Shown: positions 1 to 64,000, counted from the first letter of the stretch. The stretch is 64,000 nt of DNA from Acidimicrobiales bacterium (GCA_034521975.1 JAXHLR010000003.1:372001-436000), one strand, 5' to 3'. A program made the numbers and translations. Notes: generated by a model from the sequence alone, not told the origin.

Positions 1-9
1 GGGCAGGGT

Positions 10-252
10 TCAGGATGCGTCGGCGAGGTAGTCGATCAGACCGTCGAGATGGGCGACCTTGGGATAGTCCCGTTCGGGGACCTCGACGCCGGTCTGCTCG
101 TGGATCGCCACCATGAGGTTGAGAAAGTCCATCGAGTCGAGGTCGAGCTCGTCCTGCAGCGGCTGGGATCCGTCGACCTCGGACAGGTCGGCCTCGGGGG
201 CGATGCCCCGAAGACCCGTGGCGATGACGGTCCTGGCTTCGTCGTGGTTCAC
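10..252 (-). CDS. Acyl carrier protein
   Basis: An 80-residue acidic protein with the acyl carrier protein layout. The motif DLDSMDF places the phosphopantetheine-bearing serine at residue 40. Its role is to carry acyl groups as thioesters in the cytosol. The GTG start at 252 overlaps the stop of the upstream E2 gene in a GTGA junction, so the two are probably translationally coupled. It is the last gene of an acyl-CoA synthetase/E1/E2 operon, which is an unusual place for an ACP and suggests a dedicated carrier rather than the main fatty-acid-synthesis ACP. The partner enzymes are not visible in the window. Confidence 0.85.
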   Translation of the reverse strand: MNHDEARTVIATGLRGIAPEADLSEVDGSQPLQDELDLDSMDFLNLMVAIHEQTGVEVPERDYPKVAHLDGLIDYLADAS

Positions 253-1727
253 GGCTTCTCCCTGTGGATGAGGGTCTCCGGCTCGTGCAGGAGACGGTCG
301 AGGGTGGCGAGGAACCTGGCCCCCTCGTGGCCGTCGGTCGCCCGATGATCGGCCGACAAGGTGGCGGTCACGACCGGGCGCACGGTGAGCATGCCACCGA
401 CCGCCCACGGCCGGTCGCGGATCGCGCCGAACCCGACCACTGCCACCTGCGGTGGGGCGATCACCCCATAGACCGATTCGACACCCTGGTCGCCGAGGTT
501 GGTGACGGTGATCGTCGCCTCGCCGAGATCGGTCCCGGTGATGCGGCCCGACCGGGCCCGGGCGACGATGCCACGGAGCGAGTCCATCGTCTCGTCGAGG
601 CCGAGCGTCTCGGCGGCGGGCACGACCGGGGCGATGAGGCCTCCGCCGCGCAGGGTGACCCCCACGCCGAGGTCGACCGATTCGCGGACCTGCAACTCGT
701 CGTCGATCCACCACCCGTTGAGGCGAGGCTGATCGGACAGGGCGACGACCACGGCCCGCAACAGCACCGCGGCGGGCAGGATCCGCTCGGTGATGGCCCG
801 GTCGCGGTTGGTCCGCTCGAGCCAGTCGACGGTGTCGTGCAGATCGATGGTGTGGGACAGGTAGTAGTGCGGGATCTCCCGCTTCGAGCGAGCCATGAGC
901 CGTCCCGTGGCCGCCCGCACCGTCGTGCTGCGATCACCACGCTCCCGGGGTGCGCCGGTGGGGGGCGCTTGCTCTTGCCCGGTGGCGTGCGACGGCACCG
1001 GAGGTGCCTCGGTCGTTGGCAGCTCGCCCGCCGCGGCGTCGACGTCGGTGACGGTGATCGCCCCGCCCGGGCCCGTCCCGGTGATCGTGGTCAGGTCGAC
1101 CCCCAGCTCCTCGGCCCGCCGTCGGGCGAGTGGGGAGGACCGGACCCGGTCGGTGGGCGCCGTGGGCGTGGTGGCTGCCGGGGTCGTCGTCGGGGTTGTC
1201 GTCGGGGTCGTCGCCGGGGTCGTCGCCGGGGCCACCGCATCGAGGTCCCGGCGGGTGACCGCTCCTCCCGGTCCGGTGCCGGTGACGGTGGCCAGGTCGA
1301 TGCCACGCTCCTCGGCGAGGTGGCGGACGATCGGGCTGTGCACCGTCGGTGGCCGGCCGGCCGGCTCGGGTTCCGGACCGGGTTCCGGCTCGGGCCCCTC
1401 CGGCTGCGGCTCTGGCTGCGGCTCTGGCTGCGGTTCCGGTTCGCGTGCTTCGGCGGTGGTGGGTGACTCGGTCGCCGGTGTCCCAGTCGCCGCCCCGTCG
1501 TCGATGATCGCCAGCGGGGTGCCGACCTCGACCTCGGTGCCCTCCTCCACCAGCAGCTCGGAGACGACCCCGCCGTGGAACGTCTCCACCTCGATGTCGG
1601 ACTTCTCGGTGTCGACCACCGCGACGATGTCGCCTTTGGAGACGGTGTCGCCGACGGCCACCTTCCACTCGAGCAGGGTGCCGCTGTCCATGTCCGCGCC
1701 GAGCGACGGCATCTTGAACTCAGCCAT
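249..1727 (-). CDS. 2-oxoacid dehydrogenase complex E2, dihydrolipoamide acyltransferase
   Basis: A 492-residue E2 subunit that transfers the acyl group from lipoate to CoA. Residues 1-78 are a lipoyl domain with the lipoyl lysine at 42 in DTEKSDIE. A Pro-Glu-Gln repeat linker follows (about 98-125). There are two E3/E1-binding (PSBD) domains, at about 131-164 and 198-231, separated by a Thr-Pro repeat linker. The C-terminal catalytic domain ends with ADHRATDG, giving the catalytic His461 and Asp465. I chose the ATG at 1727 because the lipoyl domain starts there and it overlaps the E1-beta stop by 8 bases; the longer frame upstream is E1-beta antisense-frame noise. Two PSBDs instead of one is unusual in a bacterial E2. 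Confidence 0.92.
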
Positions 1728-2706
1728 CTCGGCCCACCACCTGCTTGCTCGCCGCGACGATCCCCTCCACGGTCGGGGTGGCCGCAGCTTCGAGGTGCGC
1801 GGCGTATGGCATCGGCACCTCGGCGCTGCACACCCGCCCCACAGGAGCGTCGAGCTCGTAGAAGATCTGCTCGGTGATGCGGGCGGAGATCTCCGCCGCC
1901 AGCGAGCCGGAGCGCCACCCTTCATCGATCACCACTGCACGGTGGGTGCGGGCCACCGACTCGCAGAAGGTGGCGTCATCGAGAGGGCGCAGGGTCCGCA
2001 GATCGACCACCTCGGCGTCGATCCCCTCTTCGGCCAGGCGATCGGCCGCGGCCATGGTGGTGGGGAGGGTGCCCCCGTAGGTGATCAGGGTGAGGTCCGA
2101 TCCCGGCCGGCGGATGGCGGCGCGATCGATGTCGACCGGCCCCGTTCCCGGGTCGCCCTTGGCCCCGTAGAGGGTGCCGTGCTCGACGATGATGACCGGG
2201 TCGGGGTCGTCGAGCGCGGGACCGAGCATCCAGCGGGCGTCCTCGACGGTGGCGGGGGCGAGGACGCGGATGCCGGGGATGTGGGCGAACCAGCCCTCGA
2301 AGCTGTGGGAGTGCTGGGCCGCGAGCTGGCGGCCGGCGCCGGTGGTCATGCGGATCACGATCGGCACGTTGAACTGGCCGCCGGACATGTGCAGCAGCGA
2401 GGCCGCGGTGTTGACGATCTGGTCGAGTGCCAAGAGCGCGAAGTTGACGGTCATGACCTCGACCACCGGGCGCATGCCGCCGAGCGCCGCACCGATGCCG
2501 GCACCGACGAACCCCGACTCCGACAACGGTGCGTCGCGCACCCGCTCCGGTCCGAACTCCTCGATCAGTCCGAGCGTGACCGCGAAGGTGCCGCCGTACA
2601 TGCCGACGTCCTCGCCCATGAGAAAGACCCGGTCGTCCTCGCGCAGGGCATCGCCCAGTGCGGCCCGCATGGCCTCGCGGTAGGTCACCTGCCCGTCGTC
2701 GGTCAC
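1720..2706 (-). CDS. 2-oxoacid dehydrogenase E1 component, beta subunit
   Basis: A 328-residue E1-beta that forms the thiamine-diphosphate decarboxylase with the E1-alpha encoded upstream. Near the N-terminus it has [12 protein letters not shown], and further on [18 protein letters not shown], both typical of the PdhB/BkdB/AcoB family. The transketolase C-terminal domain with DLRTLRPLD follows. The GTG start at 2706 shares a GTGA junction with the E1-alpha stop. The sequence alone does not say whether the substrate is pyruvate, a branched-chain 2-oxoacid or acetoin. The neighbouring acyl-CoA synthetase and ACP do not settle it, and no E3 gene is present in the operon. Confidence 0.92.
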
Positions 2707-3682
2707 GGCTGTGCCTCCTCGGGCTCGCTGGTCACCCATCGGGTCAGCTGCTCCACCGGTTCGAGGGTGCCGGCATCGGCGAAGGCCACGGCCTCGTCGA
2801 CCTCGGCGGTGGCGGCCGACTCGATCGACGTCATGGCCTCGTCGTCGAGGACGCCCCCGGCGGCGAGGCGCTCGCGCATGGTCTCGATCGGGTCCCGTTC
2901 CTTCCACCCGGTCACCTCGGCCTTGTCGCGGTAGCGCTCCGGGTCGAACATCGAGTGGGCCCGGAACCGGTAGGTGCGCATCTCGAGGAACTGGGGCCCG
3001 CCCCCGGCTCGGATGGCCTGGACGGCGTGGCCGGCGGCGTCCCACACCGCGTCGAGATCCATCCCGTCGACCGCCCACGATGGCATGGCGTAGCCGGCGG
3101 CCTTGAGAGCCATGTCGGTGACCGACTCCGAGCGTTCGAGCGCCGTGCCCATGGCGTAGAGGTTGTTCTCGCACACGAACAGCACCGGCAGGTCCCACAG
3201 GGCGGCCAGGTTCATCGACTCGTGGAACTCGCCTTCGGCCATCGCCCCCTCGCCGAAGAAGCAGGCGGTCACGTTGGATCGCCCCTGCATCTTGTCGGCC
3301 AGCGCCAGCCCCACGGCGAGGGGCAGGCCGCCGCCGACGATGGCGTTGCCGCCGTAGAAGCGGGTGGCCGCATCGAAGAGGTGCATCGACCCACCCCGAC
3401 CCCGGCTGCAGCCCTCGTAGCGGCCGAACATCTCGGCCATGATCGAGTTGGCCGGCACACCACGCACGAGGGCGTGGCCGTGCTCGCGGTAGGTGCCCAC
3501 CACCGCGTCGTCGGGGCCGAGGTGGTGGAGCACACCGACCGCCACGGCCTCCTCCCCGATGTAGAGGTGGAGGAAGCCACGGATCTTGGTCTCGGTGTAG
3601 AGCTCGGCGCAGCGCTCCTCGAAGCGCCGGACACGGACCATGTCGCCGAACATGGCGAGTCGGGTCTGGGGGTCGGCCACGA

Positions 3683-3686
<4 letters not shown>
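2703..3686 (-). CDS. 2-oxoacid dehydrogenase E1 component, alpha subunit
   Basis: A 327-residue E1-alpha (PdhA/AcoA type). It has [14 protein letters not shown] near the start, GRGGSMH in the middle and the thiamine-diphosphate/Mg motif [20 protein letters not shown] ending in CENN. Together with E1-beta it decarboxylates a 2-oxoacid and acylates the E2 lipoate. The start is a GTG at 3686 behind a GGAGACG ribosome-binding stretch, overlapping the acyl-CoA synthetase stop as GTGA. The short N-terminus, compared with branched-chain E1-alphas of about 400 residues, resembles acetoin or pyruvate E1-alpha. Substrate assignment is uncertain. Confidence 0.92.
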
Positions 3687-5464
<1,778 letters not shown>

Positions 5465-5627
5465 CGGACGATGCCTCCTGTGCTCCCAGTTGAACGCCTG
5501 GATCGATGCCCGGGACAGGGGCGAAGGTCCCGGTGTCGGGGTCGATCTGCCCTTCGCCGGAGGGGGCCGACCGTCGTCGTAGCCCCGCCCAGTCCGGCAT
5601 CGTGTGTCCGCGTCGTAGGGTGCGGCG

Positions 5628-6464
5628 ATGGAACCTGTTGTCGCCCGCAAGATGTGGCGCACGCTCGAGCCCTACCACGGCATCATCTACTTCACTCCCG
5701 AGACGACCTCGGCCTACGCCGGGTTCGGTCTCGAAGGCCAGGGCAGCTACTTCGCCTCGCGGGCCGCGGCGATGGGTCCGGTCCCGGCCGAGGTCGTGGT
5801 GGCCACCTTCTTCAACTTCGATCCCCGGGTGGTGCACGCCGCCATCCCGCTGGCATGGGAGCGCGGCGATCCGCCGCGTTGGATCGAGGCACGGGTGCAG
5901 GCGGTCGATCGGGCCCTGCGCGGCGTGCTCGGTGCGTCGGTCGACTCGCCGGAGATGGCCGAGGCAGCCGAGCTGGCTCGCCACGCGTCCGAGGGGTGCC
6001 ACAGCCATGGTCGCCCGTTGTACGGGGGGCACGCAGCCCTCGACTGGCCGGACGCGCCCCACCTGGTGCTCTGGCACGCGATCACCCTGTTGCGAGAGTT
6101 CCGCGGTGACGGTCACGTGGCCTGCCTGGTCGCCGAGGGTTTGGACGGGTGTCAGGCACTGGTGATGCACGCCGCGTCGGGCGATGTGGGTGCGTCTGCC
6201 CTGGCTGCCACGCGGGGCTGGAGTGCCGACGCATGGTCGTCGGCGGTCGCGGTGCTGGCCGAGCGTGGCCTGGTGACCCCCGACGGCGAGCTCACCGACG
6301 CGGGTCGACAGCACCGTCAGGCGCTGGAGGACCGCACCGACGAGCTGGCCATGGCGCCGTGGCGGCATCTCGGTGAGCAGGGCTGTGATCGGCTGCGTTC
6401 GTTGGTCAGGCCCTTCAGCAAGGCGATCGTCGACAGTGGCACCTTCGGGATCGGCGGGGCCTGA
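5628..6464 (+). CDS. SCO6745-family protein
   Basis: A 278-residue soluble protein matching the actinobacterial SCO6745 family. It starts with [22 protein letters not shown] and has a central GYGGRAALDWP-like segment (here [12 protein letters not shown]). The C-terminal part looks like a winged helix, with the run [18 protein letters not shown] followed by DGELTDAG. The fold suggests DNA or ligand binding, but no function is established that I can state. It is divergent from the acyl-CoA synthetase operon, with 163 bases between the two starts in which I see no obvious operator. Confidence 0.75.
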
Positions 6465-6535
6465 CAACCCACACCGGCCTGCGGGGAAGGGTCGAGTGAC
6501 CCTTGGCGAGGGGTGGGTGGGTCGGCCACGCTGGT

Positions 6536-7477
6536 GTGGTGGAACGCGTCGTCGAGCTCCCGGGTGGTCGGACCTTGACCGCCCGGCGGGTGACCGAGGC
6601 CGATCACGACGGTCTGGCCGAGCTCTACGAGCGGCTCTCTCCCGCCGATCGGCGCCGGCGGTTCTTCTCCGGCTCTCGTCCCCCGCGCGAGTTCCTCGAC
6701 CGGTGGATCCGGCGCACGACCGAGAACGGCTACGGGATGGTGGCGGTGGTGAACGAGGACGGCACCGACACCGTCATCGCCGATGCCGGCTACGTGGTCC
6801 AACCCGACGGGAGCGGTGAGCTGGCGATCACCGTGGATCCCGCCTGGCGTGGTTGGCTCGGTCACTGGGTGCTCGACGCGCTGGTCGAAGCGGCGGCCGA
6901 GCACGGAGTGCCGAGCCTCGAGGCCGATGTGTTGCTCGAGAACCGCGACATGCTGGCCCTGCTCGACGCGCGCGGGTTCGCCACCATGGAGCACGCCGAC
7001 TGGAACACGGTGCGGATGGTGATCGGCACCGGCGGCCGGGTCCCTCCCTGGCCGGGCCATCACGAACGGCCCCGGATCCTCGTCGAGGTCCCCGGGGCGC
7101 GCTGGCACGCCGAGCAGGAGCTCACCGATGCCGGCTATCAGGTGCTGTCGTGTCCCGGCCCTCACCACGGGCCTGGCGGGCACTGCCCCCTGCTCGAAGG
7201 CGGACGCTGCGAGCTGGCCGATGGGGCCGACGCCATCGTGGTGTCGCTGGTCATGGACGAGTCCGGCCGTGAGATCCTGCACCAGCACCGGGTTCAGAAC
7301 CCCGAGGTGCCCGTCTGCGTGTCGTCGGTGCGGGCTCACGACCTGGAGGTGGGTGCCTCCGATGCCGACGCGGTCGTGCCGCTCACCCGCGACGTCGCTC
7401 CCCTGGTCGCTGCGCTCGATCGCCTCACCGGTGGTCCGCCGCTCCGGCAGGGTCCCGAGGAGCATCCCGTTCCGTAG
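6536..7477 (+). CDS. GNAT acetyltransferase with C-terminal receiver-like domain
   Basis: The N-terminal 170 residues form a GNAT domain. RRVTEADHDGLAELYERLS begins the fold, the acetyl-CoA loop region reads DPAWRGWLGHWV, and DVLLENRDMLALLDARGF is the typical closing helix. The last 120 residues (RILVEVPGARWHAEQEL onward) look like a small alpha/beta receiver-like module with CPLLEG and DAIVVSLV, without a clear phospho-acceptor aspartate. The acetyl acceptor is unknown. The start is uncertain: GTG codons at 6536 and 6539 fit the beginning of the domain, while a TTG at 6503 would add 11 residues. The ribosome-binding site is weak in all cases. Confidence 0.75.
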   Translation: MVERVVELPGGRTLTARRVTEADHDGLAELYERLSPADRRRRFFSGSRPPREFLDRWIRRTTENGYGMVAVVNEDGTDTVIADAGYVVQPDGSGELAITVDPAWRGWLGHWVLDALVEAAAEHGVPSLEADVLLENRDMLALLDARGFATMEHADWNTVRMVIGTGGRVPPWPGHHERPRILVEVPGARWHAEQELTDAGYQVLSCPGPHHGPGGHCPLLEGGRCELADGADAIVVSLVMDESGREILHQHRVQNPEVPVCVSSVRAHDLEVGASDADAVVPLTRDVAPLVAALDRLTGGPPLRQGPEEHPVP

Positions 7478-10214
7478 CCGGCCTGCCCGCTTCCGGCGTC
7501 GTCCGCGATCGGCGGAGCCGCTTGTGTCCCTCCACGGCGACGAGCACCGTCGCCGCGGTGGCGACGATGCGCCACCAGATGTCGAGGTCGAAGGGCTCGA
7601 CCCGGAGGACGAACTGGGTGGGGGGCAGGTAGAGCGCGGCGATGTGCACCCCGAGCGCGGCGATCGTGGCGATGAACAGGAACGGGTTCGAGATGGGGCT
7701 GATCGACAGCAGCGATCGGTGCGCCGAGCGCGAGTTCCCGGCATGGAACGCCATGAACACCACCATGGTGGTCAGCGCCACGGTCTGGGCCTGGGGCAGT
7801 GAATCGGTGCGGTCGAGGGTCCACCGGAACATGATCAGGGCCCCGACCGCCATCAGCACCCCGACGACGGCGACCCGTTCCCAGAGCACCTTCGACAGGA
7901 TCCCCTCGCGCTGTGGGCGGGGGGATCGGGCGAGCACGTCGCGCTCGCCGGGTTCGAACGCCAGAGCCACGTCCTGGAGGCCGTTGGTGACCAGGTTCAG
8001 CCACAGCAGCTGGGCGGGCAGCATCAGCAGCGGCCACTGCAGCCACACTCCGGCCACGATGGCGAGGATCGTCGCCGCGCCGGTGGAGATGAGGAAGAAG
8101 GTGGCGTTGCGGAGGTTGTCGAAGGTGATCCTGCCCTCTTCGACCGCCGCGGTGATGCTGACGAAGTCGTCGTCGGTGAGCACCATGTCCGACGCCTCGC
8201 GCGCCACGTCGGTTCCGGAGCGACCCATGGCGATGCCGATGGCGGCGGCCTTCAGTGCCGGTGCGTCGTTCACCCCGTCGCCGGTGACCGCGACCACCTC
8301 GTCGAGGTCCTGCAAGGCCCGCACGATCCGCAGCTTGCCCTCGGGCGCGATGCGGGCGAAGACCGAGGTGGTCGGCAGGATGGCGCGGAGGTCCTCGTCG
8401 CTGAGCTCGTCGAGCTCGGTGCCGGCGATCACCGCCTCGTTGTCGGTGATGCCCAGGTCGGTGGCGATCGCGAGCGCGGTGGCCGCGTGGTCGCCGGTGA
8501 TCATGATCACCCGCATGCCCGCCTCCTGACAGCGGGCGATCGCTTCGCGCACGCCGGGTCGCGGCGGATCGTGCATCCCCTGGAGACCGAGGAAGACCAG
8601 CCCTTCGGGGTCGCCGAGGTCCTCGCCATCGTCGAGCCTGGATGCCAGGCGCTTGGATGCCATCGCCAGCACGCGCAGGCCCTGCTGGGCCATGGCGCCG
8701 GCTGCCAGGTGCACGGCCTCGGGATCGAGCGGTTCGTGACCGTCGCCGGTGTCGATGTGGGTGCACATCCTGGTCACCTGCTCGGGCGCCCCCTTCACGA
8801 ACAGCACGTGGTCCTCGCCGTGGCGGCGGACACTGGCCGAGTAGCGGAGCTCGGGTTCGAAGGGGATCTCGGCGAAGGAGGGAAACTGCTCGCGCTCGTC
8901 CTCGGTTTCGATGCCGCTGGCCCAGGCGATCAGCAGCAAGCCCACCTCGGTCGGGTCGCCGGTGGTGATGATGGTGTCGTCGGAGAGGTAGACCGACGCC
9001 TCGTTGGCGAGGACACCGGCGAGCAACGTGGTGCGGAGGGTGGGGTGCTGGTCGAGGTCGACGGGGCGGTCACCGGCGGTCACGATGAATCGGTCCTCGT
9101 CCCCGACGACGCGGTAGGTCTGCCCGCCGGCCCACAGCGCCTGGACCTGCATGCGGTTCTGGGTCAGGGTCCCGGTCTTGTCCGAGCCGATCACCGTGGT
9201 GCTGCCGAGGGTCTCGACCGCGGGAAGGCGACGGATGATGGCGTTGCGACGAGCCATCCGGCGGACCCCGAGGGCGAGGGTGATGGTGAACACGACCGGC
9301 AGGCCCTCGGGGATCGCGGCCACGGCCAGAGCCACCGCGGTGAGGAACATCTCGCCGGTGGGTGCGCCGAGGGCCACGCCCGAGGCGAAGGCGACGACCG
9401 AGCCGATGCCGACCGCGATCCCCACGACCTTCGCGAACTCGGCCATGCGCCGTTGCAGCGGGGTGGGCTCGTTCCCCTCGTCGCGGATCATCCCGGCGAT
9501 GGCGCCGAGCTCGGTTGACTGACCGATGGCGACGACCGCGCCGCGGCCGCGGCCGGCGGTGACGACCGAGCCGGTGAAGGCCATCGAGGTGCGGTCGCTG
9601 AGCGGGGCGTCCTCTGGGGCGGGGTCGAGGCGCTTGGAGACCGGCGTCGACTCACCGGTGAGGAGGGACTCGTCGATCTGCAGGCCGCTGGTGTGGGTGA
9701 GGCGCAGGTCGGCGGGGACGCGGCTCCCGGGTTCGAGGAGCACCATGTCGCCGGGGACGAGCTGACGGCTGTCGATCTCCTGCTCGTGGTGACCGCGTAC
9801 CACCCGCGCCTTGGGAACGATCAGCGACATGAGGGCCCGGACCGCGCCCTCGGCGTGGCGCTCCTGGGTCAGGCCGATCACGGCGTTGAGGACCAGGACG
9901 GTGGCGATCACCGCCGCGTCGACGTACTCGCTCAGGGCGAGGGTGACCACCGTCGCGACCAGCAGCAGGTAGATGAGCGGGCTGGTGAACTGGCGGAGGA
10001 GGACCACGATCAGCGGCGTGGGGGGCTCCTCCTCGAGGGCGTTGGGACCGAAGCGGGCGCGACGACGTTCGACCTCATCGGAGTCGAGACCATGGATGCC
10101 GGTGGTGAGCTCGCGCTCCACGGTGGCGACATCGAGTGCGTGCCACGGCGGAGAGGGTTCGGTTTCGTTCTCGGGTGGCCTACCCGAGTCTCCGATCGTC
10201 GAACCTGTGGTCAA
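7425..10214 (-). CDS. P-type cation-transporting ATPase (P2A, calcium/manganese-like)
   Basis: A 929-residue P-type ATPase that pumps a cation across the cytoplasmic membrane. It has an actuator loop with LLTGEST, the phosphorylation motif SDKTGTLTQNRM with Asp345, the transmembrane PEGL motif (AAIPEGLPV), the nucleotide-binding KGAPE, and the hinge TGDGVNDAPALK. The C-terminus contains the four-helix cation ATPase domain. The N-terminal cation-ATPase segment starts with WHALDVATVERELTT. I take the TTG at 10214 as start because GAGGAGG lies 5 bases upstream; a longer frame to 10373 would run into the reductase gene. It lies 40 bases downstream of that reductase, so it is probably the last gene of the ATP-grasp operon. 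Ion specificity is inferred only from subfamily resemblance. Confidence 0.9.
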   Translation of the reverse strand: MTTGSTIGDSGRPPENETEPSPPWHALDVATVERELTTGIHGLDSDEVERRRARFGPNALEEEPPTPLIVVLLRQFTSPLIYLLLVATVVTLALSEYVDAAVIATVLVLNAVIGLTQERHAEGAVRALMSLIVPKARVVRGHHEQEIDSRQLVPGDMVLLEPGSRVPADLRLTHTSGLQIDESLLTGESTPVSKRLDPAPEDAPLSDRTSMAFTGSVVTAGRGRGAVVAIGQSTELGAIAGMIRDEGNEPTPLQRRMAEFAKVVGIAVGIGSVVAFASGVALGAPTGEMFLTAVALAVAAIPEGLPVVFTITLALGVRRMARRNAIIRRLPAVETLGSTTVIGSDKTGTLTQNRMQVQALWAGGQTYRVVGDEDRFIVTAGDRPVDLDQHPTLRTTLLAGVLANEASVYLSDDTIITTGDPTEVGLLLIAWASGIETEDEREQFPSFAEIPFEPELRYSASVRRHGEDHVLFVKGAPEQVTRMCTHIDTGDGHEPLDPEAVHLAAGAMAQQGLRVLAMASKRLASRLDDGEDLGDPEGLVFLGLQGMHDPPRPGVREAIARCQEAGMRVIMITGDHAATALAIATDLGITDNEAVIAGTELDELSDEDLRAILPTTSVFARIAPEGKLRIVRALQDLDEVVAVTGDGVNDAPALKAAAIGIAMGRSGTDVAREASDMVLTDDDFVSITAAVEEGRITFDNLRNATFFLISTGAATILAIVAGVWLQWPLLMLPAQLLWLNLVTNGLQDVALAFEPGERDVLARSPRPQREGILSKVLWERVAVVGVLMAVGALIMFRWTLDRTDSLPQAQTVALTTMVVFMAFHAGNSRSAHRSLLSISPISNPFLFIATIAALGVHIAALYLPPTQFVLRVEPFDLDIWWRIVATAATVLVAVEGHKRLRRSRTTPEAGRPATERDAPRDPAGAADHR

Positions 10215-10254
10215 CGCGTCCTCCTCGATCGTGCCACCGTATCCGGCGGAGCGA

Positions 10255-11349
10255 TCAGCCCGGCCGGAGCCCGAGGCGGGTCGCCGCGTCGCGGAGGTCG
10301 AGGTGACCGAACAGCTCGAGCGGTCCGAGTGCCCCCGCCCGGGGCGCACCTCGGGTGGCCAGTTCGAGCGCACCGGCGGCGAGGGTGGTGGCGGTGATGT
10401 CGTAGGGATTGGGTCCGATCACCCGACCCCGGGCGAGCTCCCGACCGGTCGCGTCGCGGGCGAGGGCGGTGACCGTGCTGGTGGATCGTGCCCGTTCCTC
10501 GGCGCTGGGGCCGGTCCCGGTCGGGCCACCGACGCGCCGTGCCCGTGCGCCGACCGGAGGGATCGCCATGAGGGCCGGCAGCGCGAACGACGACGCCTTG
10601 ACCAGCCAGGCCGCGGGGCCGAGGTCGAGCCAGACCGACACCGACTCGGTGCCCGGCCACTGGCGGGTGGCGGTCAACGGTTCGGTGCCGCCCGCCAGCA
10701 GCAGATGCTGGTGACGACCGTCGAGCTCGACGGTCGTCACGTCGCGTCCGGTGGGACGTTCCACCACGTGGCCGTGCTCGAGCTTGTGGGTCCGATCGAC
10801 GAGGAGGGCCCGGGCCGAGGCGCGGGTCCCGCTGCTCAGACCGGTTCGCAACCCGCTGTAGACGATCTGCAACTCGTGCACTCCCACGCCCGCGGCCTCG
10901 ACGGCCAGCGCGGCCGCGAGGTGTCCGGGCACGAAGTCGAAGCCGAAGGCGCACAGCAACGCCGAGCCGCGGCCCTCGGCCCGCGATGCCGCGGTGCCGA
11001 TCACGTGGCGGATGAACCCGGCCTCGCCGGTGGAGTCGACGTAGTGGGCACCGGCGTCGATCGCGGCGTCCAGCGCGGCGTGGCCCAGCAGCGAGAACGG
11101 CCCGACGGTGGTGACCAGCACGTCGCCCGGTTCGACCAGCGCCCGGACCGAGCGGGGTTCGTCGGCGTCGGCGACGCGGGCCTCGAGACCGCCGTGGTCG
11201 TCGGCCAGCCGGGCGAGGGCGTCTCGGTGGCGTCCGGCGATGACGGGTCGGGCTCCCTGCTCGACCAGCGTGGCGGTGACCAGACGACCGGTGTAGCCCG
11301 TGGCCCCGAACACCACGATCCTGGCGGAGTTCGATCGCGCCAAGCTCAA
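10255..11349 (-). CDS. Saccharopine dehydrogenase-like NAD(P)-binding reductase
   Basis: An alpha/beta NAD(P)-binding protein of about 364 residues. The Rossmann start VVFGATGYTGRLVTATL is directly at the N-terminus, with GDVLVTTVGPFSLLG and AHYVDSTGEAGFI following. This is the arrangement of the trans-acting enoyl reductase / saccharopine dehydrogenase-like family of actinobacteria. The substrate is unknown. I take the TTG at 11349 as start because it overlaps the previous stop as TTGA, the same coupling seen at other junctions of this operon; a GTG at 11364 would add five residues. It lies between the papain-like protein and the P-type ATPase. Confidence 0.8.
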   Translation of the reverse strand: MSLARSNSARIVVFGATGYTGRLVTATLVEQGARPVIAGRHRDALARLADDHGGLEARVADADEPRSVRALVEPGDVLVTTVGPFSLLGHAALDAAIDAGAHYVDSTGEAGFIRHVIGTAASRAEGRGSALLCAFGFDFVPGHLAAALAVEAAGVGVHELQIVYSGLRTGLSSGTRASARALLVDRTHKLEHGHVVERPTGRDVTTVELDGRHQHLLLAGGTEPLTATRQWPGTESVSVWLDLGPAAWLVKASSFALPALMAIPPVGARARRVGGPTGTGPSAEERARSTSTVTALARDATGRELARGRVIGPNPYDITATTLAAGALELATRGAPRAGALGPLELFGHLDLRDAATRLGLRPG

Positions 11350-13334
11350 CGGTCGGCGGCCCACGTGGCGCGGGCCATGGCCTCGACCTCGGCGACCTCG
11401 TCGGCGGTCACGGTCGCCACATCACCCAGGTCGCACGGGTCGTAGTGGTACAGGTACAACCGCGAGGCGAACTGGCCGATGGGCAGCGACGACTCGCCGA
11501 AGCGTTCGCCGTTGCCCTCGGTGGACACGACGAGGTCGTGTCCCCAGTCCTGGCCGCTGTCGTTGTTGGGGTTGAAGAAGTAGACCCGCATCATCTCGGA
11601 GGGATCGAGTCCGACCCGCAGGATCGAGATGGCGTGCCATCCGATGAACCGCCCCAGGCTGTCGGTCACGGCGATGCCCGCGGGTTGGGGATGGACGACC
11701 GGACGGTTCTGGTTGTGGAGCGGGTGGTGGAGCGCGTAGAAGCGACGCACGAAGTGGTCGAAGTCGGTCAGCGTGCCGGTGGCGAGATCGACCGCGAGCG
11801 CGGTGTCGCGCCCGACCCACCACCCGTGCATCTCCCGGTTGATCCAGGAGTGGGGGTCGCCCTGCCGGTCGGCGCAGCGCCGCCCCATCTCGATGTAGAT
11901 GCGGTCGAGGTGGGGGACCAGGACCATCGAGACCGGATCGACGTCGGTGAGCGGTGTGTTGAACATTCCAGCGCTGAGCTCGGCCGAGGACAGCCGTTGG
12001 CCCTCGAAGAAGATGTTGATCTCGTCGTCGCGGGCGGCTCGGGTGACGAGGCGGAGCAGGTAGTCGGGTGAGGCCAGCGCCCACATCGAGATGGCCCTGG
12101 CCGCCTGGCACGTGGGGTTGTTGCCCTGTCCGATCCCGAGCGGTTGGCCCAGCACGTTGATGACTCCCGCGAGGAGCAGGGTCGAGACCGACTCGTTGCC
12201 GGCGATCGGCGCCAGGGTGGCCTCGGTCGCAGGCGAGGGAACCAGGCCGATCTGTCCCCACAGCGACGGACTGACCGCGGGGTCGAACAGCACGCCGCTC
12301 TCGACCATCTGGGCCAGGGAGTAGACCGTCTGTACCGTCTCGGGGGTGATGGCGGCCTCGATGAGCCTGGTGACCAGCGGGCTGTAGCACGACAGCGCCT
12401 CGACCCCGGTCCTGCTCAACCCCAGGGCCTGGCCGACCAAGTCCTCGCGCTCGCCGTTCACGTGGTGCAAGAACGCGGCGTGGTAGGGCGACACCAGTCC
12501 GGTGCTGTGCATGGCGAGGGCGAGCTCGCGTGCTTCTTGCCACAGTGTGCTGTCGTCCATGGTGGCCAGCCGCGCCTGGTACACATCGACCCCGGGGTCC
12601 TCGCGGCATCCCGAGGTGGGGCCGTAGAGGGCGCTGACCAGCCGGTTGACGCCGAGGGTGGAGGCGGGCGCGGTGGCCTCGGCGTCGGCGATGTAGGCCG
12701 AGACCCGGGTGATCATCACCTTGACGTGGTCGACCATGATCGGCCGTTGGGCGAGAATGCGCTCGATCTCGGCGATGAGGCTGTCGAGCACGTGGCCATA
12801 GCCGATCCCCTCGGCGAGGAAGTCGACGAGGTTGCGAAGCGCCATGCCGTGCGATCCCGCCTGGCGGTCGGCTTCGGACGCGGCACCGAAGAGCTGGTCG
12901 AGCTCGAGGGCGAGCACCTGGGCGAGGAAGCGTCGAGCGCTCTCTGCTGAGAGGTTGAGGTGGAACGTGTCCCCACGGGCCAGCGCGAGGAGTCGTAGCT
13001 CGCTCAGCATCTCGAGGGTGGCCGAGCTTCGCTCGCCGTGTTCGAGGGTTCCGGCCGCCAAACGCGGCTGCAGCATCTCGGGGTGGTCCCAGTCGGTCCC
13101 CGCGAACGCGCCTGCCCTTTCGATCCGCTCTACGTGGTCGTAGAGGACCTGGGCACCCCCCTGGCGAGCGAGCAGGCGGTGTCCGATGTCGAGGATCGGG
13201 CCGAGCGCGGTGACCTTGGCGAAGTCGGAGGTGCGCTCCAGCTTCGCGAGCGCGTCGCCGAACATGGAGGTCAGCCGCTCGAGGGTCACCGCGTGGTCGT
13301 TGCCACCCTGTGGGTCAGCCATGGCTGGGTTCAC
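11346..13334 (-). CDS. Large uncharacterised protein with papain-like Cys-His-Asn pattern
   Basis: A 662-residue protein that I do not recognise as a named family. The N-terminal 330 residues are mostly helical. The C-terminal half has the sequence features of a papain/C39-like fold: GNNPTCQAARAISMW with Cys409 at a helix start, IGWHAISILRV with His567 at a strand start, and VYFFNPNND with Asn588 in the next strand. That order and spacing fit a cysteine peptidase, acyltransferase or transglutaminase triad, but this is inference. The GTG start at 13334 overlaps the ATP-grasp stop as GTGA, and its own stop overlaps the reductase start. No signal peptide or membrane segment is visible. Confidence 0.65.
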   Translation of the reverse strand: MNPAMADPQGGNDHAVTLERLTSMFGDALAKLERTSDFAKVTALGPILDIGHRLLARQGGAQVLYDHVERIERAGAFAGTDWDHPEMLQPRLAAGTLEHGERSSATLEMLSELRLLALARGDTFHLNLSAESARRFLAQVLALELDQLFGAASEADRQAGSHGMALRNLVDFLAEGIGYGHVLDSLIAEIERILAQRPIMVDHVKVMITRVSAYIADAEATAPASTLGVNRLVSALYGPTSGCREDPGVDVYQARLATMDDSTLWQEARELALAMHSTGLVSPYHAAFLHHVNGEREDLVGQALGLSRTGVEALSCYSPLVTRLIEAAITPETVQTVYSLAQMVESGVLFDPAVSPSLWGQIGLVPSPATEATLAPIAGNESVSTLLLAGVINVLGQPLGIGQGNNPTCQAARAISMWALASPDYLLRLVTRAARDDEINIFFEGQRLSSAELSAGMFNTPLTDVDPVSMVLVPHLDRIYIEMGRRCADRQGDPHSWINREMHGWWVGRDTALAVDLATGTLTDFDHFVRRFYALHHPLHNQNRPVVHPQPAGIAVTDSLGRFIGWHAISILRVGLDPSEMMRVYFFNPNNDSGQDWGHDLVVSTEGNGERFGESSLPIGQFASRLYLYHYDPCDLGDVATVTADEVAEVEAMARATWAADR

Positions 13335-14554
13335 ACATAGAAGTCGAGCTCTTCCTGGTGGTGCAGCAGTTCCTTCATGGTGTCAGCGTCGTCGCCGCGG
13401 AAGTAGACGAGCCCCCAGTGCGTGCCGAACGCGGTGCGCTTGGTGACCTTCGACTCCTGGGGCGAGGTCAGCTCATGGGACTCGAAGTAGGGGTGGTTCT
13501 CGGTCTCCTCGGGGATCTCGAGACTGCTGACGACGCGCTGGCGGGGATACACCCCGAAGCAGCCGGCGAAGCCGTCGGCGTCGACGACCTCGCGGGGGAA
13601 GAACGCCTCGAGCTCCTGCTCGGTCGTCTTGGGGTCGAAGCACACGATCAGTCCCTGGTAGCCGTTGAAGCCGTAGACCCGTTCGAGCAGCTCGAAGACC
13701 TTGAAGCCCGGTGGCCGGTAGGCGACCTCGCCGAAGTACATGGTGCCGTCGCTGGTCACGAAGTATTCGGGGTGGATGAAGCCGAACTCGATGTCGAAGG
13801 TCTTGATGAGCTTCTCGATCTCCTCGACCACGCGAGGGCGCCAGGCCTCGAGCTCGGGTGATGCGGGCACGAACACCGAGTAGCCGAGGGTCACGTACTC
13901 CGAGATGTTGAGGAAGCGGATCTTGCCGTTCTGGATCCAGGCCTCGACGGCGAACTCCCACCCGTCGAGATGGCTCTCCATCAGGACCGGGAAGTCCGTG
14001 TCGGGGATGAGGTCGACCTCATCTGGTGTGCGGATGACGCGGTGGCCGAGGCAGCCGGCCTGGTCGAAGGCCTTGACGTGGATCGGGTCGTTGGGATCGC
14101 CGTCGAGCTTCAGCAACGTCTGGTTCACCCGGGTCAGGAAGCGCACGACGTCGCCGCGGTCGTGGGCCTCTTCGAAGATGCCGACCCTGATGCCGCCGAG
14201 CTGGGCGCGCCGCTTCATCAGCGCCTTGTCGCGGAACAGCACGGCTTGGCCGTGCAGGCGGGGGTTCTTGCTCAGCACCGAGTTGATGGCGCCCGCCCAC
14301 TCCACCGTCTCCTCGAAGAGGGGGATGGCGACGTCGACGCCCATCTTCTCCAGCGTCTCGGCGATCTCCATCGACCGGTCGTTGAGCCGCTCGAAGTCCC
14401 AGGGCACATAGGGGATGTCGTTGGCCTCGGCGAACTCGCGCGCCCATTCGGGGGCGACCACCACGTAGCGTCGGTCGAACTGCTCGGCGGCGTCGATCGC
14501 GCCGAGCGTCCAGCCCAGAAGCGCCACGTACCCCTTGTTCGGGTCCTTCTCCAT
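13331..14554 (-). CDS. ATP-grasp ligase
   Basis: A 407-residue protein with an ATP-grasp architecture: an N-terminal Rossmann-like preATP domain (residues 1-95) and a nucleotide-binding region around KALMKRRAQLGGIRVGIF. The metal-binding end of the fold reads EFGFIHPEYFVTSDG then MYFGEVAYRPPG. Such enzymes join a carboxylate, through an acyl-phosphate, to an amine or thiol; the substrates cannot be read from sequence. The ATG at 14554 starts the fold; a GTG one codon upstream is the alternative. It is the first gene of the operon with the papain-like protein, the reductase and probably the P-type ATPase. Confidence 0.8.
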   Translation of the reverse strand: MEKDPNKGYVALLGWTLGAIDAAEQFDRRYVVVAPEWAREFAEANDIPYVPWDFERLNDRSMEIAETLEKMGVDVAIPLFEETVEWAGAINSVLSKNPRLHGQAVLFRDKALMKRRAQLGGIRVGIFEEAHDRGDVVRFLTRVNQTLLKLDGDPNDPIHVKAFDQAGCLGHRVIRTPDEVDLIPDTDFPVLMESHLDGWEFAVEAWIQNGKIRFLNISEYVTLGYSVFVPASPELEAWRPRVVEEIEKLIKTFDIEFGFIHPEYFVTSDGTMYFGEVAYRPPGFKVFELLERVYGFNGYQGLIVCFDPKTTEQELEAFFPREVVDADGFAGCFGVYPRQRVVSSLEIPEETENHPYFESHELTSPQESKVTKRTAFGTHWGLVYFRGDDADTMKELLHHQEELDFYV

Positions 14555-14724
14555 CACCTTGTGTCTTTCCGGTCGCGAACTCGGTCTGGATCCCCGGCCG
14601 CAGTCGAGGCCCGACCGGGACCGCCCGCACCTCGAGGGTACCGGCGGCGCGAGCAGGTCGTCTGGTCCGAGCCGGGGCGGGGTCGGGTACCGTGGTGGGG
14701 CTGATCGACGAACGGGGGACGGGG

Positions 14725-15387
14725 ATGCGGGCGCGACCGAGGTGGTTGGCCAGGACGGCGGGCGAGGTGTTGCGCCGCGGCTGGGAGATGATGGCTCAGC
14801 TCGCCACCATCCGCTCGGGCGACCCGCGGGCCAGGCGGTTCCACGCCTTCGGCGCCAACAGCTGTGTCTGCTTTCCCTCGGCGTCGATCCTCGGCTACGA
14901 CCGCATCTCAATCGGCAGCGACACCATGGTCGGGGCCTACTCGACCCTGTCGGCGGGGCTTCCCCTGCAGCCCCCGAACCCCTCCTGGGCGGGACCGACG
15001 CTCACCATTGGCGACCGCTGCGTGATCGGACGCGGCGCCACCATCACCGCCCACCGCACCATCGTGGTCGAAGACGACGTGTGGATGGGCAACGACGTGT
15101 TCGTCTCGGACCAGAACCACGACTGGGTCGACGCCGATCGCCCCATCGGCGAGCAGGCCCAGGCGCCCCGCCCGGTGCGCATCGGCGCCGGCAGCTGGAT
15201 CGGCCACGGCGCCATGATCCTGCCCGGCGCCCACGTGGGCCGCCGGTCGATCATCGCTGCCGGTGCCGTGGTGACCGAACCGGTGCCCGACCACTCGATC
15301 GTCGGTGGGGTGCCGGGCCGGGTCATCAGCACCACGGCGCCCGACGACGTTGTCGTTCTCCCGCTGCAACCGGGGAAGCCCGCCTGA
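14725..15387 (+). CDS. Left-handed beta-helix (hexapeptide repeat) acyltransferase
   Basis: A 220-residue LpxA-fold acetyltransferase. Hexapeptide rungs are visible at ISIGSDTMVGAYSTLSAG, LTIGDRCVIGRGATI and VRIGAGSWIGHGAMILPG, ending in GGVPGRVI. The loop VFVSDQNHDWVD contains a likely catalytic histidine. It probably acetylates a sugar or an antibiotic-like acceptor, but the acceptor is unknown. The ATG at 14725 follows GGGGGACGGGG and is preferred to a GTG at 14692. It is divergent from the ATP-grasp gene, with 170 bases between the two starts. Confidence 0.8.
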   Translation: MRARPRWLARTAGEVLRRGWEMMAQLATIRSGDPRARRFHAFGANSCVCFPSASILGYDRISIGSDTMVGAYSTLSAGLPLQPPNPSWAGPTLTIGDRCVIGRGATITAHRTIVVEDDVWMGNDVFVSDQNHDWVDADRPIGEQAQAPRPVRIGAGSWIGHGAMILPGAHVGRRSIIAAGAVVTEPVPDHSIVGGVPGRVISTTAPDDVVVLPLQPGKPA

Positions 15388-15446
15388 CGGTGCCGACCTC
15401 GGTGGCCAGGCCGTAGTGGTCGGCCGAGCAGCGTTAGCCTGCAGCG

Positions 15447-15980
15447 ATGGCCACCCTCGTGCTCACCGCGATCGGTGAGGATCGCCCCGGTCTCGTGACC
15501 GCCATGTCCGACCTCGTCGCCGAGCACGGCGGCAACTGGGAGGAGAGCCGGATGGCCGAGCTGGCGGGCAAGTTCGCCGGCATCGTGTTGGTCACCGTTC
15601 CCGACGAGCACGCCGAGGCGTTGGTGGCGGCGCTCTCCACGCTCAGGGCGCGTGGGCTGCTCGACGTCCACGCCGAGCAGGGAGGCGAGCGGCGGCTCGC
15701 GGGCGCCACCGAGATGGTGCTCGAGCTGGTGGGGAGCGACCGACCGGGGATCGTTCGGGAGATCTCGGGCGTGCTGGCGTCGCTCGGGGTCAGCATCGAG
15801 GAGCTCTCCACCTCCACCCAGGAGGCCCCGATGGCGGGAGGGACCATCTTCGAGGCCCGGGCCGTGCTGAGCCTGCCCGCCGGCGCCGACCTGGACGAGG
15901 TGCGGGCCGCCCTCGAAGCGGTGGCCGACGAGCTCATGGTCGACCTCGCACTCCCGTCCGCCTCGGGCTCTGATTCGTAA
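15447..15980 (+). CDS. GcvR-like protein with two ACT domains
   Basis: A 177-residue protein made of two ACT domains. The first begins LVLTAIGEDRPGLVTAMSD and the second LELVGSDRPGIVREISG. This is the layout of the glycine cleavage system repressor-like family, which senses small molecules such as amino acids through the ACT interface. No DNA-binding domain is present, as in GcvR itself. The ATG at 15447 fits the start of the first domain. It stands alone, 59 bases after the acyltransferase and convergent with the HxlR fusion gene, so the regulated target is not visible. Confidence 0.85.
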   Translation: MATLVLTAIGEDRPGLVTAMSDLVAEHGGNWEESRMAELAGKFAGIVLVTVPDEHAEALVAALSTLRARGLLDVHAEQGGERRLAGATEMVLELVGSDRPGIVREISGVLASLGVSIEELSTSTQEAPMAGGTIFEARAVLSLPAGADLDEVRAALEAVADELMVDLALPSASGSDS

Positions 15981-16009
15981 GCTGTGCCGGTGGGGCCGCC
16001 AGGCGGTCC

Positions 16010-17263
16010 TCAGGGTCGACGGCCGAGGAGCGCCACCAGGCGTGCGGTGGCGTCGGCGTCGTCGGCCACGCGGACCGGCTCGGCGAACACGCCGCTGCCC
16101 CGGAGCATGGCCTGCCGCTCGGTCCACGCGGCGAGCAGGTGCCTGGCGATGTCGTCGTCGATGGTGGCGTCGATGCCGATCGCCCGGGCCAGATCCCATC
16201 CGTGCACCGCGGCGTCGGTGAGCATCTGTAGGAGGTACTCGCGGCAGGCGTCGTCGCCATAGGAGAGGTGCACCGTGCGCTCGAGCGCCCCGGGCTGGGC
16301 GAACGCGGCCACCGACGGATCCACGGCGGCATCCCAGGCGGCGACCGGATCGTCGCCGAGCAGGTCTCCGTCGTAGCGGTCGCCGACCTCGTCGATCGTC
16401 GAACCGGAGATCAGGTGCGGTGCCCAGAGCTGTTCGCCGACCAGGTGGTTGACCAGGGCGTGGACGTCCCACTCCTCACACGGCGTCGGCGCCGACCACT
16501 GGTGGTCGGCCACGGCTCGGACGTGGTCGCCGAACCGTGCGGTCGACCGGTCGAACATCTCCACGAGCTCGGACATCGCTGCCCCCTTGGCGTGTGCCGC
16601 GCCGAGCTTGCCACATCCGGTTTGCGAACCTCCACCTCCGGTGACGAGGTTGCGGGCGACAGCGGCGTCTCCCGAGATTGCAGCACCGGAGTCCTGAAGC
16701 CTCAGGGCGTCTGCGGCAACCGCGAGCAGGACCGGTAGCGGTGCTGCGATGGTGGCGTCCTGGCGCCCGTGATGGCCGGCGGTGACCTGTCGCCGCCCAG
16801 CAGAGCTGCCGACTGTGACTTGGACGCCGTCGATGTCGAGGTGGACGCGGCCCCGACGGGCAGGTTGACCTTCGAGCAACGCCCGCAGCGCGAGGGGCGC
16901 CCACCGTGGGTCGACCCGATCGTCTGCCGGGCCGCTCAACATCCACCTGCTTCCCCAACGGATCAGCTCGATGATGACCGGTTCGAGACCTCGGCCGTCG
17001 TCGGTGAGGCCGTATTCGACGTTCTTCGAGCGCCGAGGCGCGTCGTTGCGTATGACGAGCCCGTCGTCGACGAGTTCGCTGAGACGTTTCGTGAGCAGCG
17101 ATGGGCTGATCCTCGAAAGAGCGTCCTCCAGTTCGCGAAAGGTTCGGTCCCCGAGCAACAACTCGCGCACGATGAGCAACGTCCACCGATCTCCAACTCG
17201 GTCGAGTGCCCGTGCGAGACCGCAGAACTGGCCATACGACTTGCGTGCCTCCATGGGCGTCAT
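16010..17263 (-). CDS. HxlR-type regulator fused to a TIGR03086 (mycothiol isomerase-like) domain
   Basis: One open frame of 417 residues with three parts. Residues 1-100 are an HxlR winged helix (WTLLIVRELLLGDRTFRELE, then SPSLLTKRLSELVDDGLV). Residues about 125-210 resemble an SCP2-like ligand domain. From residue 230 on, MSELVEMFDRSTARFGDHV starts a TIGR03086 / mycothiol-dependent maleylpyruvate isomerase-like metal-binding domain with EEWDVHALVNHLVGE. An internal ATG at 16576 has AAGGGGG 7 bases upstream, so the last 188 residues may also be made alone. HxlR proteins bind DNA as dimers; the inverted repeat at the start codon is the likely autoregulatory site. The fusion could also be a recent loss of the first gene's stop. 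Confidence 0.75.
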   Translation of the reverse strand: MTPMEARKSYGQFCGLARALDRVGDRWTLLIVRELLLGDRTFRELEDALSRISPSLLTKRLSELVDDGLVIRNDAPRRSKNVEYGLTDDGRGLEPVIIELIRWGSRWMLSGPADDRVDPRWAPLALRALLEGQPARRGRVHLDIDGVQVTVGSSAGRRQVTAGHHGRQDATIAAPLPVLLAVAADALRLQDSGAAISGDAAVARNLVTGGGGSQTGCGKLGAAHAKGAAMSELVEMFDRSTARFGDHVRAVADHQWSAPTPCEEWDVHALVNHLVGEQLWAPHLISGSTIDEVGDRYDGDLLGDDPVAAWDAAVDPSVAAFAQPGALERTVHLSYGDDACREYLLQMLTDAAVHGWDLARAIGIDATIDDDIARHLLAAWTERQAMLRGSGVFAEPVRVADDADATARLVALLGRRP

Positions 17264-17286
17264 TCTACTATAGAATCACTAGTAGA
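17264..17286. promoter_or_regulatory. Candidate HxlR operator
   Basis: A perfect 7-bp inverted repeat, TCTACTA, 9 bases, TAGTAGA, lies in the 36-base gap between the divergent starts of the HxlR fusion gene and the alpha/beta hydrolase. A second, nested repeat TTCTA-CTA-TAGAA overlaps its left arm. The AT-rich block stands out in a GC-rich background. Position and symmetry fit a dimeric winged-helix operator controlling both genes; this is inference. Confidence 0.6.
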
Positions 17287-17299
17287 TGGAGGAGGCGAC

Positions 17300-18112
17300 A
17301 TGCAGCGGGCGAGCAATGGGATGGCCTACCGACGAGCTGGCGACGGCCCGACGGTCGTGTTGGTGCATGGGATTCCGGGACAAGGTCTGGCATGGGAGCG
17401 AGTCGAGGCCGGCCTCCGGGGTTCGTTCGACGTCGTGACGCCCGACCTCGTCGGATTCGGGAAGAGCGACGGGCCGAACAGGCCGACGATCGAGAGTGTC
17501 GGGCCTGCGGCCCAGGCAACCGCGCTGGAGGGCCTGCTCGATGACCTCGGTGTGCGTAGCGCCATTGTGGTCGGCCATGACTTCGGCGCTCCCGTGGGTG
17601 TCCTGCTCGCCGGCGCGCGCCCGGACCTCGTCTCCGCTCTGTCATTGCTGTCGGGCAACACCTTCCCGGACACGCGGATCCCGTTCCCGCTGTCGCTCAC
17701 CACCGCACCCGTCATCGGAGGTCTCTTCTCGCGATTGTTGTTCTCGGGACCGTCGCTTGGTTTCATGTTGCGTCAGGGAACCGGACCCGGATCGACGCCA
17801 CCCGATGCCGGGGTGTACCTCGGCGATCGCCGCCAGCGACGAACCATCGCGGCGATCTTCTCCGGTGCGCTCACGCGCCTGGACGAGTTGTACGCACCCG
17901 TCGCCGAGGCGCTGGAAGGCATCGACGTGCCGACACTCGTCGGGTGGGGCGACCACGATCCGTTCTTTCCGGTTGCACAGGGAGAACGGACCGCCACCGT
18001 CGCCAACGGGCGCCTGCGTCTCTTCGAAGGAGCGGGTCATTTCCTGCCACACGAGCGCCCCACCGAGGTGGCTCGCGAGATCGAGGAGTTCGCAACCTCG
18101 CTCGGTCGATGA
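17300..18112 (+). CDS. Alpha/beta hydrolase
   Basis: A 270-residue alpha/beta hydrolase fold enzyme. VVLVHGIPGQGLAWERV carries the oxyanion-hole region. VVGHDFGAPVGV is the nucleophile elbow, with aspartate at the nucleophile position as in haloalkane dehalogenases and epoxide hydrolases. WGDHDPFFP supplies the acidic residue and GAGHFLPHERP the catalytic histidine. The Asp nucleophile makes a haloalkane dehalogenase or epoxide hydrolase-like reaction more likely than an esterase. The ATG at 17300 sits behind GGAGGAGG; the longer frame upstream is antisense to the HxlR gene. Divergent transcription and the shared inverted repeat suggest HxlR control. Confidence 0.85.
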   Translation: MQRASNGMAYRRAGDGPTVVLVHGIPGQGLAWERVEAGLRGSFDVVTPDLVGFGKSDGPNRPTIESVGPAAQATALEGLLDDLGVRSAIVVGHDFGAPVGVLLAGARPDLVSALSLLSGNTFPDTRIPFPLSLTTAPVIGGLFSRLLFSGPSLGFMLRQGTGPGSTPPDAGVYLGDRRQRRTIAAIFSGALTRLDELYAPVAEALEGIDVPTLVGWGDHDPFFPVAQGERTATVANGRLRLFEGAGHFLPHERPTEVAREIEEFATSLGR

Positions 18113-18247
18113 CCAACGCCGCCGTCGTGTTGGCCCGCGAAGCCGCCGCTCATTGTGCCACCGCCAGGGTGAACATGTAGCACCCCTTGGTTCGGGGCGG
18201 GTGATCGCAGCGGGACCGATCTTGAGCTGCAGTAGCCTGGACACGTC

Positions 18248-18556
18248 ATGGCCGTGGTCGATACCTCATCGCCGCTGGGTGCGCTTGTCCACGCGTACCG
18301 CGACCGCATCCTCGAGGTTGCAGCTCGGCATCGCGGCCGAAGTGTTCGGGTCTTCGGCAGCGTCGCTCGCGGAGACGCCGGTGAGAACAGCGACATCGAC
18401 CTGCTCGTCGACTTCGAGCCTGGCAGCTCCCTCTTCGATCTGCTCCATCTCACCGAGGAGCTGGAGCAACTGCTGAATCATCGAGTCGACGTTGTGTCCA
18501 CGGGCGGACTCAAGGACCGCGACAGGAGGATCCTGGCCGAGGCCGTGGACCTGTGA
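18248..18556 (+). CDS. MNT-type minimal nucleotidyltransferase (MntA-like antitoxin)
   Basis: A 102-residue minimal nucleotidyltransferase. The signature FGSVARGDAGENSDIDLLVD contains the GS motif and the two metal-binding aspartates; a later VDVVS provides the third acidic position. In MNT/HEPN pairs this protein is the antitoxin that adenylylates the HEPN RNase. The HEPN partner starts at 18553 with a GTGA overlap but is broken after about 37 residues, so the antitoxin here appears orphaned. It sits just outside the left boundary of the genomic island. Confidence 0.85.
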   Translation: MAVVDTSSPLGALVHAYRDRILEVAARHRGRSVRVFGSVARGDAGENSDIDLLVDFEPGSSLFDLLHLTEELEQLLNHRVDVVSTGGLKDRDRRILAEAVDL

Positions 18557-18670
18557 GCCGAGCAGACGACGAGCGGATCACCGACATTCTCGAAGCTGCC
18601 CGACAGATCGCCGAGGTCGTGGGCGGTGGTAGGCAAGCCTGGGACGACGACCGTGATCTGATCCAGTTGA
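18553..18670 (+). pseudogene. Truncated HEPN toxin partner of MNT
   Basis: The first 37 or so codons read MSRADDERITDILEAARQIA and then a stretch ending DDDRDLIQ. This matches the N-terminus of DUF86/HEPN proteins found with MNT antitoxins. After that the frame loses all similarity: the RX4-6H catalytic motif expected near residue 80-100 is absent, and the open frame runs on into the terminator and tRNA fragment. The gene is therefore a remnant. Confidence 0.6.
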
Positions 18671-18816
18671 CAGGTCTGGATGATCGCCTCCACCGAGGTT
18701 CCGCGGCTTGTCCAGCACCTCAGCTGACCCACGCACCGTCGTGGTACCCGCACCGCTCGACGCTCTCTTGGCTGGGCAGGTCGCCCCGACGCCGCCCGCA
18801 GGTCCACACAACGCAG

Positions 18817-18841
18817 AAACCCCCTGCGGGGCAGGGGGTTT
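18817..18841 (-). terminator. Stem-loop next to the left attachment repeat
   Basis: An 11-bp perfect stem (AAACCCCCTGC, loop GGG, GCAGGGGGTTT) lies 15 bases left of the 45-bp tRNA-Arg fragment. Before integration of the island it would have followed the 3' end of tRNA-Arg on the minus strand, so it is probably the original tRNA terminator, now separated from its gene. The T-tract is short. Confidence 0.55.
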
Positions 18842-18855
18842 CGGGGCACGAGAGC

Positions 18856-18900
18856 CAGCGCGCTCGGAGGGAGTCGAACCCCCGACCTTCTGATCCGTAG
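18856..18900. repeat. Left attachment site (attL), 45-bp direct repeat
   Basis: These 45 bases are identical to 45070-45114. They correspond to tRNA-Arg(ACG) from the anticodon loop to the 3' end plus three bases downstream, minus strand. The 5' half of the tRNA is missing here, so this is not a tRNA gene but the distal product of integration into the tRNA 3' part. The segment between the two copies is the genomic island. Confidence 0.9.
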
Positions 18901-19056
18901 GCCCATCCGACCGGTCCGTCGGGTGTTGTCAAGACACGTTATCGCAGGTCAGGTGCGGTTCGTGGTCCGGCGGGTGCTGTCGAATCCGTCCCCGTGTCGG
19001 CTCGTGGATTGCCAGGAGGATTGCCCATTCGGACGCTGCAACGCGTGCGAGGGCCA

Positions 19057-22000
19057 CTACGACGCCTCGGAGCTCACCGACAGCTCTGCCTGCCGCAGCA
19101 CGAGCTGGGTTGCGCCTTCCGCTAGGTCCGGGGGATAGCCGTACTTGGCCAATAGCCGGCGAACACTGCGCCGCAGGTTTGCCCTCACGGACTCGCGCTG
19201 GGTCCAATCGAGCTTCGGCATCGCCTTGACCATCTCTGTCAGCTCCCTCGCCATCAAGCGCAGCTCATCGCTCTTCATGACCTCGACTGCTGAGCCGTTG
19301 TCGGCGAGAGCGTCGTAGAACGCTGTCTCTTCCGCGCTTAGCCCAAGCTCCTCGCCATGCTTTTGGGCGTCGCGGAGTTCCCTGGCCAGATCGATGAGCC
19401 GGGAGATCATCTCGGCGGTGGTGATCGCCTTGTTCGTGTATTCCAGCAGGGCGTTCTCGAGCGCTTCACGGAACTTCTTGCTCTGCACCAGGTTCGTACG
19501 CTCGGTGATGCGGATCTGGTCGTTCAGGAGCTTGCGCAGGGTCTCAAGGGCGAGGTTCTTCTGGTCGAGCGCCGACACCCGGCCGAGAAATTCGTCACTG
19601 AGAATGTCGAGGCGCGCCTCGGGCAATCCGGCCACGGCGAACAGGTCGATCACCTCGTCGGCGGCGACCGCACCGCCGATCACTTGACGGACAGCAGCGT
19701 CGATATCGCGCTGGCGAGCGTCGCCCAACCCGTCGCTGGAGTCGTCGGCCAGCCGCTTCCGGATCATCGCAACCACACGCTGGAAGAAGCCCAGGTGCGG
19801 AGCGATCGATTCGGCTTCTGGACGTGGGACCGCCAAAGCGAAGGCCGTTGACAGCTCCTTGACTAGCGTCCTCAGGCGTTGCCAGCCGTCATCCTGCCCG
19901 AACACGTGGTTGACGGCTTGTAGGTACACCTGCAGGACTTCGCCGGGAGGGGCATCGAGCGCCTGCTCGTAGTCGCATCCGTGGAAGAAGCCGCGGAGTT
20001 TCTCGAAGGCTGCCAGCATTGCGGGCACCGCCTCGTCCTGCACCTGCCGTATTGCCTCACCCGTGCCACCGGCTTTGGTGTAGGTGTCCAGCGCGTCAGC
20101 GAACTGGTCGGCCAGTCCAAGCAGATCCACGATCAGGCCGCCGGGCTTGTCACCATGGACGCGGTTCACACGTGCGATCGCCTGCATCAGGTTGTGTCCG
20201 GCGAGGGGCTTGTCCAGATACATGGTGTGTGCGGGCGGGCAGTCGAAACCGGTCAGCCACATGTCGCAGACGATCACGAACCGAAGGTCATCGTCGGGAG
20301 CCTTGAATCGCTCTGCCAGCCGCTTGCGTGCTGCCTTGGTCCTAACGTGGTTGCGCAACGGCTCGGGCTCGTCGCCGGTCCCGGTTACGACCACCTTCAT
20401 CGCGCCACCTTCATCGTCGGCATCGTGCCAATCGGGACGCAACTTGCGGATAGCCTCGTAGAGCCGCGCCGCGATGTCGCGGCTCATGGTGACAACCATG
20501 GCCTTGCCCTCCATCGCGGCACGGCGCTCCTCCCAGTGCTCGACGACGAAGGCTGCTAGCTGGCTGAGGCGCTCTTGGGCGCCGACAAGTGACTCCAGTC
20601 GCACGCGGATCTCGTCGTCCGCTAGTTCCCCACTGCGGTCAGCCTTGACGAGGAGGTCGACCTCTTCCTCGGCGACTCGTGCGCCTTCCTCGTCCACCGT
20701 CAGCTTGATGATGCGCGACTCGTAGTAGAGCGGTCGGGTTGCGCCATCCTCGACTGCCTGACGGATGTCATAGATGTCCGCGTAGTCGCCGAAAACGTGA
20801 GCCGTGTTCTTGTCGACGAGCTCCAACGGCGTACCGGTAAAGCCCACGAAGGTGGCGTTGGGCAGCGCCTCGCGCATCCAGCGCGCGCCACCGTCGACGA
20901 AGCCGTACTGGCTTCGGTGTGCTTCGTCGGCCATGACCACCAGGTTGGAGCGATCCGAGATCACGCCGTGCGCTTCGGTGAACTTCTGAATCGTCGTGAA
21001 CACCACGCCGCCCGCAGCTCGGTCGAGCAGCACCTTCAGATGGTCCCGGTCCTCCGCCTGGACAGGAGCCTGCCGAAGCAACGCTCGACCGGCGGCGAAC
21101 GTCTCGAACAGCTGATCGTCGAGATCGTTGCGGTCGGTGACCATGACCACCGTGGGGTTGGTGAGGCCCGGCTCGCGGATCAGCGCTCCTGCCAGCATCA
21201 GCATGGTCAGCGACTTGCCCGAGCCCTGGGTATGCCAGATCACGCCGCCGCGACCGTCGCCCTCACCAGACGGTGGCCGCAGGTTGGCCAGCACGCCAGC
21301 CCGTGCCCTACGCACGGCGCGGAACTGGTGGTAGCCAGCGATCTTCTTGGCGATCTCGCCCGCTCGTCCTCCTCGAAGGTGACGCAGTTCCGCAGGTAGT
21401 CCACCAGCGTGCGTTGGATCGAACAAGCCGCGGATCAGTGCCTCCATCGTCGGCGCCCCCCCGCCCTCATCGTTCAGAGGCCGCCAGGGCATGAATCGGC
21501 TGCGTCCGCTGGTGAGTGATCCGACGCGAGTCAGCATCCCGTCCGAGACCGCCAACAGCAGGTTCGGGGCGAACAGGTCAGGCGCCGATCTGCCATGTAG
21601 CGGTCGAGTTGGTCGACGGCGACGCCGAGGTCGGCCTGCGTATCGGTCGGGTCCTTCAGCTCGATGACAGCGACCGGGAGACCGTTCAAGTACACCGTCA
21701 GGTCCGGGCGGATGACTCCTGCCCGATGGCCCAGCGATGGTGAGCTGGCCGCACCGCCAGCAGTCTCATTCGCTTCAGGATTCTTCGAAGTCGACCAGGC
21801 GCGGCGCGACCACCACGCGACTCGCGCTCTTCGAGTCGCGATACTCGACCTCGACACCATCCGATGAGCAGGGTATGGAACCACCGGTTGTTCTGGGCCA
21901 GTGTGGGATGCGGTGGGCGCGCCAGGAGGCGTACCACCCCTCGACGGTGTCGTGCGAGGCAGCCCAGGATTGAGCGACGATGGAGCGCCGAAGCGAGCCG

Positions 22001-22140
22001 GCCTCGTAGCACTGCTCTCCGTCTAGCGTTGCCACGCCCCCTGCATCATCGATCTCAATACCGCGCTGGGCAACGGCCCCAATCGCCTCGAATTGGCCGG
22101 ATGCAAGTCCCTCGACAAACTCTTCGTCCAACGCTGCCAT
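19057..22140 (-). pseudogene. hsdR: Type I restriction enzyme R subunit, frameshifted near the N-terminus
   Basis: HsdR is the endonuclease/translocase subunit of type I restriction. The 832-residue C-terminal part is intact from about 21555. It carries Walker A (WHTQGSGKSLTM), Walker B as ADEAHRSQYG, FVGFTGTPLE and the helicase motif MWLTGFDCPP. The nuclease domain, seen as RPDLTVYLNGLPVAVIELK, is in a second frame (about 21560-21780). The first 120 residues, ending RVVVAPRLVDFEES, are in a third frame starting at the ATG at 22140. At least two single-base frameshifts therefore interrupt it. The start shares a TGATG junction with the HEPN-motif gene. Confidence 0.85.
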
Positions 22141-23267
22141 CAGGAGCCCGACCGACTTTCTTCTAGCAGAGCCACGAATGGTGCAAGCAAGTGCTCATGA
22201 TGATCGGCAGCCGATGATCGTGTCATCGAATCCGCTATACACTCTACTTGCCATTCATCTGCGGACTTGCGCTTGAAGTGAAAAACCCGGGTCCGATGCC
22301 CAGACTCATCATCCGCTGCATATAGGAACGGGCTTAGATCCAATGTGAGATCATCAAGCCGGGCAAGTACCTCGACATGCCATCTATTGGCGTAGCGGAC
22401 ATGGCAACGGCGATAGCTTCTGGAGTCGACCTGAAGCTCCTGAATGCGTCGGCTTTGCGAGTGTCGCGTTAGTCTTTCAACCTCCACCTGTGGCCCTGGT
22501 TTGATCGAAGTATACCCTTCAGAAGCTCGACGCTTTGCATGGCACGAAGATCCAGCAATACATCTCGCAAGACTCGGTACGCTTCATCGATAGTTGCCTG
22601 CCAATTGGGCCTCAGACTTCGTTCGTCATGAGAGAAGCCGTTTCGGACGACATTGAGCCTTCGAATTTCGCTAATAACATCTAGGGGGACAAGCGATGCG
22701 ATTCGGAGATCTGCGCCCACCTCCTTCGACCGATGCAACACGCCCTCAACGAGAACCAATGCGTGTCGCCAACCTGTCCGAACATAGGTCGGCCTCGTTC
22801 TGCAGTCCCGCCACCCTTGGTCCTTCCCCTGACGGAGCACTAGCGGCGCGACGGCCGTCACCATGTCGAGCAGCTTCGGCGAGAGCAAGTGCAGCCAGAA
22901 GGCGAATCAAGGACTCCCATGAATCGCGAAGCCGATATAGCCTCTGGTGAGGTTGGCGTGTGCCCTCGAGGAACCCGTAGAACGGAACTGCGATGGGCGC
23001 AGGAAACTGCTCGGCGACGATCTGCTCGAGGTCCGATCCTGCTTGCGCCGCTGCATCATCGCGTCCGCGTCGTGCAGCGTCTGGCGCAAGCTGGTCGAGC
23101 ACGTCGGCGGGGTGGAACTCCTCTTGTCCCACCTTGACTGTTCCGTAAGACAGCTCGCACCACTCACGGTAGTCCTGCTCGTCTCTAGCTAATCGGCGAT
23201 CAACGAGCGCTCGGTCGGGTTCGAGAGCTTCTGCATCCCAGTGGTCGCGAGCAGGCGTGGTGCTCAT
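22140..23267 (-). pseudogene. HEPN-motif protein gene inside the type I restriction operon, frameshifted
   Basis: A 376-codon gene read in three frames: 23267 to about 22880, then about 22888-22480, then 22487-22140. The middle part contains LNVVRNGFSHDERS. This is an RX4H arrangement typical of HEPN ribonuclease domains, embedded in a helical region (YRVLRDVLLDL follows). I do not recognise the full family. The start at 23267 overlaps the hsdS stop as ATGA and the stop overlaps the hsdR start, so it is an integral member of the hsd operon. The position between hsdS and hsdR is that of the anticodon nuclease PrrC in other type I loci; similarity of role is inference. Confidence 0.5.
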
Positions 23268-24590
23268 GGTCGGACTCTCGCCGTGCCCGATAGGAGGCGA
23301 GGCAGGACGTAGTCCCGCAAGCGTACCAACTGCTCGCTCTCTCTCACGGTGGACGTCAGCAGTTCGAAGAGTGGGTCGGCCACTGCTCGATAGGCTGCCA
23401 CAACCGCAGGGTCCGGCACGACTATTGGCAATGGCCGGAAGACCTTCTTGCTGATCTCAGGAAATGTAGTTCCGCTGGAATGCGCCTTGATCATGCCAAT
23501 CGAGGTGGAGGCCCAACTGAACACGTAGGTGGGCGGAAGTGGGCCGTCGCACACCATCGCAATGAAACCTTGATTGACGGCTGTTGGGACGCCCGCGATC
23601 GCCAAGTAGCCGACAGGAGCAGCGAGATGACGGTCAGATCGATCCGGCTGGCAGGGTGCCGGAGCTGATCGCGTCGACGCCCAGGTCTGGTGATGCGCCG
23701 TTCGGTGTCCAGTAGCACTGGATGCTGAAGACGTGACATGTCCTTCGGCGTAGCCCAGCAGTGGTCGCCGCCATCCCAGTAGGCAGGGTTCTTTGTTGCC
23801 GGGGTTCCACCACCCTTCACTTGGACGACGTTGCCGATCGCCTTAACTCGCCACCCTTCAGGGATGGGGCCGATGTCGGACTCGACGAAACTGCCGGGCA
23901 GGGTTTCGAAGACAGGCTGTGGCAGGGGGGAAGGCGGTGGCGCCAGCGGCCTTGGCCCTAATCGGCTCGAAGTCCACGAACCACGACTCGAAGATCTCCC
24001 GCGTTAGCCGATCCAGTGCCAGTGCCGTGCCGCCTGTTCTGGTCGATCTTGTCATCCAACGAGCCGAGGACGGCGGCGATGGCCTGTTGCTCTTCAATCG
24101 GCGGTACGACGATCTTTAGTTCGCGCTGTGCCGTGAGGCTGATGTACGCAGCCATGTCAGTTTCGTTGGAGCGTGCCGTGCCGCTGGTCGCGAAATGCCG
24201 GCGACTGCATGAAGTAGTACAGGTATCGGTGATCAAGAACACTTGGGTCTAGAGCACGCCAGAAGGTTGTCTGAGGTGAACAGACGAATGGTGGTGAGTC
24301 GAGCGGGGCTAGAGCGAGCTTGCCGACGGTTCCCTTGTGGGAGAAGAGTACATCGCCACCGCGCCCGATTCCCTTCCTGAATGCGCTCCCTCGCCGTGTC
24401 GTCGATCCGCTGAGCGGAGTCGAACAGGATTCGCCCACTGTCGATATCAGCAGCTCGGATGAAGGCATAGCTCGCCCACTCCGAACTCATGGCTGCGCGG
24501 CCGGTACTCACCATGATTGCCATCCTCAACGAGCAACGCGTCTGCGGCTTGTAGTTCTGCAACCGTCGACACCGGCCAGGTGCGGGACAT
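23264..24590 (-). pseudogene. hsdS: Type I restriction specificity subunit, multiply frameshifted
   Basis: HsdS recognises the split DNA target for the methylase and nuclease. Recognisable pieces in successive frames are AFIRAADIDSGRILFDSAQR (first target-recognition domain) and GGDVLFSHKGTVGKLALA. After these come the conserved ELKIVVPPIEEQQAIAAVLG with LDDKIDQN, FESWFVDFEPIRAKA, the second domain GGGTPATKNPAYWDGG with WATPKDMS, and the C-terminal VVAAYRAVADPLFELL. The start ATG at 24590 overlaps the hsdM stop as TGATG. Total length fits a 440-residue HsdS with at least four frame changes, so it is either non-functional or contains consensus errors. Confidence 0.8.
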
Positions 24591-26261
24591 CACTCACCGA
24601 CCCGTAGCAACTGCTCCCGCACTGCCGCCATCAATCGCTCACCCTCTCCGAAGCACTCCTCCAGATCAGCCAGTAGGCGTGGGTACTTCTCGGTGAAGGG
24701 CTCACCGTCATCTCCTTGCTCCTCGGCGCCAACGTAGCGGCCGGGGGTGAGCACGAAGCCCTGCTTGCCGATTCCCTCGATCGTCTCGACCTTGCAGAAA
24801 CCAGGGATGTCGCGATAGGTCCATGCGCCATGCCGCGACTCATTCCACCAGTCCGGCGCAGGTTCACCGCGCCATTGGCGGAAGGCGTAGACGATCCGGC
24901 CGAGGTCCGAGTCGGGCTTCGGGTCGCCCATGCCGTCAGCCAGCATGCTCTCGCCGTCGTCGCCGCCGGTGAGAATGCGTAGCGTCCGGGTCTGCATGGT
25001 CCCCAGCTTGCGTGCATCGATGAACAGGGTTTCGCCCGGACGGTCGCGCCCCCCATGCTTGAGGTTGTCTCCTGTCTTGTCGCGGGTGAGGAACCAGAGG
25101 CATGCGGGGATGCCAGTGGTGAGGAAGAGCTGGGCTGGCAGCGCGACGATGCAGTCGACAAGGTCGGCCTCGACGACGCGTCGGCGAATCTCACCCTCTC
25201 CACTGGTACCAGTGGAGAGCGACCCGTTGGCCATGACGAAACCAGCTACCCCCCCTCCGCGTCCGTTGGGCGGTGCAAGGTGGTGGATGAAGTGCTGGAT
25301 CCATGCGTAGTTGGCGTTGCCGACCGGCGGTGTGCCGTAGCGCCAGCGCACGTCGTCGGCCAGGAGTTTGCCCGACCAGTCCGAGACATTGAACGGTGGA
25401 TTGGCGAGTATGTAGTCGGCCTTGAGGTCGGGGTGCAGGTTGCGCAGGAAGCTGTCGGCGGGCTGCGACGCCGAGGTTGGCCTCGATGCCGCGGATGGCG
25501 AGGTTCATGTGCGCCAGCCGCCAGGTGGTGGGGTTCGATTCCTGGCCGAAGATCGAGATGTCGGTTTTCTGTCCGCCGTGGGCCTCCACGAAGCGTTCGG
25601 ACTGCACGAACATGCCGGCCGAACCGCAGCACGGGTCGTACACGCGGCCTTCGTAGGGTTCGAGCATCTCGACCAGCAGCCGTACGATGGAGCGCGGGGT
25701 GAAGAACTCGCCGCCGAGCTTGCCCTCGGCCTGAGCGAACTTGCCTAGGAAGTACTCGTACACGCGGCCCAACATGTCCCGGGCCCTGGCGCGGTCGTCC
25801 TTGAAGCCGACATCGGCGACGAGGTCGATCAGCCCCTTCATCTTCTCGGGCGCGATGCCACGGCGGGCGTAGTCGCGCGGCAGTTTGCCCTTGAGACTCT
25901 GGTTGTCGCGCTCGACGGCGAGGATGGCATCATCGAGCAGAGTGGCGATGTCGGCACGTGCGGCCTGGTCTTGGAGATTCTGCCAGCGCGCCTCGGGCGG
26001 CACCCAGAAGACGCGCTCGGCGGTGTACTCGTCGCGGTTCTCCAGCAGGCTTTCGAGCTGAGGAGCAGGAATCCCGTCGGACGCGAGCTCGTCCTTGAGT
26101 TCGTCGCGCCGGGCCTCGAACGAGTCCGAGATGTATTTCAGGAAGAGCAGGCCGAGGACCACGTGCTTGTACTCAGCGGCATCGATCTGGCCCCGAAGGG
26201 CATCGGCCGCCTTCCAAAGCGTCTCTGCGTGGGCAAGGTCGGGGTGATTCGTTGCGGTCAA
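24590..26261 (-). pseudogene. hsdM: Type I restriction modification methylase subunit, one frameshift
   Basis: HsdM is the N6-adenine methyltransferase. Residues 1-265 read cleanly from the ATG at 26261. They include the N-terminal helical domain ([20 protein letters not shown]), [18 protein letters not shown] and the SAM-binding loop [10 protein letters not shown]. The frame then breaks at about 25460. The NPPF catalytic motif lies in the region around 25390-25400, and the C-terminal 250 residues ([20 protein letters not shown] onward) are in the new frame to the stop at 24590. A single-base change would restore a protein of about 557 residues. The 254 bases upstream to the S8 gene hold no other gene and probably its promoter. 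Confidence 0.85.
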
Positions 26262-26515
26262 GGTGGGCTCCGTCGAGTCTCGTTCGTCGCACCGTACTTT
26301 GTTCGCCAGGCGGGTCGCTCAGTGCCGGGTGGCGGGTAGGTCTGCGCGTTGATCTTCGCGACGAAGGTGGGTGCTGATCGGCTGCCCGTCTACGTCGTCG
26401 GAGTGGCAAGGGTCGAAAAGGCGGAAAGTCCCTAGCCACCGCGTCTGGACCAGTTCGTCTGGGATGTGCGGGACCTGAGGAGCCGCGATCGAGATCCACT
26501 CTGAAGCTGGAACCG

Positions 26516-29051
26516 TTAGATCTCGATGGCGACAGCATCGGTTGGAATCGACAGCGCGGTCGCGATGGGCGAGTAGATGTCGACATCCTCTGCCTTCGTG
26601 CGTAGCGAAACGATGAGGGCGTAGCGGACTGGCAGTTCGATGCGATCCTTGCGCCGGTTGTTCTTCCACCAACCGCCGACGGCATGGACCGCGAGTACGC
26701 CACCGGTCCCGGCGAGCTGGGCTCCGTAGCCCGACCAGATGTCCTGATGCAGGCAGCCTTGGTTGCGTTGGTTCGGTCCGATCATCCAGTTGTCCGAGCC
26801 GCTGGCAGACGATGCGCCGCGCTCCTCCTCGACGGCGGCTTCGCGGTTTACCCGTCGCACGAACTCCGGGGTGGTCTCGTTCGGCGCTCGCAGCTCGAAG
26901 CGCAGCCCATGCGAGGCATAGGCGTAGCGGCGCCGCCAACCGCGCCGGGCGGCAGACGGTTCGATGAAGTATGAGAGCGTCACCCGCAGCTCGACGTCGG
27001 CGGCACCGAGGTCAGCGAGCACATCGGATGGCCACGGCAGCTGGTGCAGCCGGAAGTTCCGCATCCGGTAGTCGTCGCCGGTGAACGGCACAAACTCGTC
27101 TTGAGCCACCATCGTGACGGCGTTTGTTGTCGAACTCAGGACGCTCTGTTCGTCCGGGACGCCCCAGCCGTAGCGTTTGAGTAGCGACCTTCGCTGCTTC
27201 TTGCCGGGTTCGGCGTCGATCTCTGCTCGCATGAGCGGGGTCCACTCGGCGTGGTGCAGTCGAGAAGGCCGCGAATCGTCTCTGGCCAGTAGGACGGGTA
27301 GGTGGCCATCGCAAGCGCAGCGAGACGGGCCGCCTGTGCGGTCGCCGCACTTGCTGGCGTTCGCTGAGCTCAGCGCCGAGCTCATCGCGGCCGGTCCGTC
27401 GTCCGCAGCGAGTGCAGTGGATGGTTGGCATGGAAGTCCCCTGCTCCATCGGTGAGGACGTTTCCGCCTTCCATACAGATGTCAGGTTTGATCGGCCACT
27501 GCGACCCTCCAGCGATCACGCCCGTGCGGCTGTGGGGAGAGATTCCGCCTTCGTCGGCTACCGCGCTCCAACCCGCGTAGGCGGGATCTGACGGCACCTG
27601 CGTCAGCTCCGTGTGGGCACCGACGGTCAGCGCGTTCCAGGACTGGGCGGGATCCTCGATTGGGGACAGGTCGGCGAGTTGCCTGTACTCCAGGTCGAAT
27701 CCGTCTCGGACGTTGCCGGCCGAAACGATGAGCAGCCGCGGCAGTCGGGGTCTGGCGGGCCAAGCAGCTCGATCCCAAAGTCCGACCCGGCCGACGTCGC
27801 TGCCTGCGGCGAGCGTGCGACCGCCGCTGACCATAGCGAGGGCTCTCCCTTGCGGTCTGCGGGGTTCGTGATCGGCATACAGAACACGCGACGCCGTGCG
27901 TGCGCGATCGCCGGACGGGCGACCGCTTCGGCGGTCACGATGCCGTAGGCCAGTGGATCGTGTGGCGGCTTGCTCCTATCGGGCAGGAACTTCACCGACT
28001 CGAGTCGGTGGCGGAGCGTCACGGTGGTGTCGTTGCCGAGGAGTGCGTTGTCGAGTGGTCCGATCAGGGCCAGCCCAGCCATGAGGGTGCCATGGCCGTG
28101 GAGGTCGCCTGCCGGCTCTCCGACGATCGAGTGCATGTCGGACTCGGCGAGCGACGCGTCGAGCAGGACGTGCGTGCGTCTCACACCGGTGTCGAGCAGG
28201 CATACGGCCGGTGCGGTTGCGGCCGCGGGCGTGATCCGTCCGGCGAGGTCGTCGGTCCACTCCATCTGTTCGGCGACGTCGAGATCCTGGATGGTGTCGA
28301 CAAACTGGGGGCGACGTAGCTCCGTGACCGGCACTGCGGTGAACGGCAGGAGTTGTAGCTGGTCCCAACGCGCTTCGAGCCAGATGACGTGGCGCCGGTC
28401 GAACCGCAAGTGATTCGGAGCGATCCGAAGCTGCACTCGGGTGGCGTACTCCTGTGCAAGATCTACGGCATCGGGTTCCGGGCGTAGCCAGATCTCCCAC
28501 CAGTGCAAGCCCGTAGTGGGTGGGTCCCCGTCAGATTGCCAGAGGTCGCGGAGGACAGTTGCGCGGATACGTGCCATGTTGGCGATGAGGGCCCGGTTGC
28601 GTGGCTTCCCACCGGGCGTGTCCTTCTCGCTATCGAGGTAGTCCTCGAAGAGTCGAAGGAACGTCTCCCGGTACTCGTCGCTGATCCAGACAAGGGCTCG
28701 TTCCGGCGAGTCCTCCGTCTCGGGCGAGACGCTGAGCAACAGCCATCTTGGCCGAGGAGCATCGCGGTGGCGGCTCATCTGTTCGAGCGAATCGAGACTG
28801 AGCGGGAAGCCCGGACTCGCCTCGATGGTGACGATGACCCCGAGGGCCTCGAGTTCCTCCAGCGATCCTTCGTCGTGGGCTTGGTCCTGCACGGCCAATG
28901 CCGATTCCACCTCGCGCTGCATCGCCTCGCCATGGGCACGGCGTTCGACATCCCGGATCTTCCGATCGCCTCGACCCTGCCGCGTGAACTCCCGGTCTTC
29001 GACCTGGCCGACGACGAGGAGGTGGGTGAGGTGTTCCCCTGGCTCAGGCAC
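26516..29051 (-). pseudogene. S8 (subtilisin-like) peptidase, frameshifted
   Basis: A subtilase of about 840 codons. Reading from the GTG at 29051, the catalytic aspartate is in AVCLLDTGVRRTHVLL and the histidine in DLHGHGTLMAGLAL. After a frame change near 27830, SPHSRTGVIAGGSQWPIKPD is seen. The serine region ASAATAQAARLAALAMATYP lies in a third frame around 27300-27350, followed by HHAEWTPLMRAEI in a fourth segment down to 26516. The N-terminal 250 residues are a family-specific domain. The start overlaps the AAA ATPase stop by 8 bases, so the two form a pair. At least three frameshifts are present. Confidence 0.75.
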
Positions 29052-30017
29052 TGCTCGCGTTGTTCCGCTCGCTGAGCGTCTCGACCAGCGTCGCCGCCGC
29101 GACTCGGTCGTCGCCTGCGAGGAGACTTCGCTTGGCAGCTGTCTCGGCAGCCTTGACCAGCTCGGCGTGGCTCATCCCGTTGGTCGACTCCCGCACGGAC
29201 GCCCACCGCATTCCCTTGCCCATCGGTCCGAGTCTGGCCTTGAGGACAGTGATGGCCTCCTCCGGCGTGGGTTGTCTGTAGTTGATGACGCATGTCGAAC
29301 CGGCGGAACAACGCTCGATCGAGGATGGCCCGATGGTTCGTGGCGGCAACGACGATGCTCTCCGGACTGGCCTCCTCGAGGAAGACGAGGAACGAGTTGA
29401 GGATCCGGCAGCGCCCTGCGCCGACGTCGTTGCCCGCTCGGTCGCCACCAGGCGCGTCGAACTCGTCGAAGAGATAGACGGCACGTTGGCGTAGCCGCTG
29501 CGTCGAACAGCAGCCGGAGCTTGCTTCCGGTCTCGCCGAGGTACTTGCTCGACGCCGAGTCCAGCCGGATTGTCATGAGCGGCAGGTCGAGTTCGTGGGC
29601 AAGGACCGCGGCGGTCATCGTCTTGCCTGTACCTGGAGGTCCCTCAAGTAGCAGACGGTGCACGGGGTGGAAGCCCTGTTCCATCAGGGTGTGACGCTGA
29701 CGTTGCTCGGCCAGCACCTGGTCGAGTTGTGCCCGGACCTCGGTGGCGACGACCAGATCCTTGAGGCCTACCTCCGGGAAGGACGCCGTCACGAGTTCGG
29801 CAATTTCACCGCGGGGCTGGGCAATAGGGGTTACTACCGTGCCACCGGACTGCCGCCGCGCCCCGTCAACGAGGTCCTTCAGGTCGCCCGCGAGTCGATG
29901 GTGACCCTGTCGCGCCGCTTTGGCAGCGACTTGAAGGGCGACCGCGTAGAAGCTCTCGTCATCGCCAGACGAGTGGCTCTTGACGAGTGCTTTGATGTGA
30001 TCAGCGGTCGCAGCCAC
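29044..30017 (-). pseudogene. AAA ATPase paired with S8 peptidase, frameshifted
   Basis: An AAA-type ATPase of about 325 codons. Walker A is LLEGPPGTGKTMTAAVLAHE, followed by TIRLDSASSKYLGETGSKLR. The Walker B region (DEFDA) and the sensor and arginine-finger region (ALFRRFDMRHQL) are in other frames around 29300-29460. The C-terminal helical lid, ending ETLSERNNASSA, is again in a shifted frame. The GTG at 30017 follows GGAGGC at good spacing. It lies upstream of and overlaps the S8 peptidase, suggesting a chaperone-like ATPase that feeds or controls the protease. Two or more frameshifts interrupt it. Confidence 0.75.
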
Positions 30018-30244
30018 GGAAGCCTCCTGAACTCAACTGTACGGTCTCCAGGCCAGCGACGAACATTGCCTGGAGTCTCATTCGACGCGCCCCCAGTGAC
30101 AGTGGGTCACGGGCCCGCTCACAGCACCTTGGCGGGAGGATGGGGACAGGAGCGATCCTTGCCCGTGTCCTCCTCCTATCGGCGCAACGGTAGACGTCTG
30201 AAGCAGTCGGGTCCCTGATGGCCGTGCCACCTCGGACCCCGGCT

Positions 30245-30547
30245 TCAGAACAAGGTGGCAGGCTCGCCCGTGCTAGTCCGCTCGCGCAGTCCTGTGGCGC
30301 TGGTGGCCGTGCCTCGAACGGCAGGAGTCGGTGGCTCGGCGGAGTCCGTGGAGAGCGTCGCCCACACGGCGTCGCGATCGACGCCGAGGGACTCGGCGAG
30401 GTAGGCGACGGGGACGATGATGCGGCGGCGGAGGCGGATGCACTTGATGTCGCCGCTGCGGACGAGCTCGTAGGCGGTGGACCGGCCGACGCCGAGGACC
30501 TGGGCGGCCTGCTCGACGGTGATGGTGAGGGGGCGATCGTTGCTCAT
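30245..30547 (-). CDS. Excisionase-type helix-turn-helix protein
   Basis: A 100-residue protein whose first 60 residues are an excisionase/MerR-like DNA-binding domain: TVEQAAQVLGVGRSTAYELV followed by RSGDIKCIRLRRRIIVPVAY. Such proteins direct excision by a tyrosine recombinase or act as small regulators. The island encodes a tyrosine integrase about 10 kb away, so a recombination directionality role is plausible. The ATG at 30547 begins just before the domain. The frame is clean, unlike the neighbouring restriction genes. The 227-base gap to the AAA gene holds nothing recognisable. Confidence 0.75.
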   Translation of the reverse strand: MSNDRPLTITVEQAAQVLGVGRSTAYELVRSGDIKCIRLRRRIIVPVAYLAESLGVDRDAVWATLSTDSAEPPTPAVRGTATSATGLRERTSTGEPATLF

Positions 30548-31189
30548 GTCCTTGTAGGCCGCGATCGGTGCCGGATCCCGCGCAGGAATCCGTGCCGTCC
30601 AGGCTCATCAGTCCGTGCAGTCCACCACCGTGGGTGAACCGGATTACGCCAACCGGATACCCAACAGGTTCCCCGCAGGGGAACCTGCAAATGTGTGCGC
30701 GCCGGATCGTGCTTCTGGAGCGGTCGCGCTGAGTGGCAGGGAAGGCTGCCGGCTTCGAGCTGGAGTCGGCAGGAGGCCTGCTGCGCTATGTCTGCGGCGG
30801 GGCGTGGAAGCGGCAGGCCTTGTTCGCGGGGAAGGTTGCGTGGGTAGGCCGTGGTGGCGACGCTCCGTTGGGATTTCGACGTTCTGACGACGGCGCCACC
30901 CCAGCGAACAGAGTCGATGTACTCGCCGGTCGGCGGCCTTACCGGGTGTGCCACGGACCCGATGAGCGGCCGAGGGGTCCTGAGCGGCTGACCACGATCG
31001 CGAGGACGACCCGAAACGCGATTGGCGCGGGGCATCGACTCGGGACGTCGCTGTAGCCCCATCGGCGTACGGTGGGAGCCATGGAGGGGTCTACAACAGT
31101 GCGCACGCCGACTCAGTTTCGGCAACTTGGTCGTTGACCGGGCGGGGTTTGGGTGAGCGCCCCGGTCCACTGGTCGCTGAGCAGTACAA
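30548..31189. other. 642-base gap without a recognisable gene
   Basis: Open frames occur on both strands here (for example 30733-31056 plus and 30600-31170 minus), but none has a recognisable domain or convincing codon bias. The only clear structure is the palindrome at 30665-30687. The end of the gap should contain the promoter of the large split gene. Confidence 0.5.
30665..30687. promoter_or_regulatory. Perfect 10-bp palindrome
   Basis: CAGGTTCCCC, loop GCA, GGGGAACCTG. The arms match perfectly. It lies 118 bases upstream of the excisionase-like gene and could be its operator or a recombinase arm site; without a T-run it is less likely to be a terminator. Confidence 0.45.
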
Positions 31190-32292
31190 ATGAGCCGTCC
31201 GGGTTATACGGATCGCGCAGCGCTGCGGGCATGGGCGGACAGGCGAGAATCTGAGGGAGAGTTCCCTCGGCTCATTCGGCGATTAATTCTCGAAACGACG
31301 CCAGGACTCGTCGAGCTGGGAATTCCGGCGGGCGACGGTGTTTCAACGGGGGGATGGGATGGCGTCGTCACATCGACCGAAGGATCGGCCTGGGTTCCGA
31401 AGGGGCGTTCTCTGTGGGAGCTGTCCACGGAGAGGAGCGTCGGCGTCAAGGCCGACCGCGACTACGAAAGACGGTCCGCGAATCCGGGCGTCGCCCAGCC
31501 GTCCGAGCACGTGTATGTAGCTGGTTCGCTGCGTACGTGGAAGAAGCAAGGGGACTGGGCTGAGGAAAGGCGTGGTCAGGGCTACTGGAAGGATGTTCGT
31601 GCCTACGGCCTGGACAACATCGAGACGTGGCTAGAGGACGCACCGGCGACGTGGGCGTGGTTCTCAGAGCAGAACGGGTTGAACCCGTATGGTCTCCGAA
31701 CTGTCTCGACCTGGTGGGACACCTGGTCGAGACAGACAGATCCGAAGTTGTCTGCGGAGGTGGTGCTTGCTGGACGGGAGGCAACGGCGACGGCAATCGC
31801 CGACCGTCTCGGTGGTGGAGGCTTCGTAACAACAATCGGTGGACTATCTCGCGACGAAGTCTGCGCATTCCTTGCCGGCTTTGCAGTTGCCCAGGAGCGA
31901 TCTGGAAACGGCGACATGATCGCCCGAACTGTCTTCGTTGACGACATAACTGCATGGCGAAGGTCGCTGGACGGGACGCAACCTCTCGTGCTCGTTCCGC
32001 TTGACCCGCGGTTCGCCACCGAGGTTCCACCGGACTCACCGCACCATGTACTCGTACCGGTTGATCGCCCAGACGTCGCCGACATGAGTCTTGCACTCCT
32101 CGACGCTTCAGGCGGTCGAGACGCGCTGAAGCGCCTTGGTGTCGAAGACGATCAGGAGGCGGATGAGTACGGTCGCCTCGCCCGTCGGAGTCTGACCGCA
32201 CTTCGCCGTCGGCTTGGAGTTGGGCACGGCGCTGAGTGATCCGGAGTGGTCTCGTCACCCAGTGTCGCGAGCGACACGGGCCTGCCTCCTGA
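31190..32292 (+). pseudogene. Very large island gene, piece 1 of 3 (N-terminal)
   Basis: This is the start of a gene of about 1,280 codons that continues at 33447 and 39464. The N-terminal 120 residues contain GGWDGVV, then VPKGRSLWELSTERSVGVKA and DYERR. This D/E/K spacing is reminiscent of, but not proof for, a PD-(D/E)XK nuclease-like domain. Residues 180-330 alternate strands and helices (AEVVLAGREATATAIADRLG onward), ending SLTALRRRLGV. The frame is lost about 70 bases before the insertion sequence; one extra G near 32225 explains it, since the next frame reads TALSDPEWSRHPVSRATRAC and leads exactly into piece 2. I do not recognise a named family. Confidence 0.65.
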
Positions 32293-33446
32293 GTGGTCCG
32301 TCGTTGAAATAGCTCGGATGGGTAGTGTGTGACGATGCCGGTCGTGATTGCAGAGCCGTTGTCGATGTCGGATGAGCAGCGCGAGGTGTTGGAGCGGATG
32401 GCTCGGTCGTCGTCGTTGCCGCATCGCAAGGTCGTGCAAGCGAGGGCGTTGCTGATGGCGGCCGAGGGTGTAGCGACCAATGAGGTGGCTCGGCAGTGTG
32501 GGACCACGGCGGATTCGGTGCGGTCATGGCGGCGCCGGTTCGCTGAGCATGGTGTTGAGGGTGTGGGGCGGATCGCTCCGGGTCGGGGGCGCAAGTCGTG
32601 GTTGCCGGAGGGCACGGTCGAAGCGGTGGTGCATGACACGTTGCATGCCAAGCCCGATGACGGGTCGACGCACTGGACGACCAGGTCGATGGCAGCACGT
32701 CATGGGATCGGCAAGGACTCGGTTGCAGCGGATCTGGCGGGACGACAAGCTCAAGCCGTGGAAGGTCGACACGTTCAAGATCTCCAACGATCCTCGGTTC
32801 GAGGAGAAACTCGTCGACGTCGTCGGCCTCTACCTGAACCCGCCTGAGCGGGCCGTGGTGTTCAGCTTCGATGAGAAGACCCAGTGCCAGGCGTTGGACC
32901 GAACCCAGCCGTCGTTGCCGATGAAGCGTGGTCGGGGCGAGACGATGACCCATGACTACAAGCGCAACGGGACCACCGATCTGTTCGCCGCGTTGAACGT
33001 CGGCACCGGCGAGGTGTTGACCGACACGCGCAAGTCGCACAAGGCAACCGATGTGTTGGCGTTCTTCAAGTGGATCGATCTTCACGTCGAACCGGACCTG
33101 GAGATCCACGTCGTGTTGGACAACCTGTCCGCGCACAAGGCTCCACCGGTCGCGAAGTGGCTGGCGCACCCAGAAGCGGGCCCGGTGGCACCTGCACTTC
33201 ACTCCCACCTCCAGTTCGTGGCTGAACCTGGTCGAGGGCTGGTTCAAGCTGTTGACCGAACGGCGGCTACGCCGCGGCACGTTCACCAGCGTCGACGAGC
33301 TCATCGAAGCGATCGAGACCTGGGTCGAGCACTGGAACGACGACCCCAAACCGTTCATCTGGAAGAAGCCCGCCGAGGAGATCCTTGCCAAGGTCCGCCG
33401 AGGCCGAGCCGCTCTGACCGCCCAGACCAAATCCGCGACGGACCAC
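32293..33446 (+). mobile_element. IS630-type element, copy 1
   Basis: A 1,154-bp element with perfect 11-bp terminal inverted repeats GTGGTCCGTCG / CGACGGACCAC. It interrupts the large island gene at CTC-CTA-GCG. The right flank keeps TAG (33447-33449); the left flank shows GA where TA is expected, after one extra base. Two further near-identical copies lie at 34959-36120 and 42039-43204. Confidence 0.88.
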
Positions 33447-33449
33447 TAG
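32335..33449 (+). pseudogene. IS630 transposase, copy 1, frameshifted
   Basis: The DDE transposase of the element, 370 residues when repaired. The N-terminal helix-turn-helix (NEVARQCGTTADSVRSWRRR) is in the first frame. The catalytic residues are in FSFDEKTQ, HVVLDNLSAHK and SWLNLVEGW. Relative to the other copies, this one has an extra A near 32725 and an extra G near 33172, which break the frame twice. The stop TAG is not inside the element but is formed by the target TA plus the next G. Confidence 0.85.
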
Positions 33450-34958
33450 CGGGTGCCTGGGCGGACGGACGGGACGGAGATCAAGAGGCGCTCGCGGAGC
33501 TTGCTGGAACCGGCTACGAGCAGTTTGTCGAAGACGCACAGGCGCTCAGCGGAACAGCAGACCCGCTCGTTTCCCGTCTAAACGGGGCATGGCACCTCAC
33601 CGATGCGCTCGACGCCTGGGTGCAGCTCAGCAGTGCCGTGAGCCCGCAGGACTTGCAACGCCTCACTACCGTGGTGGCTGCCGTTCTGGGAGAGGTCGAT
33701 CCAGCGCTGGAGCTACCGCAGAATGAGCGTTGGTGGCGCGCAGCCTTCGACGGTAAGCAGAGGAACTGCTCAGCTCAGTCTCCGCCGGGGCCTCGCAAGC
33801 ACGCTCGCACTCCTCGGAGAGTTCGGCGGAACAGTCCGGGCTGCGGGAGGTGGACCAGGTACGGATCTTGCTATTGGCGTAGTGCGGAAGTTGCTGGCCG
33901 ATGCGAACAGCGATGAAAGTGGGCAACGCTGGGCGTCTATCGCTGAACTCCTTCCTCTCCTGGCGGAGGCCGCTCCCGACGCATTCCTCGAAGGCGTACA
34001 GACGGGGCTTTCTGGCGATGAACCCTTGCTCGCAGAGATCTTCACTGACGATGGTGATCCACTCTTCGGCAGCGGCTTCCCCCCACACCGGCCTGCTGTG
34101 GGCTTTGGAGACAGCGGCTTGGTCATCGGCGCACCTGGGCCTCGCTATTGAGCTGCTAGCCCAGCTCACGGAGATCGACCCTGTTGGCCGGGCTGAGCAA
34201 CCGACCAGCCAACAGCTTGTCGTCGATCTCCTGCCCCTGGCATCCAGAGAACACGGCGACGGATGACAGCCGGCTACGGATCGCATCGACGCGAATCCGC
34301 CGTCGACATCCGAACGTTGCGTGGCCGTGGATGCTGGATGCCGCGAACCGTGCAGCGCATATGGTATCCATTCGCCGACGCACGGGCCGGGGTATGCGAG
34401 ACTGGAAACCCTCGAAGATCAGCGTGTTCCCCAGTGCGTACTGGTCATTCGTGGCGTCAGTAATCGAGAGATGCGTGGGGGATGCAAGGAGATCCGCGTC
34501 ACGCTGGCTGGAACTCATCGACAAGATCGAAGACGTGCTACCCGGTGACAGATCAAAGGTGCTAGCTGAACTCAAGATGAAGACAGTCGACGACGATGTG
34601 TTCGATGAACCTGAGCGCATTCAGCTCTGGGCAAAGCTTCGGTCTGTTGCCGGAAAGCACCGTTCGTTCTCCGCATGCCGATTGGGCGTTGTCCGCAGAA
34701 GAGCTTGTACCTGTCGAGGAGTTGGTTGGTCAGCTTGCCCCGACCAGCTCGCGAATCAGAGGATCGTTGGCTGTTCGAGGACAACCATCCGGACCTCGAC
34801 GGTAGGCGAGGTGGACAGACGACCGCGAGCGGTACAAGGAGGTCATTCGCCTCAACAGGCTCGAAGCGGTCGGGCGCATCCTCGATGAGGAAGGGATTGC
34901 AGGCGTTCAGCAGCTGGCGGACAGTCTGAAGCAGCCATGGAGCGTTGGGATCGCCCTA
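33447..34958 (+). pseudogene. Very large island gene, piece 2 of 3 (middle)
   Basis: The middle part of the split gene. It begins LAGAWADGRDGDQEALAELA directly after the element, in phase with piece 1 once the target duplication is removed. Recognisable runs in successive frames are SLRRGLASTLALLGEFG, then KLLADANSDESGQRWASIAE, then HTGLLWALETAAWS with AIELLAQLTEIDP. Further on come ANSLSSI followed by PWHPENTATDDSRLR, and finally LKQPWSVGIAL at the next insertion point. The helical repeat-like character and length suggest a scaffold or sensor region. Several single-base frameshifts are present. Confidence 0.65.
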
Positions 34959-36120
34959 GTGGTCCGTCGTTGAAATAGCTCGGATGGGTAGTGTGTGACG
35001 ATGCCGGTCGTGATTGCAGAGCCCGTTGTCGATGTCGGATGAGCAGCAGCGAGGTGTTGGAGCGGATGGCTCGGTCGTCGTCGTCTGCCGCATCGCAAGG
35101 TCGTGCAAGCGAGGGCGTTGCTGATGGCGGCCGAGGGTGTAGCGACCAATGAGGTGGCTCGGCAGTGTGGGACCACGGCGGATTCGGTGCGGTCATGGCG
35201 GCGCCGGTTCGCTGAGCATGGTGTTGAGGGTGTGGGGCGGATCGCTCCGGGTCGGGGCGCAAGTCGTGGTTGCCGGAGGGCACGGTCGAAGCGGTGGTGC
35301 ATGACACGTTGCATGCCAAGCCCGATGACGGGTCGACGCACTGGACGACCAGGTCGATGGCAGCACGTCATGGGATCGGCAAGGACTCGGTTGCGCGGAT
35401 CTGGCGGGACCACAAGCTCAAGCCGTGGAAGGTCGACACGTTCAAGATCTCCAACGATCCTCGGTTCGAGGAGAAACTCGTCGACGTCGTCGGCCTCTAC
35501 CTGAACCCGCCTGAGCGGGCCGTGGTGTTCAGCTTCGATGGAGAAGACCCAGTGCCAGGCGTTGCGACCGAACCCAGCCGTCGTTGCCGATGAAGCGTGG
35601 TCGGGGCGAGAGCGATGACCCATGACTACAAGCGCAACGGGACCACCGATCTGTTCGCCGCGCTTGAACGTCGGCACCGGCGAGGTGTTGACCGACACGC
35701 GCAGTCGCACAAGGCAACCGATGTGTTGCGCGTTCTTCAAGTGAGATCGATCTTCACGTCGAACCGGACCTGGAGATCCACGTCGTGTTGGACAACCTGT
35801 CCGCGCACAAGGCTCCACCGGTCGCGAAGTGGCTGGCGCACCCAAAGCGGGCCCGGTGGCACCTGCACTTCACTCCCACCTCCAGTTCGTGGCTGAACCT
35901 GGTCGAGGGCTGGTTCAAGCTGTTGACCGAACGGCGGCTACGCCGCGGCACGTTCACCAGCGTCGACGAGCTTCATCGAAGCGATCGAGACCTGGGTCGA
36001 GCACTGGAACGACGACCCCAAACCGTTCATCTGGAAGAAGCCCGCCGAGGAGATCCTTGCCAAGGTCCGGCCGAGGCCGAGCGCGCTCTGACCGCCCAGA
36101 CCAAATCCGCGACGGACCAC
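34959..36120 (+). mobile_element. IS630-type element, copy 2
   Basis: A 1,162-bp copy with the same terminal repeats, inserted in CTAG with TA duplicated (34957-34958 and 36121-36122). Its interrupted target reads GCC-CTA-GCC in the large island gene. An IS1182-type element directly follows in the CTAG at its right end. Confidence 0.88.
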
Positions 36121-36123
36121 TAG
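35001..36123 (+). pseudogene. IS630 transposase, copy 2, many small indels
   Basis: Same transposase as copy 1, but 10 bases longer than the repaired 1,113-base gene. Compared with the other copies it has about a dozen scattered indels, mostly single-base insertions, such as extra bases near 35022, 35084, 35541, 35662 and 35971. The catalytic regions VLDNLSAHK and SWLNLVEGWF are still recognisable. It cannot encode a functional protein as written. The pattern looks more like uncorrected read errors than ordinary decay. Confidence 0.85.
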
Positions 36124-36164
36124 GAGTCTGCTGAGCAATCGGGGGCGAGGGGGCTCGATTCGCG

Positions 36165-37733
36165 ATGTTGGTTCGGATCGGGTGGACTGTGGGGATGCAG
36201 GGATCGTCTCGCTTGGATCGTGAGCTGCTGGATGCAGCGGCGCTGTGTTCGCATCTACTCGGTGAGGGGTCGGTGCACGCGTTCTTGGCTGAGCACCGTC
36301 ACCGGTTGTTCCCCGATGAGATGTTCGTGGACCTGTTCCCGACGAAGCGGGGTCGGCCGTCGGTGCCAGCGGATGTGGTTGCCACGGTGATGGTGCTGCA
36401 GGCGTTGGAGGGCCTGTCAGATCGAGAGGCGGTCCGCCAGCTCGAGACGAACATCGCGTGGAAGGCGGCGACAGGGCTGGCGTTGACCGACGAAGCGTTC
36501 CACTCGACGGTGCTGGTGTTGTGGCGCAACAAGTTGAACGCGTCGGACCGACCGAAGCGGATCTTTGAAGCGGTCGCCACCTTGATGGACGAGTCCAGGG
36601 TTCTCGCTGGCAAGACCCGCCGGGCGTTGGACTCAACGGTGCTGGATGACGCGGTGGCCCGCCAGGACACGATCACGATGATCGCTACCCAGATCCGTCG
36701 GGTCCGCAAGCTGGTTCCCGAACTCGGGTCGGTGTGGGTCCGCGAGCACAACTTGGAGCCGGGCCGGCCGCCGTGTGACTGGGACGACCCCGCCGATCGC
36801 GACCGCCTGGTGTCTGAGCTGGTCGATGATGCCAACGAGTTGGTGTGGGCCGCCGAGGACCTCGTCGAAGACGGTCTCGAGCTCACCGAGAAGCAGGCTG
36901 ATGCGGTGGCGTTGTTGGCCCTGGTCGCGGGCCAAGACGTCGAACCCGGCGACCGGCCCGGTCAGTGGCGCATCACCCGGGGCACCGCCACCGACCGGGT
37001 CATCTCGACGGTCGATCCCGAGTCCCGCCACGCGCACAAGACCCGGTCGTCCTACCGCGACGGCTACAAGGCCCACGTCGCCGCCGAGCCCGACACCGGG
37101 CTCATCACCGCGTGTGATCTGGGCCCCGGCAACGCCGCCGACACCGACGCCGCCCCCGATCTGGTTGCGGATGAACCAGCAGGCACCGAGGTCCTCGGCG
37201 ACTCCGCCTACGGATCGGGCGAGTTCCGCGACCACCTCAAGACCCACGACATGACCGCGGTGATCAAGCCCCCACCGCTACGCCCCGCCACCGTGGGCGG
37301 CTACACCCTCGACGACTTCACCATCGACCTCGACGCCAGAACCGTGACCTGTCCCGAAGACATCACCGTCACCATCACCACCTCCGGTTCGGCCCGATTC
37401 GGCACCCACTGCACCACCTGCCCGGTCCGGGGCCGCTGCACCACCGCCACACGCGGGCGGGTCATCAAACTGCACCCCCATCATCGGCAGCTCGCTGCCG
37501 CCCGAGCCCAGGCCGGCACCGACGACTTCGACACCGTCTACCGGCAACACCGGCCGATGATCGAACGCAGCATTGCCTGGCTGGTCAAGAACAACCACCG
37601 ACGGCTCCGCTACCGAGGGATCCAACGCAACCAGCTCGGCTGGTCACTGCGATGCGCGGCGGTGAACCTCAAACGACTCCTCGCGCTCGGCCTCACCCAC
37701 AACAGCGGCTGGACCATCGCCCCAACGACCTGA
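36165..37733 (+). CDS. IS1182-family transposase, copy A
   Basis: An intact 522-residue transposase. The N-terminal domain reads RGRPSVPADVVATVMVLQAL, the DDE catalytic region starts with RRALDSTVLDDAVARQDT, and the core SRHAHKTRSSYRDGYKAHVA and EVLGDSAYGSGE follow. A cysteine cluster CTTCPVRGRC and the closing RPMIERSIAWLVKNNHRRLR precede the end. It cuts and moves the element that carries it. The likely start may be the ATG at 36195 (MQGSSRLDRELL), which better fits the family; the frame opens at 36165. This copy is clean, whereas copy B is frameshifted near its C-terminus. Confidence 0.9.
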   Translation: MLVRIGWTVGMQGSSRLDRELLDAAALCSHLLGEGSVHAFLAEHRHRLFPDEMFVDLFPTKRGRPSVPADVVATVMVLQALEGLSDREAVRQLETNIAWKAATGLALTDEAFHSTVLVLWRNKLNASDRPKRIFEAVATLMDESRVLAGKTRRALDSTVLDDAVARQDTITMIATQIRRVRKLVPELGSVWVREHNLEPGRPPCDWDDPADRDRLVSELVDDANELVWAAEDLVEDGLELTEKQADAVALLALVAGQDVEPGDRPGQWRITRGTATDRVISTVDPESRHAHKTRSSYRDGYKAHVAAEPDTGLITACDLGPGNAADTDAAPDLVADEPAGTEVLGDSAYGSGEFRDHLKTHDMTAVIKPPPLRPATVGGYTLDDFTIDLDARTVTCPEDITVTITTSGSARFGTHCTTCPVRGRCTTATRGRVIKLHPHHRQLAAARAQAGTDDFDTVYRQHRPMIERSIAWLVKNNHRRLRYRGIQRNQLGWSLRCAAVNLKRLLALGLTHNSGWTIAPTT

Positions 37734-37795
37734 GCGCCGGTCCTGAGCCGCTCCAGGCTCCCAACGGAACGTGTCAAGGGGGATGAGACAACTTC

Positions 37796-38806
37796 TTACG
37801 CGGATTGGATGAGTGCTTCTCGGTTGGGGTCGTTGATCCACGCTGCCTCGGGAAGCTTGGGTGGTGTGGGTGGGCGGTGGCGGAATCGGGCGGGGTTGGT
37901 GTTGTAGGCGGCGGTGAGGGTGGCGGCTCGGGCGGCGCGGATCTCGGTGGCGGTGCCGTAGTGGACCGATGCGGGGGTGTGCAGGCCGATGCCGGCGTGG
38001 CGGTGGGTGTGGTTGTAGTGATCGAAGAACGCGGCGCAGAACGAGCGGGCATCGGCGATGGATCCGAACCGGGTGGGGAACGCGGGGCAGTACTTGAGGG
38101 TCTTGAACTGGGCTTCGCTGTAGGGGTTGTCGTTGGAGACCGATGGGCGGCTGTGGGAGCGGGTGACGCCGAGGTCGACGAGGAGCTGGGCGACGGGTTT
38201 GGAGGTCATCGAGGTGCCGCGGTCGGCATGCAGGGTGAGCTGGTTGCGGTCGATGCCTTGTTGGTCGAGGGCGTCGGCGATGAACGCTTCGGCGAGTTCG
38301 CCGGTCTCAGCGGCGGCGACACACCAGCCGACGACGTAGCGGGAGTAGATGTCGATGATCACGAACAGCTCGTAGTAGACGCCGCGTTCGGGGCCGGGGA
38401 GCTTGGTGATATCCCATGACCACACCTCATTCGGTGCGGTCGCGATGAGCTCGGGGCGCTTGCGGGCCGGGTGGGTGCGTTGGCGGCGACGTTCGCGGTT
38501 CTCCCCGGCGGCGGCGAGGAGCCGGTACATGGTGCGGATCGAACACAGGTAGATGCCGTCGTCGAGGAGCTGGGCCCACACCTGAGCCGGGGCGAGGTCC
38601 CGGTACTTGGGCGAGCGAAGCACCGACAACACGTGCTGTTGTTCGGGCTCGGACAGCTTGTTCGGCGGCGCCGGCCGCGGTGGCGCAGGCCCATGGACCG
38701 GTGCCCGACGGCGACGCAGCACCGTGGAACGGTTGACGCCCAACAGCTCACACGCCCGCTTGGTCGACGTGGCCTCCTCCAGGGCGGGCAGATGCTCGGC
38801 GGTCAC
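37796..38806 (-). CDS. IS3-family transposase OrfB (DDE integrase domain)
   Basis: A 336-residue retroviral-integrase-like transposase. The HTH_21 region precedes the catalytic core. The three acidic residues are in WSWDITKLPG, LHADRGTSMTS and NPYSEAQFKTLK. The C-terminal region has FFDHYNHTHRHAGIGLHTP, typical of IS3 OrfB. It is normally made as a fusion with OrfA by -1 frameshifting. Reading back from the GTG at 38806 the frame stays open to the slippery site at 38864, which supports this. The sequence is clean. Confidence 0.92.
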   Translation of the reverse strand: MTAEHLPALEEATSTKRACELLGVNRSTVLRRRRAPVHGPAPPRPAPPNKLSEPEQQHVLSVLRSPKYRDLAPAQVWAQLLDDGIYLCSIRTMYRLLAAAGENRERRRQRTHPARKRPELIATAPNEVWSWDITKLPGPERGVYYELFVIIDIYSRYVVGWCVAAAETGELAEAFIADALDQQGIDRNQLTLHADRGTSMTSKPVAQLLVDLGVTRSHSRPSVSNDNPYSEAQFKTLKYCPAFPTRFGSIADARSFCAAFFDHYNHTHRHAGIGLHTPASVHYGTATEIRAARAATLTAAYNTNPARFRHRPPTPPKLPEAAWINDPNREALIQSA

Positions 38807-39185
38807 GGCTTCGACCTGGTCTCGGTGTCCGCGCTCTCGGAGAGCTGCTCCAGAGCGCGTGCACTTTTCCCGTGATCTCCAACGCGGTCTGGGTCTTGGC
38901 CAGCTCCGAACTCAACCGTTGGTTCTGGCGACGCAACCTGTCGAGCTCGATCTGCTCCGCTGAGCGGCGCTTCTTCGACTTGGCCGCCAGACCCGCCCGG
39001 GCGCCGGCCTCGGCCTGCTTGCGCCACTCCGAGATGTGCGAGCTGTACAGCCCCTCGCGGCGCAGGATCGCTCCGCGCTCCTCCGAGCCCTTCGGCCACG
39101 AGTCGTACTCGGCGAGGATCTCCGCCTTGTACCCGGCGGTGAACCTCCGCCGCGTCGGACGTCGCCGCAGGATCGATGTCGTCAT
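38748..39185 (-). CDS. IS3-family OrfA (helix-turn-helix)
   Basis: A small basic protein. The helix-turn-helix segment runs from FTAGYKAEILAEYDSW to LYSSHISEWRKQAEAGARAG, followed by a leucine-rich coiled coil (EQIELDRLRRQNQRLSSELA). It supplies the DNA-binding half of the OrfAB transposase. Its meaningful part ends at ITGK, where the slippery sequence lies; the remaining codons to 38748 read through the start of OrfB in another frame. Confidence 0.85.
   Translation of the reverse strand: MTTSILRRRPTRRRFTAGYKAEILAEYDSWPKGSEERGAILRREGLYSSHISEWRKQAEAGARAGLAAKSKKRRSAEQIELDRLRRQNQRLSSELAKTQTALEITGKVHALWSSSPRARTPRPGRSRDRRASARPGGGHVDQAGV
38831..38871 (-). promoter_or_regulatory. Programmed -1 frameshift signal of the IS3 element
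   Basis: On the minus strand the slippery run GGGAAAAG (38871-38864) is followed after five bases by a hairpin with arms GCGCTCT and AGAGCGC (38858-38831). Slipping back one base at AAAAG joins the OrfA frame to the frame of OrfB with no stop between them, giving a single OrfAB protein. Confidence 0.7.
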
Positions 39186-39463
39186 CGTCAGTCACACCCC
39201 CAGTGTGGGCGCGGCCGTTCAACGATGCAGTGGTCATGGTCATGGTTCTCGAGTTCCTGTCTCGCCCCGTCGGGTCAGAAGATCGGGTACCGCAGGTGTC
39301 TCAACTCACCCTGACAGACAGGGCAACGCACCCTCGCCGAGCGACCCGCCAGCTCATCGCCCCCCACCACACGGCTCAACCAACCGATCCAGCTCGACAC
39401 CGCGCCCGAACCCAGCGTCGCTCCCGCCAGCACACCTGCCAAGCGCCGTTGCTCAGCAGACTC

Positions 39464-40706
39464 CTAGCCGACAAACACCCAACGTTTGACGACCAGCTTG
39501 TGACGTCACTGGGGTTCCGCCAGAGGCCAGCGATCGCTCGCTGCCCCTGGTCATATCTCGCTCAGCGTTTCGCCAACGAGGGATGGGACTGGCTTGGGAG
39601 GGCTTCGATTGCAGCGCCCGATCTCTCCCCGGCGCGGCGCGGACTCCTACTCCTCGCATCTAGCGACTTCCCGAAGGCATGGGAGCGGGCGGACGATTTC
39701 GGAGGGGGCCGCGACCGCCACAGCCTTCTGGCAGGAGTTCCGTCCCCGTACGGGTCTGCGGCGACTTCGAGTATGTCCAGCAGGCGGCACGACGGCTCAT
39801 GGATGTTGGACGCCACGCTGTCGCCTTGGATTTGATCAACATCTACCGCGGCGACGAGGAGAGCGCCGAGAGGTATGCACTGCTGGTCGCCGAGGGTCTT
39901 GAGGTGTTGCTCAGAGAGAGCAACCTAACGAAAACGAAATTGCCGTCCTCGGAAACCACGGATTCAAGTCGCTGTTCGAACTGCTCGAGAATCAGCGGGA
40001 GGGTCGTGGGAGTTCTGAGCGAGTTGCCGAGTTGGAGTGGGCGCATAGTCCGCCTGCACTGGGGCTTCGAGCCGACGATTCCGTCGCTCGCCGAGGTCGA
40101 GCTTGCCCAGTCTCCAGGACCTGTTCGTCGAGGTGATTAGCACGGTGTATCGCTCACATCGTGACGATTACGACGAAGAGAGCGATGGCGAAGGTGACAG
40201 CGCCAACGAGGGCGCCGAGTGATCCAGCTATTGCACAGGAGCACGCGTAACAGGCTGTTGGCGAACTGGAACCATCCTCCCGGCATGAGTTCAGACGGAA
40301 TCGACGAAGCCGGACTGAGCGAGTGGGTCGACGAAGTCATCACGAAGCTGAACGGAGGCCGGTCGGCTTGACGCCGGACTCTTACACATCGGGCACATTC
40401 TGACGGCCTTCCCAGCCCGGCGACGACGGGGTTCAGCCACCGAAGGAGGTGCGCGATCTAATCGAGAGACTGGCGAACAACAAGTTGGAGGAAGGCTACC
40501 TCACCCGAATTCTCAACAGCCGAGGTGTCACGTCTCGTGGCCTTGAAGACGGCGGTGCAAAGGAGCAGGTACTCGCGAACGGGTTCCGTACTGATGCTGG
40601 CGCCCTCGCTGATGGAATACCCGCGGACGGCTTCGATCCTGCGACAGATTGCTGACTCGGCGGTGCGAGCGAGAGGCGCATTGGAACGAATCCAACGGCG
40701 CAGAGA
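39464..40706 (+). pseudogene. Very large island gene, piece 3 of 3 (C-terminal)
   Basis: Directly after the IS1182 element the sequence reads ADKHPTFDDQLVTSLGF. Removing both insertion sequences and one TA/CTAG copy joins it in frame to WSVGIAL of piece 2. Later runs in several frames are RGLLLLASSDFPKAWERADD, FEYVQQAARRLMDVGRHAVA, LDLINIYRGDEESAERYALL, and GFKSLFELLENQREGRGSSE. After these come LANWNHPPG and, near the end, RDLIERLANNKLEEGYLTRI with LNSRGVTSRG. The exact stop near 40.70 kb is blurred by frameshifts. The whole reads as one protein of roughly 1,280 residues, of unknown function. Confidence 0.6.
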
Positions 40707-40881
40707 GCTTCCCGAAGAGGTCTCCGCCGATGCCGCCACGAGCTGGCACGCGCGCGAGCCCGCTGACCGCTCTGTTGGGGGACATGGAGCCGACGTCGCC
40801 CGTATCGGGTGTCGAAGCTCGTCGCACTGTCTGCCCTCGATGCGTCCTTGAAGGGCAGGGCCCGGCGTGGGTGCAGATATC

Positions 40882-42016
40882 TCAGGAGGCGCCTGCATTC
40901 GGGGAGAGCAGGGCGCCGAGGTAGGTGGCGGCGACTCGGTCGGTGGCGGGGAGGGCGTGGGTGTAGATGTTGAGCGTCGTGGCGGTGTCGCGGTGGCCGA
41001 GGCGGGAGCTGATCGTGGCGATCGGGACGCCGCCGTCGCCGAGCACGGTGGCGACGAAGTGGCGCAGGTCGTGCAGGCGCACCCGGTCGAGGCCGAGCTG
41101 GGCCCGGAGCCGGCCGAACCGGTTGGTGCACACGTCCGGGCCGCCACGGCCGACCCTCGACGTCGGCGAACACGTAGGCGTCGTCGGCCAGGCGCACGCC
41201 GAGCGCCAGCGCCCGCTCGAGCATCCGCCGACGGTGCTCCCGCAGAACGAGCACCGTCGCCTCGTCGAGCGACACCCGCCGCGACGCATGGGTCTTGGTC
41301 GACTTCTCGTACGGCACGCCGTTGGCCATGGCGATCGCCCGGCGGATCACCAGCTCCTCCCCGTCGAGGTCGATGTCCGACCAGCGCAGCCCGCAGCCCT
41401 CACCCCGTCGGCACCCGGTGGCGGCGAGCACCCACAGGTACGCACCGAACTCGGGATCGTCCTCCCGAGCAGCCGAGAGCAACAGCAGCACCTCGTCGAC
41501 CGTCGGCGGCGTCACCGTCTTCCGGGTCTGCGGCGGCGGCGTCGCATCCACCGCCGGCGACCGGGCGATCAGTCCCCACTTGCGGGCCTGCTCGAGCGAC
41601 TGGCGCACCACGGTGTGACAGATCCGCACCGTCCGGGCCGACAGCCCCGAGCCACGCAGCTCGGCGTAGAGCGTGTCGAGCTCGATCGGCCGCAGCGACG
41701 CCAGCTTCCGCTCGCCGAGCGCCGGCCGCAGGTACTTGCGGGCCACCCACTCATACGACGTCACCGTCGACGGCTCCACCGCCAGGCGCTTCACCGTCAG
41801 CCACCGGTCGAGCAGCTCGCCGAAGGTCAGCGGCGCCGCGGCGGCGTGGCGACCCTCGTCGACCTCGACGAGCAACCGGGACAGCTCCCGCTCGGCCTCG
41901 TGGCGCGTCCCGGTGATCGTCCGCTGGGAGTACCGCTTCCTGCCATCAGCGGAGCGCCCCAGGTACGCCTTGATCCGCCAGCTCTTCGGTCCTCGTTGCT
42001 GGATGTGTCCTCGCAT
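40882..42016 (-). pseudogene. Tyrosine recombinase (integrase) of the island, one frameshift
   Basis: A phage-type integrase of about 378 residues. The N-terminal arm-binding domain begins MRGHIQQRGPKSWRIKAYLG and is followed by a SAM-like core-binding domain (LTFGELLDRWLTVKRLAVEP). The catalytic arginine is in LAATGCRRGEGCGLRWSDID. After a one-base frame change near 41140 the second half reads RVRLHDLRHFVATVLG, then RLGHRDTATTLNIYTHAL with the nucleophilic tyrosine. If the shift is real the enzyme is dead and the island is fixed. Its start is 22 bases from IS630 copy 3, which together with IS1182 copy B separates it from the tRNA. Confidence 0.88.
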
Positions 42017-42038
42017 GTCGGCCTCCTCGGCACTACTA

Positions 42039-43204
42039 GTGGTCCGTCGTTGAAATAGCTCGGATGGGTAGTGTGTGACGATGCCGGTCGTGATTGCAGA
42101 GCCGTTGTCGATGTCGGATGAGCAGCGCGAGGTGTTGGAGCGGATGGCTCGGTCGTCGTCGTTGCCGCATCGCAAGGTCGTGCAAGCGAGGGCGTTGCTG
42201 ATGGCGGCCGAGGGTGTAGCGACCGATGAGGTGGCTGGGCAGTGTGGGACCACGGCGGATTCGGTGCGGTCACGGCGGCGCCGGTTCGCTGAGCATGGTG
42301 TTGAGGGTGTGGGGCGGATCGCTCCGGGGTCGGGGGCGCAAGTCGTGGTTGCCGGAGGGCACGGTCGAAGCGGTGGTGCATGACACGTTGCATGCCAAGC
42401 CCGATGACGGGTCGACGCACTGGACGACCAGGTCGATGGGCAGCACGTCATGGGATCGGCAAGGACTCGGTTGCGCGGATCTGGCGGGAGCCACGAGCTC
42501 AAGCCGTGGAAGGTCGAGACGTTCAAGATCTCCAACGATCCTCGGTTCGAGGAGAAACTCGTCGACGTCGTCGGCCTCTACCTGAACCCGCCTCGAGCGG
42601 GCCGTGGTGTTCAGCTTCGATGAGAAGACCCAGTGCCAGGCGTTGGACCGAACCCAGCCGTCGTTGCCGATGAAGCGTGGGCCGGGGCGAGACGACGACC
42701 CATGACTACAAGCGCAACGGGACCACCGATCTGTTCGCCGCGTCGAACGTCGGCACCGGGCGAGGTGTTGACCGACACGCGCAAGTCGCACAGGGCAACC
42801 GACGCGTCGGCGTTCTTCAAGTGGATCGATCTTCACGTCGAACCGGACCTGGAGATCCACGTCGTGTTGGACAACCTGTCCGGCGGCACAAGGCTCCACC
42901 GGTCGCGAAAGTGGCTGGCGCACCCAAAGGGGGCCCGGCGGCACCTGCACTTCACTCCCACCTCCAGTTCGTGGCTGAACCTGGTCGAGGGCTGGGTTCA
43001 AGCTGTTGACCGAACGGCGGCTACGCCCGCCGGCGCGTTCACCAGCGTCGACGTGGTCCCGTCGAAGCGATCGAGACCTGGGTCGAGCACTGGAACGACG
43101 ACCCCGAACCGTTCATCTGGAAGAAGCCCGCCGAGGAGATCCTTGCCAAGGTCCGCCGAGGCCGAGCCGCTCTGACCGCCCAGACCAAATCCGCGACGGA
43201 CCAC
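42039..43204 (+). mobile_element. IS630-type element, copy 3
   Basis: A 1,166-bp copy with the same terminal repeats, in CTAG with TA at 42037-42038 and 43205-43206. It lies between the integrase start and the tRNA. IS1182 copy B follows directly in the CTAG at its right end. Confidence 0.88.
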
Positions 43205-43207
43205 TAG
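42081..43207 (+). pseudogene. IS630 transposase, copy 3, many small indels
   Basis: Third copy of the 370-residue transposase gene, 14 bases longer than the repaired length. Scattered single-base insertions and substitutions break the frame repeatedly, for example in the segment 42440-42500 and around 42880-42910. Recognisable pieces include SMSDEQREVLERMARSSSLP at the N-terminus and SWLNLVEGW near the end. The stop again is the TAG formed with the target site. Confidence 0.85.
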
Positions 43208-44986
43208 GAGTCTGCTGAGCAACGGCGCTTGGCAGGTGTGCTGGCGGGAGCGACGCTGGGTTCGGGCGCGGTGTCGAGCTGGATCGGTTGGTTGAGCCGT
43301 GTGGTGGGGGGCGATGAGCTGGCGGGTCGCTCGGCGAGGGTGCGTTGGGAGCCTGGAGCGGCTCAGGACCGGCGCTCAGGTCGTTGGGGCGATGGTCCAG
43401 CCGCTGTTGTGGGTGAGGCCGAGCGCGAGGAGTCGTTCGAGGTTCACCGCCGCGCATCGCAGTGACCAGCCGAGCTGGTTGCGTTGGATCCCTCGGTAGC
43501 GGAGCCGTCGGTGGTTGTTCTTGACCGAGCCAGGCAATGCTGCGTTCGATCATCGGCCGGTGTTGCGGTAGACGGTGTCGAAGTCGTCGGTGCCGGCCTG
43601 GGCTCGGGCGGCAGCGAGCAGCCGATGATGGGGGTGCAGTGTGATGACCCGCCCGCGTGTGGCGGTGGTGCAGCGGCCCCGGACCGGGCAGGTGGCGCAG
43701 TGGGTGCCGAATCGGGCCGAACCCGACGCCGTGATGGTCACGGTGATGTCTTCGGGGCAGGTCACGGTTCTGGCGTCGAGGTCGATGGTGAAGTCGTCGA
43801 GGGTGTAGCCGCCCACGGTGGCGGGGCGTAGCGGTGGGGGCTTGATCACCGCGGTCATGTCGTGGGTCTTGAGGTGGTCGCGGAACTCGCCCGATCCGTA
43901 GGCGGAGTCGCCGAGGACCTCGGTGCCTGCTGGTTCGTCGGCGACCAGATCGGGGGCGGCGTCGGTGTCGGCGGCGTTGCCGGGCCCGATGTCGCATGCG
44001 GTGATCAGCCCGGTGTCGGGCTCGGCGGCGACGTGGGCCTTGTAGCCGTCGCGGTAGGACGAGCGGGTCTTGTGCGCGTGACGCGCCTCGGGATCGACCG
44101 TGGAGATGACCCGGTCGCTAGCGGTGCGTTGGGCGATGCGCCAGCGGCCGGGCCCGTCGCCGGGTTCGACGTCTTGGCCCGCGACCAGAGCCAACAAGCC
44201 AACGGCGTCGGCTTGGGCTTCGGTCAGCTCCAGGCCCTCGCCTTGGAGATCTTCGACGGCCCACAGCAGTTCGTTGGCGTCGTCGACGAGCTCGGAAACG
44301 AGCCGGTCACGATCGGCCGGATCGTTCCAATCGCAGGGCGGCCGTCCGCCTTCGAGGTTGTGCTCGCGCACCCACACCGACCCGAGTTCGGGCACGAGTT
44401 TGCGGACGCGGCGAATCTGGGTAGCGATCATCGTGATCGTGTCCTGACGCGCCACCGCGTCGTCGAGCACCGTGGAGTCCAACGCCCGACGGTGCTTGCT
44501 GGCGATCACACCCGACTCGGTGATCACCACCTTCACCGCGTCGAAGATCCGCTGTGGCGCGTCCGACCCACGCAGCTTGTTACGCCACAGGGTGAGCACG
44601 GTCGGATGGAACGCCTCGTCGGTCAACGCCAGCCCCGTGGCTGCCTTCCACGCGATGTCGGTCTGCAACGCCCGGCACGCTTCGCGGTCCGAGCGGCCCT
44701 CCAACGCCTGCAGCACCATCACCGTCGCCACCACATCAGCGGGCACCGACGGGCGACCACGGCGGGTCGGGAACAGATCGGCGAACATCTCATCGGGGAA
44801 CAACCGGTGACGGTGCTCGGCCAAGAACGCGTGCACCGACCCCTCACCGAGCAGATGCGAACACAGCGCCGCTGCATCCAGCAGCTCACGATCCGGAACA
44901 GACGATCCCTGCATCCCCCCAGTCCAGCCGACCCGAACCGACATCGCGAATCGAGCCCGACTGCCCGCCGATTGCTCAGCAGTCTC
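43208..44986 (-). mobile_element. IS1182-type element, copy B
   Basis: A 1,779-bp copy in the opposite orientation to copy A, without the nested IS3 element. Ends are GAGTCTGCTGAGCAA and TTGCTCAGCAGTCTC, flanked by CTAG at 43204-43207 and 44987-44990. It occupies the CTAG at the right end of IS630 copy 3. Confidence 0.88.
43376..44944 (-). pseudogene. IS1182-family transposase, copy B, frameshifted near the C-terminus
   Basis: The first 464 codons from 44944 read cleanly and match copy A closely, including RRALDSTVLDDAVARQDT and the GRPSVPADVVATVMVLQAL region, with scattered substitutions. A missing base near 43560 changes VYRQHRPM to VYRNTGR followed by a stop. The remaining C-terminal segment to 43376 (MIERSIAWL and beyond) is found in other frames. 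It is probably inactive unless copy A supplies transposase. Confidence 0.88.
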
Positions 44987-45035
44987 CTAGGCCGGCGGAG
45001 TGCCAACGGAGTGCCAAGAAGGCTGAGAAAAGCAA

Positions 45036-45069
45036 AAGTCCCAAGTCACGAGTCTGTGACCTGGGACTT
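45036..45069 (-). terminator. Island-borne terminator downstream of tRNA-Arg
   Basis: A stem-loop with arms AAGTCCCAAGTCAC and GTGACCTGGGACTT (one mismatch) and loop GAGTCT. On the minus strand it is followed by TTTTGCTTTTC. It begins 3 bases after the tRNA 3' end and lies inside the island, so it replaces the original terminator lost to integration. Confidence 0.75.
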
Positions 45070-45114
45070 CAGCGCGCTCGGAGGGAGTCGAACCCCCGAC
45101 CTTCTGATCCGTAG
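45070..45114. repeat. Right attachment site (attR) within tRNA-Arg, 45-bp direct repeat
   Basis: Identical to 18856-18900. The repeat runs from three bases beyond the tRNA 3' end to the anticodon loop, a common crossover position for tyrosine integrases. Beyond 45114 the two copies diverge at once. Confidence 0.9.
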
Positions 45115-45146
45115 TCAGATGCTCTATCCAGCTGAGCTACGAGCGC
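45073..45146 (-). tRNA. tRNA-Arg(ACG)
   Basis: A 74-base cloverleaf: acceptor GCGCTCG/CGAGCGC, D-arm TAGCTCAGCTGGATAGAGC, anticodon stem TCTGA/TCAGA around the loop CTACGGA (anticodon ACG), and T-arm GGGGGTTCGACTCCC. CCA is not encoded. It reads codon CGT and, after deamination to inosine, CGC and CGA. Its 3' half is the integration site of the island and is fully restored here. Confidence 0.95.
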
Positions 45147-45197
45147 AGGAACTGGCAGTGTAGGACATCGCAGGCGCCCACCCACAACGGGCTCGGG

Positions 45198-45596
45198 TCA
45201 CCAGCCGTGCTGGCGGGCGATCGGTGGCGGGCGCAGTTCCAGCCCGTCGCGCCGGTAGCACTCGCGGAACACGTCGACGATCGCCTGGGCGAACTCCGGC
45301 GACGGTCGCAGGAACTCGATGCCGTAGGCCAGGACCTCCTCGACGTTGGTCGGCCGTTGCCACCGAACCCGGATGTCGCAGGGCACCTCGGCCAGGATCA
45401 CCACCAGGTGGCTGCCCCGTTTGATGCGGTCGTCGGCCTGGGCGACCACCTGCGCACCGGTCTGGGAGATGTCGAGGACGCGCGCGACGAGCGGCTGCTT
45501 GCTCGCTCTGCGTGCACCCACCTTCGTACCTGGGGGGCACCACAAGACGGTCAGGTCGGTTGGGGACACCCTCTCCCCCATACGACGCTCGGTCAT
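45198..45596 (-). CDS. PilZ domain protein
   Basis: A 132-residue single-domain protein. The c-di-GMP-binding features are an RxxxR motif near the start (RRMGER) and DISQTGAQV matching the D/N-x-S-x-x-G motif. It would act as a c-di-GMP receptor; GGDEF and EAL proteins are encoded at 51.9 and 58.0 kb. The ATG at 45596 has AGAGGAA just upstream; a GTG at 45611 is the alternative. The effector target is unknown. Confidence 0.8.
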   Translation of the reverse strand: MTERRMGERVSPTDLTVLWCPPGTKVGARRASKQPLVARVLDISQTGAQVVAQADDRIKRGSHLVVILAEVPCDIRVRWQRPTNVEEVLAYGIEFLRPSPEFAQAIVDVFRECYRRDGLELRPPPIARQHGW

Positions 45597-45717
45597 GGTT
45601 CCTCTTGTCACATCTCATTGCACCGCGCTATCTACCGTAGCGATGTGCTGGCTCCTCCTGGGCGCATGGTCGGCAGTCGGGCCGGTTGACAAAGGGCTCG
45701 CAACGAACAGTCCGTGA

Positions 45718-45740
45718 CCCCCGGCGGGCGGAGCCGGGGG
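45718..45740 (-). terminator. Stem-loop after the anti-sigma type ATPase gene
   Basis: An 8-bp GC stem CCCCCGGC / GCCGGGGG with a 7-base loop lies 27 bases beyond the stop of the ATPase gene at 45767. There is no T-run, so its efficiency is doubtful. Confidence 0.4.
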
Positions 45741-45766
45741 CCACGGGTCATGTGACGACGAGGTCG

Positions 45767-46279
45767 TCAGCGGCGGGAAACGCCGAGGTTGCGGGTGATC
45801 TCGACGACAGTGGTGTCGCCTCGGCGCTCGACGACGAGGTCATCGGTCAGCGCATCGACGATGGGGAGACCACGTCCCCGCACGGCGCGGACGGCGGGGA
45901 ACTCGAGGGACCGAGCGAGGTCGAAGCCGCGGCCGTGGTCGCTCACCTGCAGCACGACGGTGGGGCCACGGTCGAAGTGCCCATGGACCTCGATGGTGGC
46001 GTCGGGCCCCGGCGATGCCTCGACGGCGTTGGTCACCAGCTCGGTGACCACCAAGGCCAGCTCATCGTTCATCACTCGGTCGGTCCGGGCTTGCGCCAGC
46101 CACCGGCTCACCCGGTGCCGGGCGGTCGGGACCGCGTCGACCGAGGCCACCAACCTGACCTCGAGCGGCTGGTCGAACCTCACCGCCATCGGGTGTCGAC
46201 CCGCGAACGGGAACCGAACCTGGTCCGCGGGGAGGCGTGAGGAGCGCCCCTGGGGACGAGCGGGCATCGTGGCACTCAC
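45767..46279 (-). CDS. Anti-sigma type histidine-kinase-like ATPase
   Basis: A 170-residue HATPase_c domain protein of the RsbW/SpoIIAB-like group. The N box reads LALVVTELVTNAVEASPG, G1 is VSDHGRGFD and G2 is VRGRGLPIVDAL. Such proteins phosphorylate STAS antagonists or sequester a sigma factor; a matching set lies at 49.8-51.6 kb. The GTG start at 46279 overlaps the upstream zinc-ribbon gene stop as GTGA, indicating co-translation. Confidence 0.82.
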   Translation of the reverse strand: MSATMPARPQGRSSRLPADQVRFPFAGRHPMAVRFDQPLEVRLVASVDAVPTARHRVSRWLAQARTDRVMNDELALVVTELVTNAVEASPGPDATIEVHGHFDRGPTVVLQVSDHGRGFDLARSLEFPAVRAVRGRGLPIVDALTDDLVVERRGDTTVVEITRNLGVSRR

Positions 46280-46662
46280 CCAACCGCCCCATCGTCGACC
46301 GTGGTGTTCGGCGGAGCCCGGTCGAGTGCCGCCAGCACCTCGGCATCGGCGAGGGTGGACTCGGGACCGTAGTTGGCGATCACGACGCCAAGCGCCCCGC
46401 AGCCGGGACACCGGACCGGGACGACGGCCAGCATGTCGGCGGGGTCGGAGGCGCCCTCGAGCCGGCGCACCGGTCCGTGGCGGCACTCCCCGGCCGCGAA
46501 GTCCTCTCCGCAGCTGTAGCAGTGGATGACCGCTCCCTCGCGGCTGTTGAACTGCTGGGTGTAGCCGTCCGCTTCGTAGCGGCGCAGCACCGCCAGCAGT
46601 GGAGTGTCCATCGGGTCCCGCCCGGAACCGGGCACTGTGCCCTGTGGATCACCGTCCGACAT
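46276..46662 (-). CDS. Small zinc-ribbon protein
   Basis: A 128-residue protein with two metal-binding knuckles: CYSCGEDFAAGECRHG and, 32 residues later, CPGCGALGVVIANYGP. The pattern fits a zinc ribbon, but I know no assigned function. The final part, STLADAEVLAALDRAP, is helical. The ATG at 46662 lies 9 bases after GAGGA; a GTG one codon upstream is possible. It is translationally coupled to the anti-sigma type ATPase, so it may take part in the same signalling path. Confidence 0.7.
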   Translation of the reverse strand: MSDGDPQGTVPGSGRDPMDTPLLAVLRRYEADGYTQQFNSREGAVIHCYSCGEDFAAGECRHGPVRRLEGASDPADMLAVVPVRCPGCGALGVVIANYGPESTLADAEVLAALDRAPPNTTVDDGAVG

Positions 46663-46765
46663 CACTTCCGTCCTCGGGGGTTTGCTCGGGGGTCGTCTCG
46701 GATGATCGGTGACTACCCCCGACCGTGACCGGCGAAACCGACCGGCAGCGGTGGTGCCCGATTGG

Positions 46766-46945
46766 TCACACCGGCGAGGGATCGGGGATGGGCGGGTTGG
46801 GATCGGGCTGACCCGGGCCTGGCGTCGGCGGCTCCGGCCCCGGGTCGGGCGGCGGCTCCACCGGCGGTGGGGGGCGTGTCGGCGGGGGATCGATCGGCGG
46901 GGGTGCGGGTTGTGGGGTCGGTGAGGGAACCGTTGCAGCAGTCAT
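46766..46945 (-). CDS. Small proline-rich protein (59 residues)
   Basis: A short frame starting MTAATVPSPTPQPAPPP and continuing as almost pure Pro with Glu, Asp, Thr and Gly to the final IPDPSPV before TGA. A weak GTAGGGCG precedes the ATG. Proline-rich small proteins of this type recur in many bacterial genomes, but none has a firm role known to me. The reading frame has strong third-position G/C preference. It stands alone between the zinc-ribbon gene and Ku. Confidence 0.45.
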   Translation of the reverse strand: MTAATVPSPTPQPAPPPIDPPPTRPPPPVEPPPDPGPEPPTPGPGQPDPNPPIPDPSPV

Positions 46946-47080
46946 GGTCGCGCCCTACCCGGTCGCTCAAGGCCTATGCAGTCGTGCCGACAGTAAGATG
47001 TTGAACCCCGAACCCTCAGGGTAGAGAGTCATGGGTCTGTGGCCTGTGTGCTGCATGGCTCCGGCCCCAGGAGGTCCCCG

Positions 47081-48088
47081 ATGCCCCGTGCCGTGTGGAG
47101 TGGAGCGATCAGCTTCGGGCTGGTCAGCATCCCGGTGAAGCTGTTCACCGCCGTCTCGTCCAAGACCGTGCGCTTCAACCAGATCGACCGCCGCAGCGGG
47201 TCCCGCGTGCGCCAACGGCTGGTCTCGGAGACCGACGGGGCAGAGGTGCCCCGCAGCGACATCGCCAAGGGCTATCAGCTCGGTCCCGGCGAGTACGTCC
47301 TGGTCGACGACAGCGAACTGGAGGCGCTCGACCCCAAGGCCGAGCACACCATCGACATCGAGGAGTTCGTCGATCTTGCCGACATCGACCCGATCTACTT
47401 CGACCGGCCCTACTGGCTGGCACCCGACCCGGGCACCGCCAAGCCCTATGCCCTGCTGGCCCGGACCATGGCCGAGTCGAACAAGGTGGCCATCGCCCGG
47501 TTCGTGATGCGGTCCCGCCAGCAGCTCGCCGCCGTCCGCGCCGTCGACGGCCGCCTCGTCATGTCCACGATGAACTGGGCCGACGAACTGGTCGACCCCG
47601 CCGAACTGCCCGGCTTCGACGCCCTTGATGATTTCGAGGTGTCCGAGCGCGAGCAGAAGCTCGCCGAACAGCTCATCGAATCGCTCGCCGCCGACTGGGA
47701 CCCCACCAAGTACCACGACACCCACCGAGAGCAGGTCCTGGCCCTCATCGACCGCAAGGCCAGCGGCGACGAGGAGGTGGTCACGACCGGTGAGACCGCC
47801 GGCACCGGCGGCGAGGTCGTCGACCTCATGGCTGCCCTCGAGGCCAGCGTCGAAGGTCGCCGCCGGGCCAAGGGTCGCCATCCCTCCTCCACAGCCGAGG
47901 GCAGCGAGACCGCCAAGGGCACCCGGTCGGCAACGGCCAAGTCGCCCGCCAAGAAGGCGCCGGCCAAGAAGCAGACCGCCAAGAAGGCCCCGGCCAAGAA
48001 GCAGACCGCCAAGAAGGCCCCTGCCAAGAAGCAGACCGGCGCGACGGCCAAGCGGAAGACCTCCCCGCCCGCCCGCAAGTCGGCCTGA
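47081..48088 (+). CDS. ku: Non-homologous end-joining protein Ku
   Basis: A 335-residue bacterial Ku that encircles DNA ends and recruits LigD. The start MPRAVWSGAISFGLVSIPVK is diagnostic, and YPFDRPYWL-like FDRPYWLAPD and ARFVMRSRQQLAAVR follow. The C-terminal 60 residues are a lysine-rich tail with a tandem repeat of AKKAPAKKQT, which is expected to bind DNA and modulate ligation. The ATG at 47081 lies behind CAGGAGG at good spacing; the upstream ATG-like codon at 47039 is not supported. It is followed after 15 bases by the LigD-polymerase gene. Confidence 0.95.
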   Translation: MPRAVWSGAISFGLVSIPVKLFTAVSSKTVRFNQIDRRSGSRVRQRLVSETDGAEVPRSDIAKGYQLGPGEYVLVDDSELEALDPKAEHTIDIEEFVDLADIDPIYFDRPYWLAPDPGTAKPYALLARTMAESNKVAIARFVMRSRQQLAAVRAVDGRLVMSTMNWADELVDPAELPGFDALDDFEVSEREQKLAEQLIESLAADWDPTKYHDTHREQVLALIDRKASGDEEVVTTGETAGTGGEVVDLMAALEASVEGRRRAKGRHPSSTAEGSETAKGTRSATAKSPAKKAPAKKQTAKKAPAKKQTAKKAPAKKQTGATAKRKTSPPARKSA

Positions 48089-48103
48089 TCCCCGGGGCCC
48101 ACC

Positions 48104-49051
48104 GTGAGCGAGCGCACCGAGGTCACCTTCGAAGGACGCCGGCTCAGCGTGTCCAACCTCGACAAGGTGCTGTATCCCGCCAGCGGGTTCACCAAGGGCG
48201 ACCTCATCGACTACTACGTCGGCATCGCCCCGGCGCTCGTCCCCCACTTGGACGGGCGCGGCGTCACCCTGCGCCGGTTCCCCGACGGGGTCGACGAGGA
48301 CTCGTTCTTCGAGAAGCGCTGCCCCAGGCACCGCCCAGACTGGGTCGAGGTCGCTCCGGGTCCCGGTGAGGGACGCGACGACGGCATCGACTACTGCGTC
48401 ATTGCCGACGCGCCGAGCCTGGCCTGGGCCGCGAACCTGGCCGCCATCGAGCTGCACGCCCCGCTGCACCTGGCGTCGGATGCCGAGCATCCCACCGCCC
48501 TGGTGTTCGATCTCGACCCTGGTCCCGGCACCGACATCACCGACTGCGCCGGGGTGGCGCTCGAGCTCGCCGAGCTGCTCGAGCGCGACGACCTGGCGGG
48601 TGTGGCCAAGACCTCGGGCTCCAAGGGTCTGCAGCTCTATGTCCCCCTCAACGGCGAACCCCGTGCCGGACTCAAGCGAGCCACACCCACCTACGAGCGG
48701 ACCAGGGCCTACGCGCTCACCCTGGCCGCCGAGCTCGAGGAACAGCACCCCGACCGGGTCGTGACCACCATGGCCAAGCAGGCCCGCACGAACAAGGTCT
48801 TCATCGACTGGAGCCAGAACCACCAGCACAAGACCACCGTCGCCGTGTACTCGCTGCGCGGCCGCGAGCACGCCACCGCATCCACGCCGCTCACCTGGGA
48901 CGAGGTCGACCAGGCCGCCGCCGGCACCCGTTGGTCGTTCACCGCCCACGAGGTGCTCGACCGGGTCGATGATCTCGGCGACCTGTTCGAACCGGTCATC
49001 ACCGACCGCCAGGCCCTTCCCGACGTGGACCGCTCCATCCTCGAGCGCTGA
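48104..49051 (+). CDS. LigD-type DNA polymerase/primase for end joining
   Basis: A 315-residue stand-alone LigD polymerase domain (archaeo-eukaryotic primase fold). LSVSNLDKVLYPASGFTKGD is the typical start. The metal-binding aspartates are in ALVFDLDPGPGTD and the third in VFIDWSQN. The template-contact segment KTSGSKGLQLYVPL is present. It fills or extends broken ends held by Ku. There is no ligase or phosphoesterase domain here, so the ligase must be encoded elsewhere. The GTG start at 48104 lies 15 bases after ku. Confidence 0.93.
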   Translation: MSERTEVTFEGRRLSVSNLDKVLYPASGFTKGDLIDYYVGIAPALVPHLDGRGVTLRRFPDGVDEDSFFEKRCPRHRPDWVEVAPGPGEGRDDGIDYCVIADAPSLAWAANLAAIELHAPLHLASDAEHPTALVFDLDPGPGTDITDCAGVALELAELLERDDLAGVAKTSGSKGLQLYVPLNGEPRAGLKRATPTYERTRAYALTLAAELEEQHPDRVVTTMAKQARTNKVFIDWSQNHQHKTTVAVYSLRGREHATASTPLTWDEVDQAAAGTRWSFTAHEVLDRVDDLGDLFEPVITDRQALPDVDRSILER

Positions 49052-49135
49052 GGCGACCACCGGCCCCGCGCCAGGTTTCTCAGGCCGCGCCCGAGGGTAG
49101 ACGGTGCCCGAAGCAGAGCCCGAGGAGGAGCAGCG

Positions 49136-49798
49136 GTGTCGGACACCGAACCCACGCGCGACACCGAGCGGGTCGCCGAGGACGTTGCCGGGGAGACCAG
49201 TGCCGATGCGGTGGACCCGGTGGCCCCCGAGCGCAGTGAGCTCCCGCCCCTGAAGGAGCTGAACGCCTTCGCCACCTACGACGACCCGCAACGCGCCCGT
49301 GACGCGGTCGTCTCCCTCGAACGCGCAGGGATCGACGGTGCCAGCATCTCGGCGCTGGCTCTCGACACCTCCGGCGGAGCCGCGGCGGGTGACGAGTCGA
49401 CCATGGGGGCGACCGTGGAGCGCGATCGCGAGATGCTGGGAAAGGTCGGTTCCGATGTCGGCCATGGTGCCGCTATCGGAGCGGTGGCCGGCGCCCTCGG
49501 CGGTGCCGCCATCGCCGTGGCCGTCCCCGGATTGGGCACGGTGCTCGGGGCGGGGATGTTGGCTGTCGCCGCCGGCGGTGCTGCAGCCGGCACCAGCGTC
49601 GGCGGATTCGCCGGGGCGGTGGCAGGAACGCCGTCGAGCCCCGGTTGGGAGCAGGCGCTCATCGACCTCGACGACGGTCGGGTGGTCGTCGGTGCGCACC
49701 ACGACGAGCGGGAGTCGCACGACGCCGCGGTCGCCGCGCTCAACGACACCGGGGCGCTGTCGCTGCGCTGTGTCGATCCCGAGGGCCAGCCCTGCTGA
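49136..49798 (+). CDS. Glycine-zipper stress-type protein
   Basis: A 220-residue protein. The N-terminus is acidic and disordered. Residues 45-85 form a YflT-like alpha/beta module (FATYDDPQRARDAVVSLERA). A Gly/Ala-rich zipper of about 60 residues then follows (GAAIGAVAGALGGAAIAVAV and similar), which could insert into or cross the membrane twice. The last 45 residues return to DLDDGRVVVGAHHDER. Related proteins are general-stress proteins; the function is unknown. The GTG start follows GAGGAGGAGCAGCG. It sits next to the sigma-factor module, fitting a stress role. Confidence 0.65.
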   Translation: MSDTEPTRDTERVAEDVAGETSADAVDPVAPERSELPPLKELNAFATYDDPQRARDAVVSLERAGIDGASISALALDTSGGAAAGDESTMGATVERDREMLGKVGSDVGHGAAIGAVAGALGGAAIAVAVPGLGTVLGAGMLAVAAGGAAAGTSVGGFAGAVAGTPSSPGWEQALIDLDDGRVVVGAHHDERESHDAAVAALNDTGALSLRCVDPEGQPC

Positions 49799-49828
49799 GC
49801 GAGCGCAACCGGGGGCGAGGCCGGCCGG

Positions 49829-50572
49829 TCAGCTCGACCCGCCGAGCTGGGCCCGCAGGTCGGTCAGGGTCCTCCGCAGCAGCCGCGACACGTGCATCTG
49901 GCTCACCCCCAGCCGCTCGCCGATCTCTGACTGCGACAGGTTGTGCTCGAAGCGCAGCCGGATCATCTCGCGCTCACGCTCGGGCAGTTGGGAGACGAGG
50001 TCGACGAGGGTGACCCGATCCGCCGCCCGCTCCAGGGCCGGGTCGGCTTTGCCGAGCTGATCGGACAGTGGGGCCCCCTCGCTGTCGCCGACCGGTGCCG
50101 ACAACGACGCCGCCCGTCGCGCCGAGTCGGCTTCCATCGCCATCATCACGTCGTCGGGAAGCACGTCGAGCCGGTCGGCGATCTCGCTGATCGTCGGTGC
50201 CCGACCGAGCTCGTGGGTGAGCTCCTCGGAGATCCGCTTCACCGACTGCTGCAGGTCGTGGGCTCGTCGGGGGACGCGGACGTCCCAGAGGTGGTCGCGG
50301 AAGTGCCGCTTCAACTCGCCGCTGATCGTCGGCTCGGCGAAGGTGGAGAACTTGAACCCGCGGTCCGGGTCGAAGCGCTCGACCGCCTTCAACAGCCCGA
50401 GCTGGGCCACTTGGAACACGTCATCCCAGGGCAAACTGCGGTTGGGAAACCGGCGGGCGACCCGTTCGGCCACATGGCGGTGGGCTTCGATGAGCTGGTT
50501 GCGCAGCCGCCGGCTCCCGGTTCGGCGGTACTCCACGAACGCCGCGTCGATGTCGAAGGTGGGCTCGCTCAC
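49829..50572 (-). CDS. SigB/SigF-family RNA polymerase sigma factor
   Basis: A 247-residue sigma-70 group 3 protein. Region 2 contains the core-binding and -10 recognition part (LPWDDVFQVAQLGLLKAVER then RGFKFSTFAEPTISGELKRH). Region 3 covers DLQQSVKRISEELTHELGR. Region 4 contains the -35 helix-turn-helix LSQSEIGERLGVSQMHVSRL. It directs stress or stationary-phase transcription when released by its anti-sigma factor. Its GTG start overlaps the anti-sigma gene stop as GTGA, which supports partner switching. Confidence 0.93.
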   Translation of the reverse strand: MSEPTFDIDAAFVEYRRTGSRRLRNQLIEAHRHVAERVARRFPNRSLPWDDVFQVAQLGLLKAVERFDPDRGFKFSTFAEPTISGELKRHFRDHLWDVRVPRRAHDLQQSVKRISEELTHELGRAPTISEIADRLDVLPDDVMMAMEADSARRAASLSAPVGDSEGAPLSDQLGKADPALERAADRVTLVDLVSQLPEREREMIRLRFEHNLSQSEIGERLGVSQMHVSRLLRRTLTDLRAQLGGSS

Positions 50573-50946
50573 GACTTCGTCTTGGCGAAGCGGAACTTGG
50601 CGCTCGATCCGTCGACGCCGACCTCGTAGTCGTCGACGACGGTGGCGAGGATCTGGCCGGTGAGCTCGGGCAGGGACCCGACATCGACGCTCCCACCATC
50701 GGCCACACCGCAGCTGCCTTCGACCACCAGCTTGTCGCCGTCGCTTCGCCCCACCAGCTCGATGTGGCTACCGGTCGAGCACAGGTCGAGCAGGACGAAG
50801 CACAGCTCGTCGACCGCGATCCGCACGTCCTCGACCTCGTCGAGGTCGAAACCCAGATCATCACCGAGAGTGGCGACGAGGGTGCGGGCCAGTCGGACCC
50901 GCTCGGTGGACGCAGGAAAGCGCAGGGTCACGGTGTTGTCGGCCAC
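50569..50946 (-). CDS. Anti-sigma factor (RsbW-like ATPase)
   Basis: A 125-residue HATPase_c protein. The N box is EDVRIAVDELCFVLLDLC, followed by a short and rather divergent ATP-binding end without a clear G2 glycine loop. It is the expected partner that binds the SigB/SigF-type sigma factor encoded directly downstream with a 4-base overlap. It would be antagonised by a STAS protein such as the one at 51321. The divergent end may mean it binds but does not phosphorylate. Confidence 0.85.
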   Translation of the reverse strand: MADNTVTLRFPASTERVRLARTLVATLGDDLGFDLDEVEDVRIAVDELCFVLLDLCSTGSHIELVGRSDGDKLVVEGSCGVADGGSVDVGSLPELTGQILATVVDDYEVGVDGSSAKFRFAKTKS

Positions 50947-51093
50947 GGTGGGTCCTCTCGCAAGCGGAGTCGGCGGCGGGGATGGTCACAGTCTGGCCGG
51001 TCCGGCTTCACGTGCCCACCTCACCTGGTTTGTCTCGGCGGGTGGCGGGTAGTTCGACAGTGATCGACCCCCCAACCCACCAGGAGCGACACG

Positions 51094-51303
51094 ATGTCTG
51101 ATCCGGCCGATGACCTCGTCGACGACACGACCCGTTCGGTCGAAGAAGAGGAAGCCCACCAGCAGGGCGGTGCCGACCGACCGCCGACCTCGAAGGAGGA
51201 GGGGCTCGCGGAGAGCACCGATCCCGATCCCGAGGTGGCCGAGGCCTACAAGGAAGCCACCGAGCGGGGCGCCGAGGCCAAGGGCGAGGGCCGCATCGAC
51301 TGA
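51094..51303 (+). CDS. Small acidic protein of unknown function
   Basis: A 69-residue, strongly acidic and probably unfolded protein (SVEEEEAHQQGG, then DPDPEVAEAYKEATERG). The ATG at 51094 lies 8 bases after AGGAG, a good ribosome-binding site. It is divergent from the anti-sigma/sigma pair, with 147 bases between starts, and convergent with the STAS gene. The family is not recognised. Position suggests it could be a member of the stress regulon. Confidence 0.6.
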   Translation: MSDPADDLVDDTTRSVEEEEAHQQGGADRPPTSKEEGLAESTDPDPEVAEAYKEATERGAEAKGEGRID

Positions 51304-51320
51304 TCGCCAGGCGACGCGGC

Positions 51321-51623
51321 TCAGGTGACGCCGAAGGTCTCGAGGAGCCCCGTGATCTCCAGCACCCTCCGCACGCTCGAACCGGCGTTGCGGATCGTCA
51401 GCTCGCCGTCGCGGTCGACCACCTCTTGGCGGACGCGGAGCAGCTCGGAGATCGCCGAGGAGTCGATGAACCCGAGGTCGGAGGCGTCGATCACCACCGA
51501 ACGGGCGTCGTGGCCCGTCGCGCCGAGGACGGCTTTTCCCAGTTCCGAACAGTTGTGGGCGTCGAGCTCGCCTTCGATGGTCACGACCACTTGGGCGTCG
51601 TTCCGATCAACGTTGATGTTCAT
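51321..51623 (-). CDS. STAS-domain anti-sigma factor antagonist
   Basis: A 100-residue single STAS domain. The phosphorylation site region is DLGFIDSSAISELLRV, with serine at the conserved position. VVVTIEGELDAHNCSEL is the typical N-terminal strand-helix. In the unphosphorylated state such proteins bind the anti-sigma factor and free the sigma factor; the cognate pair is probably at 49.8-50.9 kb. The ATG at 51623 follows GGGGCAGG. The 254 bases upstream, to the GGDEF gene start, hold no gene. Confidence 0.9.
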   Translation of the reverse strand: MNINVDRNDAQVVVTIEGELDAHNCSELGKAVLGATGHDARSVVIDASDLGFIDSSAISELLRVRQEVVDRDGELTIRNAGSSVRRVLEITGLLETFGVT

Positions 51624-51877
51624 CCTGCCCCGTTCGTTCGCTGTGACTCGTAGTGCACGATACCGGCCCTGACCACCGCTCGGTTTGACCGCCACGCTCC
51701 GGGGCAGGAGTCAGCTGTCCCGGAACCTCCCGACTCCCGGAACCACGCGTTATCACCGCGTGGTCGTCGTTCGCGTCTAGCGTGATGAACGGCAGTTCGC
51801 CCCCGCCCTTCTGCGGCGTGCGAGGCTGTCCCGGATCCTGAACCGCTACGACCCCAGCCGGAGGAGAACGGTGCATC

Positions 51878-53647
51878 GTGAGCAGCTTCGCTGACGACCC
51901 GAGCGCCATCCTCGACCGGTTGTCGGACCCAGTCGTCGTCGTCGATGACCGCATGGTCATCACCAGCGCCAACCAGGCCACCGCCGACCTCGTCGGTGCT
52001 GCTGGGCCTGGCGATCTCATCGGCCGTGTCGGCACCGAGTGGGTGCACGAACCCGACCGCGTCGACGCCGCCGAACGCTTGGCCACCGTCGCCGACGGCG
52101 AGGACCGGTCGCCGGTGTCGCTGCGGGTGGTCCGGTTCGATCAGTCGGTGGCGTGGGTCGAGGTCACCGGCGCCATCGTCTCCGCTCCGCTTGAACCGAC
52201 CCGGGTGGCGCTCAGTCTCCGCAACGTCGACTGGCGACACGCGGCCGACCTCGATGCCGCGAGGGTGGTACAGCGGTCGCACTCGCTGGTCTCTGCCGCC
52301 CTCCTGCTCCAGGCCCTGCCTCCCGGTGGGCTGTCGGAGGCGCTCGAGACCGTCGTCGAGAGCGTCGGTTCGGCGGTGAGGGCCGATGTGGTCGCGGTCC
52401 ACGAGGTGGTCCACGACGGTGGTTCCATGACGCTGCGGGCCCGGTGGGTGACGGGCCGGGCTGCAGAAGCGACCCGAAACCTGCCGGTCAGGAGCGTGGC
52501 GCTCGACCAGGTCCCCAACTGGGTCAACGCCCTCAACACCACCCGCTCGGCGGTCGAGGTCGTCGACGACCGCTTGGCGATCCAGGCCGAACTGACCCGT
52601 GTCGAGCCCGCCATCACCGAAGGTCTGACCCTGGCCCTCCAACCCGGCGAGCGGCTGCTCGGCGCGCTCACGGTGGGCACCGGTCCTGACCGCAGGTTGT
52701 CCAGCGACGAGCGCGACTACCTCGAACATGCGGCGGAGATCATCGGGGTGGCGTTCCAGCGCGAGCGCAGCGACCGGACCCTGGTCGAGAGCGAGGCGAT
52801 GTTCCGGGACCTGTTCGAGAACAGCAGCGCCATCATGTACCTCATCGACCCGGTGAGCCTGCGCATCGTCGACGCCAACGAGGCGGCGACCAGCTTCTAC
52901 GGCCACGAGCGGCGCGACATGGCAGGGATGGACCTGCACGAGCTGACCGTCCACAGCCGTGCCGAGCTCGCCGAGCTGGTGAGAGAGGCCCGCACCGGTG
53001 GGAGCACGACGATCATCGACGAGCAGCAGCTGCTGGCCGACGGCGATGTCCGCACCGTCGAGATCCACTCCACACCGATGAACCTGGGAAGCCGCCCCCT
53101 CGACCTGGCCATCGTCCAGGACGTCACCGACCAGCGCCGCGCCGTCGCCAGGTTGGAACGCCTCGCATCGACCGACGATCTCACCGGAGCACTCAACCGG
53201 CGCCGCTTCCTCGAGGCCGTCCCCGAGGAGATCGAGCGCACTGCCCGCTATCGCCACGATCTCACGCTGTTGGTGCTCGACCTCGACCACTTCAAGTCCA
53301 TCAACGACGAGTGGGGGCATCTGGCGGGCGACGCCGTGCTCGTGGAGTTCGCCCGGATCTGCTCGGGGTTCCTGCGCTCCTCGGATCGATTCGCCCGGAT
53401 GGGGGGTGAGGAGTTCGCCCTGCTGTTGCCCGAGACCGGCCTCGACGAGGCAGCGCTGATCGCCGAACGCATCAGGGCGGCCACCGAGGCGATCGTCGTG
53501 GCCGAGGTCGAATGCTCTCCCGTGTGCACGGTCAGCATCGGCGCCGCCCAGTGGCGTGAGGGATGGGACGAGGATGATCTCTTCGCCGAGGCTGATCGCA
53601 AGCTCTACCGCGCCAAGCAGGCGGGGCGGAACCGTTCCGAGGTCTGA
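51878..53647 (+). CDS. PAS-GAF-PAS-GGDEF diguanylate cyclase
   Basis: A 589-residue cytosolic sensor. A PAS domain (residues 5-115), a GAF-like domain (about 130-290) and a second PAS domain (EAMFRDLFENSSAIMYLIDP, about 305-420) precede the cyclase domain. The cyclase active site is MGGEEFALLLP with GGEEF at 509-513, preceded by TDDLTGALNRR and DLDHFKSIND. It makes c-di-GMP, which the PilZ protein at 45.2 kb and the EAL protein at 58.0 kb could bind or degrade. An RxxD inhibitory site is not obvious. The GTG at 51878 follows GGAGGAGAACGGTG. Confidence 0.92.
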   Translation: MSSFADDPSAILDRLSDPVVVVDDRMVITSANQATADLVGAAGPGDLIGRVGTEWVHEPDRVDAAERLATVADGEDRSPVSLRVVRFDQSVAWVEVTGAIVSAPLEPTRVALSLRNVDWRHAADLDAARVVQRSHSLVSAALLLQALPPGGLSEALETVVESVGSAVRADVVAVHEVVHDGGSMTLRARWVTGRAAEATRNLPVRSVALDQVPNWVNALNTTRSAVEVVDDRLAIQAELTRVEPAITEGLTLALQPGERLLGALTVGTGPDRRLSSDERDYLEHAAEIIGVAFQRERSDRTLVESEAMFRDLFENSSAIMYLIDPVSLRIVDANEAATSFYGHERRDMAGMDLHELTVHSRAELAELVREARTGGSTTIIDEQQLLADGDVRTVEIHSTPMNLGSRPLDLAIVQDVTDQRRAVARLERLASTDDLTGALNRRRFLEAVPEEIERTARYRHDLTLLVLDLDHFKSINDEWGHLAGDAVLVEFARICSGFLRSSDRFARMGGEEFALLLPETGLDEAALIAERIRAATEAIVVAEVECSPVCTVSIGAAQWREGWDEDDLFAEADRKLYRAKQAGRNRSEV

Positions 53648-53651
53648 CCAG

Positions 53652-54398
53652 GTGGGCTCACCGCAGCCCCCGGTGCTCCACGTGGATGCCGCTACCCGCC
53701 GGTTCCCCGACGGCACCGTTGCGCTCGACCGGTTCGACCTCACCGTCGCGCGCTCCGAGCTGGTGTCGGTGGTCGGGCCGTCGGGCTGCGGAAAGACCAC
53801 CTTGCTGCGACTCTGTTCGGGGCTCGACGAGCCGAGCGAGGGCGCCGTCCAGCGGTGGGTCGATCAGGTGGCCCACGTGTTCCAGGAGCCGGCCCTGTTG
53901 CCGTGGCGCTCGGTGCTCGGCAACGTCGAGCTCGCTGGGGAGCTGGCCGGGGTGGACCGATCCAAGAGGCGGGCGACCGCACGGTGGGCGTTGGATGCGG
54001 TCGGGCTGGACGACGTCGAGCAGCTGCTTCCCTCGCAGATGTCGGTGGGCATGCGGATGCGTGCCTCGTTGGCGCAGTCGCTCACCTCTGCTGCCGGACT
54101 GTTCCTGTTGGACGAGCCCTTCGCCGCGGTCGACGAGATCACCAGGGGCAAGCTCCAGGATCTGTGGTCGGGCCTGTTCGCCGAGCTGGGGGTTGCCGGT
54201 GTGTTCGTCACCCACTCGATCCCCGAAGCGGTCTACCTCGGCACCAGAGTTCTCGTCCTCTCAGTCCGCCCGGCGCGGGTGGCGGCCGAGATCGAGGTCC
54301 CCTGGACCCATCCCCGGGATCCCGAGCTTCGCTTCGACCCGGCGTTCGCGCAGCTCTGCGGGCAGGTCCACCAAGCGCTCGAAACGGGGGCCCGATGA
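53652..54398 (+). CDS. ABC transporter ATPase, nitrate/sulfonate/taurine-type
   Basis: A 248-residue ATPase of the SsuB/TauB/NrtD group. Walker A is GPSGCGKTTLLRLCSGL, the Q-loop VFQEPALLPWRSVLGNVEL, Walker B LFLLDEPFAAVDE and the H-loop VFVTHSIPEA. The signature motif, normally LSGGMRQR, is MSVGMRMR, a degenerate form. The start is a GTG at 53652 close behind the GGDEF gene stop. Its stop overlaps the permease ATG as ATGA. It powers import with the permease and lipoprotein encoded next. Confidence 0.9.
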   Translation: MGSPQPPVLHVDAATRRFPDGTVALDRFDLTVARSELVSVVGPSGCGKTTLLRLCSGLDEPSEGAVQRWVDQVAHVFQEPALLPWRSVLGNVELAGELAGVDRSKRRATARWALDAVGLDDVEQLLPSQMSVGMRMRASLAQSLTSAAGLFLLDEPFAAVDEITRGKLQDLWSGLFAELGVAGVFVTHSIPEAVYLGTRVLVLSVRPARVAAEIEVPWTHPRDPELRFDPAFAQLCGQVHQALETGAR

Positions 54399-55207
54399 GC
54401 CGCCGTTCGATTCGGGAGCTCCGGACGGTGCCACCTCTCGGGGTGCTGGTCGGCGTCATCGGCCTCTGGTACACCATCACCTATCTGGTACTCGAGCCCC
54501 ACCGACGGTTCCTGCTCCGGGCGCCGCACGAGGTGGTGGCCGTGGGGTTCGCCGACCGGGACAACCTCTCCGAGATCATCGAGGGAGCGTGGTTGACCGC
54601 TCAGGTCGCGGCGCTCGGCCTCGTTCTCGCCGTGGCCATCGGCGTCGGGGTGGCAGTGCTGATGAGTCGCGCCCCCTGGGTCGAGCGCTCGCTCTATCCC
54701 TACGCCGTGGCCCTCCAAGCGGTTCCGATCCTGGCCATCGTTCCCCTCATCGCCTTGTGGTTCGGATACGGCTTCGGTGCACGCGTCGTGGTCTGTGTGA
54801 TCATCTCGCTGTTCCCGATCATCGCCAACACCCTCTTCGGCCTGCTGTCGGTGCCCCCGCCGCTGCACGATCTGTTCTCGCTCCACCGGGCTTCGCCGCG
54901 GGATCGTCTCTGGAAGCTGCAGTTGCCCCACGCGTTGCCATCGTTCTTCGTCGGGGTGCGGATCTCGTCGGGGTTGTCGGTGGTTGGCGCCATCGTCGGC
55001 GACTTCTTCTTCCGCCAGGGACCGCCAGGGTTGGGCCAGCTGATCGATCGGTACGGAGCACGGCTTCGCAGCGAGGAGCTGATCGCGGCCATCATCGTGG
55101 CGTCGCTGCTCGGTGTCGCTGCCTTCTGGCTCGCGGGCTGGGTCCAGCGTCGGGTGGTGGGACACTGGCACCACGAGTTCCGTCCCGTCGACCCAAGCCT
55201 TCGATGA
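54395..55207 (+). CDS. ABC transporter permease
   Basis: A 270-residue inner-membrane permease of the SsuC/TauC type with about six membrane segments, the first at LGVLVGVIGLWYTITYLVL. The EAA loop that contacts the ATPase reads LHRASPRDRLWKLQLPHALP. A conserved pattern FFFRQGPPGLGQLI is near the end. Start and stop both overlap the neighbouring genes by 4 bases (ATGA), so the three components are translated together. Confidence 0.92.
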   Translation: MSRRSIRELRTVPPLGVLVGVIGLWYTITYLVLEPHRRFLLRAPHEVVAVGFADRDNLSEIIEGAWLTAQVAALGLVLAVAIGVGVAVLMSRAPWVERSLYPYAVALQAVPILAIVPLIALWFGYGFGARVVVCVIISLFPIIANTLFGLLSVPPPLHDLFSLHRASPRDRLWKLQLPHALPSFFVGVRISSGLSVVGAIVGDFFFRQGPPGLGQLIDRYGARLRSEELIAAIIVASLLGVAAFWLAGWVQRRVVGHWHHEFRPVDPSLR

Positions 55208-56358
55208 ACCTGCCCCCATCCGTCTCTTGGCACCTCTTGCGTCTGACCGCCCTGGGAGTGCTGGCCGTCCTCGCCCTCGTGGCCGTGGGCTGCACCGACG
55301 ACGATCCGTCACCGTCCGATCGAGCCGAGGGGCCGCTCACGGGCATCTGTCCCGACCCGCTGGTGATCCAGACCGACTGGTACCCCGAAGCCGAGCACGG
55401 CTCGGTCTACCACCTGCTCGACCGCGACCACCTCCGGATCGAGACCGACACCATGAGGGTGACCGCACCGATGGTCTCCGGCGGCGAGCCCATGGGAGTC
55501 GACCTCCAGGTCCGGGTCGGTGGCCCGGCCATCGGTTTCCAGCAGGTCGCCGCCCAGATGCACGCCGATCGAGACGTCGTTCTCGGCTTCGTCGGCACCG
55601 ATGAGGCGATCCAGACCAACAGCCGGTTCCCCACGGTTGCCGTCGTCGCCCCGCTCGAGATCAGCCCGCAGATGATCATGTGGGACCCCGAGACCTATGA
55701 CGTCGACACCATCGCGGAGCTTCCCGACGACACGGTGGTCAACGTGTTCGGACCCGATGCCTACCTCGATCACCTGGTCGGCAGCGGCATCGTCGATCGC
55801 GATCAGCTCGACGGCGGCTACACCGGCACACCGGCTCGGTTCGTCGCCGCCGACGGCACGATCGCTCAACAGGGGTTCGCCACCGCTGAGCCCTACAGCT
55901 ACGAGCGCCTCATCGACGAGTGGGGGCGCCCGGTGCGCTTCCAGCTCATCCACGACACCGGCTGGGAGGTCTATGCCCAGGCTCTGGCGGCACGACCAGA
56001 CGCGATCGAGGACCACGCCGACTGCCTCGAACAGCTGGTGCCCGCCATCCAGCAGGCCATCGTCGACTACGCCACCGAGCCCTCGGCCACCAACGCGGTC
56101 ATCTCCGATCTCGCCGACCGCTACGACGATGGTTGGGTCTACGAGGAAGAGCTGGCCGACTGGTCGGTCGACCAGCAGCGGTCGCTCGGCATCGTCGGCA
56201 ACGGGCCCGACGACACCGTGGGCGACTTCGACCTCGAGCGGGTGCAGGGGGTGCTCGACACCGCCGTGCCGGTGATGGAGATCGGTCACGACCTCACGCC
56301 GGAGGACCTGGTCACCAACCGCTTCATCGACCCCGGCATCGGGTTGCCGTCGGGCTGA
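55204..56358 (+). CDS. ABC transporter substrate-binding lipoprotein
   Basis: A 384-residue secreted binding protein. The signal peptide ends in a lipobox (LVAVGC), so the mature protein would be anchored by lipid at Cys31. The fold is NMT1/SsuA-like, with LVIQTDWYPEAEHGSVYHLL at the start of the mature part. That phrase recalls pyrimidine-precursor and related binding proteins, and the ligand is otherwise unknown. ISPQMIMWDPETYDVDTIAE and WEVYAQALAARPDAI are further landmarks. It is the last gene of the ABC operon. Confidence 0.88.
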   Translation: MNLPPSVSWHLLRLTALGVLAVLALVAVGCTDDDPSPSDRAEGPLTGICPDPLVIQTDWYPEAEHGSVYHLLDRDHLRIETDTMRVTAPMVSGGEPMGVDLQVRVGGPAIGFQQVAAQMHADRDVVLGFVGTDEAIQTNSRFPTVAVVAPLEISPQMIMWDPETYDVDTIAELPDDTVVNVFGPDAYLDHLVGSGIVDRDQLDGGYTGTPARFVAADGTIAQQGFATAEPYSYERLIDEWGRPVRFQLIHDTGWEVYAQALAARPDAIEDHADCLEQLVPAIQQAIVDYATEPSATNAVISDLADRYDDGWVYEEELADWSVDQQRSLGIVGNGPDDTVGDFDLERVQGVLDTAVPVMEIGHDLTPEDLVTNRFIDPGIGLPSG

Positions 56359-56372
56359 GCCGCGAGCAGGGG

Positions 56373-57062
56373 TCAGCGTCGGTGTTCGAGGCTGGCGTGC
56401 ACGGCCCGGGCGCGGGGGATGAAGTCGGGGAGCGCATGGATGAGCGCGACCCGTTCGTAGTCGCGGCGAGGCGCCACCAGGTGAGCGGTGGCACCGAGGG
56501 CGAACGAGCGTCGCTCCGCCTCGGGCGACGCGGTCTCGGCCAGAACGATCACCGGCAGCGAGTCGAACCGGGTGTCGCTGCGGAGGATCTCGAGCAGCCG
56601 GTGGGCCTCGGGCATGTCGACCCCGACGACCGCGACATCGGGCATCGGCCGCCGAAGGAGCGCGCCGGTGCTGCGCTCGAGGCGGGAGAGCGCCTCGTCG
56701 ACCCCGTCGGCCGGCTCGACCGCGACGTCGAGCACGCTCTCGATCGCGGCGCGGGTGAAGGCATCGGCCCGGTCGGTGTCGGACTCGACCAGCAGGACCC
56801 GCAGGTGACGCCCGTAGGAGAGCCGGGTGACCCGCCAGGCCTCGGGCACATCGTCGGCAGCCTCGTCGGCGAGGGGGTCGGCGGAGACCAACTCGTGGTC
56901 GCCCGGATCGGATGGGTCGGCGGGGTGGCTGCCGTTGGATGCCGCGGCATCGACCGGGGCCAAGGGGTCAGCGCCATCGAGGTCGGGAAGATCTGGTACG
57001 TCGAGCGCGTCGACGAAGGACTCGTCGGTCCCTGCCATCGCGTGGTCGCGCTCGCTGTCCAT
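56373..57062 (-). CDS. Receiver-like response-regulator protein
   Basis: A 229-residue protein. The first 95 residues are acidic and disordered; the C-terminal 125 form a receiver-like domain. LRVLLVESDTDRADAFTRAA has the acidic pocket pattern, DVAVVGVDMPEAHRLLEIL puts a likely phospho-aspartate before MP, and VIVLAETASPEAERRSFALG follows. No output domain is present, so it may act through protein contacts. The ATG at 57062 is 9 bases after GGAGG; an upstream ATG at 57071 would be too close to it. Confidence 0.72.
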   Translation of the reverse strand: MDSERDHAMAGTDESFVDALDVPDLPDLDGADPLAPVDAAASNGSHPADPSDPGDHELVSADPLADEAADDVPEAWRVTRLSYGRHLRVLLVESDTDRADAFTRAAIESVLDVAVEPADGVDEALSRLERSTGALLRRPMPDVAVVGVDMPEAHRLLEILRSDTRFDSLPVIVLAETASPEAERRSFALGATAHLVAPRRDYERVALIHALPDFIPRARAVHASLEHRR

Positions 57063-57215
57063 GTCCAGCATCCTCCGGTTCGCCCCGTACTGCGTACATC
57101 GGTCAGTGGGTGGGGTCAGTTGAGGAATGAGGTGGTCCGAACGACCCGGGTTCGGTTGAGGCGCCACTCTAGGCCGTTTGGCCTATGCCGTGCACGGAAC
57201 GGGTGCCGGACGCGG

Positions 57216-57244
57216 TCCACCCCCGGCCGATGGCCGGGGGTGGA
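57216..57244 (-). terminator. Strong stem-loop downstream of tRNA-Ser(GCT)
   Basis: A perfect 13-bp stem TCCACCCCCGGCC / GGCCGGGGGTGGA with loop GAT, 7 bases beyond the tRNA 3' end on the minus strand. It lacks a T-run but is very stable. Confidence 0.55.
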
Positions 57245-57251
57245 CTCGGAG

Positions 57252-57342
57252 CGGAGAGGGTGGGATTCGAACCCACGGCCAGGGTTACCCCCAGCACCTC
57301 CTTAGCAGGGAGGCCCGTTCGACCAGACTCCGGCACCTCTCC
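57252..57342 (-). tRNA. tRNA-Ser(GCT)
   Basis: A class II tRNA of 91 bases with acceptor GGAGAGG/CCTCTCC, discriminator G and a long variable arm (TGCTGGGGGTAACCCTGG region). The anticodon stem CCTCC/GGAGG surrounds the loop CTGCTAA, giving anticodon GCT. It reads AGC and AGT. T-loop GTTCGAATC is normal. Confidence 0.93.
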
Positions 57343-57384
57343 GTGTGACTCGTCGATGCTAGTGCAGCAGCGCCGAGATGCGAG

Positions 57385-57469
57385 CGGAGGGAGGGGGATT
57401 CGAACCCCCGGAGGGTTGCCCCTCAACGGTTTTCAAGACCGTCGCAATCGTCCACTCTGCCATCCCTCC
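57385..57469 (-). tRNA. tRNA-Ser(TGA)
   Basis: A class II tRNA of 85 bases with acceptor GGAGGGA/TCCCTCC and discriminator G. The anticodon stem ACGGT/ACCGT surrounds the loop CTTGAAA, giving anticodon TGA, which reads TCA and TCG. It lies 42 bases upstream of tRNA-Ser(GCT), on the same strand. An integrase remnant starts about 110 bases beyond its 5' end. Confidence 0.93.
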
Positions 57470-57581
57470 AAGACCACAAAAACCAGGTCAGAACACCTTT
57501 CCGGCGACGAATTGTTTCTGACAGCTGGGGGCTGCCACCGTCGCTGCCACCGTGTCACTGTCTGGACGTCGGATCGAGGCC

Positions 57582-57990
57582 ATGGCAGGCACGATACGCG
57601 AACGCGGACCCGGTCAGTGGCAGCTACAGGTCTATGTCGACGGGCGACGACGCGCCCGCACCATCCGCGGCACCAAACGTGACGCCCAGCGAGCCCTCCC
57701 CGAGTTCATCGTCGAATGCCGCAACCAGGCCGGGTCCACACTCGACGACACGACCACCGTCGCCGAGGTCCTCGAACGCTGGCAACACACCAAAGCCTCG
57801 ACCGGGCACCCTCCACCGCCGGAGAGACCCGCCGGCGAATCGGCCGCGACATCACCCCAGCGAGGTATGAACGAGCGCGCTGCTTGCCGTCCAGGTGCAC
57901 ACGTCGCAACGTCGCCATGGCGGTGCGGCGCCGATCACATCGAACGGCGCTTCGCCCTGTGACCCGTCGACAGGATCCTGGTCGGTAAGT
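57582..57990 (+). pseudogene. Remnant of a tyrosine integrase
   Basis: The ATG at 57582 starts MAGTIRERGPGQWQLQVYVD, followed by GRRRARTIRGTKRDAQRAL, the arm-binding domain of actinobacterial phage integrases. TTTVAEVLERWQHTKA begins the core-binding domain. The frame then shifts near 57800 to APSTAGETRRRIGRDITP and similarity ends soon after, so the catalytic domain is missing. It is a leftover of an element once integrated near the serine tRNAs. Confidence 0.7.
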
Positions 57991-58037
57991 TTGATGGCTT
58001 CGCTCATTCAGTTGGCGTTGGTGCCGACCGGCACAGT

Positions 58038-59243
58038 GTGAACCCCCCAACGCCCCCCGACTCGGTGGGCGGGCAAGGTGGCTCGATCAGGAGTCACCTG
58101 CTGGAATCCACCGCGCAACGCGCCACCCTGACAGGGGTGACCCTCGTCGCGCTCATGGTGCTGCTCGCATGGATCGTCTGCTACGGGGCCGGTGGCTCCC
58201 AAACCGTGGCCCCCCACATCTTCTATGTGCCGGTGATCCTCGCCGCCGTCCGCTTCGGTCCCTGGGGCGCCCTCGCCGCGGGCCTGGCTGCAGGGTTCGC
58301 CGCGGGGCCCCTACTACCTCTCGACGTCGCTGCCGGCACCAGCCAAGAACCGCTCAACTGGGGGCTGCGGGCAGGTGCGTTCATCCTCATTGGCGAACTG
58401 GCCGCGTTCCTGACGATCCACTCACGACCGTCGATTCGCGGCCAGATAGCCAAGACCGTCATGCGCCGCGACCTTCGACACGCGCTCGATGCCCGCCACC
58501 TTCATGTCCAGTACCAACCGATCGTGGATCTCTCCACTCGCCGCATCGTCGGCGCCGAAGCCCTGGTGCGCTGGACCGATCCCGATCGAGGACCCAGGTA
58601 CCCCGACGAGTTCATCCCCCTTATCGAAGACGCCGGGCTCGCGCACCTGGTGTCGGACTTCATGCTCGACGAGGTCAGCCACCAACTCCGCGAGTGGCGC
58701 TCCATCGGTCTGATCGACGCCGACACCGGATTCAAGCTGGCGATCAACGTGTCTGGCACAGAGCTGCAAGGTGACCGGCTCGAGAACAAGGTTCGCGACA
58801 CCGTGATCGGCTCCCGGATCCCGGCCGCGTGGATCCACCTCGAGGTCACCGAGACCGCCCTCATCGACGACCTGGACGTCGCGGTGCGTGGCCTGCAGCG
58901 CCTCCGCGGTGTCGGCGTGCGACTCGCGATCGACGACTTCGGAACCGGGGAGTCGTCGCTGCGCTACCTTCACAGGTTCCCGGTCAACACCGTCAAGATC
59001 GACCGATCGTTCATCACCGCGCTGGTCGACGATGAACGTGGCCGATCCATCGTCGCTGCGGTCGTCTCCCTCGCCTCTGACATGGGTCTGGTCACCATCG
59101 CCGAAGGCGTCGAGACCCACGCCCACGCGCAGATCCTCGCCGAGCTCGGCTGCGACATGGCCCAGGGTTATCACTTCAACCGACCACTGCCTCCAGCAGA
59201 GTTCGAACGGCAGCTCCGCGGCCGGACCACTCGCCGCACCTGA
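58038..59243 (+). CDS. Membrane-anchored EAL c-di-GMP phosphodiesterase
   Basis: A 401-residue protein. Three or four membrane segments occupy residues 30-130 (VTLVALMVLLAWIVCYGAGG first), forming a small sensor-like module. The EAL domain follows. The signature is GAEALVRWTD, the metal site DDFGTGESSLRYL is intact, INVSGTELQ and EVTETALIDD are present, and AEGVETHAHAQIL completes the active site. It hydrolyses c-di-GMP to pGpG. The GTG start at 58038 is the first in frame. No partner gene is adjacent. Confidence 0.92.
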   Translation: MNPPTPPDSVGGQGGSIRSHLLESTAQRATLTGVTLVALMVLLAWIVCYGAGGSQTVAPHIFYVPVILAAVRFGPWGALAAGLAAGFAAGPLLPLDVAAGTSQEPLNWGLRAGAFILIGELAAFLTIHSRPSIRGQIAKTVMRRDLRHALDARHLHVQYQPIVDLSTRRIVGAEALVRWTDPDRGPRYPDEFIPLIEDAGLAHLVSDFMLDEVSHQLREWRSIGLIDADTGFKLAINVSGTELQGDRLENKVRDTVIGSRIPAAWIHLEVTETALIDDLDVAVRGLQRLRGVGVRLAIDDFGTGESSLRYLHRFPVNTVKIDRSFITALVDDERGRSIVAAVVSLASDMGLVTIAEGVETHAHAQILAELGCDMAQGYHFNRPLPPAEFERQLRGRTTRRT

Positions 59244-59264
59244 CCAGCGAACCTCTGAAGAGAT

Positions 59265-59699
59265 CTAGAACGGCTGCGGCTCTGTCGGTGCCGGTGCTCG
59301 ACCGCCGATAGCGGCTGCCAGCAGCGCGACCCCGGCAGCCAAGGCGAGCCAGGCGCCCGCGCCTGCTCGATGCAGATCGGCGAACTCGTTCGACTGCTCG
59401 ACGGCGAGGTTGAAGCCGTGATACCCGGCGATCGCTGCCATCGCCCCACTGGCCCGCATGGCGCCAACCGCACGAGTGTTGTCGACCGGTTCGACCTTCT
59501 GGATCAAGGGGAACAACAAGAATGTGGCGATCGCCAGGCATCCGGCTGCGAACCTCCCGTCGTCAATCTCGATGCCCGAGAGCTCGACCCGGCCGAAGGC
59601 GAGCACCACCCGCCAGGGCAGGAACAGCGATACGACTCCGCCCACAGCGCCGCCGATCGCCGCCCAGCTCCACCACGGCCGATCGTTCACCTCTGCCAC
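59265..59699 (-). CDS. Hypothetical membrane protein
   Basis: A protein of about 144 residues with four hydrophobic segments: AAIGGAVGGVVSLFLPWRVV, AAGCLAIATFLLFPLI, GAMAAIAGYHGFNLAV and AWLALAAGVALLAAAIGG. The family is not recognised; small actinobacterial proteins of this layout are common and uncharacterised. The GTG at 59699 is preferred because the sequence before it is Arg/Gly rich without character; a GTG at 59762 is the outer limit. It is convergent with the EAL gene. Confidence 0.5.
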   Translation of the reverse strand: MAEVNDRPWWSWAAIGGAVGGVVSLFLPWRVVLAFGRVELSGIEIDDGRFAAGCLAIATFLLFPLIQKVEPVDNTRAVGAMRASGAMAAIAGYHGFNLAVEQSNEFADLHRAGAGAWLALAAGVALLAAAIGGRAPAPTEPQPF

Positions 59700-59807
59700 C
59701 GTTCTGCCACCGTCATGGCCTCTGGTCCTGTCAGACCGGGTCGAGGCGCGCAGCGCGACCACCGAGAACTCGGGGGAGCAGCGAGACGGTCCCGTCCGAT
59801 CCGGTGG

Positions 59808-60311
59808 TCACAGGCCGTGTGATCGAGCCGACGCTTCGAGCCCCACCGCGACGAGGGCAGCGGACACGACGACCCCGACCAGGGCGAGCAGGCCCACCGC
59901 ACCGTGGTCGGCCCAGTCGGCGGCCGGGCCGACGGGAGCGGCCATCGCCCAGGAGGCGGCCACGACGGCCACGAGATCGATCGTCACGTGGTAGCGGCCG
60001 GGAGGGGCGGTGGAGGTGCCGATGCACCCGCACGGCACGTCGAGCCCACGGACCCGGTTGGCGATGATGAAGGCCACGAACCCGCCATAGAGCAGTGCCA
60101 TCGCTGCCGCGGAGACCGACCCACCGCCAACGAGCACCCAGACGCCGACGCCGACCTCGATGAGCCCGAGGCCCCGACCGATCGCCTCACCGCTGGGAAG
60201 CCCGGCCGCGTCGAGCGCGGCGACGATCCCGGCAGGATCGACGACCTTGCGGGTCCCGGTCACCGCCAGGACCACGGCGGCGACGTGGACGACGAACGCG
60301 AGCACCGACAC
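59808..60311 (-). CDS. MauE/DoxX-like membrane protein
   Basis: A 167-residue membrane protein with four segments. GTRKVVDPAGIVAALDAAGL and LGLIEVGVGVWVLVGG match the MauE/DoxX family layout, and a CxC pair (VPCGCIG) sits after the third segment. MauE helps form disulfides during maturation of methylamine dehydrogenase, but in actinobacteria without that enzyme relatives probably serve general thiol or redox functions. The cysteine pair makes a redox role plausible. It starts at an ATG 12 bases after the prephenate dehydratase stop. Confidence 0.75.
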   Translation of the reverse strand: MSVLAFVVHVAAVVLAVTGTRKVVDPAGIVAALDAAGLPSGEAIGRGLGLIEVGVGVWVLVGGGSVSAAAMALLYGGFVAFIIANRVRGLDVPCGCIGTSTAPPGRYHVTIDLVAVVAASWAMAAPVGPAADWADHGAVGLLALVGVVVSAALVAVGLEASARSHGL

Positions 60312-60323
60312 CGGCAGGCCGTC

Positions 60324-61292
60324 TCAGCGCCGCACCTGGCTCCTGAGCTGTTGCAACCAGTCGTCGGCGTCGCGCCAGGCGGCCTCGGCGTCACGCCGAA
60401 CGCTGACCCCCTGATCGCCGGCAGCCGGGTACGAGCCCAGGAACTTGACCTCGGCCTGCTTGCTCTTGAGATCGCGCAGGCAGTCGGCCACCAGCTCGTC
60501 GTCGATGTGGCCCTCGAGGTCGATGATGAAGCAGTAGTCGCCCAGCCCCTTCTTGGTCGGGCGCGACTCGAGCTTGGTGAGGTTGATCGCCCGCGCCGCG
60601 AACTCCTGCAGGATCGACAGCAGGCTCCCCGGACGGTCGGCCCGCTGGAAGATCACGATCGAGGTCCGATCGTGGCCGGTCGGGGCGGGGATCCCGTGGG
60701 CCGACACCGCGACGAACCGTGTCTGGTTGCCGGGGTGGTCCTCGATCTCCTCGGCCAGCACCTTCAGGCCGTAGACCTCGGCGGCGAGCGCAGTGCCGAC
60801 CGCCGCCTCCGTGGGATCCTCGTGCTCGGCCACCAGCCGCGCCGCCTCCGCGGTGGAGTTGGCGGCCTCGGTGACCACGCCGGGCAGTCGGGTGAGCAGG
60901 AAGTTGCGGCACTGGGCGGTGGCCACCTGGTAGGACGCGACCCTGGTGATGGACTCCAGGTCGGCGTCGGGCAACCCCAGCAGGTTGAGCGACACGTCGA
61001 TGACGACCTCGCGCTGGATGTAGAGGTCGGCCTCGAAGGCGAGGGTGTCGAGGGTGACCGTGACCGAACCCTCGATGGCGTTCTCGATGGGCACGAACCC
61101 GAGGTCGACCACACCGCCGGCGGTGGCCGCGAGCACGTCGGAGATGGTGGGCATCGCCGTCATCGACAGCGCGGCCAGGTCGGGTTGGGACAGCAAGGCC
61201 TGCTGGGTGAAGGTCGCCTCCGGTCCCAGATAGGCCACCGTGGCGGCGTCGAGTGGCGGTGAGGGCGATGGCGATGCAGCGGGAGGCGTCAC
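60324..61292 (-). CDS. pheA: Prephenate dehydratase
   Basis: A 322-residue enzyme that converts prephenate to phenylpyruvate in phenylalanine synthesis. The catalytic domain starts VAYLGPEATFTQQALLSQ, with VPIENAIEGSVTVTLD and the TRF motif in NQTRFVAVS. The C-terminal ACT domain for phenylalanine feedback reads RADRPGSLLSILQEFAARAI followed by the ESRP loop (LTKLESRPTKKGLGDY). The GTG at 61292 is the best start: an upstream frame exists but overlaps the divergent larB start. Only 19 bases separate it from larB. Confidence 0.94.
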   Translation of the reverse strand: MTPPAASPSPSPPLDAATVAYLGPEATFTQQALLSQPDLAALSMTAMPTISDVLAATAGGVVDLGFVPIENAIEGSVTVTLDTLAFEADLYIQREVVIDVSLNLLGLPDADLESITRVASYQVATAQCRNFLLTRLPGVVTEAANSTAEAARLVAEHEDPTEAAVGTALAAEVYGLKVLAEEIEDHPGNQTRFVAVSAHGIPAPTGHDRTSIVIFQRADRPGSLLSILQEFAARAINLTKLESRPTKKGLGDYCFIIDLEGHIDDELVADCLRDLKSKQAEVKFLGSYPAAGDQGVSVRRDAEAAWRDADDWLQQLRSQVRR

Positions 61293-61311
61293 GGGGCGAC
61301 AGGATAGTGAG

Positions 61312-62085
61312 GTGGACCACCAGGCTCTGAGAGAGTTGCTCGACGAGGTCGAGCGAGGCGAGCTGTCGCCCGCCGCCGCCGCCACCCGACTCGCCCGTCT
61401 GCCCTTCGTCGACATCGGCGTGGCCAAGGTCGATCACCACCGCGCGCTGCGCCAGGGCGTGGTCGAAGCCGTCTACGCGCCGGGCAAGGCTCCCGAGGTG
61501 TGTGCAGGGATCGTCGGCGAGCTCCTGGACGGTCTCGACACGGGTCCGGTGCTGCTCACCAGGGCCGACGACGACCAGGTCAAGGCGGTGCTCGCCGCCC
61601 ATCCCTCGGGCGTGGTGCACCGCAGCACCGTGGTGTGGCGACCGGCGGCGCTGCGCCCGGACCGAGTGGTCGTGGCCACCGCCGGCACCGCGGATCAGCC
61701 TGTCGCCGACGAGTGCATCGCCACCCTCGGGGCGTTGGGGTTCGACCCCGTGCGTCTGACCGATGTTGGCGTGGCGGGCATCCACCGGCTGCTCGCCCAC
61801 GTCGACGTGCTCACCGAGGCCGACGCCGTGGTGGTCATCGCCGGCATGGAGGGTGCTCTGGCCAGCGTGGTCGGGGGAATCGTTGCCGCTCCGGTCGTGG
61901 CGGTCCCCACCAGCGTCGGGTACGGCGCCGGGCTCGAAGGCGTGACCGCGCTGCTGGGCATGCTCGCCAGCTGCGCGGCGGGCGTGAGCGTGGTCGGCAT
62001 CGACAACGGCTTCGGGGCGGCCATGGCCGTGTCCCGTGCGCTCCCCGGGCCGCGCCCGCCGACCGAGGGCGTTGATCGCCGGTGA
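61312..62085 (+). CDS. larB: Nickel-pincer cofactor biosynthesis protein LarB
   Basis: A 257-residue LarB, the carboxylase/hydrolase that acts on nicotinic acid adenine dinucleotide to make the pyridinium dicarboxylate precursor of the nickel-pincer cofactor. FVDIGVAKVDHHRALRQGVV, VATAGTADQPVADE and the PurE-like VAVPTSVGYGAGLEG are characteristic. The GTG at 61312 after AGGATAGTGAG is the likely start. Its stop overlaps the larC GTG as GTGA, so the two are co-translated. Confidence 0.93.
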   Translation: MDHQALRELLDEVERGELSPAAAATRLARLPFVDIGVAKVDHHRALRQGVVEAVYAPGKAPEVCAGIVGELLDGLDTGPVLLTRADDDQVKAVLAAHPSGVVHRSTVVWRPAALRPDRVVVATAGTADQPVADECIATLGALGFDPVRLTDVGVAGIHRLLAHVDVLTEADAVVVIAGMEGALASVVGGIVAAPVVAVPTSVGYGAGLEGVTALLGMLASCAAGVSVVGIDNGFGAAMAVSRALPGPRPPTEGVDRR

Positions 62086-63338
62086 CCACGCCCGGCCCGC
62101 AGCGAACGATCGCCTGGTTCCACTGCTTCGGCGGTATCGCGGGCGACATGGCGTTGGGGTCGTTGCTCGATGCCGGCGCTGACCTCGACGAGGTGCGCGA
62201 CCTGTGCGAGACGTTGCCCGTCGGCGGCTGGCGGCTCGAGGCCGAACCGGTGCTGCGCAACGGCATCGCGGGCACCAAGGCCCATGTCATCGCCGAGACC
62301 ACCAACGTGGTCCGCACCGCGGCCCACATCACCGCCATGCTCGACGAGGCCGTGCTCCCCGATCGGGTCCGCCATCGCGCCCACGCCATCTTCTGGGCAC
62401 TGGCCGAGGCCGAGGGTCGCCTCCACCGCCAGCCGCCCGAGCAGGTCCACTTCCACGAGGTCGGCGCGGTCGACGCCATCATCGACATCGTCGGCACCTG
62501 CGCCGCGCTCGAGGTGCTCGGTGTCGACGAGGTGGCCTGCAGTCCCGTCGCCCACGGTCTGGGCACGATCCGCGCCGCCCACGGGGTACTGCCCAACCCA
62601 CCGCCCGCGGTGGTCGAGCTGCTCCGGGGCGCTCCGACCGTGGGGCTCGATCTGCCCTACGAGCTCACCACCCCCACCGGTGCTGCCATCGTGGCCGCGT
62701 TGGCGGTCGAGTGGGGACCGCTGCCGGACATGACCGTCGCCGCGTCGGGGTTCGGTGCCGGTACCCGCGAGCTCGAGGACCGGCCGAACCTCACCCAGGT
62801 GGTGATCGGTACCCGGTCGGTCGTGCGCGAACGGGGCCAGCCGGTGGTGCTGCTCGAGGCCAACCTCGACGACGCCACCGGCGAGGTGCTGGCAGCGGCG
62901 GTGGCCGCGCTGCTCGATGCCGGTGCCCACGACGCCTGGATCACCCCGGTGGTGATGAAGAAGGGCCGCCCGGGCCACGTGGTGAGCGCCTTGGCCGATC
63001 CCGCGCTGGTCGATCAGGTGGCCACGGCGATGGTGGCGGGTACCGGCTCGCTCGGCGTGCGGGGAACCCGCATCGAGCGCTGGCCCCTGGCCAGGGTCGA
63101 GGGCGAGGTCGAGGTCGACGGAGAGCCGATCCGGGTGAAGGTCAGCCCCGGCAGGGTCAAGGTCGAACACGACGACGCCGCCAGGGCGGCCAGGGCCATC
63201 GGTCGCCCACTGCGCGAGGTGCTGGCCAGGGCCGAGGCCGAGGGTGCGGCCCAGGTGGCAGCCGGCGACGAGCGGGCCGGCGACGAGCTGGACGAGGGGC
63301 CCCCTTCCCACGACCCCGATGGAGGCGACTCTGCGTGA
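62082..63338 (+). CDS. larC: Nickel-pincer cofactor biosynthesis protein LarC
   Basis: A 418-residue LarC, the CTP-dependent nickel insertase (cyclometallase) that puts nickel in the pincer ligand. WFHCFGGIAGDMALGSLLDA opens the protein. VHFHEVGAVDAIIDIVGTCA, ANLDDATGEVLAAA and WITPVVMKKGRPGHVVSALA are hallmark segments. It is one continuous frame, not the split larC1/larC2 of lactobacilli. No larE (sulfur transferase) or LarA-like enzyme is in the window. Confidence 0.94.
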   Translation: MTTPGPQRTIAWFHCFGGIAGDMALGSLLDAGADLDEVRDLCETLPVGGWRLEAEPVLRNGIAGTKAHVIAETTNVVRTAAHITAMLDEAVLPDRVRHRAHAIFWALAEAEGRLHRQPPEQVHFHEVGAVDAIIDIVGTCAALEVLGVDEVACSPVAHGLGTIRAAHGVLPNPPPAVVELLRGAPTVGLDLPYELTTPTGAAIVAALAVEWGPLPDMTVAASGFGAGTRELEDRPNLTQVVIGTRSVVRERGQPVVLLEANLDDATGEVLAAAVAALLDAGAHDAWITPVVMKKGRPGHVVSALADPALVDQVATAMVAGTGSLGVRGTRIERWPLARVEGEVEVDGEPIRVKVSPGRVKVEHDDAARAARAIGRPLREVLARAEAEGAAQVAAGDERAGDELDEGPPSHDPDGGDSA

Positions 63339-63386
63339 GGCCCGCCGTGGACGTGGCCGGCCCGGCTGTTCCGTAGGCTGGGAGGC

Positions 63387-64000
63387 ATGGACGATCGTGT
63401 GTACTTCCGCCAGCTGCTCGCCGGGCGCGACATCGCCGTCGGCGACCCGCTCGCCACCCAGATGGTCAACTTCGTCTACCTGATCGGCGACACCGAGACC
63501 GGCGAGGCCGTCGTGGTCGACCCGGCCTATGACATCGAGGGCATCTGCAACCTGGTCGACGCCGACGGCATGACCCTCACTGGCGCCCTCGTCACCCACT
63601 ACCACCCCGACCACATCGGTGGATCGATGATGGGCTACGGCATCCAGGGGGTGGCCGAGCTGCTCGCCCACCGGCCGGTACCGGTCCACATCCAGGAGCC
63701 GGAGACCGCCGGGGTCATGAAGATGACCGGTGCGTCGGCCAGCGATCTGGTGCAGCACGCGTCCGGCGATCGGGTGGCGGTGGGCGAGCTGCCCATCGAG
63801 CTCATCCACACACCCGGACACACCCCGGGCAGCCAGTGCTTCCTGGTCGACGGACTGCTGGTGTCGGGCGACACCTTGTTCCTCGAGGGCTGCGGTCGCA
63901 CCGATCTGCCCGGCGGCGACGCCCGCGAGCTCTACTACTCGCTCACCCAGCGCCTGGCCAAGGTCCCCGACGACACCGTGCTGTACCCGGGGCACCTGTA
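63387..64000 (+). CDS. Metallo-beta-lactamase fold hydrolase (cut by window end)
   Basis: The first 204 residues of an MBL-fold protein that continues past the window. The metal ligands are visible as THYHPDHIGG, HTPGHTPGSQC and the aspartate in VSGDTLFLEGCGR, with the final histidine in PGHL at the edge. The start is the ATG at 63387, 1 base after GGAGGC-like GGGAGGC. It resembles glyoxalase-II/persulfide dioxygenase-type hydrolases (rather than lactamases), as shown by the CGRTDLPGG loop. Confidence 0.9.
   Translation, partial: MDDRVYFRQLLAGRDIAVGDPLATQMVNFVYLIGDTETGEAVVVDPAYDIEGICNLVDADGMTLTGALVTHYHPDHIGGSMMGYGIQGVAELLAHRPVPVHIQEPETAGVMKMTGASASDLVQHASGDRVAVGELPIELIHTPGHTPGSQCFLVDGLLVSGDTLFLEGCGRTDLPGGDARELYYSLTQRLAKVPDDTVLYPGHL

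Follow-up and report, generated by a model that had tools for sequence, protein, structure and literature searches.

The 64,000-nucleotide stretch of an Acidimicrobiales bacterium analysed here (GCA_034521975.1 JAXHLR010000003.1:372001-436000; hereafter the window) carries, between position 31190 and about 40700 on the plus strand, three coding pieces separated by insertion sequences, which raises the question of whether they are the remains of a single gene and what its product would have done. A preliminary description had proposed one gene of about 1,280 codons, and the alignment of an intact homologue encoded in a different genome of this order (L011:4302-8105:-, 1,267 aa) bears directly on this proposal. 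In tblastn, its residues 1-341 match 31190-32215, residues ~341-864 match ~32229-34958 across the first IS630 copy, and residues 864-1235 match 39464-40622, all in the same order and on a single strand, with E-values to 1e-112. The colinearity of the three pieces with this homologue is far beyond chance, and homology shows that the region from 31190 to ~40700 (+) holds one gene, not three, which two insertion-sequence blocks have broken up. Intact homologues colinear with all three pieces are numerous: among the 78 full-length ones, lengths run from 1244 to 1497 aa around a median of 1,284 aa, in line with the proposed size, and a search for homologues that stop at the piece boundaries found none ending at either. 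The closest relative of piece 1 among same-order genomes is 55% identical and lies within an intact 1,274-aa frame, and no second copy of the gene was found in the bacterium's own genome. Both this one-gene test and the folding of the core described below relied on intact relatives, the broken gene being left unmended.

Piece 1 (31190..32288, +) encodes residues 1 to ~362, i.e., a PD-(D/E)XK domain, an NBD-like domain and the start of a winged helix, and its ORF (31190-32236, 349 aa) closes with a TGA at 32237-32239, ahead of the first IS630 copy. Piece 2 (33445..34957, +), covering residues ~364-863, holds the remaining winged helix, a helical superhelix and a DPGGRxxNRP motif, while piece 3 (39464..40700, +, with an approximate stop), covering residues 864 to ~1260, holds the C-terminal helical part and an RGVTSR..GGxQER motif. 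IS630-like copy 1 (32289..33449, +) has entered a CTAG/TA target within the codons for LL|AG; the second block consists of IS630-like copy 2 (34956..36123, +) and an IS1182-like element (36120..39467, +) with an intact 522-aa ORF. The two blocks previously recognized are thus both present, the second additionally containing an IS3-like orfA/orfB (37796-39185, -) nested near the right end of the IS1182-like element. The two in-frame joins put forward earlier fall within conserved motifs: CTC-CTA-GCG (L-L-A) lies inside LLAGxW (LL|AGAW in the window, LLAGSW in the homologue), and ATC-GCC-CTA-GCC-GAC (I-A-L-A-D) inside VGIALAD (VGIAL|ADKHPTF in the window, VGIALAD in the homologue). That the three pieces form a single protein therefore holds in the sense of one gene by homology, but the frames themselves are not continuous, being interrupted by about 19 frameshifts.

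A frameshift-tolerant alignment to the homologue, with identities of 54%, 47% and 44% for pieces 1, 2 and 3, places one shift (near 32220), eight and ten in these pieces, respectively. Of these 19 shifts 16 are +1, and once all are allowed for no in-frame stop persists. Neutral decay is expected to yield more substitutions than indels. Because about 18 one-base indels, most of them insertions, but only one substitution separate IS630 copies 1 and 2 (98.5% identical), unlike what neutral decay would produce, the comparison suggests that the frameshifts are more probably uncorrected sequencing errors than decay; the consensus of the three IS630 copies is an intact transposase-like ORF. Genuine decay, by which the gene would have turned into a pseudogene either earlier or later than the IS insertions, is a rather unlikely alternative: it would be in keeping with the frame-broken state of the neighbouring hsdM, subtilase, AAA and integrase genes, but is opposed by the indel-dominated differences between the IS630 copies, by their intact consensus and by the absence of leftover in-frame stops from the gene. 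Whatever the status of the frameshifts, the gene is dead in this strain through the IS insertions alone, which make a full protein impossible. The identity of the family is likewise unaffected by whether the frameshifts are genuine.

The earlier statement that no named family is known agrees with the searches. Pfam, NCBIfam and PADLOC models gave no family match to piece 1 or the intact homologues except for HTH fusions, the PADLOC Avs models matched none of them, a sequence search of the PDB returned no significant match, and no paper naming the family or its accessions was found in the literature. The only counterpart is an unnamed cluster, phrog_18693 (PHROGs v4, unknown function, 1258 positions), which covers residues 11-1259 of the 1267 of L016, an intact homologue of the PD-(D/E)XK type (E 3.4e-153), and matches, on the window's own contig, piece 1 (contig 403214-403948, E 3e-23) and the C-terminal piece (E 1e-10). 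Judging from these profile matches, the window gene is a member of the phrog_18693 family; the cluster differs from the family as characterized here in carrying no annotated function, fold or modularity. A first search of genome contigs with a single window piece as query returned no relatives, and a search with the family alignment returned at least 142, in actinobacteria, proteobacteria, Bacteroidota, Planctomycetota, Chloroflexota and archaeal MAGs. Further relatives lie on 22 plasmids and 11 viral contigs. Within the order the spread is patchy, relatives of piece 1 occurring in 5 of 148 genomes (the bacterium's own included). Matches of phrog_18693 at E 1e-4 to 1e-5 in three actinobacterial genomes proved to be UvrD helicases, and the weak Corynebacterium glutamicum control ring was therefore left out; Gifsy GiPD474, a ParA-like ATPase, was rejected as unrelated.

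An AlphaFold2 model of window residues 1-342, built from an alignment with 63 relatives, reaches a pLDDT of 95.9. Residues 1-160 (31190..31669, +) are modelled as a confident PD-(D/E)XK fold, with support from VIA-align and conservation, for which nuclease activity is predicted; the N-terminal segment had already been called D/E/K-like. D57, E77 and R95 are present in all 64 sequences and K87 in 63. The position of K87 is atypical, as it lies in the helix that follows the Asp/Glu strands and not two residues past the Glu. The VIA-align matches, with Z-scores around 8 that the tool's own warning classes as middling, are FokI (Z 8.5, rmsd 4.1, 139 aligned), MspJI (8.4; 3.7, 138), LlaBIII (8.2; 3.5, 126), Card1 (8.2; 3.3, 117) and Avs4 (7.8; 3.7, 139). 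With two restriction nucleases at the top, these matches would suit a restriction enzyme that stands alone, resembling type IV or IIS. Its helical body and winged helix would bind DNA directly, with an HTH added in some members, and its nuclease would attack incoming DNA with no abortive sensor step in between. We hold this to be unlikely. The resemblance to the type IIS/IV nucleases FokI and MspJI lies in the nuclease fold; the recognition parts differ, and the catalytic Lys of the window family is in the following helix.

Residues ~185-343 (31742..32220, +) correspond to an NBD-like domain of AAA+/STAND fold. The segment 166-342 matches ClpC1 (Z 8.5; 3.5, 159), the NRC2 resistosome (7.9; 4.1, 151) and a ZAR1-type resistosome (7.1), and Foldseek returns Avs4 (8dgf) as the top match of the two-domain model (E 2.6e-4, prob 0.97). 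Of the STAND-type features, the AAA+-type NBD fold, the lid and the winged helix are all matched and the Arg of the hhGR motif (R196) is kept in 63 of the 64 sequences, the final E of hhGRExE not being conserved, while the Walker A motif GxxxxGK[ST] is found in none of the 64, from which a functional ATPase like that of Avs proteins would not be expected. Known STAND immune proteins are held to need ATP binding as a switch. An ordinary STAND/Avs receptor with an unusual nucleotide site, still binding ATP via non-canonical residues, would explain the fold and the retained hhGR motif, but appears distinctly improbable in view of the complete absence of Walker A, of relatives with other front ends in which the NBD is wholly absent and the core kept, and of Avs5, where the Walker A residues are essential and single changes there abolish immunity (PMC12931631). 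We prefer the reading in which the switch is probably ATP-independent, because the P-loop is absent and the NBD is missing altogether in some relatives.

The remainder of the protein can be followed in an AlphaFold model of the L016 core (residues 180-1267; pLDDT 90.4). After the lid, DSSP gives the succession helix-strand-helix-helix-hairpin, assigned to a winged helix from this secondary-structure order alone, and then an all-helical superhelix of ~800 aa, as expected from the long helical middle and end parts noticed before. HEAT/ARM repeat proteins were set aside as relatives of this core, their PDB matches being generic (Z 9.8 or less); that the HEAT-like matches include the DNA-binding condensin and FANCI would be compatible with a restriction enzyme.

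The core is not tied to the nuclease. Nine viral-contig and genome relatives match the family only from residue ~350 onward. Their starts, near residue 350-364, coincide with a true domain boundary at which front ends are swapped, and not with the IS joint as such. The front end of some of these core-only relatives is a ~280-aa domain with a D...QxK pattern, DUF4297-like by eye and lacking a Pfam match; another is HD-CE (PF24391, E 2e-9), and one relative, L103, has the core without any front end. In L103 and on a Buttiauxella plasmid, a ~107-aa gene lies directly upstream of the core gene, with an HSGxGxN-type tail and head common to both proteins. The core of Shewanella baltica BA175 is 42% identical to the DUF4297-like-type core, yet it carries a nuclease front end, and front ends have therefore been exchanged on related cores.

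In the P2-like prophages of E. coli, this small upstream gene is the one that RefSeq calls a 'GapS6a family protein', and the gene that directly follows it encodes a 930-aa core protein, 27% identical to the L016 core over 910 columns (E 1e-85); strain DLI.5a carries such a GapS6a pair. GAPS6 itself is a phage-defence system borne on mobile islands of Vibrio. A GapS6a gene accompanies the core gene in the E. coli and Buttiauxella relatives. The gene in the window differs in having a nuclease front end of its own and lacking GapS6a, no GapS6a-like ORF having been noticed ahead of 31190, and GapS6a relatives further afield (Vibrio, Pantoea) are paired with proteins unrelated to the family core. 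The GapS6a partners of Vibrio, Pantoea and Pseudoalteromonas had been considered as core relatives and were rejected, that of Pantoea not being homologous beyond a short HSGxGxN-type start.

About 20 of 80 REase-type relatives bear an N-terminal extension of ~70-130 aa, which in every case checked is an HTH, of the HTH_17/MerR or XRE type, and in one case matches the PADLOC restriction Control_protein (E 6e-13). Such extensions are what a restriction enzyme might carry, but unrelated front ends on the same core (HD-CE, a separate GapS6a protein) better suit a sensor/effector plan, no consistent partner methylase is found, and the overall best match is Avs4.

The genomic setting also speaks for defence. 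The gene belongs to a 26.2-kb element flanked on either side by a 45-bp direct repeat that corresponds to the 3' part of tRNA-Arg(acg). The left copy (18856..18900, -) marks the left end of the integrated island and the right copy (45070..45114, -), inside tRNA-Arg(acg) 45072-45146, its right end. Between them lie, all on the minus strand, a Type I restriction HsdR-like gene (19057..21555; Pfam T1RH-like_C 5e-113, SWI2_SNF2 2e-72), a frame-broken HsdM-like N6 methylase (24590..26261; Pfam N6_Mtase, HsdM_N), a frame-broken pair of subtilase (S8) and AAA ATPase (27382..30017; Pfam Peptidase_S8, AAA), an HTH_17 excisionase-like gene (30245..30547) and a tyrosine integrase, part of a longer ORF (40499..42535; Pfam Phage_int_SAM_3, Phage_integrase). 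The element is a mobile defence-type island; the preliminary description had already spoken of a defence-type island. Relatives elsewhere have defence-rich neighbourhoods too: the 99 proteins beside them, from mixed actinobacteria and others, match 94 PADLOC models at E 1e-15 or better, a figure that counts models, many of them redundant, and not neighbour proteins matched, against no model for 94 control proteins taken from 18 arbitrarily chosen stretches in three genomes, all of the Acidimicrobiia order. These matches include HmaB, GajB, AbiEii, a reverse-transcriptase-associated helicase and type II methylases. A relative adjoins Abi and SieB genes at the cargo site of a Shewanella conjugative element (ICE), on a Rhizobium plasmid another sits next to the genes for AbiEi/AbiEii and UvrD/AAA ATPase, and the E. 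coli relatives lie at prophage margins (moron sites). The prophage relatives include the 1,180-aa protein WP_044867624.1.

From its architecture and neighbourhood, the family probably has an immune role. We consider it reasonably probable that the three pieces represent an IS-inactivated member of a family, unnamed and spread by horizontal transfer, of single-protein Avs-like immune nucleases whose activation is probably nucleotide-independent. In such proteins, the sensing of an infection cue would fall to the long helical C-terminal part, the winged helix together with the NBD-like domain, its P-loop lost, would form a hinge or oligomerisation platform rather than an ATP switch, and upon sensing the N-terminal PD-(D/E)XK domains would assemble and cut DNA (phage, host or both), which would halt phage spread. 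The action would resemble that of Avs4 (AVAST type 4; PDB 8dgf), but probably without ATP binding. Avs4 shares the order of parts, with a PD-(D/E)XK-type nuclease at the N-terminus, a STAND/AAA+ fold in the centre and a long helical C-terminus; in contrast, the window family has no Walker A and no match to a PADLOC Avs model, its helical part differs, and its core takes other front ends. At odds with a C-terminal sensor, the last 140 residues are the best conserved (mean pairwise identity 0.40 vs 0.24-0.25 in the preceding helical parts), which is unusual for a fast-evolving sensor; they point to a surface that may serve a constant partner or assembly.

A broader view, which we put forward tentatively as somewhat short of even, is that these proteins make up a modular prokaryotic immune receptor class, in which a winged-helix and helical core is combined with at least four effectors and no nucleotide switch, a pseudo-NBD being present in the commonest form. 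The family shows strong signs of an immune role and is to be seen as a variant of the Avs/STAND-like plan rather than as a demonstrated new principle. If the proposed reading is true, a helical sensor could activate an effector without a P-loop, and even without an NBD. The family also offers a way into over 140 loci labelled 'hypothetical protein', including those of E. coli prophages and those adjacent to GapS6a.

A pair of 45-bp direct repeats derived from tRNA-Arg(acg), at 18856-18900 and 45070-45114 of the window, marks the two ends of an integrated island of 26.2 kb, which carries integrase and excisionase-like genes. Frame breaks are concentrated within this island, at 22000-45000, and affect hsdM, the subtilase, AAA and integrase genes, the IS-split gene under study, and IS630 copies 2 and 3; the genes flanking the island and the IS1182-like and IS3-like ORFs are unbroken. 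This clustering probably reflects a local assembly-quality problem. The subtilase S8 and AAA ATPase genes (27382-30017) adjoin a type I restriction system, and possibly form a separate defence pair. Two stretches of the window (34956-39467 and 42036-44995) each hold an IS630-like element with an IS1182-like element immediately after it, joined at the same CTAG junction; the second IS1182-like copy is in opposite orientation to the first and 88.5% identical to it.

Among relatives in other genomes, a truncated, N-terminal-only copy (404 aa) directly precedes the full-length family member in Hymenobacter artigasi (locus L068:9926-15016), and the member on the Rhizobium CB3171 plasmid (L124:3368-10565) adjoins both a Gabija-like combination of UvrD helicase and AAA ATPase, and AbiEi/AbiEii. 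At three loci the family core (winged helix and helical part) is paired with small proteins of the GapS6a type, i.e., L151:9001-12119 (E. coli DLI.5a), L123:11570-14664 and L103:7546-10679. HSGxGxN-type motifs, a tail in one partner and a head in the other, match between the two and may dock them to each other.
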